From the NCBI GenBank assembly GCA_025617745.1, contig CM046861.1:16279563-16343562 (forward strand): DNA of 64,000 nt. Direction: 5' to 3'. The translations under genes were made by a program, and so were the position numbers. This document shows, one piece after another, positions 1 through 64,000 of this stretch (its first letter is position 1; each line of letters starts with the position of its first letter). Origin of the DNA: Heliocidaris erythrogramma. Lineage: Eukaryota; Echinodermata; Echinoidea; Camarodonta; Echinometridae. Below the pieces are notes generated by a model that saw only the letters and a program-made list of their open reading frames with translations, was not told the DNA's origin and did not search any database.

Positions 1-3000
1 TTCATACGAAGTGTAACATTTCGAGAATATGTGCCGTGTTGAAGTTTAAACAGTAAGATCCAGACAACTTGCTAAGCATAGCGACCTATACCATAATAAA
101 GCTGAATATCTCCTCTATTTCATGGTGTAAACAGCTAAGAATATGAAATGTCTTGCGAACATTTATAACACTTTTTCTGCAGAACTTCATTATTGAGTTA
201 CGTGAAGCTGCATAGAATATTGCACTGGTGGTATTGTTCATGCGAAGCGTAATAATACCGAGAATATAGCCGTGTTGAAGTTTAAACAGTAAGATCCAGA
301 CAACTTGCTAAGCATAGCGACTTATACCACGATAAAGCTGAATATCTCCTCTTTTCCATGGTGTAAACAGCTAAGAATATGAAATGTCTTGCGAACATTT
401 ATAACACTTTTTCTGCAGAACTTCATTATTGAGTTACGTGAAGCTGCATAGAATATTACACTGGCGCTATTGTTCATACGAAGTGTAATATTTCGGGAAT
501 ATGTGCCGTGTTTAGGTTTAAACAGTAAGATCCAGACAACTTGCTAAGCATAGTGACCTATACCATGATAAAGCTGAATATCTCTTCTATTTCATGGTGT
601 AATCAGCTAAGAATATGAAATGTCTTGCGAACATTTACAACACTATTTCTGCCGAACTTCATTATTGAGTAAGGTGAAGTCCCGTAATACAGTACGAGCG
701 CTTTAATGCGGAGTGTAATATTTCAAGAATTTGTGCCGTGTTGAAGTTTAAACAGTAAGATCCAGACAACTTGCTAAGCATAGTGACCTATACCATAATA
801 AAGCTGAATATCTCTTCTATTTCATGGTGTAAACAGCTAAGAATATGAAATGTCTTGCGAACATTTATAACACTTTTTTCTGCAGAACTTCATTATTGAG
901 TTACGTGAAGCTGCATAGAATATAGCGCTGGCGCTATTGTTCATGCGAAGCGTAATAATATCGAGAATATATACCGTGTTGAAGTTTAAACAGTAAGATC
1001 CAGACAACTTGCTAAGCATAGTGACCTATACCATGATAAAGCTGAATATCCCCTCTATTTCATGGTGTAATCAGCTAAGAATATGAAATGTCTTGCGAAC
1101 ATTTATAACACTTTTGCTGCACAACTTCATTATTGAGTTACGAAGCTCCATAATACAGTACGAGCGCTCTAATGCGGAGTGTAATATTTCGAGAATATGT
1201 GCCGTGTTGAGGTTTAAACAGTAAGATCCAGACAACTTGCTAAGCATAGCGACTTATACCACGATAAAGCTGAATATCTCCTCTTTTCCATGGTGTAAAC
1301 AGCTAAGAATATGAAATGTCTTGCGAACATTTATAACACTTTATCTTCCGAACTTCATTATTGAGTAACGTGAAGCCGCATGTAATACCGCACTGGCGCT
1401 AATGTTCATACGAAGTGTAATATTTCGAGAATATGTGCCGTGTTGAAGTTTAAACAGTAAGATCCAGACAACTTGCTAAGCATAGTGACCTATACCATGA
1501 TAAAGCTGAATATCTCCTCTATTTCATGGTGTAATCAGCTAAGAATATGAAATGTCTTGCGAACATTTATAACACTTTTTCTGCCGAACTTCATTATTGA
1601 GTTACGTGAAGCTGCATAGAATATTGCACTGGTGGTATTGTTCATGCGAAGCGTAATAATACCGAGAATATAGCCGTGTTGAAGTTTAAACAGTAAGATC
1701 CAGACAACTTGCTAAGCATAGCGACTTATACCACGATAAAGCTGAATATCTCCTCTTTTCCATGGTGTAAACAGCTAAGAATATGAAATGTCTTGCGAAC
1801 ATGTATAACACTTTTTCTGCAGAACTTCATTATTGAGTTACGTGAAGCTGCATAGAATATTACACTGGCGCTATTGTTCATGCGAAGCGTAATAATATCG
1901 AGAATATATGCCGTGTTGAAGTTTAAACAGTAAGATCCAGACAACTTGCTAAGCATAGCGACCTATACCATGATAAAGCTGAATATCTCCTCTTTGTCAT
2001 GGTGTAAACAGCTAAGAATATGAAATGTCTTGCGAATATTTATAACACTTTTTCTGCAGAACTTCATTATTGAGTTACGTGAAGCTGCATAGAATATTGC
2101 ACTGGTGGTATTGTTCATGCGAAGCGTAATAATACCGAGAATATAGCCGTGTTGAAGTTTAAACAGTAAGATCCAGACAACTTGCTAAGCATAGCGACTT
2201 ATACCACGATAAAGCTGAATATCTCCTCTTTTCCATGGTGTAAACAGCTAAGAATATGAAATGTCTTGCGAACATTTATAACACTTTTTCTGCAGAACTT
2301 CATTATTGAGTTACGTGAAGCTGCATAGAATATTACACTGGCGCTATTGTTCATGCGAAGCGTAATAATATCGAGAATATATGCCGTGTTGAAGTTTAAA
2401 CAGTAAGATCCAGACAACTTGCTAAGCATAGCGACCTATACCATGATAAAGCTGAATATCTCCTCTTTGTCATGGTGTAAACAGCTAAGAATATGAAATG
2501 TCTTGCGAACATTTATAACACTTTTTCTGCAGAACTTCATTATTGAGTTACGTGAAGCTGCATAGAATATTACACTGGCGCTATTGTTCATGCGAAGCGT
2601 AATAATATCGAGAATATATGCCGTGTTGAAGTTTAAACAGTAAGATCCAGACAACTTGCTAAGCATAGCGACCTATACCATGATAAAGCTGAATATCTCC
2701 TCTTTGTCATGGTGTAAACAGCTAAGAATATGAAATGTCTTGCGAACATTTATAACACTTTTTCTGCAGAACTTCATTATTGAGTTACGTGAAGCTGCAT
2801 AGAATATTGCACTGGTGGTATTGTTCATGCGAAGCGTAATAATACCGAGAATATAGCCGTGTTGAAGTTTAAACAGTAAGATCCAGACAACTTGCTAAGC
2901 ATAGCGACCTATACCATGATAAAGCTGAATATCTCCTCTTTGTCATGGTGTAAACAGCTAAGAATATGAAATGTCTTGCGAATATTTATAACACTTTTTC

Positions 3001-6000
3001 TGCAGAACTTCATTATTGAGTTACGTGAAGCTGCATAGAATATTGCACTGGTGGTATTGTTCATGCGAAGCGTAATAATACCGAGAATATAGCCGTGTTG
3101 AAGTTTAAACAGTAAGATCCAGACAACTTGCTAAGCATAGCGACTTATACCACGATAAAGCTGAATATCTCCTCTTTTCCATGGTGTAAACAGCTAAGAA
3201 TATGAAATGTCTTGCGAACATTTATAACACTTTTTCTGCAGAACTTCATTATTGAGTTACGTGAAGCTGCATAGAATATTACACTGGCGCTATTGTTCAT
3301 GCGAAGCGTAATAATATCGAGAATATATGCCGTGTTGAAGTTTAAACAGTAAGATCCAGACAACTTGCTAAGCATAGCGACCTATACCATGATAAAGCTG
3401 AATATCTCCTCTTTGTCATGGTGTAAACAGCTAAGAATATGAAATGTCTTGCGAACATTTATAACACTTTTTCTGCAGAACTTCATTATTGAGTTACGTG
3501 AAGCTGCATAGAATATTACACTGGCGCTATTGTTCATGCGAAGCGTAATAATATCGAGAATATATGCCGTGTTGAAGTTCAAACAGTAAGATCCAGACAA
3601 CTTGCTAAGCATAGCGACCTATACCATGATAAAGCTGAATATCTCCTCTTTGTCATGGTGTAAACAGCTAAGAATATGAAATGTCTTGCGAATATTTATA
3701 ACACTTTTTCTGCAGAACTTCATTATTGAGTTACGTGAAGCTGCATAGAATATTGCACTGGTGGTATTGTTCATGCGAAGCGTAATAATACCGAGAATAT
3801 AGCCGTGTTGAAGTTTAAACAGTAAGATCCAGACAACTTGCTAAGCATAGCGACTTATACCACGATAAAGCTGAATATCTCCTCTTTTCCATGGTGTAAA
3901 CAGCTAAGAATATGAAATGTCTTGCGAACATTTATAACACTTTTTCTGCAGAACTTCATTATTGAGTTACGTGAAGCTGCATAGAATATTACACTGGCGC
4001 TATTGTTCATGCGAAGCGTAATAATATCGAGAATATATGCCGTGTTGAAGTTTAAACAGTAAGATCCAGACAACTTGCTAAGCATAGCGACCTATACCAT
4101 GATAAAGCTGAATATCTCCTCTTTGTCATGGTGTAAACAGCTAAGAATATGAAATGTCTTGCGAACATTTATAACACTTTTTCTGCAGAACTTCATTATT
4201 GAGTTACGTGAAGCTGCATAGAATATTACACTGGCGCTATTGTTCATGCGAAGCGTAATAATATCGAGAATATATGCCGTGTTGAAGTTTAAACAGTAAG
4301 ATCCAGACAACTTGCTAAGCATAGCGACCTATACCATGATAAAGCTGAATATCTCCTCTTTGTCATGGTGTAAACAGCTAAGAATATGAAATGTCTTGCG
4401 AACATTTATAACACTTTTTCTGCAGAACTTCATTATTGAGTTACGTGAAGCTGCATAGAATATTGCACTGGTGGTATTGTTCATGCGAAGCGTAATAATA
4501 CCGAGAATATAGCCGTGTTGAAGTTTAAACAGTAAGATCCAGACAACTTGCTAAGCATAGCGACTTATACCACGATAAAGCTGAATATCTCCTCTTTGTC
4601 ATGGTGTAAACAGCTAAGAATATGAAATGTCTTGCGAATATTTATAACACTTTTTCTGCAGAACTTCATTATTGAGTTACGTGAAGCTGCATAGAATATT
4701 GCACTGGTGGTATTGTTCATGCGAAGCGTAATAATACCGAGAATATAGCCGTGTTGAAGTTTAAACAGTAAGATCCAGACAACTTGCTAAGCATAGCGAC
4801 TTATACCACGATAAAGCTGAATATCTCCTCTTTTCCATGGTGTAAACAGCTAAGAATATGAAATGTCTTGCGAACATTTATAACACTTTTTCTGCAGAAC
4901 TTCATTATTGAGTTACGTGAAGCTGCATAGAATATTACACTGGCGCTATTGTTCATGCGAAGCGTAATAATATCGAGAATATATGCCGTGTTGAAGTTTA
5001 AACAGTAAGATCCAGACAACTTGCTAAGCATAGCGACCTATACCATGATAAAGCTGAATATCTCCTCTTTGTCATGGTGTAAACAGCTAAGAATATGAAA
5101 TGTCTTGCGAATATTTATAACACTTTTTCTGCAGAACTTCATTATTGAGTTACGTGAAGCTGCATAGAATATTGCACTGGTGGTATTGTTCATGCGAAGC
5201 GTAATAATACCGAGAATATAGCCGTGTTGAAGTTTAAACAGTAAGATCCAGACAACTTGCTAAGCATAGCCACTTATACCACGATAAAGCTGAATATCTC
5301 CTCTTTTCCATGGTGTAAACAGCTAAGAATATGAAATGTCTTGCGAACATTTATAACACTTTTTCTGCAGAACTTCATTATTGAGTTACGTGAAGCTGCA
5401 TAGAATATTACACTGGCGCTATTGTTCATGCGAAGCGTAATAATATCGAGAATATATGCCGTGTTGAAGTTTAAACAGTAAGATCCAGACAACTTGCTAA
5501 GCATAGCGACCTATACCATGATAAAGCTGAATATCTCCTCTTTGTCATGGTGTAAACAGCTAAGAATATGAAATGTCTTGCGAACATTTATAACACTTTT
5601 TCTGCAGAACTTCATTATTGAGTTACGTGAAGCTGCATAGAATATTACACTGGCGCTATTGTTCATGCGAAGCGTAATAATATCGAGAATATATGCCGTG
5701 TTGAAGTTTAAACAGTAAGATCCAGACAACTTGCTAAGCATAGCGACCTATACCATGATAAAGCTGAATATCTCCTCTTTGTCATGGTGTAAACAGCTAA
5801 GAATATGAAATGTCTTGCGAACATTTATAACACTTTTTCTGCAGAACTTCATTATTGAGTTACGTGAAGCTGCATAGAATATTACACTGGCGCTATTGTT
5901 CATGCGAAGCGTAATAATATCGAGAATATATGCCGTGTTGAAGTTTAAACAGTAAGATCCAGACAACTTGCTAAGCACAGTGACCTATACCATGATAAAG

Positions 6001-6068
6001 CTGAATATCTCCTCTATTTCATGGTGTAAACAGCTAAGAATATGAAATGTCTTGCGAACATCTGTAAC
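1..6068. repeat. Tandem satellite array, 236/237-bp monomer (~26 copies)
   Basis: Near-identical units follow head to tail from the first base. Each contains AAACAGTAAGATCCAGACAA and TGAAATGTCTTGCGAA. Two main variants alternate: one with CACTGGTGGTATT (236 bp) and one with CACTGGCGCTATT (237 bp). From about 2,098 to 5,980 the units are almost identical and grouped in blocks of about 473, 710 and 946 bp, that is 2, 3 and 4 monomers. Units before about 1,620 and the last one are more diverged, with forms such as CTATTTCATGG and AGTACGAGCGCT. The array stops at about 6,068, some 370 bp upstream of the C11orf54-like start codon. Recurrent 76-residue minus-strand reading frames only reflect the repeat unit, whose 237-bp form is a multiple of three. 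Confidence 0.97.
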
Positions 6069-6435
6069 ACTTGTAATACTAGCTTGATTCATTTTGAATT
6101 GAGCGATGTTCCTCGCCGGAAGAACGGTATTCGAATTCTCTCATGAAAGCAATAAATTCCGAATTATTGGTTTGAAATGTTAATAGTTTGGCCCATGCTA
6201 TTTAAGATGAAACGAAGACTATTTTTAGACCAATTTTCACCCTCTACAGATTCCAAATTTAGTAAATGAATGATACTACATGATCTTTTTAATTTAGAAA
6301 TATTTTTCTGTTTTCTCTTGGACGTTTCGGCGACACCCTAATTGGTCGCTGAACTTGTGGTCGCCAGATTCAAGCTGCCCTCAGTCTCTCCTCCCACTAC
6401 GCGAAGGCGAAATCGGACTAGAAAAGACAGGCAAA
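6069..6435 (+). promoter_or_regulatory. Presumed promoter and 5'UTR of the C11orf54-like gene
   Basis: This is unique sequence between the satellite array and the start codon. An inverted CCAAT box (ATTGG) lies at 6,341-6,345, about 95 bp before the ATG. The stretch from about 6,330 is more GC-rich and contains CG dinucleotides (TTTCGGCGACA, ACTACGCGAAGGCGA), unlike the AT-rich surroundings. No clear TATA box was seen, which fits a TATA-less housekeeping promoter. The transcription start cannot be placed by eye. Confidence 0.45.
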
Positions 6436-6508
6436 ATGGCAGCAAATACCGGTATTCCAGTTACTCGCAGAGCCATGGTTGTTCCAGACTTACATGAGCT
6501 ATCAAGTG
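6436..6508 (+). CDS. C11orf54: C11orf54-like exon 1 (residues 1-24)
   Basis: The ATG lies in AAAATGG context. It encodes a short N-terminus ending VPDLHELSS, then donor G|GTGAGT. The exon ends in phase 1 and the next codon (Val) is completed by exon 2. Confidence 0.85.
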
Positions 6509-9500
6509 GTGAGTTTTTAGTGTAAGATTTATTTTCTGTACACGAATTTTCGAAACGGGTTGTAAAGTTGCTTTCACATATTTTGCGTTCAGTCCCATAC
6601 GTGCGTAATTTTGTTAGATCAAACCTGAAGTTATAGAGCAGAGACTGAGAGTGAGATAACTCCAGCCTCCAGGGGCGGTATTCTGAAAACTGTGTTATCT
6701 TTTGTGTTAAGGGAAACTGTGTTAATTGTCATAACAAATTGAAACTGCGCGCAATAAACACTAATCATTGGTGCTTGCGCAGATGTCTCTGTTAACTTTA
6801 CGCGCGCACAGCCATCTTTGCGCAGTCATTAACCAATGACTTGTCCTGATTTTAATTTGTTATGACAATTAACATCGCTTTACTAACATAAAAGATAACA
6901 CCGTTTTCAGAATACGGCCCCAGGGCTCCAGGTACGAAAAACCAAAGGTGTCCTCGCCAATTCGTTTGGCTAGTGGCATCGCTTAATTTCGGCAGGTAAG
7001 ATAGAAATTTGTAGTTATAGTTATATTTCAAGAGAATTAGAATTAGACTTAGAGAATCCAGCAGGCTCTTTGATTTTACGATTTGAATTAGGAATTTGGT
7101 GATTATTTTGATGAAAAAAAAAGGAATTTCCTTGCGGAGCAGATCTTTCCCTGTGCTGTACCATCGATTCAAATGACTCGATCGTACGGTGCGTAATGTG
7201 TACCATGTACCGTCGCTGACTCAATCGCGTGGTGCGATCGAGTCATTTGAAACAACGGTACAGTACGGGGAAAGATCGACTCGGCAAGGAAATTCCATTT
7301 TTTTTCATCGAAATAATCGTCAAATCGTAAAATCAAGGCAAAGAGCCTGCTGGATAGTTACAGTAATTCTTTTGAAATGTAAGTACAAATTTCTATCTTA
7401 CCTGCCGAAATTAAAGGAGAATCAACCCCTAATTGCAAATTTACTTATTTTGGAAGGTGTAATATATTCCTACTTATTGGCCTAAATCATTTTCTAATAA
7501 GATATCAGAAAAAGGGAAAAATAAAGATATTCCAACAGCCGGTATCGTCTCCTACTCATTTCCATGGGGGCTGCCATTTTCTTATGGGCGGCCAAAAGGG
7601 TCAAAATTAAAACTTTCAGAAATATAGACAACCACAGAAATAAAGACAACTCCAGAAATAAAGACAACTCCAGAAATAAAGACAACCACAGAAATAAAGA
7701 CAAATTCAGAAATATAGACAACCACAGAAATAAAGACAAATTCAGAAATATAGACAACCACAGAAATAAAGATAACTTCAGAAATAAAGACAACCACAGA
7801 AATAAAGACAACTTCAGAAATATAGACAACCACAGAAATAAAGATAACTTCAGAAATATAGACAACGACCGTGAATGAAGACAACTTCAGAAATAAAGAC
7901 AACTCCAGAATCAAACGAAACGACTGAATTATAGTCTATCGCGAATATGAAAACAGCACGCAAAAAGTAGAGTCGAACAGAAATATCGTCGAGCTTCAGA
8001 AAAGAAAAACTTTTGAGAAATATACTAAATATGAAAGGACAAGAGAGGGCGAAATATATTAAATCTTATCCTCGGCCAGGGTTAGTCCGAAAGGGTGCGT
8101 TGACTTTTTTTTCCTTCTAAATACAGTGTATTATTATCATTATTATTGTTATCAGCGGTTCCAGGATTTTGTAAAGGGAGGGGGAGGGCAGAAATGCAGT
8201 GCTGTCATCAGGGGCGGATCCAGGATATTGTAACAGGGGGGGGGGGGGGGGGCACAGAAATGCAGGTCTGTCAGGGGGGGGGGATCCAGGATTTTGTAGA
8301 AAGGGTGGGGGGGGGCATGGAAATGCGGACTGTCAGGGGTGGATCCATGATTTTGTAGAAAGGGGGGGGCATGGAAATGCAGGTTTTGTCATCAGGGGTG
8401 GATCCAGGATTTTGTAGAAAGGAGCCGGGGGGGGGGGGGCATGGAAATGCAGGTATGTCATCAGGGGTGGATCCAGGATTTTGTAGAAAGGGGGGCATGG
8501 AAATGCAGGTCTGTCAGGGGCAGTGGCAGAAAAGTGGCAGTGGCAGATTTACGGATCCGGGCCGGGATCCGTAAATCTGCCACTGTCACAATTATTCTGT
8601 TAGAAAAAGTCCAAACGCACACTTTCGGCAAAACTGTTAGGGGATCCTCGATCTGCCCCTGATGACCTACCTGCATTTCCATGCCCCCCCCCCCTTTCTA
8701 CAAAATCCTGGATCCGCCCCTGATGACAAACCAGTTGTGTGCCCCCGCCCCTGACAGACCTGCATTTCCATGCCCCCCCCCCCTCCTTTCTACAAAATCC
8801 TGGATCCACCCCTGATGACAAACCTGCATTTCCATGCCCCCTCCCCTTTCTACAAAATCATGGATCCGCCCCTGACAGACTTGCATTTCCATGCCCCCTC
8901 CTTTCTACGAAATCCTGGATCCACCCCTGATGACAAAACTTGCATTTCCATGCCCCCCTTTCTACAAAATCCTGGATCCGCCCCTGATGACAAAACCTGC
9001 ATTTCCATGCCCCCCTTTCTACAAAATCATGGATCCGCCCCTGACAGACCTGCATTTCCATGCCCCCTCCTTTCTACGAAATCCTGGATCCACCCCTGAT
9101 GACAAAACTTGCATTTCCATGCCCCCCTTTCTACAAAATCCTGGATCCGCCCCTGATGACAAAACCTGCATTTCCATGCCCCTTTTTCTACAAAATCCTG
9201 GATCCGCCCCTGACAGACCTGCATTTCCATGCCCCCTCCTTTCTACAAAATCCTGGATCCACCCCTGATGATACACTGTATTTAGAAGGAAAAAAAAGTC
9301 AACGCACCCTTTCGGACTAAGCCTGGCCGAGGATAGGATTTAATACATTTCGCCCTCTCTTGTCCTTTCATATTTAGTATATTTCTCAAAAGTTTTTCTT
9401 TTCTGAAGCTCGACAATATTTCTGTTCGACTCTACTTTTTGCGTGCTGTATTCATATTCGCGATAGACTATAATTCAGTCGTTTCGTTTGATTCTGGAGT

Positions 9501-12500
9501 TGTCTTTATTTCTGAAGTTGTCTTCATTCACGGTCGTTGCCTATATTTCTGAAGTTATCTTTATTTCTGTGGTTGTCTATATTTCTGGAGTTGTCTTTAT
9601 TTCTGTGGTTGTCTTTATTTCTGAAGTTATCTTTATTTCTGTGGTTGTCTATATTTCTGAATTTGTCTTTATTTCTGTGGTTGTCTATATTTCTGAATTT
9701 GTCTTTATTTCTGTGGTTGTCTTTATTTCTGGAGTTGTCTTTATTTCTGGAGTTGTCTTTATTTCTGTGGTTGTCTATATTTCTGAATTTGTCTTTATTT
9801 CTGTGGTTGTCTTTATTTCTGGAGTTGTCTTTATTTCTGTGGTTGTCTTTATTTCTGAAGTTATCTTTATTTCTGTGGTTGTCTATATTTCTGAATTTGT
9901 CTTTATTTCTGTGGTTGTCTATATTTCTGAATTTGTCTTTATTTCTGTGGTTGTCTTTATTTCTGGAGTTGTCTTTATTTCTGTGGTTGTCTATATTTCT
10001 GAATTTGTCTTTATTTCTGTGGTTGTCTATATTTCTGAAAGTTTTAATTTTGACCCTTTTGACCGCCCATATTTTCTTGCTGATTTGGAGTTGTACATGA
10101 ACCATTGAGAAATGTTCCAGTCAAGAAGATATTTTGAATCCAATACCTAAATTGCTTTTCTTCATAACCTAAAATACCATATGTGACGAAAAATATAAAG
10201 TGGGTGTTTACATGTATTATAAAAATTAAATCTTTATAATGATATTTTTAAATTGTCTGGTTTTGCTTAACAAAAATCTATTTTCTTGGGTTTGCCAAAC
10301 AGAGCAGAACATAATATATGCAGCATGCATTCTGACTTTTCAAATCCATTATCCGAAAGCAGGTGAATGCATAGCTTGCCGCTATAGATGCTCAGGGAAG
10401 AAACATCCATAAATTTGAATTAATTTGCTCCGTCCCATACGTCACAGTATCGAGAAAATAGATTTCTATTAAGCGAATATCGAAATATACAGAAATATAT
10501 ATGGAAATCTGCAGTTTAAAAATAAATTAACATATCTATTCAATATTTTTAATCTAAAACTGGTTTTTAATTTTGAAAAGGGCAATTTGGCATTTGGATT
10601 AAGAAAAATCTTCATGTACACATAAAAAAAATGGCAGCCCCCATGTACTGCTAGCAGACGATACATATTGGGAGCAGATGATAAATTTTGCTCAGAAAAT
10701 CTTGATTCGTATCGATCTCGTATATTTTGACGCGAAGCCATATAGTCCAACAAGTAGGAATAAATAACACCTTTGAACGCTATCATCTGTATTTTTGAGC
10801 GTAATTCTCCTTTAAGCGATGCGACTAGCCAAACTAATGGGCGAGGATGATACACTGTATTTAGAAGGAAAAAAAAAGTCAACGCACCCTTTCGGACTAA
10901 GCCTGGCCGAGGATAGGATTTAATACATTTCGCCCTCTCTTGTCCTTTCATATTTAGTATATTTCTCAAAAGTTTTTCTTTTCTGAAGCTCGACAATATT
11001 TCTGTTCGACTCTACTTTTTGCGTGCTGTATTCATATTCGCGATAGACTATAATTCAGTCGTTTCGTTTGATTCTGGAGTTGTCTTTATTTCTGAAGTTG
11101 TCTTCATTCACGGTCGTTGTCTATATTTCTGAAGTTATCTTTATTTCTGTGGTTGTCTATATTTCTGGAGTTGTCTTTATTTCTGTGGTTGTCTTTATTT
11201 CTGAAGTTATCTTTATTTCTGTGGTTGTCTATATTTCTGAATTTGTCTTTATTTCTGTGGTTGTCTATATTTCTGAATTTGTCTTTATTTCTGTGGTTGT
11301 CTTTATTTCTGGAGTTGTCTTTATTTCTGGAGTTGTCTTTATTTCTGTGGTTGTCTATATTTCTGAATTTGTCTTTATTTCTGTGGTTGTCTTTATTTCT
11401 GGAGTTGTCTTTATTTCTGTGGTTGTCTTTATTTCTGAAGTTATCTTTATTTCTGTGGTTGTCTATATTTCTGAATTTGTCTTTATTTCTGTGGTTGTCT
11501 ATATTTCTGAATTTGTCTTTATTTCTGTGGTTGTCTTTATTTCTGGAGTTGTCTTTATTTCTGTGGTTGTCTATATTTCTGAATTTGTCTTTATTTCTGT
11601 GGTTGTCTATATTTCTGAAAGTTTTAATTTTGACCCTTTTGACCGCCCATATTTTCTTGCTGATTTGGAGTTGTACATGAACCATTGAGAAATGTTCCAG
11701 TCAAGAAGATATTTTGAATCCAATACCTAAATTGCTTTTCTTCATAACCTAAAATACCATATGTGACGAAAAATATAAAGTGGGTGTTTACATGTATTAT
11801 AAAAAATTAAATCTTTATAATGATATTTTTAAATTGTCTGGTTTTGCTTAACAAAAATCTATTTTCTTGGGTTTGCCAAACAGAGCAGAACATAATATAT
11901 GCAGCATGCATTCTGACTTTTCAAATCCATTATCCGAAAGCAGGTGAATGCATAGCTTGCCGCTATAGATGCTCAGGGAAGAAACATCCATAAATTTGAA
12001 TTAATTTGCTCCGTCCCATACGTCACAGTATCGAGAAAATAGATTTCTATTAAGCGAATATCGAAATATACAGAAATATATATGGAAATCTGCAGTTTAA
12101 AAATAAATTAACATATCTATTCAATATTTTTAATCTAAAACTGGTTTTTTAATTTTGAAAAGGGCAATTTGGCATTTGGATTAAGAAAAATCTTCATGTA
12201 CACATAAAAAAAATGGCAGCCCCCATGTACTGCTAGCAGACGATACATATTGGGAGCAGATGATAAATTTTGCTCAGAAAATCTTGATTCGTATCGATCT
12301 CGTATATTTTGACGCGAAGCCATATAGTCCAACAAGTAGGAATAAATAACACCTTTGAACGCTATCATCTGTATTTTTGAGCGTAATTCTCCTTTAAGCG
12401 ATGCGACTAGCCAAACTAATGGGCGAGGACGACTTTCGTTATTTGTACCTGGAGTTAAGACTGAGAGAGCTGCCTTTTTCAATAGTCATAAAAAAATGTC

Positions 12501-15500
12501 TGTGCATTTCAATACTACTCCAATCATGAGTTTATTTGCTTTAATTTGCATTAATTTATATTTATTGATTATTGAAGAAGAAGAAGAAGAAGAAGAAGGA
12601 GGAGGAGGAGGAGGAGGAGGAGGAGGAGGAGGAGGAGGAGGAGGAGGAGGAGGAGGAGGAGGAGGAGGAGGAGGAGGAGGAGGAGGAGGAGGAGACACTT
12701 ATAGATGTACAAGCTTATCTGAAGATAAGCTTGTACTCCATAATAGTTTTCATGGGTGAATAGGCTTCAATAGCTTTTGTGTGTATCAGTGGGCTATTTT
12801 AGTATAGATCATTCATACATGTACAGTACATGAGAGGAAAATAATTCATTAAAATTTCACTTTCAACTCTGAATCCCCAAACTTGTGGCATAGTAAGAGT
12901 TGAAGAGTCCCTGAATCAGGTAATCTAGCAAATTTAAGAAAATTAAATCTTGCTTAGAGCAAATGTTCAAGAAATCCTGGATCCGCCACTTGCTGCAACA
13001 GTGAATGTTGGACAGTATCCCACATAGGCAAGGGCCTATGAGTGGGAAAAAGAAGGAAGAAGAAAGGAGGAGAAGAAGAAGAAGAAAAAGTAAGAAGAAA
13101 GAAGGAGAAGAAGGATAAGGAGAAGAGGGAGAAGACGAAGAAACAATAATTGTTTTGTCAGCTGAGTACGGGACGACAGTTAAATTCAGCGCCTGACGAC
13201 GATCTGATTGCACCACACCACCTCCTCTGTCCACATTCAGGTTGTTCATCATCAGCCATTACACCCACCCAGTGGTGTGTAGGGCAGCAGGTTGTTCATC
13301 ATCAGCCATTACACCCAGTGGTGTGTAGGGCAACAGGTTGTTCAGTGACCTATCAAACATGCTTCAAATTGGAAGCTCTTTCACATGAAACCAAAATTAA
13401 AATTACGCTCACCCTGATATTTTTTTGTTATAAGAACCTGCTTTTACATGTAGTTTGCAGAAGAAAAGCAAGCTTTTTATTTGATAGATATTAGACTCAA
13501 TTTTTAAATTTGCTCTGACACTGAAGGATTAACTAAGATATAGGGTGTACCTCTAAATAAATTGTACTTTGTACAGTTTAGTCTTAGATTCAAACATTCT
13601 ACGTACAATTGCAAAGATGCCAGTGTTTAGATCACCCATTTTCGCTTGGTTTTACTTGCAGTTTTGCAGAAGGGTTTGAAGATCTGTTTTGAATCTGCTG
13701 AGGTCAACGTCGTAGACTGCCCAGATTTGACTCAAAAGCCTTTCACCCTTGCAGCCCCAGGTTAGCTTAAGTTTTTTTTCAAATTTCAATGTGATGATTA
13801 CAAGCTTTAACTTGACTCAAAGAAGGCTATATAGTGATAATATCCAAACCTCTTTAGGAGTTCATACATTATTATGCAAGTATATTATATCATATTATAT
13901 ACGCATTATACATAAACAGAAAACTATTATGCAATAACGTGCCCAAATGGGCCGATTATTTCCATTTAAATCAAAATTTATGTACTTCTTAATATGTCAA
14001 AAAAAATATATGTAAGAATTGAGGAGAATGTACAAAGTGAACATTATTAATGATGAGATGATGTTGTATGCAAAAAACTTTTATTATAACTTAATAAGTG
14101 TTTCAACAAAATAAGTTAGCTGCACGGTGCAGACGTAAATAATCATATCTGATTGATACACGTCTGTAAAAACCCAATTACACACACACGTGCATTTTCG
14201 ATTTCCCTTTAAGTTTGGATGAGCTTGTACTTTTTAAAATTTACCATGGAGGTAATAATTCCAAAGTTATGATTTCTTTAATCTTATTGCAGGAATTTGT
14301 GGGAGTCCACGTCTTGCTGATGTGGGTGGTGTACCATACTTAGTTCCTTTGGCTCAGATAGAAAAGGTAAATATTTCATTGGTTCCTACTCAGACTAATC
14401 TAAATCAATTGGATTACAGTTTCCACTTTCCACTGATATGTGAAAGGTTAAGTGTCAATCTCTAATGTCCATATATTCATGTAGATTACTGTAATTATGT
14501 AACAATGAAGAAACAAAATTATTTTGGGACATGAAATGAAAATGAGAAATTTATTTTACAGAGACAAGTTTCAGTAGTTTCATTTAGTTACAGAATTCTT
14601 TTTATGCTTTTGTTCAGGATGAAGAGGTTGACATTTGGCACCGTAAATATGAGTAGACCAACTCGGAGGACTTATGCAGGGTTTAAAGAGAAGGTTGAGT
14701 TCTGGGATAGGTGAAAAATAATTTGTGAGCTTTCTTATTCCTTTTCTGTCATTTTGGAAGAACATTGTAGGAGAAATGTCCCCTGAAAAGGATTGCTCTT
14801 CAAATGCACTCATATTCGAAATAAGACGAGAAATGGCTGAAGTGTTTGGGCCGAACATTTATGCCACATGTGTGTGCAGTCCCATATACCCATATCTGTG
14901 TGCAGTAATTGTGCTTTTCAGCAAGATTGGGTTAATTTCTTTATTATTTTGATAATTCCATAACCTCACAGTATACACCAATTCTAATGTAGACACTATC
15001 AACCATTCCAAAAAGCTTTGAGACAGCTTCTTTCACAATGTAATCGTACTATCAGAACTCAACTTTATCTTTAAACCTAACCTAAAGTTAGGCGGATTTT
15101 GAGACTATGGGCCATTTTGAAGAGATATAAATAGTTCTATTCACATCAAAATAGTGAAGAGAAGCCTGCAATTCTAGGCATACATGATGAAAGTGAAAGT
15201 AAATGATTGGATAAGAAGTAATCTCCATTAAAATGCATCAAAAAGGAAATTGTCTTTTGGAATAGGTTTTTGGTTACATGTATAGTTTCCTCTAAATTTC
15301 CTCTGAAAATGATTTACAAGATTATACATGTACTAAAAGACAATGGAATTGGACCTTGTGGAAAAAATCGAGAGTGGCTACACAATTTATCCAAATACTA
15401 CCTACTTCTACAATTAGAGTGCAAATATCACTGGCTCAAGAACATTTCTATTTCATAGCCAGGAATGCCAGACATTATGGACATGATTTGAATAAAGCAT

Positions 15501-18500
15501 ACATATTTCAGTCTATGACCATGATTTTAAATAGACTATCCTTCAAAAGGACTGCCTTAGTTTTGGCAGTGATAAGAAATACACATGTCTATTGAACTTG
15601 AAAAGGTTGACTTATGGCACTGTATGTGTAACCCAAACCAGGAAGTCTTTCATAAAGCTCTCACTTTGTTTTAATAGATACAAGCAGGATATGAGAAGAA
15701 GAGTCATAAGTTTGTTCCCATCTCTTAAAAATAAACTCAAAATTGTCCATTCCTAAAAAGTAAGAATAAATCAAAGTCCTAATTGAAGTAAAAAGTAGCC
15801 TTTGTCAGTATGATTATATGATATTTTTTTCATTATTTCCTGTTCTAAACAACATAGTGCTTGCAATAGCCTTGAACTTTTTTTTGCATTTTGGTAGCAG
15901 GTATTTGTTTCTAGAGAGTAATTGAAACTTGAAGTGAGCAGACTGATAAGCCAAACCCAAAGCACTTTCACTTTCCTTCATAATAATAAAAAAGAGAGAT
16001 AGAGAGCAGAAATTAATTCTATTTAATATGCATCACTTTTGTCTGTTAGCATTTTACGAAGAGTGATTGTGGGACAGAAACAAAAACTTAATATGTTTCA
16101 AAATGATGTAAATGAATAACAGTTTTCAAAATCACTTTGTGCTCATTAGAAAAGAAAGAAAAGAAAGTATGATATAGTTTTGAATATTGCAGTATGGCTA
16201 TAAATAAAAACAATAGACCTAAATCAAGCATACAGCCCTTCATTTATAGATTTTGAATATAAGAAGTCTTTCCTTGACTACCCCAACTTCACCACAAAGG
16301 TCACAAACATTGACCGAAAATGAACTTTCAAGAGTCAAATTAAGAGTTTCAACTTTCAACTCCTTCTTTCATCACTAGATTTGGCAGAACCGTTTCTCAT
16401 CAGAAACAAACTTTCCAGTGCACTTATTTTCAGTCAAGACATGTAGCGCACCATTTGAAATTCTTTGGCGGGATTCACTGCGCACAGCATGGAAGGGGTG
16501 GTCAGACGTTAACAATAATGATAAACTATATGCATTTACAGTGAACCTGTCTATAAAGACCGCGCAAGGGAGACAAGAAAATCAGTCTTTATGAACAGGT
16601 GGTCTTTACATACAGGTTCCTTTAATACACATTTCAATGGGAAACAGTTTTCAAGGGAAACAAAACTTGTGGTCTTTCTATACAGGTGGTCGCTAAAGCA
16701 GGTTGGACTGTATAATGTAACAATAGCAATAACGCTAACAGTGGTCCCACCTAAAAAAAATTAAATTCTTCTGGGTTTTGTCAATCAAGCAGACTGGACA
16801 CTGGTACAGCTGATCTGATGTCACATGTCATGAGTGGAATAATTGGTTCACAAATATTATTATCGTTGAGGTCTTTCCTAAGAAAATCCCTCGCCGAGTG
16901 ATCCCAGAGAGACAATAAAATCATCATTAGTATAAATCGTTTTGGTGAGACCTACACGTAAACAACTGGGAAGCAATTTTGGAATGATTTATCATTATTG
17001 TTATCAATCGAGTCTAGCCAGCCCTTTAAGATGTGTGAATGCATATATATCTCTCGGATTCTCTCCCATTCTCCTTATAGCAATACAACTTAGATACAGT
17101 TGCAGAGCAGGTTGATCTTCCAGGTGCCTTTGTGATTGGAGCTGGGGCCGGTCCCTACGCTGCCGTCGGTACCAACAGTGAGGTAATACAGGATGCTCTG
17201 TATGGGCTCTATTGTGGGTTGTCATCTGTGTATCACTCCAATGTCTTTTCCCTTGGATAGGAGGTGAAATGCTGGTCCCATGTGCAGGACAGCCTTACAA
17301 TAGGGCCAGACAAATTCAAGAACCCTGCTATATCCACTATGAGAACCTGCTACACTTCTAATAAAAGAGTAGGGTGAAAATCTCATGCAGTGGTACATCT
17401 GACTAGACTTTACAAAGTCCTTTCACACTTCCACGCTTGTAAAATAGTAGGATTCCAGGGGTTAAGTTCATCAAACATATGGTGCATGAATATGAATATA
17501 TGTAAAAAATAGATGTATGGTAAAAATCAACTGCACCTTATCATAAATGCTGAAATGCTGTTTCACTGTCTTGAATATAACCGTTCTAGATGTTGAATTC
17601 TTGCTGTTGGCCTCTACAGACTTAAAAATACAGTGGAAAAAAAGTATAAAGGGACATTTTTGAAAGTTTGTTACTGGTACCAGAATTAAGCAAAGGCCCT
17701 ATCAACGAACCCATGCATGGGCAGTACTTCAAAGCCCATAAGTGGCATTGTGATGTGGCTAAAACTGCAAAAAGACATATGTAAGCAGTTGCGATAAGAG
17801 ATCTAATACACATGTTTTTGTGGTTGCAGATGATAGCCAATGTGAAGACCAAGTCAGCTGACAGCGAGGGAAACAATCAGACCCGCCTGTCGTCCATCAT
17901 TCCAGAAGATGGCTCCTTCTGCCTCAAGCACAGCCCTTGCAGGGATTTCAACCTCCTGGGAAATTTCCTGGCTTCTGAAGGAAAACCTGGCAAGGTACAA
18001 ATAGCATGGTTTAGTTTTGGGGCTCTGCGCGCGTGTGACTGGATCCTATCCATAGAGTAACATGCATGTAACTCTATGATCGTATGCTACTATCTTCCAT
18101 GTTTTGAGCATGTGCAGATCCTTGAATCACGTTGGTCTCTTTGCTGGTCCATCGGCATCGAGAGGTCTATCCTCCTCAGGGGCCCCACTCACAGGCCTAG
18201 CTTTTTGGGGTCCCAATTTGCATCATGTCTACTTGTCATGATTGCTACGTCTGATATTTTAATAAGTTGAATTGAATTGAATTGAAAAGAATTGAATTAG
18301 TAGTGTGGCATGGGGGGGGGGGGGGGGGTGGCATATGCATCCTTCAGTATACCGTAATGTAAGTCGTGGCGCACCCATTATAATACAGATTCATTGTTGT
18401 AGCGACCCATGTCGACTGCCCCAATCTCTCCAGTGTGTAATGAATGGGTGCGATTGCCTCCCAGATATTGTATCTAAATAAACAATAAACATATATGTGG

Positions 18501-21500
18501 TGTTTCGCTTGCTGCCGATGAAGTTTGTTTCCAAAGAGAATTATCTACTGGGCTTGATTGATTTCTGCTAATTTTATTTTTTAAAACTAGAACTTCCTCT
18601 GTGTCATATTTTCTATTTATTGATGTAACAGAGATTAAGTTTCATAGATGTTGGCCAAACTATTTTTATGCATGGAAAATACTTTTAAGTTATCTTTGTT
18701 CAAAGTTGGCTGTCTTGTCGAGAATGCTATGGTCCAGTCATGGCACCCAATTCCTACAATACACAAAGCGTGACATTGGCAGCCCAGTAAGTGCATTACA
18801 TGGTGCGTATGCGCAAGCTCGCAAAGATGATGCAATTGTCAGATAGCTAACAGCGTATGGTTTTGTAGCGCCATGTACCAAGTGAATATTTTTACAACAG
18901 AGTGATGTATCTCTGATTAAAGGGCAAACCAACCTTTGTAAAAAGCTGATTTGTGTGAAAGAAGAAGAATAAGAGAAAGTGGATTGTGAAAGTTTGAAAA
19001 AAATCGGACAAAGAATAAGAAAGTTATGAATGTTTGAAAAATGAAATCACTACATCTATGTTAATCTCAAATTGGCAATTTGGTGAATCGATTGTGATGT
19101 ATTCATGGTCAACTCTCCTATTTGTCGCACACCAAAATATTATTAAATTCCGGTTTTCTCTTGAGTATCTATTCCCTCAGGGCAGTACTCAAAATATATG
19201 TAGATAGCATATTGTTATAACTCCTCCAAAAAGAAAAAAATCCCATTGAGTTGTACGTTTTGAAAAATTGATATTTTAGTCACTTTGTGTGTTGGAGCAA
19301 ATGGGAAAGTTGTCCACCGCTACATCACAGTGTCGTACCGATTCGGCCAATTTCAAATTCCCATATGAATAGTGATTACAGCTTTTAAAATATCATAATT
19401 GTCTTATTGCTTGTCCGATTTCCTTCAAACTTTCACCAATCTGCTTCTCTTATTTTTCTGCTTTCTATCAGAACAACTTGCCAGTAAGGTTGGATTTCCC
19501 TTTAATCCTTCATTTGCAAGATGATGTGAAGCTGTGCGTCACCACTAGTGTAATGTGTGGCAAGACTGGAGCAGCAGAAGCTCTGCCGAAGCGCTGCAGT
19601 AGCTTTCGCACCATACATGTATAAGCAAGACGCAATGTCTTAGGTGAATTTATGCACAACTACTTTCAGCATCGAATGGTGGGTGATTCCTCATCTAATA
19701 TGGTATTTTCTGAAAATTGTTTATCCAAAACTGGCAAACCCTGCCACGACGGTTTGGTGGAAAAAGAGAGTAAGAAAAAAGTGAAGAAGAGAGAAAGAGA
19801 AAGGGGGAGGGCAAAAAAATGCGAAGAGAACATGACAGGGCCCCTTCCCCACCCTTTAGATTCCTTGTTCACATTTCATCCACCTAGTAAGACTGGTGCT
19901 CCACCATGCTGCTAGAGCGCCCTCAGTGGCTTAACCCACACAATGCCATTGTTGTTTATATTAGGATCTTCTCATCGATGTTATTGTGTAGGATTTTGTA
20001 CAGTCGTCATTGTATTTTTCTATATTTGTCAACTGAGCAGAATTACCTTTTCTACCACTAGACAATTATGCTTAAAGATAATATCCAGTTTTGGTAGCGA
20101 AATTTTTGTTTTTCCCTAGCTCCTACCAAAACAAAGTATATGTAGGCTATAAAACTTCAAGAGAACCTATGTTCATAGTTAGCACATTTTGTTTATTTTT
20201 GTTTAATAATTTGTACTTAGATTAGATATCTCAACTGGTAAAATCTTTCATTATTTAAATGCTATAGCATGTAGTCGAGATATTTGAGAAAAAACTTGTT
20301 TCACAAGTAGCATCATGTTTTAAACTCATTTGTCTTTCTTGTTAAGAACCTTTCATTTCCACCTGTTGACTACAGTAACTGAATTCGGTCATTCCCATAG
20401 GATTGACACAGGAACCACTCTGTTCCTGTAGGCAAAGGGTTAATTCTGAAATCTTATTTTCATACCATCAAATCAAATTCAGGTGCTGGAGGTTGTTGCA
20501 GGAGCGTGTGTCATACACCCCAACTGACATCAGGCTCAACCACCTTTGGAACATCACAGTCGCAGGAATATCAGTAGCAATGATATTCTATCAATAGCAG
20601 TGATATTGATGATGATGATGGCTTCTTGTATAGCGCCGGTATCCGCCTATGCTGGGCGCTCATGGCGCTTGCTCTAGAAAGAAAGAGCAATAGCAATGAT
20701 ATTCTATCAGTAGCAATGGTATTCTATCAGTAGCAACGATAGGCTATCAAAAGCAACGATAGTCTATCAATATCGATAGCAACGATATTCTAGCGATAGC
20801 AATGATATTCTGGCGATAGCAGCAACGTTCTAGTGATAGCAGCGACATTCAAGCGATAGCAGCGACATTCTAGCGATACCAACGATATTCTATCAATAGC
20901 AATGATATTGCAGTAATCGAGCAGTTCCTTTAAGCAATGGGTTAATTCAACAATCTTGTTTCCATACACTAAAATTTTATCCAGGTGCTGGAGGTGAAAT
21001 GCAAAGCCAGACGAGGTCCTGACAATTTTGTTTCAGTAATGCGATATACCCTTCACAAGCATTATGGAAAGGACAAGTTTTTAGGATTAGGAGGTGTTTT
21101 TATCATCGAAGAAGGGAAGGCAAAGATACACATAATGGTGAGTGAATTGAGAAGCCAAGCTTCTTGTATGCTTTTTTAAAAATTCAATCTTATGGTAATA
21201 TTTGACCGATCTCCGCAAAATTTTGCACAGACCTCAAGAATCATGTAAAGAACACAAATCCATCGTTATTTTTATGTAAATCTCTATTTTTTTCATTCAA
21301 TATTAAAATTTAAGCAAATTATACGCATAAATATACATTTTGATTATTAATCAGGTAAAGAATGGCCTTGGAGATGAAATTTTAATGCAATAAATTCTTT
21401 TTAAACCTTTAAAACATTATTCCATAACAATTTTTTGAAAGTGATCTCAATTCTTATGTTCTATTTCATATGTATTTCTTTGTTTTGCAACTTTAACTTT

Positions 21501-23475
21501 TTTATTGTTTTTTTTTCAAGTCTGCTGTTTCAGAGTGTTATCTGAACCAATATTCAGTTAGAGTAGATGATAATTACAGCTTAAAGAAGAAATTATAGGT
21601 GATAAAAGAGGAACATGAGGAAATGCAGTTTCCCATTCGTTTTGTACACAAAACTCACATATTCTCCATTTTCGGGCTGACATGAGGTCACAAAAGGTCA
21701 CATGACTTGGTGACGGTATGACCGATTTTCGTAAACTTGATGTTAAAAGATGTGCAAGACTTGAAAAAAAAAGTCAGAAAGTGGCATGGCGTGAAATTGA
21801 GCGGTTCGAAATGTGCGACGGAATTTGTCTAGGGTCAAGATGATGGTAATAACCAAGGAGATTGTTCAAGTTACATAATCCGTGGTATTACTAAAATCGG
21901 CTCTGAGTCGTAGTGATGTCAGAGTAGTCCTATGATTGTCTACGATTTCAAACTGATTTATCCCTTACTCCGGGCATAAGGCTGACAGCGCACAAATATC
22001 CTATGTTTAGTGTTCATATCGTTGTTCAGAACCTAAATCAGGTAGATTTTATTTGTTAAAATGTCCATTTTTTGGCAATTGCAATTTGTTTCCAAAATCT
22101 GATCGCAGTCGATCGTATAATGTGCGGTGGCTTTTACAATATTGCAATATTATCAAAAAGGAGAAAACTTGTCTTGGAATCAATATGTAGAAGCTTGATA
22201 CAGAACTGTTGCTTGTCGTCAGAACCATGTTGGCCCTACGGAGATTAATTCAACGATTTTGGTGCAGTAGACTGTTCTAACTTCTCAAATCTAGTTTTGG
22301 TCTAAGAAAGATTAGTGTTTCTCCGTGGAATTCAAAGTGGGTTCATAAATGTGAGGAGAGTTATCAATCAGTAGTGTTTCCCTCAAGATCAACAATGCAC
22401 CAAGCACTACAAATTGTAGCATGTCTCCCAGCATTTCTATTTGTGATAATTTGGGGTAAAAGTTGTGGCAGTGTAGGGGTTAAAAATGATGGAATCATAG
22501 TATACAAATACCATCTATTCAGTTATATTAATCATATTGGAGGACCACTTTTGTAGTATTTTCTGAAAATTCACAGATTCTGACTTAATGGAAAACTGTT
22601 TAGAACCATGATCATCTACATTATAGTATTGCTTTATATTTCATCTTTGAATTTTAAGTGCCCATCTTATAGACAACCTAATAGGTTATGATTTCATAAA
22701 GCATCTCAACATCAAGTATTTCATGAACATTTCTTTTCTCTTCATTTTCTCTTTTCAGCCCGACTTTTCCAAGACACCTCTGAATTCTGAGGAAGACGTG
22801 AATAAATGGTTGAAATTCTTTGACTTTGAAGCTCCTCTCATCTGTTGCAGTGTATTTGTCAGCCATGATCCGGTGAGTACACCCGCTTTATTTACCCCCC
22901 CCCCCTTGCTCTCTCTTTCTCTCTTGAATTATTTTATTCTTTCCCTCTTTCCAAACTGTATATTTGGGCAAGGCTGTGTTTCAGCTGATAATTTCACTAT
23001 GGTGTATAACGTGACAACGATGAATAATGAAGTACCATTTTCAGCTGAATTACCTAGTTTCTGACACTGAGGTTAACAGGAAGGGTTGATATAAATTTAA
23101 ATGAAGTTAGCTGCAGAGACTTCAAGTTTTAAACACTTTAAATACACATGTTACCATTGCATAATTATAATTACTCAGTGCTAACAAGTGTATACTGTGA
23201 TGAGAAGATGCCATTTTAATACTGAATATGAATAGTCATGTCAGAGTTTCCAATGGCAAGTCTTCAACAAATTTCATCTTTTGTCTTCTTCACTTTCACA
23301 GGGCATGGACCTTAGATTAGAGCACACTCACTGCTTCAGCCATCACGGTCAGGGGGGTCACTACCACTACGACCTGACCCCCAAGACCGTTTCCTACCGA
23401 GGTTATTTTGTTCCAGCTGAGTGGATGTACAGGATTGACCCTCCGACACAGACGCACAACATTGGTAGAGACTAG
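6436..23475 (+). CDS. C11orf54: C11orf54/PTD012-family ester hydrolase homologue (8 exons, 317 aa)
   Basis: The spliced CDS is 6436-6508, 13662-13760, 14293-14366, 17081-17182, 17830-17994, 20985-21137, 22759-22872 and 23302-23475 (954 nt, 317 residues plus TAG). All introns are GT..AG and phases join without a break. The predicted protein is collinear with animal C11orf54 (DUF1907), whose usual length is about 315. Recognisable blocks are VVDCPDLT, GICGSPRLADVGGVPYL, LPGAFVIGAGAGP, NLLGNFLASEGKPGK, LNSEEDVNKWL and the C-terminal THNIGRD. The zinc site HTHCFSHHGQGGH gives His268, His270 and His280 in the HxHx9H arrangement. Members of this family are zinc-containing proteins with ester-hydrolase activity in vitro; the physiological substrate is not settled. 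The start is favoured by AAAATGG. No signal peptide or membrane segment is visible. The gene appears intact although its introns are full of transposons. Confidence 0.95.
6672..6921. mobile_element. MITE-like DNA element with GGGGC(G/C)GTATTCTGAAAA termini
   Basis: The left end GGGGCGGTATTCTGAAAAC and the right end, whose reverse complement starts GGGGCCGTATTCTGAAAAC, form terminal inverted repeats. Similarity continues inward (GTGTTATCTTTT, TTAATTGTCATAACAAATT) for about 90 bp on each side. There is no coding capacity in 250 bp. It abuts the left end of the foldback element. The target-site duplication is unclear because the flanks contain CTCCAG/GCTCCAG repeats. Confidence 0.8.
6987..7410. 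mobile_element. 424-bp palindromic MITE with TTAA target duplication
   Basis: TTAA (6983-6986 and 7411-7414) flanks an element beginning TTTCGGCAGGTAAGATAGAA and ending with its inverse complement. Nearly the whole element is an imperfect inverted repeat of about 200-bp arms (AATCCAGCAGGCTCTTTGAT against its inverse, GGAATTTCCTTGC, TCAAATGACTCGATCG) centred near 7,200. The empty site CTTTAAGCGATGCG is present at about 10,812 and 12,392 in the opposite arm copies, which confirms insertion with TTAA duplication. TTAA specificity is typical of piggyBac-type transposition, but the tips do not show the usual CCC start. Confidence 0.85.
7610..7880. repeat. 18-bp tandem repeat domain, left arm
   Basis: About 15 units of the type AAATAAAGACAACCACAG occur with variants ACTCCAG, ATTCAG, ACTTCAG and AATATAGACAAC. 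This is the inverse complement of the domains at 9,499-10,040 and 11,079-11,620. All three frames on each strand stay open because the unit is 18 bp, so the reading frames here are not evidence of a protein. Confidence 0.95.
8195..8530. repeat. Tandem repeat of a GGGGCGGATCCAGG-type transposon end (left half)
   Basis: About six imperfect units of 57-70 bp share GGATCCAGGATTTTGTAGAA, CATGGAAATGCAGG and CTGTCA(TCA)GGGG, with variable poly-G runs of 6-17. The same GGCGGATCCAGGAT motif terminates scattered elements in this window (for example 12,968-12,995 and 45,420-45,445). Confidence 0.9.
8539..8584. repeat. 46-bp palindrome at the centre of the foldback element
   Basis: The 20-base arm AGTGGCAGATTTACGGATCC at 8539-8558 is repeated as its exact inverse complement at 8565-8584, around the hexamer GGGCCG. 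It is the symmetry centre of the two opposed GGATCC tandem blocks. Confidence 0.95.
8640..9270. repeat. Tandem repeat of the GGATCC unit in inverse orientation (right half)
   Basis: About eleven units contain TTTCTACAAAATCCTGGATC, CACCCCTGATGACAAA and CTGCATTTCCATGCCCCC. These are inverse complements of the units at 8,195-8,530. A higher-order unit of about 169 bp (three monomers) is visible, since blocks at about 8,890 and 9,060 match almost exactly. Confidence 0.92.
9271..10849. repeat. 1.58-kb tandem duplication, copy 1 (right arm of foldback element)
   Basis: Sequence from ATACACTGTATTTAGAAGG through the 18-bp repeat domain (9,499-10,040) and the arm-internal ~740 bp to GGGCGAGGA is repeated almost base for base in the next 1.58 kb. 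Differences include GTTGCCTAT against GTTGTCTAT (9,537) and A-run length changes. The unit starts inside the GGATCC domain border and ends at the element's terminal region. Confidence 0.95.
9499..10040. repeat. 18-bp tandem repeat domain, right arm copy 1
   Basis: About 30 units of the type TCTTTATTTCTGTGGTTG occur with CTGGAGTTG, CTGAATTTG and TCTATATT variants. The order of variants shows internal multi-unit duplications. It is the inverse complement of 7,610-7,880, but longer. Confidence 0.95.
10850..12430. repeat. 1.58-kb tandem duplication, copy 2
   Basis: This is a near-identical repeat of 9,271-10,849. The junction reads GCGAGGATGATACACTG, while the outer end of this copy reads GCGAGGACGACTTTCG. 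The former therefore marks the duplication breakpoint and the latter the true arm sequence leading to the element's terminus. Confidence 0.95.
11079..11620. repeat. 18-bp tandem repeat domain, right arm copy 2
   Basis: This has the same unit order as 9,499-10,040 and is part of the 1.58-kb duplication. Confidence 0.95.
12573..12694. repeat. (GAA)n(GGA)n triplet tract
   Basis: About eight GAA triplets run directly into more than thirty GGA triplets, giving about 120 bases of pure purine on the + strand. Such mirror-symmetric polypurine tracts can form triplex DNA. Its reading frames (poly-Glu, poly-Gly, poly-Pro) are not considered genes. Confidence 0.98.
12707..12736. repeat. 30-bp perfect palindrome with 2-nt spacer
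   Basis: GTACAAGCTTATCT at 12707-12720 is followed by GA and then the exact inverse complement AGATAAGCTTGTAC. It lies 12 bp after the purine triplet tract. No T-run follows, and this is intronic, so it is not called a terminator. Confidence 0.9.
13040..13144. repeat. Purine-rich GAA/GGA low-complexity tract
   Basis: This is an interrupted run of AAG, AGG and GAA triplets over about 100 bases on the + strand. It is the second purine tract within intron 1. Confidence 0.9.
13239..13345. repeat. Two-copy ~50-bp tandem duplication
   Basis: AGGTTGTTCATCATCAGCCA, then TTACACCCA and GTGGTGTGTAGGGC, occurs twice in direct succession. The first copy has an extra CCCA. A third partial copy begins CAACAGGTTGTTCAGTG. 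Confidence 0.9.
13662..13760 (+). CDS. C11orf54: C11orf54-like exon 2 (residues 25-57)
   Basis: The acceptor is TTTACTTGCAG and the donor CCAG|GTTAGC. It encodes VLQKGLKICFESAEVNVVDC followed by PDLTQKPFTLAAP, the conserved N-terminal block of the family. It ends in phase 1. Confidence 0.9.
14293..14366 (+). CDS. C11orf54: C11orf54-like exon 3 (residues 58-82)
   Basis: The acceptor is CTTATTGCAG and the donor AAAAG|GTAAAT. It encodes GICGSPRLADVGGVPYLVPL then AQIEK. It ends in phase 0. Confidence 0.9.
14580..14960 (+). repeat. Dispersed repeat also found inverted at ~58,130-58,290
   Basis: The stretch AGCAAGATTGGGTTAATTTC, with TATTATTTTGAT, and the earlier GGTGAAAAATAATTTGTGAG reappear as inverse complements at 58,130-58,260 (TTGACCCAATCTTGCAG, ACAAATTATTTTTCACC). 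A related piece (GAAAAGGTTGACTTATGGCAC) is at about 15,598. Class unknown. Confidence 0.6.
16539..16710. mobile_element. 172-bp MITE, CAGT..ACTG ends, TA duplication (Tc1/mariner type)
   Basis: The element begins CAGTGAACCTGTCTATAAAG and ends with GCAGGTTGGACTG, whose inverse is CAGTCCAACCTGC. TA flanks both ends (16537-16538 and 16711-16712). Internal CTATA(A/C)A.G(A/G)CC and GGTGGTCTTT motifs repeat. CAGT tips and TA duplication are characteristic of Tc1/mariner-derived MITEs. Confidence 0.8.
17081..17182 (+). CDS. C11orf54: C11orf54-like exon 4 (residues 83-116)
   Basis: The acceptor is CTTATAG and the donor GTGAG|GTAATA. It encodes QYNLDTVAEQVDLPGAFVIG then AGAGPYAAVGTNSE, including the glycine-rich GAGAGP block. 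Phase 0 at both ends. Confidence 0.92.
17183..17829 (+). other. Intron 4 of the C11orf54-like gene
   Basis: This 647-bp intron has donor GTAATA and acceptor GTGGTTGCAG. No repeat or coding sequence was recognised. Confidence 0.8.
17830..17994 (+). CDS. C11orf54: C11orf54-like exon 5 (residues 117-171)
   Basis: The acceptor is TGGTTGCAG and the donor GGCAAG|GTACAA. It encodes MIANVKTKSA...SFCLKHSPCRDFNLLGNFLA then SEGKPGK. Phase 0 at both ends. Confidence 0.92.
18265..18328. repeat. (TTGAA)n microsatellite followed by poly-G
   Basis: Repeated TTGAA/AATTG units follow TAATAAGTTGAATTG, then a run of about 18 G with one T near the end. A pentamer tail after TAATAAG is common at 3' ends of non-LTR retroposons, so the preceding ~200 bp may be such a tail. 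That reading is tentative. Confidence 0.65.
18917..19505. mobile_element. 589-bp inverted-terminal element, TTAAAGGG(A/C)AA.CCAACCTT ends
   Basis: TTAAAGGGCAAACCAACCTT at the left matches the inverse of AAGGTTGGATTTCCCTTTAA at the right. Subterminal parts also pair: GAAAGTTTGAAAAAAATCGG and AAGAATAAGAAAGTTATGAA against TTGTCTTATTGCTTGTCCGA and CCTTCAAACTTTCACC. A related degenerate copy is at 41,630-41,845. No transposase frame. Confidence 0.8.
20420..20495 (+). pseudogene. Decoy duplicate of the exon 6 splice acceptor
   Basis: GGGTTAATTC...CATACCATC...ATTCAGGTGCTGGAGGT resembles 20,920-20,997 (GGGTTAATTC...CATACACTA...ATCCAGGTGCTGGAGGT), that is the polypyrimidine region, AG and first ~12 coding bases of exon 6. 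After GTG CTG GAG GTT the frame departs from the exon sequence and meets TGA within about 12 codons. Splicing here would break the protein. Confidence 0.7.
20560..20910. repeat. Degenerate minisatellite (AGCAATGATATTCTATC type)
   Basis: Units of about 18-24 bp alternate (A/G)(T/G)AGCAA(T/C)GATA with TTCTATCA or GGCTATCA. They are interrupted at about 20,610-20,690 by a GATGATG run and a TATAGCGCCGGTATCCGCC...GGGCGCTCATGGCGC piece. This lies between the decoy and the true exon 6 acceptor. Confidence 0.85.
20985..21137 (+). CDS. C11orf54: C11orf54-like exon 6 (residues 172-222)
   Basis: The acceptor is TTATCCAG and the donor ATAATG|GTGAGT. It encodes VLEVKCKARRGPDNFVSVMR, YTLHKHYGKDKFLGLGGVFI and IEEGKAKIHIM, the conserved central block. 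Phase 0. Confidence 0.93.
21138..22758 (+). other. Intron 6 of the C11orf54-like gene
   Basis: The donor is GTGAGT and the acceptor CTCTTTTCAG. It is AT-rich, with no repeat family I can name and no coding sequence. Confidence 0.75.
22759..22872 (+). CDS. C11orf54: C11orf54-like exon 7 (residues 223-260)
   Basis: The acceptor is CTCTTTTCAG and the donor GATCCG|GTGAGT. It encodes PDFSKTPLNSEEDVNKWLKF then FDFEAPLICCSVFVSHDP. Phase 0. Confidence 0.93.
22873..23301 (+). other. Intron 7 of the C11orf54-like gene
   Basis: This 429-bp intron has donor GTGAGT, a poly-C run and CT-rich stretch soon after it, and acceptor CTTTCACAG. Nothing else was recognised. Confidence 0.8.
23302..23475 (+). CDS. 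C11orf54: C11orf54-like exon 8, zinc site and C-terminus (residues 261-317)
   Basis: The acceptor is CTTTCACAGG. It encodes GMDLRLEHTHCFSHHGQGGH, YHYDLTPKTVSYRGYFVPAE, WMYRIDPPTQTHNIGRD and TAG. It holds the three histidines of the zinc site and the family's invariant end (T)H(S/N)IGRD. Confidence 0.95.
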   Translation, partial: GMDLRLEHTHCFSHHGQGGHYHYDLTPKTVSYRGYFVPAEWMYRIDPPTQTHNIGRD

Positions 23476-24943
23476 AAAGTTTATATTTTTCATTTGCATA
23501 GATGACTGGTAGTCTGTGGGTTACAAACCTTTTTTTTTTTAGAAACAAATCGAGAAAGTAATTTTTTATAAATTAGACATGCATTTGAAACAGTATAGCA
23601 TGTAGAGGATAGGTCCTCCAAGAGAGACTCAAAACACTACTAGTTTATATTTTAGACGCATAGTTGACCTACCCTCAATGGGCTACATTTTCATGAAAAC
23701 TTTAGAAATCGATTTTCATAAATTGTTGAAAATATATTGTGTGTGAACTATGAACATTATCCGCAAGTATTTCATATATGAGGTAGATTGTAGGTTAGAC
23801 TGCCGCACACACCCTCTAGGTTTGGTTAACATCGTCTTTCGAAAACTTCATAATTCTGAAGAAGGAAAACAAGTTCGTCCAAAGGTGCATTGAAATTGGA
23901 GGTATGTGGTTCCGGACATTCATTCCTCCCAAGGTTTTGTTACCTCGAAAGCTCTAATTCTGTATTAAAATGGAACAGAGTTTGTAATTCAAAAAATGAT
24001 GTACATGTAGGGTTCATAATTCTGACAATGAAATGAGGTTAGTAATTCCAAAAAGTGCAAAAAAATGAAGAACTCTTTTTTTTCCTCTTTGAAATTACTA
24101 ATCTTATTTCATTTTCTGAATCATGAATCCATTTTCATTTTCAAAATAATGAATTTTTGAATGTTGAACCGTCTTACATTTTCTGATTTATGAACTTTGG
24201 GATGTTTGCTTCAATTGTTCAGGAAAACAAACTGTCAGAATACCAAGCATCACCCATATTTTCAAATACAGTCGCATCTGGACGGTCGTATTTACAGTCT
24301 GAGAATTTAGTATTTCCTTCAACTTTTGAGTATCAGTCTTCCTTTTGAGTCTATTTTAAGTGGACACGGTAAAATTTATAGAAAAATATTGATTTGGAAA
24401 TGAAGTATGTTCATTCCTCATTTCATACTACATGTATGTCTAGGCACAAACCCGTTATCTTTTCAGAGCTCTTAAATGAAAAAAAGCGGGAAGCGTGCAA
24501 AGATAATTATAAGAGTACTGATGTAAGATTTTAAAAAGTATTAAGTCTGAAAGAACTGTATGCTAAAGTCATAAAAAATATCCCTGGATTCATTTTTGAA
24601 AGATTCCAAATGTAATGTGTGCATCATCTCCACTCCTTACTTTGGAATAATCTTAACGGTATACAATGTATAAAAGATGTTAACATGTACAAGGTGTACT
24701 GTCAACCATGACCTTAATCCACTTCGCCTATTAATCTCCTGGGTACAGGATCATGGATTGCAATTTGGTAAATGAATTTCACAAGCGGTCCAGATTCAAG
24801 ATTTTTGATACCATAAAACGATCGTATCACAATTTTAAACAATGCTCAATTTTTGGAATTTGCGAAAATTTCTTGCCACGTTCAAATTTGTATGTTGTGG
24901 ATGATTGTGGGTCTACAGTATTTTGATTTTTGTCTAAGGACAT
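23476..24943 (+). other. 3' flank of the C11orf54-like gene
   Basis: AT-rich sequence presumed to include the 3'UTR. An ATTAAA hexamer near 23,964 is a possible but weak polyadenylation signal, and no canonical AATAAA was found close to the stop. No gene was seen. Confidence 0.4.
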
Positions 24944-24944
24944 C

Positions 24945-25214
24945 CAGGGGCGTATCCAGGGGGGGGGGCGCAACAGGCGCGCGCCCCCCCTATTGGCCGT
25001 CATAAAAAAAAAAAAACTAGCAAAAAAAAAAAAACCTCATACCAATTGAAAATATTGTTCATTAAATAGGCTTCAAAATTGGTCACATATAGCACTATTT
25101 TGCATCTCGGCCCTTCTTCAGAAGCACAAATTTTCCAAAGACCCCTCCCCATGACGGCGATCAATAATTCCTGGTGCCCCCCCCCCTATTGGGAAATCCT
25201 GGATACACCACTGA
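24945..25214. mobile_element. MITE with (G/T)GGCGTATCCAGG termini
   Basis: The left end CCAGGGGCGTATCCAGG and the right end CCTGGATACACCACTGAC are inverse complements with few mismatches. G-runs, A-runs and C-runs lie just inside both ends (GCGCGCCCCCCCTATTGG, CCCCCCCCCTATTGGG). Related single ends occur at about 31,835 (AGTGGCGTATCTAAAAAGG) and in the GGATCC arrays. Confidence 0.7.
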
Positions 25215-25549
25215 CATCTATCGCAGAAGTTGAATATGATTGATTGTTCTGTTTTCAGTATTAATATATTGAAAGAAACATTATATAATTTTGTAAAATT
25301 TTTGGATATGAATCCCTTTTTTTTGCGCCACTAGTATTGTAGTACAATTCCACTTCCATATCGAGGCCCATTTACAGTATTGGTATGGAAATTGATATGA
25401 AATTTGTTAAAATAATATAGTTTCAATTTTTCCAGATATTTTTATATTCCGTCCATGATTTGATTGATTTCCATTGAATTCTAGTGCAAAGATCAGAAAG
25501 AATCTCCATGTCATCAATGTTGGATCTTGTGGTACAGCAATTCCACAGA

Positions 25550-25930
25550 GTTAATAATAATAATAATGCTAATAAGTACATGTATGTCTTATGCGCACTT
25601 TCTGGTATAGTACCACTCAAAGCGCTACAAGCATACTATGCCAGCATTACTCGAGGGTTATCTGAATAAAAAAAAAAAAAAAAAAAAGCCCCCCCCAAAT
25701 ATCAAACATAAAATAATATTCTTATTAGCTTTGAATGAAAAGGAGCTTCTTGATTTTAGTTTGGAACGTTCCGAGGTAAGTACGGTAATATTTCTAATGT
25801 CACTCGGTAGTCTATTCCACATTACTGGTGCAGTGTGTCCGAAAGCACGATCCCCGTAGTTGGTTGTTCTGCTCCGTAGGACTACAAGCATAGTGGACAC
25901 AACAGCTATGTTTTGGTTTTACTCATATCT
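25550..25930 (-). pseudogene. 3' end of a CR1/L2-type non-LTR retrotransposon
   Basis: On the minus strand, residues YGDRAFGHTAPVMWNRLPSD then IRNITVLTSERSKLKSRSSF form the typical extreme C-terminus of CR1/L2-class reverse-transcriptase ORFs. An untranslated tail with AGCGCTTTGAGTGG follows, ending in a (TTA)n repeat at about 25,555-25,567. The 5' part is missing. An A-run/C-run (25,668-25,697) interrupts it. It cannot be active. Confidence 0.75.
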
Positions 25931-26547
25931 GTCACATGGGAACCAGGGGGCTCCCGTATTAGGCCTTGAGGAAATGAGAGAGTTCAGTAGTCATCTGGTT
26001 AATACATCCTGATGTAAATTATACAGTGTGTTTCTTAAGAAGGAAACGCAACTTTCCCCATTAATTACTAGAACAATGATTATGTCTGGATTAATTCTTA
26101 TTATTCAGCTCAAAGTTTCATTCATCCTCTTTCATATGATACCAAATATGTAATGATATTGTCATGCATGAATGACTTTGAAAAGTTTTAAGTGAGTGAT
26201 GTCAAAAGTAATGCAAAGTGATATTCCACTATAGCAACAAAAAAAAGAAGGTGATATTCCATGATGTTTACTTATTCATCTTTCAACATTATGCAACCTT
26301 GAACGAGATACAAGTCCAAAATTATCCCCAATGTCTTTCCAAATGACCGCCTTGTCTGTCCAAGCAAGTGTGTGCTCGAGAGAGCAGAGTGAGATTCAGT
26401 GAATGTATAATCATTGTGTAGATGACAGATCCCACTCTCGTGCCCAAATCAATTTTTTTGCTGGTTTAAAATTATTATAGTTCAATAATCCCAGGGTCTA
26501 TCATCACAAATGTGGTAGCATATGGAAGTGGATAAAATTCCCTTTTT

Positions 26548-27446
26548 AGCTCACCTGAGCCTATGGCTCGAGTGAGCTATTGCGATGGAAATTTGTCCGT
26601 CGTCCGTCGTGCGTTGTGCGTCGTCCGTCGTCCGTCGTCCGTTAACTTTTTACATTTTCATCTTCTTCTCCAAAACCCATGATCGGAATTCAACCAAACT
26701 TGGTAGGAATCATCCTTAGGGGTAGGGGACCCAAAGTTGCTAAAATGGTACATGTGGCCCCCAGGGGGGCCAGGGGGAGGGCCCCCAATTGTAAAAGCTA
26801 TGTAAATTTCAAACATCTTCTTCTCCAGAACCAGGCATAGCTCAGACTTGGTATTTTGTATGGAGATACCTCTATAGATGAAGAATGAATGTTGTTCATG
26901 AAATTTCTCTGAGTGGCCCTATAGGGGCCCTGTGGGGGTAACATACTGGGGGGGGGGGGGGGCGCTGCCAGGCAAAATGTACATTCTGATCTTCTTCTCC
27001 AAAACACATGATCGGAATTCAGCCAAACTTGGTAGGAATCATCCTTAGGGGTAGGGGACCCAAAGGTGCTAAAATGGTACATGTGGCCCCCAGGGGGCCC
27101 AGGGGAGAGCCCCCAAGTGTAAAAGCTATGTAAATTTCAAACATCTTCTCCAGAACCAGGAATAGCTCAGACTTGGTATTGTGTATGGAGATTTTTTTCT
27201 GGGTGGCCCTATGTGGGGGTAACATACTGGAGGGGGGGGGGGGGGGGTGGGCAATTTGTCTGCCATCCATAAACTTTACATTTTCAGCTTCTCCAAAACC
27301 CATGGTAGGAAGCTCAGAATTGGTATTGTGTATAGAGATACCTCTATAGATGAAGAATGAAAGTTGTTCATGTGCTAGAGAGAACATGCACCAGATGTGA
27401 ATTGATCCACCTCAGGTGAGCGTCGTGCCCCCTGGGGCTCTTGTTT
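26548..27446. mobile_element. Inverted-terminal element starting AGCTCACCTGAGC
   Basis: AGCTCACCTGAGCCTATGGC at the left pairs with CTCAGGTGAGCGTCGTGCCC at the right. Inside is the familiar GTGAGCTATTGCGATGG then GTCCGTCGTCCGTCGT stretch, followed by two imperfect ~340-bp direct repeats (CTTCTCCAAAACCCATGATC, CCAAACTTGGTAGGAATCAT, CATCCTTAGGGGTAGGGGAC) with poly-G runs. This family is widespread in marine invertebrate genomes. The minus-strand frames are low-complexity and not genes. Confidence 0.75.
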
Positions 27447-27739
27447 ATGATGTATTGCTAGAAATCAAGTTATGTTTATTTGACGAAATGTCGCTGAAGA
27501 AGTTTGGGTTTCCTTTTTTAAAAAACATGCTGTACTTCATATCTCATTTGTTTGATATTACACGCAAGTAGGTATAAACTTTTCAGCAGCTTAGAAAGTG
27601 TTTGCTTTTCTCTGTTGATCAACTAAAATTAAAGAAACTTCACCAAAAGTTTTTAGAGCTTTCCAAAAACTATACCCAGGCCGTAAATTTGATCTAGCTT
27701 GCAGTTGTGTAATGATTGTGGGGTAACTATGTGTGTGTG

Positions 27740-27757
27740 TGTAGTAGTAGTAGTAGT
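27740..27757. repeat. (GTA)n after (GT)n microsatellite
   Basis: A TGTGTGTGTG run is followed by about five GTA units immediately before a SINE-like head. Confidence 0.85.
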
Positions 27758-27761
27758 ATTA

Positions 27762-27865
27762 GAGGTATCGTAGTCGAGTCGTGTGGAAATACGGAGATCG
27801 TGGGTTTGAACCCGGTATGGCACTTATGCCCTTGAGCAAGGCATTTTATTTACGATGCTCTTTTA
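27762..27865 (+). mobile_element. tRNA-derived SINE head
   Basis: AGGTATCGTAGTCGAGTCGT resembles a pol III A box. Downstream GTGGGTTTGAACCCGG matches a B box with its flanking stem. It is followed by ATGCCCTTGAGCAAGGCATT, a motif common after tRNA heads in deuterostome SINEs. The tRNA fold is incomplete (no acceptor closure), so this is not a functional tRNA gene. Confidence 0.65.
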
Positions 27866-27872
27866 TCTTTTT

Positions 27873-28532
27873 ACCAGGCACCACAAAACCACCAAAGAGT
27901 CGCACTGTATGATTTTCAGTTACAGCTCAATCAATGCGTTTTTGGTTGGCATGGTCAACTTTTAGTTTTGGGTATTTCATGAAAGAGTACCGGTATACTT
28001 CTTTCTAAGTAATCTAAAAATTTGGAGGCACCAAACAATCTAAAAGTGGTATTTTTGACAGTTTTTATTAGACTTTATGTGTGTCTTTGCTGGATTTTGT
28101 TGTATTACATGTACTTTTCTTTTTTACGACCCTGAATACTTGTCTGATTTTGATCTCCCATAACTTTTAGACAGAGTAAGTTCTCGCATTGATACTTGTG
28201 CACTATAATGAACAGGATATGACTAATTAGTATGCCCAGTTTTAGGACAATCTGATAATCCCTTCATAGAAATTTTAATTGAGTTCTAATCCTCCTTTTG
28301 TCACCTTAGCACAACACCTTGCAAGTCAGAGTGCTTCAATAGACTGCAAACTTTAAACCCTTATTTCTCAGAAGTAACATTATGAGGGACTGTGCATTCT
28401 TTTCTTTGTACAGTGAGTTAGGAACATCCAATGCTAATGAGTTATATATCATTTTAAAGCCGAGAATCTGCTCTTTCAGAATCAGACCTAAACTAAAAAT
28501 TCATATCGGGCGACTTTTTGGTGGTGCCTGGT
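27873..28532. mobile_element. 660-bp inverted-terminal element, ACCAGGCACCAC ends
   Basis: ACCAGGCACCACAAAACCAC and GAGTCGC at the left pair with GCGACTTTTTGGTGGTGCCT and GGT at the right. It begins within about 10 bp of the SINE head above. There is no transposase frame of useful length. Confidence 0.6.
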
Positions 28533-29039
28533 CACAAATGGTGTTTGTCATATTAATATGTGTGTAAGTGTGTTAAAAAAAAGAAAAATTTACATACTCT
28601 TTCCAGAATTGAAACCTTGCTAATAAATTTTTTATGATACACTGTAGCTTTTCCATGTAATGGAGGTAATATCAGCTGATTGTTTTTATCAGGATGAGTT
28701 CATTTCAGAAGATGTTTTTTATCAAAATGATCTAATTGTTCTTCCTGTATCTCACTCCAGTTTAGAAAATAGTTTAGAATTCATCACACACTTTGCAAGC
28801 TGTTTTTTGTGTGTATAAAATTATAACTCATGTTAGATATTAGGAGAACCATGTATAACCTTCATTTAACAGTGTACATGATCCATGGAAAATAGAATTT
28901 ATATTTCATCTTACTTGAGAAAAAAGAGGAAGAGGAGGAAACCAAATGAGCAGATACTCTTTTGGATAGTATCGTATGTGAACATTCATTTTTTTTCTTT
29001 ATTTAGTTAAATGTTCTTGATTCTAGATGTTGTACTCCC

Positions 29040-29130
29040 GCCCCTCTCTCTCTTTCTGTATCTCCTTCTCTTTCTCTTCCTCCCTCTCTCTCTCTCTCTC
29101 TCTTTTGCTCTCCATCTCTCTCTGTATATA
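29040..29130. repeat. (CT)n low-complexity tract
   Basis: CTCTCTCT runs with interruptions (CTCTTCCTCC, CTCTCCATC). Flanking 28,533-29,450 is otherwise featureless AT-rich sequence. Confidence 0.9.
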
Positions 29131-29454
29131 CCAATACAACATATGAAGTGTATGAAGATGAATGTTAGACTATTGTAGTAATGATTATACTTGAATTGAC
29201 TTCAAGAAACAAGTACAGGCTTATATGCATGCCTGACTGATAAACAACCAAATACTTTTACTTTAAGTTTACCTTAATTAAAAAAAAATAGATTATTTAA
29301 TGAAACAATTATAAAATTGGTGATGAAACATGAAAGAAATTATTTTAGATTTTAACAATTTACTTCACAGTTAAGTACATGTGTTAGGCTATTTTTTTCT
29401 TCAAGCAAATTACTACACGAATTCGATTTATAGAAGATAAAATGAAATTTACTA

Positions 29455-30180
29455 CTACTAGGTCGAGCGTGCTCGCACTGATTTTTGACAAGCTTTTTTC
29501 CATTCAGTTCTATTCTCCATGATCCTTGGGAGTTCCTGCCTTGGTAGACAAGTGTCCTTTTCTAGCTGATCTATGTTAGTCATTGCTGGACGCCCCCTGG
29601 TGCGTTTGCCCCTTGAAGGTTCCCAGAAGAGCGTTTGTGAAATGATTTCACTCTTGCTCCTCCAGCAATGACCACTGAAACTAAGGCGGCGTTCTCCCAG
29701 GCTGACTGAGATTGGTGTCATATCCACAGGAAAAGCCAACTTCAAAATTTCAAGTGATGAAGGCACAAGGCCCTTTATTTCGATATAAGAAGAAGATCCG
29801 ATATAATATAAATAGGCACTGAGAAGCACACGGTCTGGTGGGTTAGTTGAAAAGATCGAGGAGCAATATGGCGGCGTGTGCATTCGAGCGAATCCTACAA
29901 CGGGTTTGACGGCTATACCGCGATCTGTGCATTGGGAATATGTATGAGCCTTCTACGTCTTTAGGAGTTCTGTGGTCATATAGATACAACTCGATATTAG
30001 TCATATTGTCCCTCCTATTGACATTCAATGCTGCTCTCAAGAGTCTGGTATAGCAGCCATCCAGTTGTTTTTCCAGGTTATTTGTCAGTGTCCAGGTTTC
30101 TGATCCATAGAGCAGTACAGTTTCCACTGAAGCCTTCAAGAATCTGACTTTCAGTTGCCTATTGAGGTTAGATTTCCAAA
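29455..30180 (-). pseudogene. Truncated non-LTR retrotransposon, C-terminal Pol fragment
   Basis: Minus-strand frames at 30,139-29,843 and 29,883-29,458 read VLLYGSETWTLTNNLEKQLD then GCYTRLLRAALNVNRRDNMT, and later RRLSFSGHCWRSKSEIISQT, LFWEPSRGKRTRGRPAMTNI and DQLEKDTCL. These are the LYG(S/A)E(T/S)W, RRL.F.GH..R and RGRP landmarks after the reverse-transcriptase core in many invertebrate non-LTR retrotransposons. The two parts are in different frames, so at least one frameshift is present. The catalytic core and 5' end are absent. It is a dead 5'-truncated copy. Confidence 0.85.
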
Positions 30181-31676
30181 TTACTGCCAGTAAGTTCTTG
30201 ACTTGTTTCGACTTTTCCCATCAGCAGTACAATTCTCTCCCTCATGAAGGTTGTACATCATGAATTTAAAATGAAAAAAAAACAAACAAACAACAAAACA
30301 AACACCAGAAACAGAAAGAAATGAAGAAAAAAGAAGTAGATATAGCACCCAAAAAGCAGCAAACCATGCTTCTTTTGTTTAATAAATGAATGTCATGTAG
30401 AATGAACTAATGCTTTTAACCAATTTATGAAAAATCAGTGATAAAATTTGATCTTGAATTTAAACAGTGAAATAAGAGAAAAGAATAGACCATACGGGAA
30501 TTAAGGAATCCTTTAAGTAATTGACATGATAGTATTGTTATATATTAAGTGAAAGCCTTGTGGATTGAAATAAGATCTTGTAAAGATATTACATGCAGTA
30601 ATTGCTATGTGTACGTTAGTGCATTGAATTTACTATCATTACATTGTATAATATGTGCAATTACATAAAACGTCTTTTGAGAATAAACAAAATCGTTTTC
30701 GTATAATTCAGATTGAAATGAATATCCTTGATATTTGTCGATGTACATAGATTGCAGAATTTGCTGGAAATTAGATATTCCTAAAAGAATGAAGAGGGAT
30801 GCATAATTTTTTGTATTAAATAGTGATGTACTGTATTTTTGTGTACTTTGAGAGCAATTGAATCAAAGATTCATGGATCAAGATAATTATATTGATTAAA
30901 ATTATATTGCTTGCCAAAAGGTTGAACTTTACAAAATGAGTCTGATTTGTTTTATTTTATATTCAGATGTAATGGATTTGTTGAGAGAGAGAGAGAGAGA
31001 GAATTGAATCAATAGTCGGCCTATATAGAGCAGAAAGTAGCAGAAGAAGGATTGGGAGTATATCATGTGAGATAGGGTTATAGGATACCAACAAATTTTG
31101 GTGCCTGTGAATTCACGTATCAATTTAATCTATACGGATTCAAACTACTGCGAATCTGAAGCTCCATATCAATCACCCACGTTTTAGTGACGTCATAACC
31201 TACGTCACAGATAACGACGCTGCAAATAAAATAGGTAAACTCTGATTAGCAGCTAATCATCCTTTCACTAATTTGTCAATATTGAGGGATTCATTCTTAT
31301 TTATTATTTTTTTTTTGGTTGTTGCATTGTTTTGTTTTTATTCCTCAAAATTACATTTCTTCCCACACGAAACGTTTTCCATAGACTGTACTTACGAGAA
31401 ATAAACATAATCATGGAACAGGAGTTTATTATTTGATAAGCTATCATAATTCACAATTTCATGATTTACACCACTTCATGTTTATGATTCACACAATTAC
31501 ATAACGTGAAACACTGTTTCAGAACAAAACATTTATATCGTAAACAAAATATATTATTTTCTCGATGTAAATTTGAACTAAAACGGAATGTAATGATGTT
31601 GGGTTCATTTCTAAATTGCCGAACAAAGGTTGTATTTCACCATCAAGTTAACCTGGCATAACATATATGCAGTCCA
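30181..31676. other. Intergenic, AT-rich, no gene seen
   Basis: It contains an A-rich AAACAAACAAACAA stretch (about 30,280) and a (GA)n run at 30,980-31,000. No coding sequence or repeat family was recognised. Confidence 0.6.
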
Positions 31677-31814
31677 GGGGAGTGTTTCATCAAGTGTCTT
31701 GTCAGTGATTTTTACTGACAAATTTGCTCTTAGCCAATCGGATGCAAGGATTTCAGTAGTTTATAACAGTTGTCGGTAAAAATCACTGACAAAACGCTTG
31801 ATGAAACGCTCCCC
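31677..31814. mobile_element. 138-bp MITE with ~38-bp inverted ends
   Basis: GGGGAGTGTTTCATCAAGTG then TCTTGTCAGTGATTTTTA at the left pairs with TAAAAATCACTGACAAAACG then CTTGATGAAACGCTCCCC at the right, with only a few mismatches. The centre is about 60 bp. It is hairpin-forming and non-coding. Confidence 0.85.
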
Positions 31815-34400
31815 ATGTGTAATCATGTAGACAGTGGCGTATCTAAAAAGGGGCAGGGGCACTTGGCGGCACTTGAAGGGGGCGTAAAAACGGAAAAGAG
31901 AGAGAAAAAGGGAGAACAATCCGCAGGGTAAATACATTAGAAACAGTTTTTGAGGGTTTAAAATGTAAAGTTTTAAAAAGCTTGGTCGCTTTGCTCCCCT
32001 GCATAATCATGTGGTTTCAGGATCTCGTAATTCAGCACCCCAGTATTATAGTTTTTAAATATCGTTTTTAACGGGTTCCAACTTTGAAAAATAAAAATGT
32101 CATTCTCGTTTTTTGCTCGCTATCGTGTAAGTTTCATCAGCCTGTTGTTCAATATTGCGTCCCCAATAATAGGAGAAAGTGTATAAAACAGCATTAGCAA
32201 AGGTTCAACATTTGACAGAAATCTCAACTTTGGGTTGGCCTTGCTTATTCCTCGACTATTTCTCAAGGGTTTTCGTTAATTTTGCTCCCAGTTTGAGAAG
32301 GGAGTTTGCTTCGCGTTTCTCTTTATCTAAACTCTTCATTAAGGTATGATATTCGAGAGACTCGACATTTGCCCGGGTATTATTTTGCCAAAGATATAGA
32401 ACGAGAGCTACTGGTTCGGGGTTGCAATTCTTTCGATTCCGGGCTTAGTCCGCCCATACCCTCGCGATTTGTTCCGAAGATGAGTTTCAAAATTATTATA
32501 CGCTACATAATATCATAAAGAACAGTCATTAAATTATTCTCGTTTACTGATGCCATTATTTCATTTATTGTCAATCATGGTGATTATGTGATGTAGAGAG
32601 AGGTAACTTGAGACACCCCACTTAAAAACAAAAGAGAGGTAAAAATTGCCCAACACGAAGCGGAGTAATGGGTCCAACCAACTTTCGGTAATTTTATGTA
32701 AGTAGGTAATATTTTGTCCCAAGCTTGGCAACAACAACAAATTACCAACCTTGAATAGAAATTTAGTAGGTAACCTTTCATCTACTCCTGTGGATTTTTC
32801 AAGCAAAGTGATTCTTTATAGTTTCTTTGCTGTCTGCTGCCTCGAGATCACTGCGAAGATATAGGTGACAAAAAGTATAGCCAGAATCCCCATTCAGGGA
32901 AGGAATAATCCTTTTGATCCAAATGGAGTCTTTCACCTTTCTTGGCCAGAAATTTGTCTCAGAGGGCATTATCCCAGCATCCTATGTACAATATAAGGGC
33001 GTGTTCTGCAATTTCTGAATAAGACGAATAAGGCTTCTTTGTGTTATTCAATTTATCCTCTGTGTTTCTTCAACAAAGGACACAGTGGAGAATCTAAGCA
33101 TGCTAAGGAGGAGGGGTGCACTTGAGGGGGAGGGATGGAGTTAAAAATAAAGCCAAAGAAAGAAAGAGAAGGGGAGGAAAGAAAGAAAGAGAAGGGGAGG
33201 AAAGAAAGAAAATAATTGTCCTTGGGGATTAATGCGAGCCCCGTCCGGGATAAACTGCATAAAAATTATGTTTTTGAAGGGTTAATTTTTTTTCTTCTTA
33301 AGCTAGCTCAGTCACTTTGCTCTCCTGGGGGGGGGGGGGGGGGGGGGGGGGGCGCTCGCTATTCATAAAGATCGCTATTCATACAAAACCGCTATTCATT
33401 TTGTCACGCGTTATGGATAGACTTAATGGTTCTTATGAATAGTGGTCCTTATGACTAGCGAGGTTACCCCCTCTCTTGCATTACGCTTCTTCAGGATCTC
33501 GTTAATTCGCACCAGAATGTAAGAAATAATGCATAGATAGGGATTTTAAATAATTCAAAGCTTGGAAACTTTTACTCTGTCGTTATAATTCTTAGCCGCA
33601 AGATCTTGTTCAATTTTGCTTCGCCAATAGGAATTATAGGATAAGTGGAACAGCATTTTCAAACGTCCACCTTTCATGACGAATGCAAACTTTTGATTGC
33701 CTTGCCTAATTCCTCGAATAGGCCTATATATTCATTCAGGGTTTGGTATATATACATAGGAAAAAGTGAATAGAATAGTGTCTTTCGATGTTCGAATTTG
33801 AAAGAAACTCTAACACTCGGTTGCCGTGGTCCCTGAGCATTTTTCATAACGGTGAAATGGATAAGAAATTGCATATTTTAAAGGTTGAAACAAATCTATA
33901 CCGCTCGGTCGCTTAACTCCAACGATTATTATATAAATCAGACTTTGGCTACCAATCACGAGTTAGGCGCACTAAATTTCACGTCGTGCCATGATACTTA
34001 AATTTAAATCGGAACTGATGTGGTTTTCATTTTTGAGCTGATGAATTCTGGCGGTGGGGGGCAATTCTATTGTTTTCCCCGGGGCGCCGATGATAGGAAA
34101 TTTAACAATCAGTGCAAGCTATCTTTTATGTTATCACCCGTAGATAGTTTCTTTGTTGGAGAAACAGGGTGAACAAGTACGGAATAGATTGAAAGAACAC
34201 AAAGACCACTCAGATTGAAGAATATTCAGCAGTTGCAGAACACGCCCTCGATCAATAGCGGACATAATCATTGATAATACTGGATGGGATAATGTCCATG
34301 ATATTGATTTTTAAACGCATTTCGACGTTAATCCCGAGTATTGTATACAAGTGAAGCAACGTACCATCTTACAAATAGGTTGAGTGGTCAAGTTGGTTTC
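31815..34400. other. Intergenic region upstream of the P450 gene
   Basis: It contains a single GGCGTATCTAAAAAGGGGC element end (31,834), a duplicated GAAAGAAAGAGAAGGGGAGG unit (33,155-33,205), a poly-G run of about 27 (33,326-33,352) followed by short CGCTATTCATA repeats (33,356-33,402), and otherwise unremarkable AT-rich sequence. No gene was seen. Confidence 0.6.
33326..33352. repeat. Poly-G tract
   Basis: About 27 uninterrupted G. It is one of the longest of many such runs in the window. Confidence 0.97.
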
Positions 34401-34427
34401 AGCAATGGAAACAATAAGAGCAGGACG

Positions 34428-34435
34428 TATAAAAG
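34428..34435 (+). promoter_or_regulatory. TATA box of the CYP2-like gene
   Basis: TATAAAAG lies 166 bp upstream of the P450 ATG, in the context GGACGTATAAAAGTCC. A start of transcription about 25-30 bp downstream would leave a 5'UTR of roughly 135 bp. Confidence 0.5.
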
Positions 34436-34593
34436 TCCAAGACCGATTGAATCAAATTAAAGAAGAAGTAGCCACAGTTCTTTTCCGGGAGTTTCATTAA
34501 AAAAAAAAAACACGCACCAAACGTGCACGCTACGACCCATATAACTTTTGACATAAAATACTGCACATACGGCCGATTATTGAACTTGTTAAA

Positions 34594-35041
34594 ATGGTCT
34601 TAGGTAAAGTTCTAGCACATTCTGGGGTATCCAAACCCATCCCATCAAACGCCATGTCAATTTTACGATTCCTGCTTCGGATCAGCACCGAAACCAACCG
34701 CCAGACGATCCTCCTTACCGTCGCTGGCGTCTTCCTGGCCCTTCTCACCCACATGCTTACGACGATGAGATACGGTGGTCACCGACGTCGACGATTACCA
34801 CCAGGCCCCACCAACTACCCGTTCGTCGGGATGCTGCCTCTCCTGGGCACGGAAGACCCGGGGAAAGCCGTCTTGGAACTGTCGAGGAAGTTTGGACCTG
34901 TCTTCTACGGGAGGTTGGGGAACTTTGACGCCATTTTTCTGAATGATTACGAGAGCGTCAAAGAAGCTTTCTCGAAGTCGGGAGACGCTTTCAGCGACCG
35001 ACCTAGGGTTGCAGCTTTCGAAACCTACGGACAAGGAAGAG
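34594..35041 (+). CDS. CYP2-like exon 1 (residues 1-149)
   Basis: ATG in AAAATGG context; an alternative in-frame Met lies at 34,654 (residue 21). It carries the anchor, LPPGPTNYPFVGMLPLLG and RKFGPVFYGRLGN, ending YGQGR then donor G|GTGAGC in phase 1. A run-on frame through the intron to 35,305 also stays open but has no P450 similarity. Confidence 0.88.
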
Positions 35042-36762
35042 GTGAGCGGAATCATATTCAGTCAAGATTTGGAACAATTATGAATGATCGGGGGAGGGCG
35101 GGTCATATAAAACTCCGGCACTTGACAAAAGCTCATAACCTTTGTTTCATTTGTTTCATGTTACTTTCTCCTATTTCTTTCTCTATCTTTTTGTTCATGT
35201 TTCTTTTCCGCCTTTTTCGTCATTTGATTCGAGAGCAGGATCCTAGCTATTCTACTAAAATACCTCTATGGATTTTTGATTATCATTTTAAAAATCGTTT
35301 TTCAGGGGTGGCGTGCTGCTACTATCAAAACCAATGGAAGGAGCAACGTCGTTTCTTGCTCAAACTCCTCCGCAATCTTGGAATGGGACGAGCCAATAAC
35401 AGCCTCGAAGACTGCATTCTCCAGGAGGCCGACATCCTGACCAGGAGCGTTGATGCAACCGATGGAGAGAGCTTCGATCCAAGGATCCTGATGACGATGG
35501 CGGTGTCCAATATTATCTGCGGTTTAACATTCGGGAAACGCTTTGATTACGACAACAAGGAATTCGAGAAATTCATCTGCACTCTAGGAAAGGTGAGTTT
35601 GGTATATTAAAAAAAAAAAAAAAAATTTAACGTATAGGGGCAGAGTTATGAAAACCGTCGTTATATTTATCTATACACAGAGTTTGGCCAACTCAGCCCC
35701 AGTAGGTAACCGCATGATGCATGCTGCTTTGTTGGACAAGCATAATACATAATAATATGCACCATATTCTGTCCAACTGAAACCGAGTTGGCCAAACTCC
35801 CTCTGTGTATTGATGGATTTGACGTTCGTAAGTTTAAGTTCGTGGGAATCCCCTTCAAACGCGTACGCGCGTTCAATAATTATGATGTCCACTAACTTGC
35901 ACTTTTGTGAGACAGTTTCCAGCATCAGAAATTAAGGAGGGGTGGGGGGGGGGGGGGGGGGGGGTGCGTTAGGCCAACCAAATTCGCGGAAAACCTATCC
36001 GATAATATCCCAACAAACCAAGACATAAGATAAACAATAATTTTTATTTGCCGAAAGTTCTAAAGAGATTTTCAAATTCATTACAAATTTTGAACAATAT
36101 TTAGGGATTACCTCCCTCCCCTAATCAAATGGGGATGTCACATCCTTCTCGGCGTCTATATAGTGACGTCAGTAAATAGTATCAAACTCCATAAAATGCT
36201 TACACAACTGTCATTCGAAAGAATCGATTTGGGCTATCGATTCTATTCTTTTCTTTTTTTTTCAAAAAAATTAGTTTGTTCTAACTTTATTTCTTTTAAT
36301 TATGCAAAAAATATATCGTTTGATGTCTCTTTTTCAAATTTTGCTACTTTCGAAGATGTCACCAAAGCTATGTATGGGATCCAAATAGAGCGATTGAATG
36401 TAATCCTGCAGTACTTAATTTATCATTTTCTGGTTCTTTAAATCCCGTTTTATACTCTCACTCTAACTCTAAAGTTATTCGAGGGAGCTGATGTGGCTGG
36501 ACCTACAAACTATTTCACCTTCATGAAATACGTACCCTTCAGCTCCTTCAAGAAGATGGCCTCTCTTGCCAGGAGTTTGGAGCGTGGGCTCTTCACGCGC
36601 GAAAAAGACGCACACAAACTCAAGCTCAACACAAACGACTGTAGAGATATGATTGATTTCTTTTTAAAAGAAGTGCGTGAGAACGAGTCTAAGGAAGCAC
36701 TCGGGGAAGCCCCTACTACACCTTTAAAGGAAGAGTTTTTGCCATCATTGATCGCACTATGA
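34594..36762 (+). CDS. CYP2-like cytochrome P450, 5' part only (three exons)
   Basis: Exons 34594-35041, 35306-35592 and about 36475-36762 join in compatible phases to 340 residues. Visible are an N-terminal membrane anchor (about residues 39-55), an arginine-rich stop-transfer segment (RRRR, 64-67), the LPPGP hinge (68-72), DAFSDRP in the B/B' region, the C-helix WKEQR (160-164) followed by FLLKLLRNLGMG, and VSNIICGLTFGKRFDYDN. These are hallmarks of CYP2-clan microsomal monooxygenases. The usual length is about 490-500. The I-helix, ExxR, PERF and haem-binding FxxGxxxCxG regions are missing; exon 3 runs to TGA and no later exon was recognised up to 64,000. It is either a truncated copy/pseudogene or a gene with unrecognised or lost 3' exons. 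As read, it could not bind haem. Specificity cannot be stated. Confidence 0.85.
35306..35592 (+). CDS. CYP2-like exon 2 (residues 150-245)
   Basis: The acceptor is CGTTTTTCAG and the donor GGAAAG|GTGAGT. It carries the C-helix WKEQRRF, LRNLGMG, FDPRILMTMAVSNIICG and FGKRFDYDN. It ends in phase 0. Confidence 0.9.
35593..36474 (+). other. Intron 2 of the CYP2-like gene
   Basis: The donor is GTGAGT and the acceptor CTCTAAAG. It holds a 138-bp hairpin MITE (35,673-35,810) and a poly-G run of about 20 (35,943-35,964). Confidence 0.7.
35673..35810. mobile_element. 138-bp MITE/hairpin
   Basis: ATACACAGAGTTTGGCCAAC at the left pairs with GTTGGCCAAACTCCCTCTGT then GTAT at the right, one 3-base bulge apart. 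An inner TTGGACA/TGTCCAA pair is also present. Confidence 0.8.
36475..36762 (+). CDS. CYP2-like exon 3, last recognised exon
   Basis: It encodes FTFMKYVPFSSFKKMASLAR, SLERGLFTREKDAHK and DMIDFFLKEVRENES, matching the F-G to H-helix segment (the DxxDxFL motif is typical of CYP2). The proposed acceptor TCTAAAG is weak. The frame ends at TGA (36,760) without a convincing donor; GC|GTGAGA at about 36,678 is a possible earlier donor. The region after KEALGEAPTTP is not recognisably P450. Confidence 0.7.
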   Translation, partial: LFEGADVAGPTNYFTFMKYVPFSSFKKMASLARSLERGLFTREKDAHKLKLNTNDCRDMIDFFLKEVRENESKEALGEAPTTPLKEEFLPSLIAL

Positions 36763-37270
36763 AAATCGGGGTACCTGGTTTGGGGGTGAAAATGCGGTGA
36801 TGTTCAAACTGGGTGGAGTTTCGTTACTAAGATGAAATTTCATCCCTCTTTTCACCCTCTTTCCATTTTTTATGGGGCCATTACCTGTCAGGTCGTAAAA
36901 ACATCAAACTTGCTCAGGGAGGGTGAACTTCGGGTGATTTGGGGGTGTTTTACAATAATGTTCCTCCCTTCGTTCAATTCGACCTTCAAGACACTGTGCG
37001 GTTTTCTGAGCGAGCTAGAGGGGATTCCACACCAGTGTTCGCGTTGCATTACCATTGGCCTACAATACCCACCTATATCCACATGATCATGGCCCTAACA
37101 AGGAACGGGAGACGTAAAATTTCTACCTCTTGTACTGCCCCCTTGAAAGTGAATGAGATTATCTGATGTTTGTGTGCTGGCAAGCCTCCCTAAATCCGAT
37201 GACCGGGGCTATAATCTTTCTGTAAAGCGCTTAAACACGAGGAGACACATAATATTAGGCGCTATATAGA
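36763..37270. other. Sequence downstream of the last P450 exon, with a SINE/LINE-like tail
   Basis: No I-helix exon was seen. At 37,215-37,270 the sequence AAAGCGCTTAAACACGAGG then TAGGCGCTATATAGATGAAG resembles the 3' tail shared by many invertebrate SINEs and LINEs. Confidence 0.45.
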
Positions 37271-39660
37271 TGAAGAATGATTACAGCTATCATTATTGAG
37301 TTCTCTTATTTCACCTATTTTACTGTAACGGAGCGAGATTGTTTATTTTTATCCATGGGTAATATTATTTTAAATGTCATTCTCATTTATTTTTCTACAA
37401 ATTTGAGAATATGTTTTTTTCCACTCGTCCCAAACTTTGATGTTTCCACTTTCCTTGTTCCGTTTATTCTGTGTTCCTGTACGTATATTGTTTCTCAGTG
37501 TTGCACCCCTCTCGTCTCCTTTCCTGTAAAAAAACTTTGCTCACTTCAGTTAATTAACGTTTTTATTTACCTTTTATTTGTCGTGATTTGTGTTATATTT
37601 CCAGAAATTCACTTCCCAAATCACTTAAGCTCATATGTCTCCTTTCTTACTCCTTGAAAATTTTGCATTCCCATTTAATTTAAATACTTAGATGTTGATA
37701 TTCTTTATCACAATGCTATAGATAAATTATACGTCTATATAGGTGCCGAACAACCAAAGTTTATCAAATGTTGCCACAATTTTGGATTGGAAATGAAAGT
37801 CAACAATATGTGACAATACATCTTAATTTCATGGAGATTTAGGTAAATTAAGAGGATAAGAAGGGAGGTTTGGGAACGAAAGAGATATAAAGGAAATGCA
37901 TTTGCATTTAAACAAGAAACCAAATTACTATATTAACATATAAGAGAATAATTGTGATTGGATACAATAAATGGGCCAACAATTAAGTGGATATTGTCAT
38001 TGCCATAATATGGGGAAAATTCGGCTGGGGATTTATAAAGGATCCTCTTAATAAATGTGAAAGTTGCACGGTAACCATGGGTTGTTAAATTTTAAAATGA
38101 TTTATACAGAAGTAAGAAAATGACAACTTCATGGAATGAGTAATTCGATTCGCGCCATCTACGCTGGGTATGTGCTATTATCACTGAAAATCATCACTGT
38201 CCTGTTATGTCCAGAGTTCAGTGAAAATTATCCCATGTCCACCCCATTACATTCGTCCTCGAAAGCCCTCGTAAAACTTTAACTGCGATATCCAAAGGGA
38301 CTAATTTGAGGGCACGTGCCTGAAAGTGTGATAATACAGGTGCGTTTATCAGATCACAACCGCACTCACGATCTAAGGCTTTTTTCCCTGCAGGCCCCGA
38401 CGAAGGGTGCCGTGGTTGTCCATAACCCATTGCGTACGGGAACCAGGTGGTCCCTGTATTAACCCTATGTGCATTTGAGAACTCAGTAGCCAAGGGGTTA
38501 AGGAAGGAGAGAAATAAAGAAATTCACTTTCACCCGAAGTTATTTCAACATAATGTTGTAAGCGCTACATTTGAAGGCATATATGTGATGAGATGCTCGC
38601 CTGTTGTTATTCCATTTTACTGCCTTTCCCTCGTGTTGATTTTGTTTTGGATTGAGGTGCCAAATCAGAGGCGGTGGGGTAGTAAACACCCCCCCCCCCT
38701 CCAAAAGGAGAAAACACCAATTGAATGGGGCATAGATAAGTATATTTCACTCGACATGCTCAAGTTTGCAACAACAACAAGAAATTCAAAACTATAAACC
38801 CTCTTTGAGAAAATACTAATGACGGCACTATTGCATTTGTGGACTGTTACAGAGGAACCCGCCCCCCCCCCTCCACTCAGTATTATTTAGGGTACACGTA
38901 TGCTTGTTCCCTCCCTTTGAAAGCACCCCCTATCTCAGGGCTGCCAACATTTCTGAACCCCCCTATCGCGGGCTTTGCGCGGGTTTTTCCTGCCTTGGAG
39001 ACCCCCCTAAATTCAGAACACTGCTCAATGTACCCCCTATCTCAGGTGAGCTCTTATTCCAACCCCATATCTCAGGACAGACACCATAAAACCATATTTC
39101 ATAACCCCCCTTTTTTAATTTCTCATGTGTCGAAGAGAGAGAGAGAGAGAGAGAGAGAGGGCGAAAGAAAACTGACACCCCCTTTTTTTAATGAAATCTC
39201 CGGGTGAAAGATAAAAAACACCCCTTTTTTTACAATTCACGGGCCGGATTGTGTCGCCCAAAAATACCCCTTTACCGGAGATTTTGGGAACACGCATGCG
39301 GTCACTTCGACCTCCGAGTGGGGGGGGGGGGGGGGGGGGGGGGGCGGGCGGGCAAAGGAATCCTACATTGATAATAAAATGGTGGGTGTGAGAGGAGAAA
39401 ATAAGAAAAAAAGAATGGTGAATAATATTTGTTTGAAAGAAATCGAACAAGAATTAAGATTAACAAAGTTATGGCTAATTTTATTAATGAGATCACCATT
39501 ACTATGTAAATTTTTAACTCGCTATGCGGTAAGTAAATTATGAGTGGTATATTGGCTGCGCAGGCCTCTACAATTTTTTAAAGGAAAGTCTGGTTTTCTG
39601 AGAAGTAGCCTATCTCTGAGGAAGTAATTTTAATATAATATAGATAGCATATTGTTTAAT
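37271..39660. other. Intergenic, no gene seen
   Basis: AT-rich until about 38,200. At 38,390-38,500 a stretch (ACGGGAACCAGGTGGTCCCT, GAGAACTCAGTAGCC) resembles 25,935-26,000 (TGGGAACCAGGGGGCTCCC, GAGTTCAGTAGTC), so it is a dispersed repeat of unknown type. At 38,920-39,075 CCCCTATCTCAGG-like units recur. A (GA)n run lies at 39,137-39,160 and a poly-G run of about 25 at 39,320-39,344. Confidence 0.6.
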
Positions 39661-39676
39661 CATTTTGATTAATAGG

Positions 39677-39798
39677 ATACGAAAGACCATTAATACCACG
39701 GAGAGAGAAAAAATTTTTCTACTAATTTCTACATATTTCTACTAATATACAGATTAGTAAAAATAGCGTTCTCTCCGTGACACTAATGGTCTTTCGTA
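39677..39798. mobile_element. 122-bp MITE with 9-bp target duplication
   Basis: ATTAATAGG occurs at 39668-39676 and again at 39799-39807. Between them, TACGAAAGACCATTA...CACGGAGAGA at the left pairs with its inverse (CTCTCCGTG...TAATGGTCTTTCGTA) at the right. A 9-bp duplication is usual for Mutator-like elements; if one base belongs to the element, 8 bp would suggest hAT. Confidence 0.88.
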
Positions 39799-39807
39799 AT
39801 TAATAGG

Positions 39808-41629
39808 CCATGTCAATAAGTTTCGCCTACTTTATTGTTGCATCCGTATACTTGAAGGTCACCTGAATGACAAGCCACTAGCAACGCGTGCTGGGAAAAT
39901 ATATCGACGAGAGCACGCACGCCCACAGATCTGATGATTGAGTGATCGTGTACAAACACAAGAGATTCTAATTTTCAGGGAATCAAATATCGATGAATGA
40001 TTTTTTTTTCATAAATTTTCAGTTGAATAATTAATACTAGTACGAATATATTAAAATTACACATATGTAATATATATACGGAGACCAACAATTTTTTTTT
40101 TTGGCAATTCATTATTCATCATTTGAAAATATTTAAGTAACATACTAATTGGCGTAAAAAAGTACTCTACTTTCTGGGCTTTTCCGCTCATGATGCAAGG
40201 TAATCTATTCGTGAAATCGGACAGAATTCCACGCAGTCAATCTTAGGCCAGAATAGTTAGGTCAAAGCTAGAACTTTTATTTTAAGAAACCATTTAACTG
40301 GTTAATTTTCGCCATTAGAAACAATTCTAACCAGTCACCAAAGAAACCCTTGTCAATATGCATGTACGTACTTCCCATACATGCATTCAAACCCCCGTTT
40401 GACAGAAATTGCCAACTTGTAGGGCAAAATTTGAGAAAGGGAGATCTCTTTCCCAAACATGTTATTCACCACTGTAGATCCCTTCCAGGTCAGTCTCAGG
40501 GTCAAGCCAGGGTTTAATGACAACTTCAGCTATGATGTTACGTAAGAGCATGACACAAATCTGTGCCTGAGACAGGTTATTCTGGGTGAACCCAATTTCT
40601 TGAATCTTCTAGTTTTTAGAATGTTTTCTAATAAATACTTTATTCATAAATTTAATGTCCCCCATTTGAAATTTCGAATGAAAAACATCGACCATGAAGT
40701 AAGGAAAATACAGAAATAAAAACGAGAGCATATATTTTCAATCTGACAGAGAGGAATATCTAGAATTTACAGAGAGAGAGAGAGAGAGAGAGAAATGGAG
40801 AAAGATCGGAGATATCGAGAGAAACTGAGAGAGATGGAAAGATAGAGGGAGAGAAAGAAATAAATAGGGAGCGAGAGGGAGAGAGACATTAATAGAGATG
40901 CATAGAGGGAGATAGAGGAAGAGAAAAAGAGAGAAAGTGTGTGGTGATGATAGGCAGAGGGTCAATTAACTGTGGTTTATAGCCTGCTCAAGGGCTTAAC
41001 TATTTTGATTCTTTCCCTGCCTTACCAAAACTGGGGTATATAGAAGTCCCAAACGGAGGATTTTCGTCATGGAAACCTGTGTAAATATGGTGTTTCGGCT
41101 TGTGTTCAATATCAATAAACAGGTCGTTTTCAAACAAAATTGGCCAGAATTCTACAAAACAAGCCGTCATATTTTCATGCACAGCAGAGCCTTTGGGTTT
41201 TCTAGATATATTTTCCTTTTAACAGAATTAAACCAGTCTAAACTAAAAAAAAAAGTGGTTTTAAAAGTTGAGATTTATGGATTTTCGTGGTTTATGGTTT
41301 TATGGTGGGGTGATGCGCGCGCGCGGAAAGTTGGACTCGCCGCAATGTAACACACTTTTTGGTATTGCGGAAGCGTACGCCTAAATTTCAATAGGGGTAA
41401 AAAATCCCCTTAATTTCCGCAGCACCCCTTAAATATGTGTAACACAGCCCCAAAATGCATGAAAATAGCATCAAAATATGCTGACCTTTTTTATTTTTGC
41501 TTTTTAAAATGCTGAGAATCTTTGTTTTTTCTTTCTTTTCAAATTGCTGAAAAACTTTTTTTTTGCGATTCAAAAAATCATGAGGACCTTATTTCCCCTT
41601 ACTTTTTTATGCTTCCGCTGCCAATGCAT
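39808..41629. other. Intergenic, no gene seen
   Basis: It contains a (GA)n tract at 40,770-40,795 with continuing GAGA-rich sequence to about 40,940, and a short (GC)n run at about 41,314-41,324. No coding sequence was recognised. Confidence 0.6.
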
Positions 41630-41845
41630 TTTAGCCATTTTGTGTATTGGAACAAATTGACTAGTCATCCAAAATGCCGTCAATTTTAAGTCCCCATATA
41701 TAGTGATTGCCACTTTTTACATCTTTAAAAATATTCTTAACTTTCTTATCGTTTGTCCATTTTTTCAAACTTTCACCTTTCTGCTTGTGTAATTTTTTTT
41801 TCCTCGAAAAACAACTTTCCATTTGGGTTTGATTCCCCTTCATAG
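41630..41845. mobile_element. Degenerate copy of the 18,917-19,505 element family
   Basis: TTTTGTGTATTGGAACAAAT, CCCCATATATAGTGATTGCC, CTTATCGTTTGTCCATTTTT and CAAACTTTCACCTTTCTGCT follow the same order as at 19,280-19,460. It ends GGGTTTGATTCCCCTTCA. The left end is lost. Confidence 0.65.
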
Positions 41846-42520
41846 AGGCAAGACAGAAACTCAGTTTGTCAGCATTACGCCCATAATAACGATTTAACAG
41901 ATCTAATCGCTTCCCTTATATTACACAATGTCACTCCCTCTCACAATATCTTACTTTCACATGGTCTCTTTTCATATCTTCTCTCTTCCCAGCATCATCC
42001 TTGTTCACACACCCTTCCTCATCCATACCCGTACGAGCTGGGGGGGGGGGGCTGGGTGCTGCAGCCCCCTAGCATTCGTCAAGCACTAATATTCGGGAAA
42101 AACTCATTTAATATTCGGGCAAATCTCACATGATTTTCGGGCAATGTATTTTGAATTATCTTTTTATTTTTGACTGCCCGAATATTCAAAGGTTTAGTCG
42201 TATTTTCAGTGTTCAAAAATTGATTGCCATGGTTCCTTTTTTTTTCTTGCTTGTCGGAAAATTTTTAAGCCAAAATGAGCATTACAACATTGTGTGCGAT
42301 TCGGGCAAAAGCCTTCAGCCCCCTAAAAATTGAGCACGTATGCCCATGCCCTCATCCATTGCTCAAATACACTTATTATACAAAAGCGCCCGTACACCTC
42401 ATAATATTTCTTAGAAAGCTTTGTGTAGACAAAGATACATGGTATAGGTATTTGAAGTAAACAGTTCTTTATATAGTCATCAACGTTACTGAAACAAAAT
42501 CAACTGTGGGTAGCAAATTC
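41846..42520. other. Intergenic, with two ATATTCGGGCAA-type repeats
   Basis: A poly-G run at 42,041-42,050, then TATTCGGGAAAAACTC, TATTCGGGCAAATCTC and TTTTCGGGCAATG in tandem. No gene was seen. Confidence 0.5.
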
Positions 42521-42845
42521 ATAATAATAACAATAATTAGACAATTTATATAGCGCAGTCACTATATATACATACTCTACTGCGCTGTGATGTGACAGAG
42601 CCCCCACACCTTGATGCTACAAAAAACTGAAATGAAATACAATAAACTAATCAAACGCTTCTAAAACAAGTGTGTCTTTAACAAGCCTTTGAAGATAGGA
42701 ACAGATGTAGCTTTCCTTATTTCCTCTAGTAATTTATTCCAAAGTGTTGTAGCAGCACAACTAAAGGCACAATCTTCAAGTGTTAATTTTGTTTTAAGAT
42801 GAGGTTGTTGTAGAAGCAGTTTATCACGTGTACTTCGAAGATTAT
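42521..42845 (-). pseudogene. 3' end of a CR1/L2-type non-LTR retrotransposon
   Basis: The minus strand from about 42,843 to the stop at 42,661 reads RSTRDKLLLQQPHLKTKLTL, EDCAFSCAATTLWNKLLEEI and RKATSVPIFKGLLKTHLF, the classic C-terminal end (AFS.AA..LWN.L...IR...S...FK..LKTHLF) of this class. The tail includes GCGCAGTAGAG and TATAGCGC-like motifs and ends in a TTATTATTAT repeat. Only about 60 codons remain. Confidence 0.85.
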
Positions 42846-43805
42846 GAGAATGATGGTGTGACTTGACTTGAGGATTGATGAATTCGTTATTTCATTGTTT
42901 ACTGCAGATTGACAGTTTATAATTTAATAGTATTCTCACTCCAATCAGATGAACACTTCTGCGTAATGCAAAAAATATCAATATTATTATATTATTACTC
43001 TAATTCCAGCCTTAAGGGAAATTATTATGTCTTCTCCCATTGTTCAATTCGTCACGGGATCATCGAAGACTAATAAATAACAGAGTCTAGAAAGGCCGCT
43101 TGGAACTGGATAGTCAGGCAGGCTCACTACCTTATATTATTCAATCTGACAAGAAAGAAACCAAAGAGGATCATAAACATAGGTCCATTGTTTTGACACA
43201 AATTAATTATCAGTTATCATAATATGCGAAAAATCGTTCTTTTCTTCTACTATAATCCACATATGTATAGAGTGAATGATATTAACAAATATCTAAGTCT
43301 TTCTTCTATTGAAGAACGGACAGTTTATAATTAATTGAGTCCATGTTTCTTTAATATGTCTTAAAAGAAGACTAGAACCTAATCATTTTTTTTTTAAATA
43401 TATCAAACTTATCCATGCCAAAATTAAATGTAAACAAACATTAGTCAATCATGAGACCCACGCCCATATATTAACGATTCTTTCATCAAAATTAAGCTCC
43501 TAAATCCAACTTTCGTTCACTTCATAAACACACTTTTCCTATAACTCTATCTAAGTGTCTATAAACATCTCTAATAATATTTTAAAACTCCACACACTTC
43601 AACTTCATAATTGTGAATTAAAAGGATGTCCACCGACATGTTCTCAAAGAAATCACGTTTTAACAAGTATCAATTTAACAAGTAACAAGTTTTTTTTTAA
43701 ACTTTATTATTATTTATCAGTACATGTACTTTATCAATATCTCTACAGGAGGTAAACAGGAAGTCCATCGTCTACAAATTTCACAATTCTTCTAAAGTAT
43801 GACTG
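42846..43805. other. Intergenic, AT-rich, no gene seen
   Basis: No repeat or gene was recognised by eye. Confidence 0.5.
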
Positions 43806-44570
43806 TTAAAGGGAAAGTCCACCGGCACGATAAAACCACTTTCGAAATATAAACTCAATGGCAATTTCAAAGGTCTACTGTCATGATTGTAATGTCCTGA
43901 GAAACAAGGTTCGGATTACGTATAATACACCATTGAAATGTTCGCCCATTTCTAAAGGTGATTATAGACAGGGCTATTGAAATTGCCTTCAGTTAATTTT
44001 TTTAAAGTAATTTTTTATCGTGTTACCCATGTATTCAGTTCATTTGAATAAAAACAAAAATATAAGGGGAACAGATTCCTAAATGTTTGAGGAAAATCCG
44101 ATGAGAAATAAGACATTTTTGAATTTTTGAAGTTGTACATGTAATTAATCAAGTAGAAATTGTCAACTCGATGACGGATCTTGCGATCTCCTCTTCCATG
44201 CATTAGGTCTCTACAGAAACTCATAATTTTTCATTTTCTTAGTTGTTGGTGAAGGAATACATGATTTTGTTTTATACAGGTTTTGTGTAAAAACATGAGC
44301 AATGGCTTTATTTAGGTTGCATGTACATGTATGATTAAATATCTATTCAGACACAAATTATGATTTTCTCAGTACTGGCTAAATGGGAGAGGAGCTCGCA
44401 ATATACGTCACGGAGTTACCAATTCCACATGTTTGATTGATTACAACTTCCAAAAATCATAATTTTCTTATTTCTCATCGGATTTTGCTAAAAACTTTCA
44501 TTAATCTATAGTTCTTTAATATCTCCTTCCTTTAAAACCAACCCATTTCCCAGGTGGACTTCCCCTTTAA
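43806..44570. mobile_element. 765-bp element with TTAAAGGG(A/G)AAGTCCACC termini
   Basis: TTAAAGGGAAAGTCCACCGG at the left pairs with CAGGTGGACTTCCCCTTTAA at the right. Subterminal pairs include AATAAGACATTTTTGAATTT against AAAAATCATAATTTTCTTAT. The right ~370 bp is repeated, inverted, at 58,733-59,120. Non-coding. Confidence 0.75.
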
Positions 44571-44930
44571 AACTTCCAAGTAAGGTCATGAGGCAAGACT
44601 CACTCCCCAATAAAAATGTATGGTTTAGGCCTGGGTCATTTGGTCAAGGACTCAAGGTTGACCGACTCCCAGCTAGTATTGTGTTACCCCATATAAAATC
44701 AATGCATGGGTTCACTCCACACAGAGATGCAGAGAGAACATCATAAGTGTACTCACCATGCATTATAGCATGATTAGAACAATTCTCTGATAACTCCTTA
44801 CTTGATCAGACTTTGTCTATACAATACTGATCGTTTACTATTGTTGTTGTATCATTACGTATGTATCATGTGAATAAAAGAATGCTACAATTCCTACAAT
44901 CATCCATCTGCAATTGAATTTTTATCAAGC
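44195..44930 (+). repeat. Inverted ~0.7-kb duplicate, left copy
   Basis: Sequence from CTCCTCTTCCATGCATTAGG through CTTGATCAGACTTTGTCTAT to ATCTGCAATTGAATTTTTAT is the inverse complement of 58,385-59,120 at high identity. The match passes beyond the 765-bp element's terminus for about 350 bp. The duplicated unit is therefore larger than that element. Confidence 0.88.
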
Positions 44931-45574
44931 GTTTGATCCTATATATAAAAATCATCTGTTTACGATGTGATCTACTTTTCTCGACCCTGGAGATGTGCAT
45001 TCCTCATAACATGTCCCCCTGAATTAGGGAAAAATCTACACCATCGCTTCCGACGGCTATGTTTGCGATGAAGCTTTATAGCGACTGAGAGATAAACGAA
45101 GGTTCATAACATGATGCAATTTTTTCTTTAACATCGGAAGACGAATTGTTTTTAGAATCATTTTGGAAGATACAGCAACAAAATGATGTATCAAATAAAT
45201 TGTGTATCAAATGAAAACCAGTTAGTTCAAAAATCTTAAACGACCCATGCTACGGCTATCCATGTTGTCCATCCATGAGTAACCTAAAACGAAAACAAGC
45301 TAGTTGTGCCAGCTCTGTTAAAAGGCAGATTTTTTATATCTTTCGCCAAAAACAGTATGCAGTAACCCCCCCCCCCCCCCCCCTCATTGTGTACGTTTTC
45401 GGCATTGTGACCTCTTTGTTACAACACCCTGGATCCGCCCCTGACCCAGTCTCTGTCTATTTCATATCCTCTGAACATATTGAACAAATTTTACTGGAAA
45501 ATCCAAATCGTTTCCAGATTACAGTATGTATGCTGGCGACTAAACAACTTCTTTACCACGAGCTGTCCTGAGAA

Positions 45575-46640
45575 TACAACCCCGGTCTGGTGTCAATTTT
45601 TAAACTTCACCACACTCAAATTCACATTAAATTATTAATTATATTGTACAATATATTTCTACTTATCTAGAGACCTAAAAAAGTTCAAAGAAGTATGTGA
45701 ATTAAATGAAAAAGAAAAATATACAACTTGTTGTAAAAGCTGTCATATCATATTGCTGTTACTTCTAATGTACAATAATACCTACCAAAGTTTTAAGAAG
45801 CATGTGAATCAAATTAAAATGAACAATACAACGTATTCTAAAAGCTGTCATACATGCACTGTAGATCAGCTATAGTTACAACAATGGTGGTTATACGGAT
45901 AAGCCTGAGCGGGGCCGCCCAGATATTGGTGTATTGTGTCGATTTTTAAACTTTACCAAACTCAAATTCACATTCAATGGCTGTTACTTGTATTGTACAA
46001 TATAATTCTACCTACAACAGTTCTAAGAAGCGTGTGAATTAAATAAAAATGAAAAATATGCAACTTAATCTAAAAGCTGTCATATTCACTGTAGACTAAC
46101 TAGCCACAGCAATGTACGGATAAGCCTGAGTGGGACCGCCCAGAGACTAGGGGAGAATACAACCCAGATAGTGTGTCGATTTTTAAACTTTACCAAACTC
46201 AAATTCACATTAAATGGCTGTTAATTGTATTTTACAATATAATTCTACCTACAACAGTTCTAAGAAGCGTGTGAATTAAATAAAAATGAAAAATATGCAA
46301 CTTAATCTAAAAGCTGTCATATTCACTGTAGACTAACTAGCCACAGCAATGTACGGATAAGCCTGAGTGGGACCGCCAGAGACTAGGGGAGAATACAACC
46401 CAGATATTGTGTCGATTTTTAAACTTTACCAAACTCAAATTCACATCCAATGGCTGTTAATTGTATTGTACAATATAATTCTACCTACAACAGTTCTAAG
46501 AAGCGTGTGAATTAAATAAAAATGAAAAATATGCAACTTAATCTAAAAGCTGTCATATTCACTGTAGACCAACTATAGCCACAGCAATGTTGGTTGTACG
46601 GATAAGCCTGAGCGGGGCCGCCCAGAGATTAGGGGAGAAT
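45575..46640. repeat. Second tandem array, block 1 (237-bp monomer)
   Basis: Units carry GTCGATTTTTAAACTTTACC, TGTACAATATAATTCTACCT, TCTAAGAAGCGTGTGAATTA and GATAAGCCTGAG(C/T)GGG(G/A)CCGCC. The first unit or two are clearly diverged (GGTGTCAATTTTTAAACTTC, TTTTAAGAAGCATGTGAATC), as expected at an array edge. The last is followed by unique segment 1. Confidence 0.95.
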
Positions 46641-48415
46641 ACAACCCAGATATAGTATCGGTCTTAACTGCCACAGGTCTGTTTTAACTTACTGCTTTTC
46701 GTTTGAAATTTCCTTTATTTTCCAAGGATATTATGTAATTCATTTTTACCATCGTGAAAATGATATCTGTAGAATCGTTATAGGAATGCTGCAATAAAAT
46801 GACAAATCAAAAGAGTTTATCCATAATTGCCACGAAAATGAGTTCGTTTAAAGATGTGCTATGAAGTATATCCTACCATCCTGATGCGTCTACTAACTTT
46901 ATTTTTAATTGAAAACCCAAAATGCTATCGAGGTGAAATTTCTGGACCTCAGTCCTTATCTGTATAAAGTATCACTATATAATTTCAGTGATTTTACACC
47001 TTGTTCTTATATTTTAAAAAAAATGAATGATATTGTTTCTTGTTACGCCCTCTATGATTGGTTTACTTGTTATAATGTGCATTGTTTTGTCAAAGTGACA
47101 TATTTTTTCTTTCAAAAATGCTTTTAATATTCAGCGTGGTCTTACCTATTCCATTTAATTCCATTTATTTGTACATGGGCAATTCCAGGGTGATGACCGA
47201 GCACCATCATTTAGTTTGTGATGTGTTTCAACTTAATTGTATCTTATTTTTAAAAAAGATGACTATTGTGTGCAGTTTCTTGTGTTGCATGGTCATGAAA
47301 ACCTCCTGATTGATTGTCACAAAATCGCATTTAAGTAAGTGTTAGAAGTAAAATACCCGACCAAAGAGCAAGTCTGAAAATCTCAAGTCACTGATCAAAC
47401 TAACAAAAATACAGACGGAACAAGTTCTATTTCAGCTCTGACCTAAAATCTATAAATTTTACATACTGTCTTGTGTCTTTTATTATAATAAGAATTTACC
47501 CTTATTAAAAAAATACCATGGTAATACTACGTATTTCATGGTATTACCGCCATAATACCACGAAAACATGGTAAATCCGTGGTATACATCGTATTGCCAC
47601 AGTATTACTAAGAAAAACATTGTATATTCATAGTATTTGCATCGTGTACCATGAAAAGCATGGTACCTTCATAGTATTTTCATCTTGACAATGGGTAACG
47701 CGGTAAATTCATGGTACTTTCACAGTAATACCGTCCCAATTTACCGCGGTATTACCATGGTATTATACCATGGTACTTTTTTTGTAAGGGTAGAGTTTAT
47801 TACAAAAAATATATATATTATACAATTTCTCAATTTAAAATAGGTTTTAGCATGTGGTTCAAAGTAGTTCTCGGTGTAATTGGAGGTCAACATTTATAAA
47901 CGATGAAAATATCAATACCCCTGTATTAAACTATACAACAGCGAAAATGATGAAGTTCAACGTTGTTCTTTTATATATACAAATAGCTACAATCTAGGTC
48001 CAACATGCGTGGAATTAACTGCACTATTTAATTCATAGGGTTCCATAATTAAGAAAACGTCTTTTTCTTTGGTTTAAACAAAATGGAAGATAAAATTTTG
48101 TCCGAAGCAGACCTATCATACATTGATGCCCGAAGCCATGCATATTTCAAAGGCAATGAACCATAATCGCAATGGCAAGATTCGAATCAGTCTATTTTCA
48201 GACTGATAAAACATCAAGTTGCACAAAGTTCAGATCCAGATTTGCATTTGACAGATACACCTCCCACTTGCCCGACTATCAGGTGACGATTGCGTGAACA
48301 TGATATTTCGGCTGCCCTTATATATACTGGTAATTTCAAAATTCTTAGAGTGATATGCAGCCCAATCCACCCCTGCTCCGCCCTGAATTGCAAGCCTATA
48401 TGAATATCATTCAGC
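46641..48415. mobile_element. Unique segment 1 between tandem arrays
   Basis: From TAGTATCGGTCTTAACTGCC to GAATATCATTCAGCAATGG, about 1.77 kb. It is nearly identical to segment 2 (offset 2,547 bp) and similar to segment 3. Short frames of 72-75 residues recur only because the segment is duplicated. They have no recognised domain and are not conserved in the third copy. It contains a 292-bp MITE (47,499-47,790). Confidence 0.85.
47499..47790. mobile_element. 292-bp MITE with TA duplication, CCCTTA..AAA.TACCATGG ends
   Basis: TA (47497-47498 and 47791-47792) flanks CCCTTATTAAAAAAATACCA and its inverse TGGTACTTTTTTTGTAAGGG. The inner part is built of short TACCATGGTA and GTATTACC palindromic units. 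Segment 3 has the uninterrupted empty site GAATTTAGAGTTTATTA (about 54,487), confirming insertion. This indicates a Tc1/mariner-type TA target. Confidence 0.92.
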
Positions 48416-49190
48416 AATGGTGGTTATACGTATAAGCCTGAGCGGGGCCGCCCAGAGATTAGGGGAGAATACAACCCAGATATTGTGTCGATTTTTAAAC
48501 TTTACCAAACTCAAATTCACATCCAATGGCTGTTAATTGTATTGTACAATATAATTCTACCTACAACAGTTCTAAGAAGCGTGTGAATTAAATAAAAATG
48601 AAAAATATGCAACTTAATCTAAAAGCTGTCATATTCACTGTAGACCAACTAGCCGCAGCAATGTGCGGATAAGCCTGAGTGGGACCGCCCAGAGACTAGG
48701 GGAGAATACAACCCAGATATTGTGTCGATTTTTAAACTTTACCAAACTCAAATTCACATTCAATGGCTGTTACTTGTATTGTACAATATAATTCTACCTA
48801 CAACAGTTCTAAGAAGCGTGTGAATTAAATAAAAATGAAAAATATGCAACTTAATCTGAAAGCTGTCATATTCACTGTAGACTAACTAGCCACAGCAATG
48901 TACGGATAAGCCTGAGTGGGACCGCCAGAGACTAGGGGAGAATACAACCCAGATATTGTGTCGATTTTTAAACTTTACCAAACTCAAATTCACATCCAAT
49001 GGCTGTTAATTGTATTGTACAATATAATTCTACCTACAACAGTTCTAAGAAGCGTGTGAATTAAATAAAAATGAAAAATATGCAACTTAATCTAAAAGCT
49101 GTCATATTCACTGTAGACCAACTATAGCCACAGCAATGTTGGTTGTACGGATAAGCCTGAGCGGGGCCGCCCAGAGATTAGGGGAGAATA
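48416..49190. repeat. Second tandem array, block 2 (237-bp monomer)
   Basis: About three and a quarter monomers, the same family as block 1. Together with segment 1 it makes the 2,547-bp duplicated unit. Confidence 0.95.
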
Positions 49191-50962
49191 CAACCCAGAT
49201 ATAGTATCGGTCTTAACTGCCACAGGTCTGTTTTAACTTACTGCTTTTCGTTTGAAATTTCCTTTATTTTCCAAGGATATTATGTAATTCATTTTTACCA
49301 TCGTGAAAATGATATCTGTAGAATCGTTATAGGAATGCTGCAATAAAATGACAAATCAAAAGAGTTTATCCATAATTGCCACGAAAATGAGTTCGTTTAA
49401 AGATGTGCTATGAAGTATCCTACCATCCTGATGCGTCTACTAACTTTATTTTTAATTGAAAACCCAAAATGCTATCGAGGTGAAATTTCTGGACCTCAGT
49501 CCTTATCTGTATAAAGTATCACTATATAATTTCAGTGATTTTACACCTTGTTCTTATATTTTAAAAAAAATGAATGATATTGTTTCTTGTTACGCCCTCT
49601 ATGATTGGTTTACTTGTTATAATGTGCATTGTTTTGTCAAAGTGACATATTTTTTCTTTCAAAAATGCTTTTAATATTCAGCGTGGTCTTACCTATTCCA
49701 TTTAATTCCATTTATTTGTACATGGGCAATTCCAGGGTGATGACCGAGCACCATCATTTAGTTTGTGATGTGTTTCAACTTAATTGTATCTTATTTTTAA
49801 AAAAGATGACTATTGTGTGCAGTTTCTTGTGTTGCATGGTCATGAAAACCTCCTGATTGATTGTCACAAAATCGCATTTAAGTAAGTGTTAGAAGTAAAA
49901 TACCCGACCAAAGAGCAAGTCTGAAAATCTCAAGTCACTGATCAAACTAACAAAAATACAGACGGAACAAGTTCTATTTCAGCTCTGACCTAAAATCTAT
50001 AAATTTTACATACTGTCTTGTGTCTTTTATTATAATAAGAATTTACCCTTATTAAAAAAATACCATGGTAATACTACGTATTTCATGGTATTACCGCCAT
50101 AATACCACGAAAACATGGTAAATCCGTGGTATACATCGTATTGCCACAGTATTACTAAGAAAAACATTGTATATTCATAGTATTTGCATCGTGTACCATG
50201 AAAAGCATGGTACCTTCATAGTATTTTCATCTTGACAATGGGTAACGCGGTAAATTCATGGTACTTTCACAGTAATACCGTCCCAATTTACCGCGGTATT
50301 ACCATGGTATTATACCATGGTACTTTATTTGTAAGGGTAGAGTTTATTACAAAAAATATATATATTATACAATTTCTCAATTTAAAATAGGTTTTAGCAT
50401 GTGGTTCAAAGTAGTTCTCGGTGTAATTGGAGGTCAACATTTATAAACGATGAAAATATCAATACCCCTGTATTAAACTATACAACAGCGAAAATGATGA
50501 AGTTCAACGTTGTTCTTTTATATATACAAATAGCTACAATCTAGGTCCAACATGCGTGGAATTAACTGCACTATTTAATTCATAGGGTTCCATAATTAAG
50601 AAAACGTCTTTTTCTTTGGTTTAAACAAAATGGAAGATAAAATTTTGTCCGAAGCAGACCTATCATACATTGATGCCCGAAGCCATGCATATTTCAAAGG
50701 CAATGAACCATAATCGCAATGGCAAGATTCGAATCAGTCTATTTTCAGACTGATAAAACATCAAGTTGCACAAAGTTCAGATCCAGATTTGCATTTGACA
50801 GATACACCTCCCACTTGCCCGACTATCAGGTGACGATTGCGTGAACATGATATTTCGGCTGCCCTTATATATACTGGTAATTTCAAAATTCTTAGAGTGA
50901 TATGCAGCCCAATCCACCCCTGCTCCGCCCTGAATTGCAAGCCTATATGAATATCATTCAGC
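49191..50962. mobile_element. Unique segment 2 between tandem arrays
   Basis: This is a near-identical copy of segment 1. Differences include AGTATCCTACC against AGTATATCCTACC and CTTTATTTG against CTTTTTTTG. It carries the same 292-bp MITE at 50,046-50,337. Confidence 0.9.
50046..50337. mobile_element. 292-bp TA MITE, second copy
   Basis: It has the same insertion point and termini as 47,499-47,790, so it was carried along by the 2,547-bp duplication rather than inserted independently. Confidence 0.92.
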
Positions 50963-53640
50963 AATGGTGGTTATACGTATAAGCCTGAGCGGGGCCGCCC
51001 AGAGATTAGGGGAGAATACAACCCAGATATTGTGTCGATTTTTAAACTTTACCAAACTCAAATTCACATCCAATGGCTGTTAATTGTATTGTACAATATA
51101 ATTCTACCTACAACAGTTCTAAGAAGCGTGTGAATTAAATAAAAATGAAAAATATGCAACTTAATCTAAAAGCTGTCATATTCACTGTAGACCAACTAGC
51201 CGCAGCAATGTGCGGATAAGCCTGAGTGGGACCGCCCAGAGACTAGGGGAGAATACAACCCAGATATTGTGTCGATTTTTAAACTTTACCAAACTCAAAT
51301 TCACATTCAATGGCTGTTACTTGTATTGTACAATATAATTCTACCTACAACAGTTCTAAGAAGCGTGTGAATTAAATAAAAATGAAAAATATGCAACTTA
51401 ATCTGAAAGCTGTCATATTCACTGTAGACTAACTAGCCACAGCAATGCACGGATAAGCCTGAGTGGGACCGCCCAGAGACTAGGGGAGAATACAACCCAG
51501 ATAGTGTGTCGATTTTTAAACTTTACCAAACTCAAATTCACATTCAATGGCTGTTACTTGTATTGTACAATATAATTCTACCTACAACAGTTCTAAGAAG
51601 CGTGTGAATTAAATAAAAATGAAAAATATGCAACTTAATCTAAAAGCTGTCATATTCACTGTAGACCAACTAGCCGCAGCAATGTGCGGATAAGCCTGAG
51701 TGGGACCGCCCAGAGACTAGGGGAGAATACAACCCAGATATTGTGTCGATTTTTAAACTTTACCAAACTCAAATTCACATTCAATGGCTGTTACTTGTAT
51801 TGTACAATATAATTCTACCTACAACAGTTCTAAGAAGCGTGTGAATTAAATAAAAATGAAAAATATGCAACTTAATCTGAAAGCTGTCATATTCACTGTA
51901 GACTAACTAGCCACAGCAATGCACGGATAAGCCTGAGTGGGACCGCCCAGAGACTAGGGGAGAATACAACCCAGATAGTGTGTCGATTTTTAAACTTTAC
52001 CAAACTCAAATTCACATTAAATGGCTGTTAATTGTATTTTACAATATAATTCTACCTACAACAGTTCTAAGAAGCGTGTGAATTAAATAAAAATGAAAAA
52101 TATGCAACTTAATCTAAAAGCTGTCATATTCACTGTAGACCAACTAGCCACAGCAATGTTGGTTGTACGGATAAGGTGAGTGGGACCGCCCAGAGACTAG
52201 GGGAGAATACAACCTAGATATTGTGTCGATTTTTAAACTTTACCAAACTCAAATTCACATCCAATGGCTGTTAATTGTATTGTACAATATAATTCTACCT
52301 ACAACAGTTCTAAGAAGCGTGTGAATTAAATAAAAATGAAAAATATGCAACTTAATCTAAAAGCTGTCATATTCACTGTAGACCAACTAGCCGCAGCAAT
52401 GTGCGGATAAGCCTGAGTGGGACCGCCCAGAGACTAGGGGAGAATACAACCCAGATATTGTGTCGATTTTTAAACTTTACCAAACTCAAATTCACATTCA
52501 ATGGCTGTTACTTGTATTGTACAATATAATTCTACCTACAACAGTTCTAAGAAGCGTGTGAATTAAATAAAAATGAAAAATATGCAACTTAATCTGAAAG
52601 CTGTCATATTCACTGTAGACTAACTAGCCACAGCAATGCACGGATAAGCCTGAGTGGGACCGCCCAGAGACTAGGGGAGAATACAACCCAGATAGTGTGT
52701 CGATTTTTAAACTTTACCAAACTCAAATTCACATTCAATGGCTGTTACTTGTATTGTACAATATAATTCTACCTACAACAGTTCTAAGAAGCGTGTGAAT
52801 TAAATAAAAATGAAAAATATGCAACTTAATCTAAAAGCTGTCATATTCACTGTAGACCAACTAGCCGCAGCAATGTGCGGATAAGCCTGAGTGGGACCGC
52901 CCAGAGACTAGGGGAGAATACAACCCAGATATTGTGTCGATTTTTAAACTTTACCAAACTCAAATTCACATTCAATGGCTGTTACTTGTATTGTACAATA
53001 TAATTCTACCTACAACAGTTCTAAGAAGCGTGTGAATTAAATAAAAATGAAAAATATGCAACTTAATCTGAAAGCTGTCATATTCACTGTAGACTAACTA
53101 GCCACAGCAATGCACGGATAAGCCTGAGTGGGACCGCCCAGAGACTAGGGGAGAATACAACCCAGATAGTGTGTCGATTTTTAAACTTTACCAAACTCAA
53201 ATTCACATTAAATGGCTGTTAATTGTATTTTACAATATAATTCTACCTACAACAGTTCTAAGAAGCGTGTGAATTAAATAAAAATGAAAAATATGCAACT
53301 TAATCTAAAAGCTGTCATATTCACTGTAGACCAACTAGCCACAGCAATGTACGGATAAGCCTGAGTGGGACCGCCCAGAGACTAGGGGAGAATACAACCT
53401 AGATATTGTGTCGATTTTTAAACTTTACCAAACTCAAATTCACATCCAATGGCTGTTAATTGTATTGTACAATATAATTCTACCTACAACAGTTCTAAGA
53501 AGCGTGTGAATTAAATAAAAATGAAAAATATGCAACTTAATCTAAAAGCTGTCATATTCACTGTAGACCAACTAGCCACAGCAATGTTGGTTGTACGGAT
53601 AAGCCTGAGCGGGGCCGCCCAGAGATTAGGGGAGAATACA
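50963..53640. repeat. Second tandem array, block 3 (237-bp monomer, ~11 copies)
   Basis: The monomer spacing is exactly 237 bp where counted (51,031; 51,268; 51,505; 51,742; 51,979). Variants GCCGCAGCAATGTGCGG and GCCACAGCAATGCACGG alternate to make a two-monomer unit. A five-monomer block of about 1.19 kb is itself repeated (about 51,200 and 52,390). One unit has a CCT deletion (GATAAGGTGAGTGGG, 52,170). Confidence 0.96.
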
Positions 53641-55240
53641 ACCCAGATATAGTATCGGTCTTAACTGCCACAGGTCTGTTTTAACTTACTGCTTTTCGTT
53701 TGAAATTTCCTTTATTTTCCAAGGATATTATGTAATTATTTTTACCATCGTGAAAATGATTTCTGTAGAATCGTTATAGGAATGCTGCAATAAAATGACA
53801 AATCAAAAGAGTTTATCCATAATTGCCACGAAAATGAGTTCGTTTAAAGATGTGCTATGAAGTATCCTACCATCCTGATGCGTCTACTAACTTTATTTTT
53901 AATTGAAAACCCAAAATGCTATCGAGGTGAAATTTCTGGACCTCAGTCCTTATCTGTATAAAGTATCACTATTTAATTTCAGTGATTTTACACCTTGTTC
54001 TTATATTTTAAAAAAAATGAATGATATTGTTTCTTGTTACGCCCTCTATGATTGGTTTACTTGTTATAATGTGCATTGTTTTGTCAAAGTGACATATTTT
54101 TTCTTTCAAAAATGCTTTTAATATTCAGCGTGGTCTTACCTATTCCATTTAATTTCATTTATTAGTACATGGGCAATTCCAGGGTGATGACCGAGCACCA
54201 TCATTTACTTTGTGATGCGTTTCAACTTAATTGTATCTTACTTTAAAAAAAGATTACTATTGTGTGCAGTTTCTTGTGTTGCATGGTCATGAAAACCTCC
54301 TGATTGATTGTCACAAAATCGCATTTAAGTAAGTGTTAGAAGTAAAATACCCGACCAAAGAGCAAGTCTGAAAATCTCAAGTCACTGATCAAACTAACAA
54401 AAATACAGACGGAACAAGTTCTATTTCAGCTCTGACTTAAAATCTATAAATTTTTCATACTGTCTTGTGTTTTTTATTATAATAAGAATTTAGAGTTTAT
54501 TATATTTTACTAAAGGGTACATTAGGTCGACACCTAACAATGCGGTTTATTCCGTCATAATAGCGACCCCTACATTAGGTAGACAGTTGGTACATTAGGT
54601 CGACAGTTGAACAAAGAAAAAGAACAAAAACTGTCCTCCTAATGTACCCATTAGGGGTATACAATTTCTCAATTTAAAATAGGTTTTAGCATGTGGTTCA
54701 AAGTAGTTCTCGGTATAATTGGAGGTCAACATTAATAAACAATGAAAATATCAATACCCCTGTATTAAACTATACAACAGCGAAAATGATGAAGTTCAAC
54801 GTTGTTCTTTTATATATAGTTACAATCTAGGTCCAACATGCATGGAATTAACCGCAGTATTTAATTCATAGGGTTCCATAATTAAGAAAATGTCTTTTTT
54901 TCTTTGATTTAAACAAAATGGAAGAAAAATTTTTGTCCGAAGCAGACCTATCTTACATTGATGCCCGAAGCCATGCATATTTCAAAGGCAATGAACCATA
55001 ATCGCAATGGCAATGGCAAGATTCGGTCTATTTTCAGACTGATAAAACATCAAGTTGCACAAAGTTCAGATCCAGATTTGCATTTGACAGATACACCTCC
55101 CACTTGCCCGACTATCAGGTGACGATTGCGTGAACATGATATTTCGGCTGCCCTTAAATATACTGGTAATTTCAAAATTCTTAGAGTGATATGCAGCCCA
55201 ATCCACCCCTGCTCCGCCCTGAATTGCAAGCCTATGAAAT
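53641..55240. mobile_element. Unique segment 3, diverged copy
   Basis: It is homologous to segments 1 and 2 with scattered substitutions. It lacks the 292-bp TA MITE and instead carries a different insertion at 54,514-54,652. The downstream border (AAGCCTATGAAATTATC) does not return to the array, so this is the end of the composite. Confidence 0.88.
54514..54652. mobile_element. Small inverted-terminal insertion, GGGTACATTAGG ends
   Basis: GGGTACATTAGGTCGACA at the left pairs with CCTAATGTACCC at the right. GTACATTAGGTCGACAGTTG repeats internally. It is absent from segments 1 and 2 at the homologous place (AGAGTTTATTACAAAAAAT). Confidence 0.75.
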
Positions 55241-55515
55241 TATCATTCCATATCATAATTATGGTTTTCTAATTTATTTAATTATGGTAGTTTGCTTCGA
55301 ACATGCAAAGCATTTTTTACATCTTTTAAAACATGTAAATTGTATACTGTTGCTGCAACGTTGCTTATGATGATCTACCTGTATGTTTCTTTTCCATTAG
55401 TTTTTATGATTGTGATAATTATCATCATGATGATGGTGGATCATATACTTGCATACCGTGTTTACTAACTCGTATTAAGAGTATCATGCATAAGTTTGTA
55501 TCGATTTGGTATTAA
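55241..55515. other. Flank of the composite repeat, no gene seen
   Basis: AT-rich sequence between the composite and the CT-rich tract. Confidence 0.5.
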
Positions 55516-56310
55516 GCAATACCTTAATTTTCTCTCCCCCATCTCTCTCCATCCATCTGTCCTTGTCTCTCGCTTACTACGCCTTACTATTTCGATTCTC
55601 TTTATTTTTCACTCCCTGCATTTTTCCTCCCTCTCTCCATCTTCCTCCCTCTTACACACTCTTCTTTTACGACTCTATCATCCCTTCGTCTAATTCTCTT
55701 CCATGTCTCTATACCTCTCCAACCTCTTATGCCGGGCTCTCGTTCCGGTCTTTCAGTCCATCGCCTCTCTATTTCATCTCGGTCTCTGTCATAATTATTC
55801 CCTCAACTATTTCAGCCTACGTTTATCTCCCTGGTTTATCTTCTCTCTCTCTCTCTCTCTCTCTGTCATCTTTCTCCATATTCTATCTAATTCCACTTAT
55901 AGCTCTTTCGCACTCAACCATCTCCGATCGCAATCTCTCCAATCGATGTCTCCTCTCGACTATCTCTCTGCCTCTGTATAGATAGTTTTCTTTAATTCTC
56001 CATCCCCTCCCATCAGCTCTTCTTGGTCCTTGTCTCTTTCCATGTGCCCATCTCCTTTCACCTTCTTCACTACTCCCCTCTATCTCCCTTCCTGTCTACC
56101 CTCCCACTCCATCGCATGTTCCATCTCTGTTCTATCCTCGTCTCTCTGATTGTCTGCCTCTCTCTCTCCTGTTCTGTCTCTATCATGTCGGTCTGTCTCT
56201 CCACTCTCTCTCTCTCTTGGATATTCCTCCCATGACCACCCTCCTCCCTCTTCGTCCCATCTCTCTGTCCATCACTATTCTTCCCCTCAGCTATAGCTCT
56301 TTCTCTCAAC
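55516..56310. repeat. CT-rich low-complexity region (~0.8 kb)
   Basis: Long pyrimidine-biased sequence (CTCTCTCC, TCCATCT, CTGTCTCT) with a (CT)n run at 55,840-55,863. The open frames in all three phases are Ser/Leu-rich artefacts of composition. Confidence 0.85.
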
Positions 56311-58129
56311 CTATGTGTCGTTATACGTTGTCATTTGTATACCATGCCGTAACAATGCGTACAAATTTGGGAGTTTATTAAACAAATGAAGTTCCATATA
56401 CAAGATCACACAACATACATGTTTACTAATATAACGAAATCAAACGGGCAAAAGATAATATTGACCACCAAATGTCATCAATAGTGATTTATTATGAAAA
56501 TGCTCTTTCTGATTGAAACCAAGCCAGATAATGAAAACACCGTACGATAGGAGCTCCGTCTCCCAAACCAAGTGGGAAAAGGCCAAGGTATAGTTATATA
56601 CCAGGGAAGTGTTAGAGAGACCCACACCATTTGAGCGGTATAGTTAGTATACAAAAGTCAAGTAACTTCCAGCAATATTAAATGATAATGAAGCTTATCG
56701 AGAGCAACGAAATATCACTTGGTTGATAGACAATTAGACATTAAAAAGGTAAAATCAAGTGATAACAAGAATAAAGCAGATTAAGCATTCATACCGTTTG
56801 CTTATGAGAACCCAGTTTACCTTTCTTATATTCTGTCTCAAACCCGTTGGTATAAGAAGCAAAGTTATGTAAGCCTACTTGAAAGATATAAGCGGTATAC
56901 TCACTATTATAACAAAATAAAGGAAATGTATCCTATCCTTCATGAACCGCCTGTAAAGCAACAAACTATCGCTTGGTTGATAACAAATTAAAAGCAGTTC
57001 ACTTCAATCATAAAATGAAGTAAAGATTATACTAAAAGCAATCAATGCTGTTCGCTGTCTATGCATTATACATTGCTTTATCTAAAATATGATAACGCCT
57101 GATGAAGCAATCTCGACAATGAATTTGTCATATTATGAAGACTACAAAATCAACCAAATAGAAAAACAGCACGTTTATGCCATCATTAGCACACAAAGTC
57201 CCTATCCACCAAGCTAAAACTTCCATGTAGAACTAACATGTAATTCATTTAAGAGAGAGAGAAAAAATATGAAACAGTCAATATAAGTGATTAAATCAGA
57301 AAACCAGGAATAATAGCTAGATAGATACACAGATAGAAATTGTTTATTAAGATCCTTCCAGCCAACAGCCGAATTGCGATCCATTTCACAAGATACTATA
57401 CAATTACACTTGAAATTCAAATAACACAAAATATGACATATATAAAAAATCAAGCATAAGACATTTCATAACAATAATATTCATTGATCAAATTCAAATA
57501 TTAAAAAGAAAGGAGAGATGCAGGATATAATAGTGACATGTGTATACGCTTAGGCTTGGATATCAAAAAGAAATTAATGATGAATGCACGATGTCGGTTA
57601 ATATATTATTTCCCAGATTTGTAATTGACAGTGGATTTTATACTCACAATTTTTTCGTCAAGGAGCTCTTTCCTTGTTATTTTGTTCATCATTTTGCTGG
57701 AAATACCTTGCCATAACCACCTCATGTACATATAATAGGATATATTGTAATCATATTCCAGGTGTGGGAACGGGGAAAAAGAAAGAAAGAAAAAGAAAGG
57801 AAACAACATACAACAACATAATTGGAAATAAAGATGCATAGGCCTTTTTGTCTCATCCAAGTTTTTCGCAAAATCAATTATTGTTGCTTGTTATAATATC
57901 CAGGCCTGTAATACCTTGTACATAGATTGACACATCTCAAAATCACCACTTACAATGATCCCGGGTGTTTCCATCATATTTAAATGTTTTTGTTTTTTTC
58001 TTCAATGATCTTAAAGATAAAGTAGCGTTCTGGGCATGCAATTATATTGTGAAAGAAACTGTCTCGAAGGAATTGGGAAAGGTTAACCACGTCTACATAA
58101 GAATTGTTTTAGAGTGTGTTGTTTTGGAA
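56311..58129. other. AT-rich intergenic sequence, no gene seen
   Basis: A GAAAGAAAGAAAAAGAAAGG stretch lies at about 57,780. No coding sequence or repeat family was recognised. Confidence 0.5.
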
Positions 58130-58290
58130 TCATCAAAATAGATAATAAGTTGACCCAATCTTGCAGAAAAGCACATGTACTGCGCACAGAAATGCTATGA
58201 TGTTCTTCCCAACTGACATAAAATTAGTGACAAAGCTTACAAATTATTTTTCACCTTTCTCAGAACTCAGGATTCCCTTACAATTATTAA
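58130..58290 (-). repeat. Dispersed repeat shared with 14,580-14,960
   Basis: TTGACCCAATCTTGCAGAAA and ACAAATTATTTTTCACC...TCAG.ACTCA are inverse to the intron 3 copy, with a shorter middle. Confidence 0.6.
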
Positions 58291-58384
58291 ACCACACACA
58301 AATAAGTGCCGCCCGATCGGCACCAGCCTCCTCTGCCCCCTGTGTCAGACAGTATATACTGTATGAACGCTTGACAAAAGTCAA

Positions 58385-59120
58385 TTGCAGAGGGATGGTT
58401 GTAGGAATTGTAGCATTCTTTTATTCACATGATAAATACGAATAATGATACAACAATAATAGTAAACGATCATTATTGTATAGACAAAGTCTAATCAAGT
58501 AAGGAGTTCAGAGAAATGTTCTCTATCATGCTATAATGGTGAGTACACTCATGATGTTCTCTCTGGATCTCTGTGTGGAGTGAACCCATGCATTGATTTT
58601 ATATGGGGTAACACAATGCTAGCTGGGAGTCGGTCAACCTTGAGTCCTTGACCAAATGACCCAGTAAGCCTAAAGCATACATTTTTATTGGGGACTGGGT
58701 CTTGCCTCATGATCGACCTTACTTGGAAGTTTTAAAGGGGAAGTCCACCTGGGAAATGGGTTGGTTTTAAAGGAAGGAGATATTAAAGAACTAGATTAAT
58801 GAAAGTTTTTAGCAAAATCCGATAATAAATAAGAAAGTTATGATTTTTAGAAGTTGTAATCAATCAAACATATTAAATCGGTAACTCCGTGACGTACATT
58901 GCGAGCTCCTCTCCCATTTGGCCACTGAAATCATACTTTGTGTCAGAAAAAAATCTGATATTTAATCATACATGCGCATGCAACCTATATAAATAAAGTC
59001 ATTGCTCATGTTTTTACACAAAACCTGATATAAAACAAAATCATGTATTCCTTCATCAACAACTAAGAAAATGAAAAATTATGAGTTTCAGTAGAGACCT
59101 AATGGAAGAGGAGATCTTGT
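58385..59120 (-). repeat. Inverted ~0.7-kb duplicate, right copy
   Basis: From CTTTTATTCACATGATA upstream flank (TTGCAGAGGGATGGTTGTAG) to GAGACCTAATGGAAGAGGAG it is the inverse complement of 44,195-44,930. It includes the TTAAAGGGGAAGTCCACC end of the 765-bp element, whose far part is missing here. Confidence 0.88.
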
Positions 59121-60239
59121 TGATACTCTTTTTTTCCTTTCCTCCATTTTTCCTATTCTAATGACCTTTTCTTCTCTTTTCTTCCTTTTTTCCACTTGAA
59201 ATGTCATAGGGGGGAGATCGGCCTCTGCCCCTTCTAGCGCCACCCCTGTCTCAACATATAAAAAACCCAAGCACCCAAGTGAAAATATAGGAAGGAGTAA
59301 TAACACTTCACAATGAATGACCTGTATTTAAACAGGATCAAAAATGTATTTATTTAGAAGAGGAAAACGTTTTCTTTTTCTTTTTCGTTTAGATTTCCTT
59401 TTATTAGTCTGATCTTATAACGTGTAATATAAATTAACGTGATTGGTAAAACGCAGACAAGGCGCCCTTGGATATAATAGAATGTGCCATTATTGTTTCC
59501 TCAAAAGGGCTCAGACGTTATAATGCTATTTTTCCTCAAGTTCTTATCGTTCTAAAGGAGGAGAGATGACTCTAAATGCAAAGTCATGTTTTGCTTTATG
59601 GAAAAAATTATAAGAAAATAATTTTATTCATTTTGACAAAGCAATACCTTCCAAGTCCATCCATAGAGGGCGTAAACAAATCAATAAAAATATGGGTTTT
59701 TTTTAATCCATGGACTTGAATAAAATTACCAAAAGGCAACAATAACTGATTTTTAAGGAGTCATTGTATTTAATTTCAACCCTTTATCTTTTGGGGTTAT
59801 GGAATGACAAATAATTTGTGAAAGAAGCAGGAGAAGAGTGCCTTTCCTAGATCATTTTCAAAACAAACTCATTTTCATGCCCTCGGGGTGAACTTTTTGA
59901 AATGTAATTGGCGTAAAACCTCCCGAAATGACATTTTTAATCTAATTCATTGGCATGAGAAACACAATGCTCATCTAAAGACCCAAACTAAAGAATATAA
60001 CATGAAATCAGATAAACAAAATATAACCAGCAGGATTGTTACACGACCACAACTGTATTCCCCCCCGTAACTCTAGGCAGGACGTCGCAGGCTTAGCCGC
60101 TGAAGAGTAGGGCAATTTCTTCTTGGCATGACTCAGAATTTGTGGGGTATTTTTCAGTAAAATCTGGTTGAGATTCTTGTTATTAGTCAGGAATATAGAT
60201 GATTATGATACAATTTAGATGACAGCCGTTAAAACTTTT
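59121..60239. other. Intergenic, no gene seen
   Basis: AT-rich, with a T/C-rich start (59,125-59,190). No repeat or gene was recognised. Confidence 0.5.
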
Positions 60240-60244
60240 GGCGG

Positions 60245-60415
60245 AACAACTCGCCAGGCTAACCCTGCTTTTTTGCAGGGCCAGATTAGCCCACTTTGGT
60301 AAAAGCAAGTGTGAAAAGCAAGTGGGCTAAGCTTAACCCGGGAAATTGGTGGGCTAAGACGCCCCCCCCCCCCCTTAGCCCCACCAATTTCCCGGGGTTA
60401 AACGAAAGTGTGATC
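60245..60415. repeat. GC-rich hairpin repeat (GGCTAACCCTGCTTT family), copy 1
   Basis: CCAGGCTAACCCTGCTTTTT, GGGCCAGATTAGCCC, a C-run of 14, then TTAGCCCCACCAATTTCCCG and GGGTTAA. The last part is the inverse of TTAACCCGGGAAATTGGTGG just upstream. A second copy is at 63,340-63,470. Confidence 0.8.
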
Positions 60416-60819
60416 TGAAGAGGGTTCCATTTTCAGCACCAAGGCGTCCTCGACGTCTTTTTGAAAAAAGGTTATCTTTTCATCTCCATTCGCCGTCAGT
60501 CGCCACTTTATAGGGTAGCCTTTTCTAGCTCAGTCATGCCATTTAGGATTGCTAATTGGGTTATGGAGATTATGCCATTTAGGGTTGCTAATTTAAGTAA
60601 ATTGAAAATAATTTTCCCACACATCGCAACAGAATCTTTTTCTTCATTAACACAGTAACCCCCATTATTTTAGTGCGTGTGACCCCGATCCCTCGATCCC
60701 TCACTAGTCTCTGACACCGGGGTACTATGCGCATCATGACGCGTTCCCACGGAAACAAGCCCGAAGAGTGTTCGTAGGGCTCCGAGTATATTGATGTAAT
60801 TAACCATACAGCACCTGTT

Positions 60820-60846
60820 TGAGGGGGGGGGGGGGGGGGGGGGGGG
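60820..60846. repeat. Poly-G tract (~26)
   Basis: An uninterrupted G run, followed within 80 bases by another of 11 (60,913-60,923). Confidence 0.95.
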
Positions 60847-61009
60847 CGTTCTCGCAAAGGGAAGGAACCTGCATCGGCCTACTCGTACCCCAAAATACCG
60901 GTGTGTGGAGAGGGGGGGGGGGGCACTACAGAGCCGGCGGAACGTTTTTCAGGTTGGTGGGGCCCAAATAAAGGAACAAATTTGGCGAAAATATTGTTAT
61001 CAACATCCC

Positions 61010-61016
61010 CCCCCCC

Positions 61017-61058
<42 letters not shown>
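61010..61058. repeat. (C)9 followed by (A)~39
   Basis: A C-run passes directly into a very long A-run. No retrotransposon-like sequence was recognised before it. Confidence 0.95.
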
Positions 61059-61060
<2 letters not shown>

Positions 61061-61424
61061 TCGTTGTCGGTGTCGGCATTGTCGATATTCCCGGCGAAAA
61101 AAAAAAAAGTAACCATGATAACCACCATAGCAACCCATTATTGGGAAATTAAGTTAGCAAAACTTTCGGCGCCTCTGCACACATTGGGGGCCCAAAATAT
61201 GTTTAAACAGTTATCTATGTACGAGTCAAAATATGGGGGAGGGGCTGTCCCCCGCCCCACGGTTCCGCCGGTCCTGCTTTCAGGGTATCAAAATTTCCCT
61301 GTTCACGCCATGTGTTACCATTTAGGGTTGCAAATTCAGTGTTGCAGATTGCGCCATTAAGGGCGTTTTTTAGAGGTTGTCCGCCACGTGGAGAGTGACC
61401 AAACCAACACCCACCCCACCTCCC

Positions 61425-61446
61425 GGGGGGGGGGGGGGGGGGGGGG
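61425..61446. repeat. Poly-G tract (~22) beside a GATCGGTACGATGT inverted pair
   Basis: The G-run is followed by ATCGGTACGATGT and, 34 bases later, by ACATCGTACCGAT, a 13-bp inverted repeat. Confidence 0.85.
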
Positions 61447-61499
61447 ATCGGTACGATGTGTACTGATTGAGAGAGTGAATCAAATTAGTGGACATCGTA

Positions 61500-63335
61500 C
61501 CGATCTACGTTGGGAGTATAACTTTGAGTACAGAAAAAAAATACACACAAACGTCCATATCTACACGCGAGAACTGCCGCATTTTCCTCCATGTGCCACT
61601 GGACATGCTGTAAATGCCTTTTGAAGGTGGCGATAAGAAAACAGTTGGCTTTCATTGACATTATTTGTAGAAATCTCATTCACAGTCTTTACCTGTATAG
61701 CTCAAGAAAATTAAATTTTATGTTCCATTTAATAATCAGATGAAACAAAGTATTGTTCACTATTTGAGGACCATAATCAGTGGCAGGTCAGCGGGGCGGG
61801 TCACTGCATCTATTTGTGGATCAACGACAAAACAAAAATAAAATAAAAGAAGGTGGGAGAATGAAGACGAAGAAAAAAGGGATAATATAGAGCAGGATCA
61901 TGTTCTATACATTTAGCCTTAGCGTTATTTTAACCTAGTGCTGCTTCCATTGCGCTGGATTTTACTATCGTGGAATAAGCCTGGTAAGGCTTGCTTTTTT
62001 TTTCATTCATCATTTAAACAATAACGCCTGAAAGTAAACTACATCAGTCCTTGTCTGGTCACCGTTGATGGAAAGTTGTTGACCAGTGTTCGGGATATGC
62101 TGTTGACATACATTTTGGCGCGCTGTCTCGGACATGTGTGGTCAGTAGGAATTACCTGCACATGACTGTACACGTTGATTATAATCTGGATATGGCGTGT
62201 GGATATCAATATGAATATGAATATTTATTTGTCTTCTTGCTCGAGAGGTGGTGTTATATTTATGTCATAAGACCATTATGTTGGTGCTAATTGTGACTTT
62301 GGAAAGGATGAGGCGAGGTGTAATTGGGATTCACTGCCAACGATTTATTTCCTATTGTTTTGAAGGTGAGTTATAGGCCTATGTTGTTTCTGGAATATAT
62401 ATGTTAAGGTAGGCTAGAGTGTTCATAAGTGTTACATACTAATATCATCTGAATATATTCACGCACATTGCAGATAATTAATAAGCCTCAGCAAAGTAAT
62501 GTGTAACTAATTGTCATGATTGTGAATGCTAGCTAAAAGAGATTTATTTTGATATATTTCATAATTTATGTTGGTGGTTGCCTTTCCTGGTTGCTAAGAA
62601 AGCATGTGGCTTGTAAGAGACCAGAGGACCGACGGCTTCTTTTTCAAAAAAGAGATGCCATATCTAGGTGGTTTATGTATTGATATTAGGAGTAGATAAG
62701 TAGTGAAATCATTTTAAGGACCAAGGAAGCATTAAAATGTTAGTTGTCGAGTAGATTTCTTTTTTATCTCTTTGCTTTTACAATTTTAAGGTTTCTAAGA
62801 TTTGTGCTTAAAGGTAAAGTCTGCCTCAACAAAAAAAAATTGAAGAAATAGAAGAAATTCAAACAAATATAATGCTGAATATTTGAACAAAATTGGATGT
62901 AAAACACGATAGTTATATACCTTTTCGCTCATTTACACAAAACCGGTTTATGCACAACGTACGCCAATGATAATAATATTAATAGTAACTGGACTTATAG
63001 CCCATTTTCCAAACGATACAAAGCGCTGGTCACACACTTTATTTATTTGTAAGTTTTATTTTAGTACCATGGCTCCGTCAGTAATTTATATACTGTTATC
63101 CCTGGAGGCCCTACAACATAAATACAAATTTAACAAACATGAAAAATTAGCAATACAAGTTAAGGAAGATATTTCCAAAAAATTCAGAAGAAAAACATAA
63201 AACAACATAAAGGGCCGGCTAGCTTATTAAGATTATTATATCGCCAAAATAAAAGGGAAAATGATATGTCTGATTGCGCATTTCTTAGAAAATAAGTTAA
63301 ATTATACCAAATTGAAGATAAGCTTTGCTAGCACC
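61500..63335. other. Intergenic, AT-rich, no gene seen
   Basis: No recognisable coding exon or repeat family. Fragments near 62,810 (TTAAAGGTAAAGTCTGCC) resemble the TTAAAGGGAAAGTCCACC element tip and may be a single decayed end. Confidence 0.5.
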
Positions 63336-63339
63336 GCAA

Positions 63340-63470
63340 TTGCCCGGCTAACCCTGCTTTATGGAAAGGGCCAGATAGTCCCGTACTAATTGCGGGGTTA
63401 GCCCACACTTGCAAGACCCCCCCCCCCCCCCCCCCTAGCCCCACCAATTTCCCGGGGTTAAGCGAAATTT
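63340..63470. repeat. GC-rich hairpin repeat, copy 2
   Basis: CCCGGCTAACCCTGCTTTAT, GGGCCAGATAGTCCC, a C-run of about 18, then TAGCCCCACCAATTTCCCGG and GGTTAAGCGAAA. It is the same family as 60,245-60,415. Confidence 0.8.
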
Positions 63471-63589
63471 TACAAGTGTGAAAAGCATATTTAAAAAGTT
63501 TATGCATCTGATGTGACCTAAAACAATGTGCAATATTTTTATCAATTTACCGCTCCAATTCTGTAATTTTAGTATTGATTTATACCATT

Positions 63590-63674
63590 ATATCGTCAGC
63601 CTTATGCCAAAAGGGCCTTAAAGCCATAGACTTTATACAGTGATAAGGCCCTTTTGGCATAAGGCCGACGATAT
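63590..63674. mobile_element. 85-bp near-perfect hairpin (palindromic MITE)
   Basis: The 31-base arm at 63590-63620 (ATATCGTCAGCCTTATGCCA...) and the arm at 63644-63674 are inverse complements with one mismatch, separated by 23 bases. Reading the ends as TA..TA would fit a TA target duplication. It could also be transcribed as a miRNA-like hairpin, but MITE origin is simpler. Confidence 0.85.
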
Positions 63675-64000
63675 TGTACTAGCAGAAGCAGCCCATGGAC
63701 ATCCACGGGCGCTCGCTGTGTTTATGATTAATCCCCGTACCGTATATTTGTCTCAATAATCAAGTAAATAAGAAAAAAAGTCGGGTAAAGTTGTTTTTTA
63801 CCAAGAAGTATTTACAACATGTGAGTAAGTTATTTATCAAAAGCTTGTATGAGTTCTGAAGAAAATGCATTTTCATCTTGATAAAGACGATATGGATATT
63901 ACAATTATGTTCAAGTAGAATGTCCATGCATAGACAAAGAGGGAGCGATTTGATCTTGCCATATTTCTGTGGTTTAATTTCTTTTCTTTCTCTTCCCCCT
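63675..64000. other. Right edge of window, no gene seen
   Basis: Unremarkable AT-rich sequence. Confidence 0.5.

Follow-up and report, generated by a model that had tools for sequence, protein, structure and literature searches.

A probable stack of nested DNA transposons with an IS3EU-type fold-back core in intron 1 of a sea urchin C11orf54 homologue

Results

The window analysed is a 64,000-nucleotide stretch of the Heliocidaris erythrogramma genome (GCA_025617745.1, contig CM046861.1). The host gene is a C11orf54/PTD012 homologue (DUF1907); its last exon matches 1xcr with an E-value of 1.2e-25, and the hand-joined exon peptides match PF08925 with an E-value of 1.2e-99. A candidate exon 1 (6436-6507), followed by a GT donor, lies upstream of the repeats and another exon lies downstream near 13661-13762, which places the repeats in intron 1 and agrees with the intronic location given in the first-pass annotation. 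For the host gene the whole stack is an intronic insertion, and the exon peptides on either side read through.

The outermost component is a short inverted-repeat element, the left arm of which (6657-6982, plus strand; TAACTCCAGGTAC...GCATCGC) is split by a MITE, while its right arm (12398-12457, minus strand) ends in GGAGTTA; the two arms are 86% identical over 56 aligned bases. Its true outer limits, both TAACTCC, lie at 6657 and 12457, and not at 6926 and 12454 as first annotated. The position 6926 is an artefact, because the inserted MITE 1 (6666-6925) is flanked by CTCCAG twice (6660-6665 and 6926-6931) and the second copy was taken as the end. MITE 1 is self-palindromic (70%), its uninterrupted site is visible in the right arm and related sequence is found at two other loci (L026 and L040). 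The outermost element is flanked by a candidate 9-bp target duplication (AGAGTGAGA, 6648-6656; AGACTGAGA, 12458-12466) with eight of nine bases matching, a level reached by 20 of 100000 composition shuffles and also, when GA-rich places of the window are paired, by 1214 of 98873 pairs; support for this duplication, with its one mismatch in GA-rich DNA, is moderate. The arm itself is dispersed: 108 places in the genome, three of them in the window, lie within two mismatches of a 33-base pattern (reversed control, 0), and among the places listed there are ten inverted pairs, which measure 239-524 bp across the matched stretches.

Two further MITEs belong to the stack. MITE 2 (6987-7410, end TTTCGGCAGGTAAG) sits in the left arm between TTAA at 6983-6986 and TTAA at 7411-7414 and is self-palindromic (75%). 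The other is a TTAA-flanked MITE of about 902 bp, all pieces of which are on the minus strand: a left piece (7415-7582), a first copy of the right piece together with part of the outer arm (10072-10847) and a second copy of the right piece (11652-12393). Four intact copies of this MITE were read elsewhere (L041-L044). The 164 bp at 7419-7582 are identical to two of them (100%; L041 and L043) and close to the others (99.4%, L042; 98.2%, L044), and over about 747 aligned bases the right piece is 99.6% (L041 and L042), 99.5% (L043) and 96.9% (L044) identical. All four lack the fold-back core and are uninterrupted through the site that it occupies here, so that the empty site GCCATTTTCTTGCTG is found in 4/4.

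The core is a fold-back transposon of 2489 bp (7583-10071) with the ends TATGGGCGG...CCGCCCATA. It is bounded by a perfect 6-bp target duplication, TTTTCT, at 7577-7582 and 10072-10077, which recurs in a duplicated arm at 11652-11657. From the outside inwards, the arms consist of a 34-bp terminal inverted repeat (7583-7616, plus strand; 10038-10071, minus strand), an array of 18-bp tandem units (7617-7910, plus strand, about 15-16 units; 9492-10037, minus strand, 29 units), an inner domain (7912-8134, plus strand, 223 bp; 9268-9491, minus strand, 97% identical to the left) and, innermost, GGATCC units arranged in a block (8160-8495, plus strand, units of about 59 bp; 8745-9271 within a right block drawn at 8644-9271, minus strand, units of about 57 bp). 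The mirror order of array, inner domain, GGATCC block and hairpin meeting point reported for the inverted arms is real, and the stretches 7615-8134 and 9268-9787 are 98% complementary over 520 nt, far beyond chance. At the meeting point there is a perfect inverted repeat of 21 bp with a 6-base loop (8538-8585), so that the palindrome noted earlier exists and its size is 48 rather than 46 bp. Beside it is an asymmetric centre (8586-8643, minus strand) that holds a diverged third fragment of the inner-domain end (local alignment score 34, reached by 0 of 500 dinucleotide shuffles). The centre (8558-8660) also matches many places (34) that are not among the listed fold-back loci, for which reason the GGATCC/centre module was probably captured from elsewhere. 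None of the five ORFs of the region has a Pfam match at 0.01, and scans of viral contigs and of genome contigs gave 0 matches each.

The right arm is doubled. A first unit of about 1580 bp (9269-10847) is followed by a second (10848-12429; core part to 11651), which carries a further 18-bp array (11072-11617); the direct copies 9267-10850 and 10846-12432 align with 1582 identities, 2 mismatches and 3 gap columns (99.7%). Long arms of this kind would provoke local tandem duplication, of which the doubling may be an example. The alternative, that the doubling is an assembly error, is unlikely but has to be taken seriously: the units are almost identical, single-base homopolymer gaps account for three of the five differences and inverted repeats are difficult to assemble. 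Against it, another locus (L025) has a duplication of arm plus flank with a flank identity of 98.7%, and C19 has a 5058-bp tandem repeat that includes part of a core (99.3%), although both could have the same assembly problem. An error of this kind is compatible with the nested arrangement proposed below.

The family to which the core belongs has about thirty copies and is characterised by the 34-bp ends (TATGGGCGGCC...), the 18-bp array, the 223-bp domain, the GGATCC units and the hairpin centre. Twenty other loci were fetched as the best matches to a query of array and inner domain; rearranged or old copies are under-represented among them because of this selection. The inner domain was matched, in whole or in part, at 20/20 of these loci, which were chosen by that query, and the full mirror order of array, inner domain and GGATCC block is present at 15. 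The tandem unit is 18 bp long in 592 of 641 units, and copies differ in the number of 18-bp and of approximately 57-bp units in their arms. Across the genome the end sequence gave 34 exact 30-base matches and 45 exact 18-base matches (reversed control, 0 in both cases), and all 45 adjoin 18-bp arrays. Allowing up to two mismatches raised the number of matches to 245, with 58 for the reversed control; two of the near-matches listed were sampled over 501 bases each, and of these one contains a degenerate array and the other no array.

Both ends could be placed at 22 loci, which were picked by their ends, and TATGGGCGG..CCGCCCATA is present at all of them. The 6-bp duplication is perfect at 17/22 and matches at five of six bases at three more; L021 (4/6) and L032 (1/6) lack it. 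Duplication lengths of 4, 5 and 7-10 bp gave a perfect match at 0/22. What had been proposed as a check, namely several loci with common ends and target duplications, is thus borne out by the core. The features of a fold-back family are present, in that long inverted arms contain internal tandem repeats and shared ends with duplications occur at many places. The suggestion that the locus contains a fold-back family therefore stands for 7583-10071, where ends, arm order and 6-bp duplications recur, and fails for the outer layer and the ends first assigned.

Discussion

The TU fold-back elements of sea urchins have modular arms that comprise an outer domain of short 15-bp tandem units and an inner domain; their middle also occurs elsewhere in the genome, and their target duplications are 8 bp. 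The arm layout of the core is similar to this, whereas its unit is 18 bp and its measured duplications are 6 bp. In the available parts of the descriptions, Tm1 (Mutator/Phantom, root-knot nematodes) resembles the core in its composite TIRs, tandem units of about 14 bp in variable number and non-coding copies, and differs from it in duplications of mostly 9 bp, in its ends and in having a known transposase-encoding copy (PMC3169594); Tetris of Drosophila virilis has a three-domain TIR with tandem repeats and no coding capacity, but units of about 220 bp and duplications of 8-10 bp (PMC4079207). Galileo, as far as the portions of PMC3573991 at hand describe it, likewise has long TIRs, their length increased by tandem repeats and by the recruitment of inner sequence, with unequal unit numbers in its arms, but belongs to the P superfamily. 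The Galileo tandem repeats are said in the same portions to hold transposase sites (PMC3573991), whereas the 18-bp unit of the core resembles the 34-bp end no more than shuffled sequence does (score reached by 3351 of 5000 shuffles with strict gaps and by 1154 of 5000 with lenient gaps), and it was rejected as a copy of that end.

The IS3EU superfamily is indicated by the TA..TA ends and the 6-bp duplications. The consulted excerpts describe IS3EU elements as having TA..TA termini with TSDs that are usually 6 bp (PMC10045372), and as having TIRs of more than 30 bp that end in TAYGG..CCRTA with 6-bp TSDs, a wording that derives from fungal families (PMC12730594). The core compares well with IS3EU/GingerRoot in its TATGG..CCATA ends, its 34-bp TIR and its 6-bp duplications, and differs in carrying 18-bp arrays, an inner domain and a middle module as fold-back arms, none of which is mentioned in those excerpts. 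The core is best read as belonging to a fold-back family that is non-autonomous and of the IS3EU type. Its transposase would be supplied in trans, recognise the 34-bp ends and join them to target DNA with the 6-bp stagger reflected in the duplications. Neither a transposase nor an autonomous relative was found; every one of the 45 exact 18-base end matches lies next to an array.

That the core was instead moved by the transposase of another superfamily (Mutator/Phantom, P or an integrase-like one such as that of Polinton), its IS3EU likeness being coincidental, appears improbable. Most fold-backs do seem to be Mutator elements (PMC4079207), Tm1 has arrays of about 14-bp units (PMC3169594), Polinton duplications are likewise 6 bp (PMC10045372), each according to the sections available, and no transposase was found for the core. 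The same sections, however, give 8-10 bp as the duplication length of Mutator-type fold-backs, Tm1 and Tetris included (PMC3169594, PMC4079207), as opposed to 6 bp in the core, perfect at 17/22 loci, and the ends of the core match the TAYGG..CCRTA pattern of the fungal families (PMC12730594, in the excerpt consulted).

Should the assignment to IS3EU be right, yet another superfamily has given rise to fold-backs. The balance tips somewhat towards this being the first fold-back family on IS3EU-type ends, in which the design of Galileo, TU and Tm1 would have evolved independently; its two arms would form separate lineages, its middle would have been acquired from a different dispersed repeat, and arms would tend to be duplicated together with adjacent host DNA, as seen at the window, L025 and C19. 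No fold-back element linked to IS3EU or GingerRoot was found in the parts of the literature surveyed; Repbase lay outside the survey and the family may be recorded there.

In the inner domain, the two arms are inherited along with the element and not corrected against each other. The mate arm is strictly the nearest relative in 0/27 arms, and identity within a locus (0.959, 14 pairs) equals that between loci (0.958, 580 pairs). The left arm of the window groups with the right arm of L021 and its right arm with the left arm of L021. Hairpin-driven gene conversion within each element, which would keep the arms alike, is hard to reconcile with these values and is very improbable, even though the left and right arrays of the window share a unit order: the inner 15 units of the right array keep the order of the left array, with differences at one unit type (outer copy) or two (inner copy). 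Should the IS3EU assignment hold, the family of about thirty copies, in which left and right arm lineages can be told apart, would allow the evolution of fold-back arms to be tested directly.

It is highly probable that several independent DNA transposons are stacked at this locus, within intron 1 of the C11orf54 homologue, around a non-autonomous fold-back core of the IS3EU type. The short inverted-repeat element, which is dispersed in the genome, would have inserted first; a target duplication of its own is likely. The MITE of about 902 bp then entered the central TTAA of that element, as the intact copies elsewhere show, and the fold-back inserted into the MITE and made its 6-bp duplication, as the empty sites show. 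The left arm was split further by two more MITEs, and the right arm was probably doubled by the tandem duplication. That a single three-layered fold-back spans 6926-12454 and moves its terminal segment, 18-bp array and GGATCC block as one unit, as the first-pass annotation supposed from the mirror order in the window, is scarcely credible: the outer segments are parts of two different inverted-repeat elements present elsewhere without the core and are carried by 0/20 other fold-back loci (blastn, E up to 1e-3, about 10 kb each), the segment adjoining the core has 38 further scored matches elsewhere, at 99% over about 168 bases, and continues there as an intact MITE in 4/4 copies read, and the outermost arm is found in small inverted pairs. 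The arms do resolve into independent insertions as regards the outer layer, while the interior represents a true fold-back family. The locus shows that nesting can build a convincing 'layered fold-back', and empty sites within an abundant MITE are a clean test for nesting.

The repeat units were also compared with other sequences. As copies of the outer ends the 18-bp units were rejected, the score being reached by 40-288 of 500 shuffles in eight outer-arm comparisons. For the GGATCC units, a resemblance to TIRs had raised the idea of a hAT origin; no 8-bp duplication was seen by eye at the edges of the block, and such an origin is not claimed. The 18-bp unit has a weak likeness to the inner domain, with a score reached by 22 of 500 shuffles.

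Architecture and host gene

The region 6600-12700 was read and then compared with itself. The inverted arms, 18-bp arrays and GGATCC units which the first-pass annotation had assigned to one foldback element with three-layered arms (6926-12454) are real, but a single element is a misreading of this repeat structure: the outer layer is a nesting of unrelated elements around the core, a fold-back transposon at 7583-10071. The inner 15 units of the array together with the inner domain are 98.6% identical between left and right arms (511 identities, 7 mismatches), whereas the outermost 56 bases are 86% identical and the segment between these and the array is 72% identical with many gaps; this contrast between layers first pointed to separate elements. 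Two copies of the right arm are present, ~1580 bp apart.

The stack lies, as annotated, in an intron of a conserved gene, namely intron 1, most of which it occupies. Peptides translated from 6436-6507, 13661-13762, 14292-14366, 17108-17191, 17965-18000, 20985-21137, 22759-22872 and 23302-23472 (translated stretches, not full exon borders) correspond to the C11orf54/PTD012 protein (matches to 1xcr and PF08925). The 1xcr match starts downstream of the exon-1 peptide, and exon 1 is a candidate, recognised by a start codon, a GT donor site and its location. A 237-bp satellite (1-6072; ~26 units, ~94-95% identical) stops ~360 bp before candidate exon 1.

The core is a dispersed fold-back family

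The genome (1.06 Gb, 26 contigs; the window is C9:16279563-16343562) was searched with 301 bases from the border of the array and inner domain, and the best 40 of 265 first-look candidates were scored; opposite-strand pairs were common among these. Twenty of the 40 places were fetched with their flanks. The same arm order, array, inner domain and GGATCC units followed by the reverse, recurs in 15 of the 20, while L027, L031, L034, L035 and L039 are partial or rearranged within the fetched stretch; in L023, 500 fetched bases are N. The window's outer segments were found in none of the 20.

Outside most arrays is a 34-bp end, TATGGGCGGCCAAAAGGGYCAAAATTAAAACTTT, with variants; departures were seen on the right side of L033, in L034 and on the left side of L040. 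Genome-wide there are 34 exact 30-base matches to this end and 45 exact 18-base matches, at 27 places, with none for the reversed control in either case, and an 18-bp array is present at each of the 27. Allowing one mismatch adds places (e.g. L032, L034, C4:17.47 Mb and C11:19.91 Mb), and the family is thus put at about 30 copies, a lower bound.

Both ends were in hand at 22 loci (the window, L021-L030, L032, L035-L040, L048, L051, L053 and L054, the last being the same place as L031); L033, L034, L046, L047, L049, L050 and L052, with a single end, were left out. Target duplications are present: the flanking six bases are identical at 17 of the 22. At L025, L029 and L051 a single base differs; L021 (4/6 bases) and L032 (1/6) show no match. 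At other lengths from 3 to 10 no perfect match was found at the 22 loci, except at L027, which also matches at length 3.

IS3EU elements are described with TA..TA ends and duplications usually of 6 bp (PMC10045372), and those of fungi have TIRs >30 bp ending TAYGG..CCRTA (PMC12730594). The core shares the end type, TIR length and 6-bp duplications, although the TAYGG..CCRTA definition is a fungal one. The core is thus best described as a fold-back family whose ends resemble those of IS3EU; because the transposase is missing, its placement as IS3EU-like is a putative one made on ends and duplication length only. As far as the papers searched show, the family is new.

When as many as two mismatches are allowed, matches to the end number 245 (58 in the reversed control). 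Two near-matches were sampled. L055 (C20:28128150-28128650) has a related end and, behind it, a degenerate 18-bp array (~80%) that is interrupted by a different, abundant repeat: of 1086 first-look candidates, 38 of the best 40 match the last 216-234 bases of L055 at 97-100%. L056 (C21:10003280-10003780) has the same end type with one mismatch and no array behind it, and is possibly a relative or a chance match.

The outer layers and a proposed order of insertion

With 12230-12457 as query there were 1146 first-look candidates; the best 40 comprise both copies in the window and 38 further places. All 38 are 99% identical over ~168 bases and begin at TTAA, without the outermost bases. Four copies of this ~902-bp MITE were read (901-903 bp, TTAA to TTAA). 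The site GCCATTTTCTTGCTG is intact in all four, where the window has TTTTCT-core-TTTTCT. The window's pieces are 98.2-100% (left) and 96.9-99.6% (right) identical to these copies, which suggests that its MITE copy, and hence the core insertion inside it, is young.

The outermost arm is a third, separate family, with 108 places genome-wide that have no more than two mismatches, 3 of them in the window (control 0), and at least 10 inverted pairs whose matches together span 239-524 bp from one outer edge to the other. The window copy has a loop reduced to TTAA, the target used by the ~902-bp MITE. The candidate duplication AGAGTGAGA/AGACTGAGA, within GA-rich DNA, is plausibly the element's own; an alternative is the slightly offset perfect 10-mer AGACTGAGAG, which was reached by 9 of 100000 shuffles and by 923 of 98873 GA-rich pairs.

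From the nesting, the outermost element would have inserted first, the ~902-bp MITE second, into its TTAA, and the core third, into that MITE; the ~1580-bp duplication, containing pieces of all three, would be fourth. Two further MITEs have no fixed place in this order: MITE 2 (6987-7410) used the TTAA that bounds the ~902-bp MITE on the left, and MITE 1 (6666-6925) split the left outer arm.

Evolution of the arms and centre

The comparison of inner domains took in the 35 arms that cover 190 bp or more of the query. The mate was strictly nearest for none of 27 arms, and mean identity was 0.959 within loci (14 pairs, the window counted twice) versus 0.958 between loci (580 pairs). The window's left arm groups with the right arm of L021 and its right arm with the left, which indicates that L021 is a sister copy in the opposite orientation. 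Between these two cores, identity is 96.9% over the bases that align, and gaps reach 340 bases. Array length is very variable, up to 40 units per arm (641 units over 33 arms of at least 3 units; rough counts from a simple border walk that stopped early in some arms, such as in L023 and L030). Exactly 18 bp was the length of 592 of the 641 units, and five unit types account for 471.

Searching with 140 bases of the centre produced 331 candidates. Among the best 40, six are at known fold-back loci and 34 are away from all those listed, their match starting at ~8558; none of the 45 exact 18-base end matches is near these 34. The middle may therefore be a dispersed module that the fold-back has captured, although the 34 places, known from the centre match, might contain decayed arms. 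A third piece of the inner-domain end, in diverged form, also lies in the core centre (score reached by 0 of 500 shuffles).

Arm duplication is not confined to the window. At L025 the right arm occurs twice, and the flank is repeated after the second copy (98.7% identity, 519 aligned bases); a tandem repeat at C19:31.92-31.94 Mb (offset 5058 bp, 99.3% over 4299 aligned bases of the fetched stretch) contains the left part of a core. In L031/L054, at this place, three left ends follow one another, with the left part of a core copy and its flank every ~5.05-5.13 kb. With three such cases, the fold-back may itself provoke duplication; assembly error is an alternative explanation.

Other features of the window

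A second tandem repeat (45743-54492), also of period 237, forms three arrays, which sit inside repeats that are longer (1.6-1.8 kb) and 95-98% identical, and blastn found no likeness to the first satellite. Inverted copies (44185-44933 and 58366-59116; 90% over 770 aligned bases) lie on either side of this region. On the minus strand at 29461-30220, two overlapping frames resemble, by eye, decayed reverse-transcriptase-type sequence, with no Pfam match at 0.01. A cytochrome P450 reading frame is found at 34552-35607 (PF00067, E 3.3e-27).
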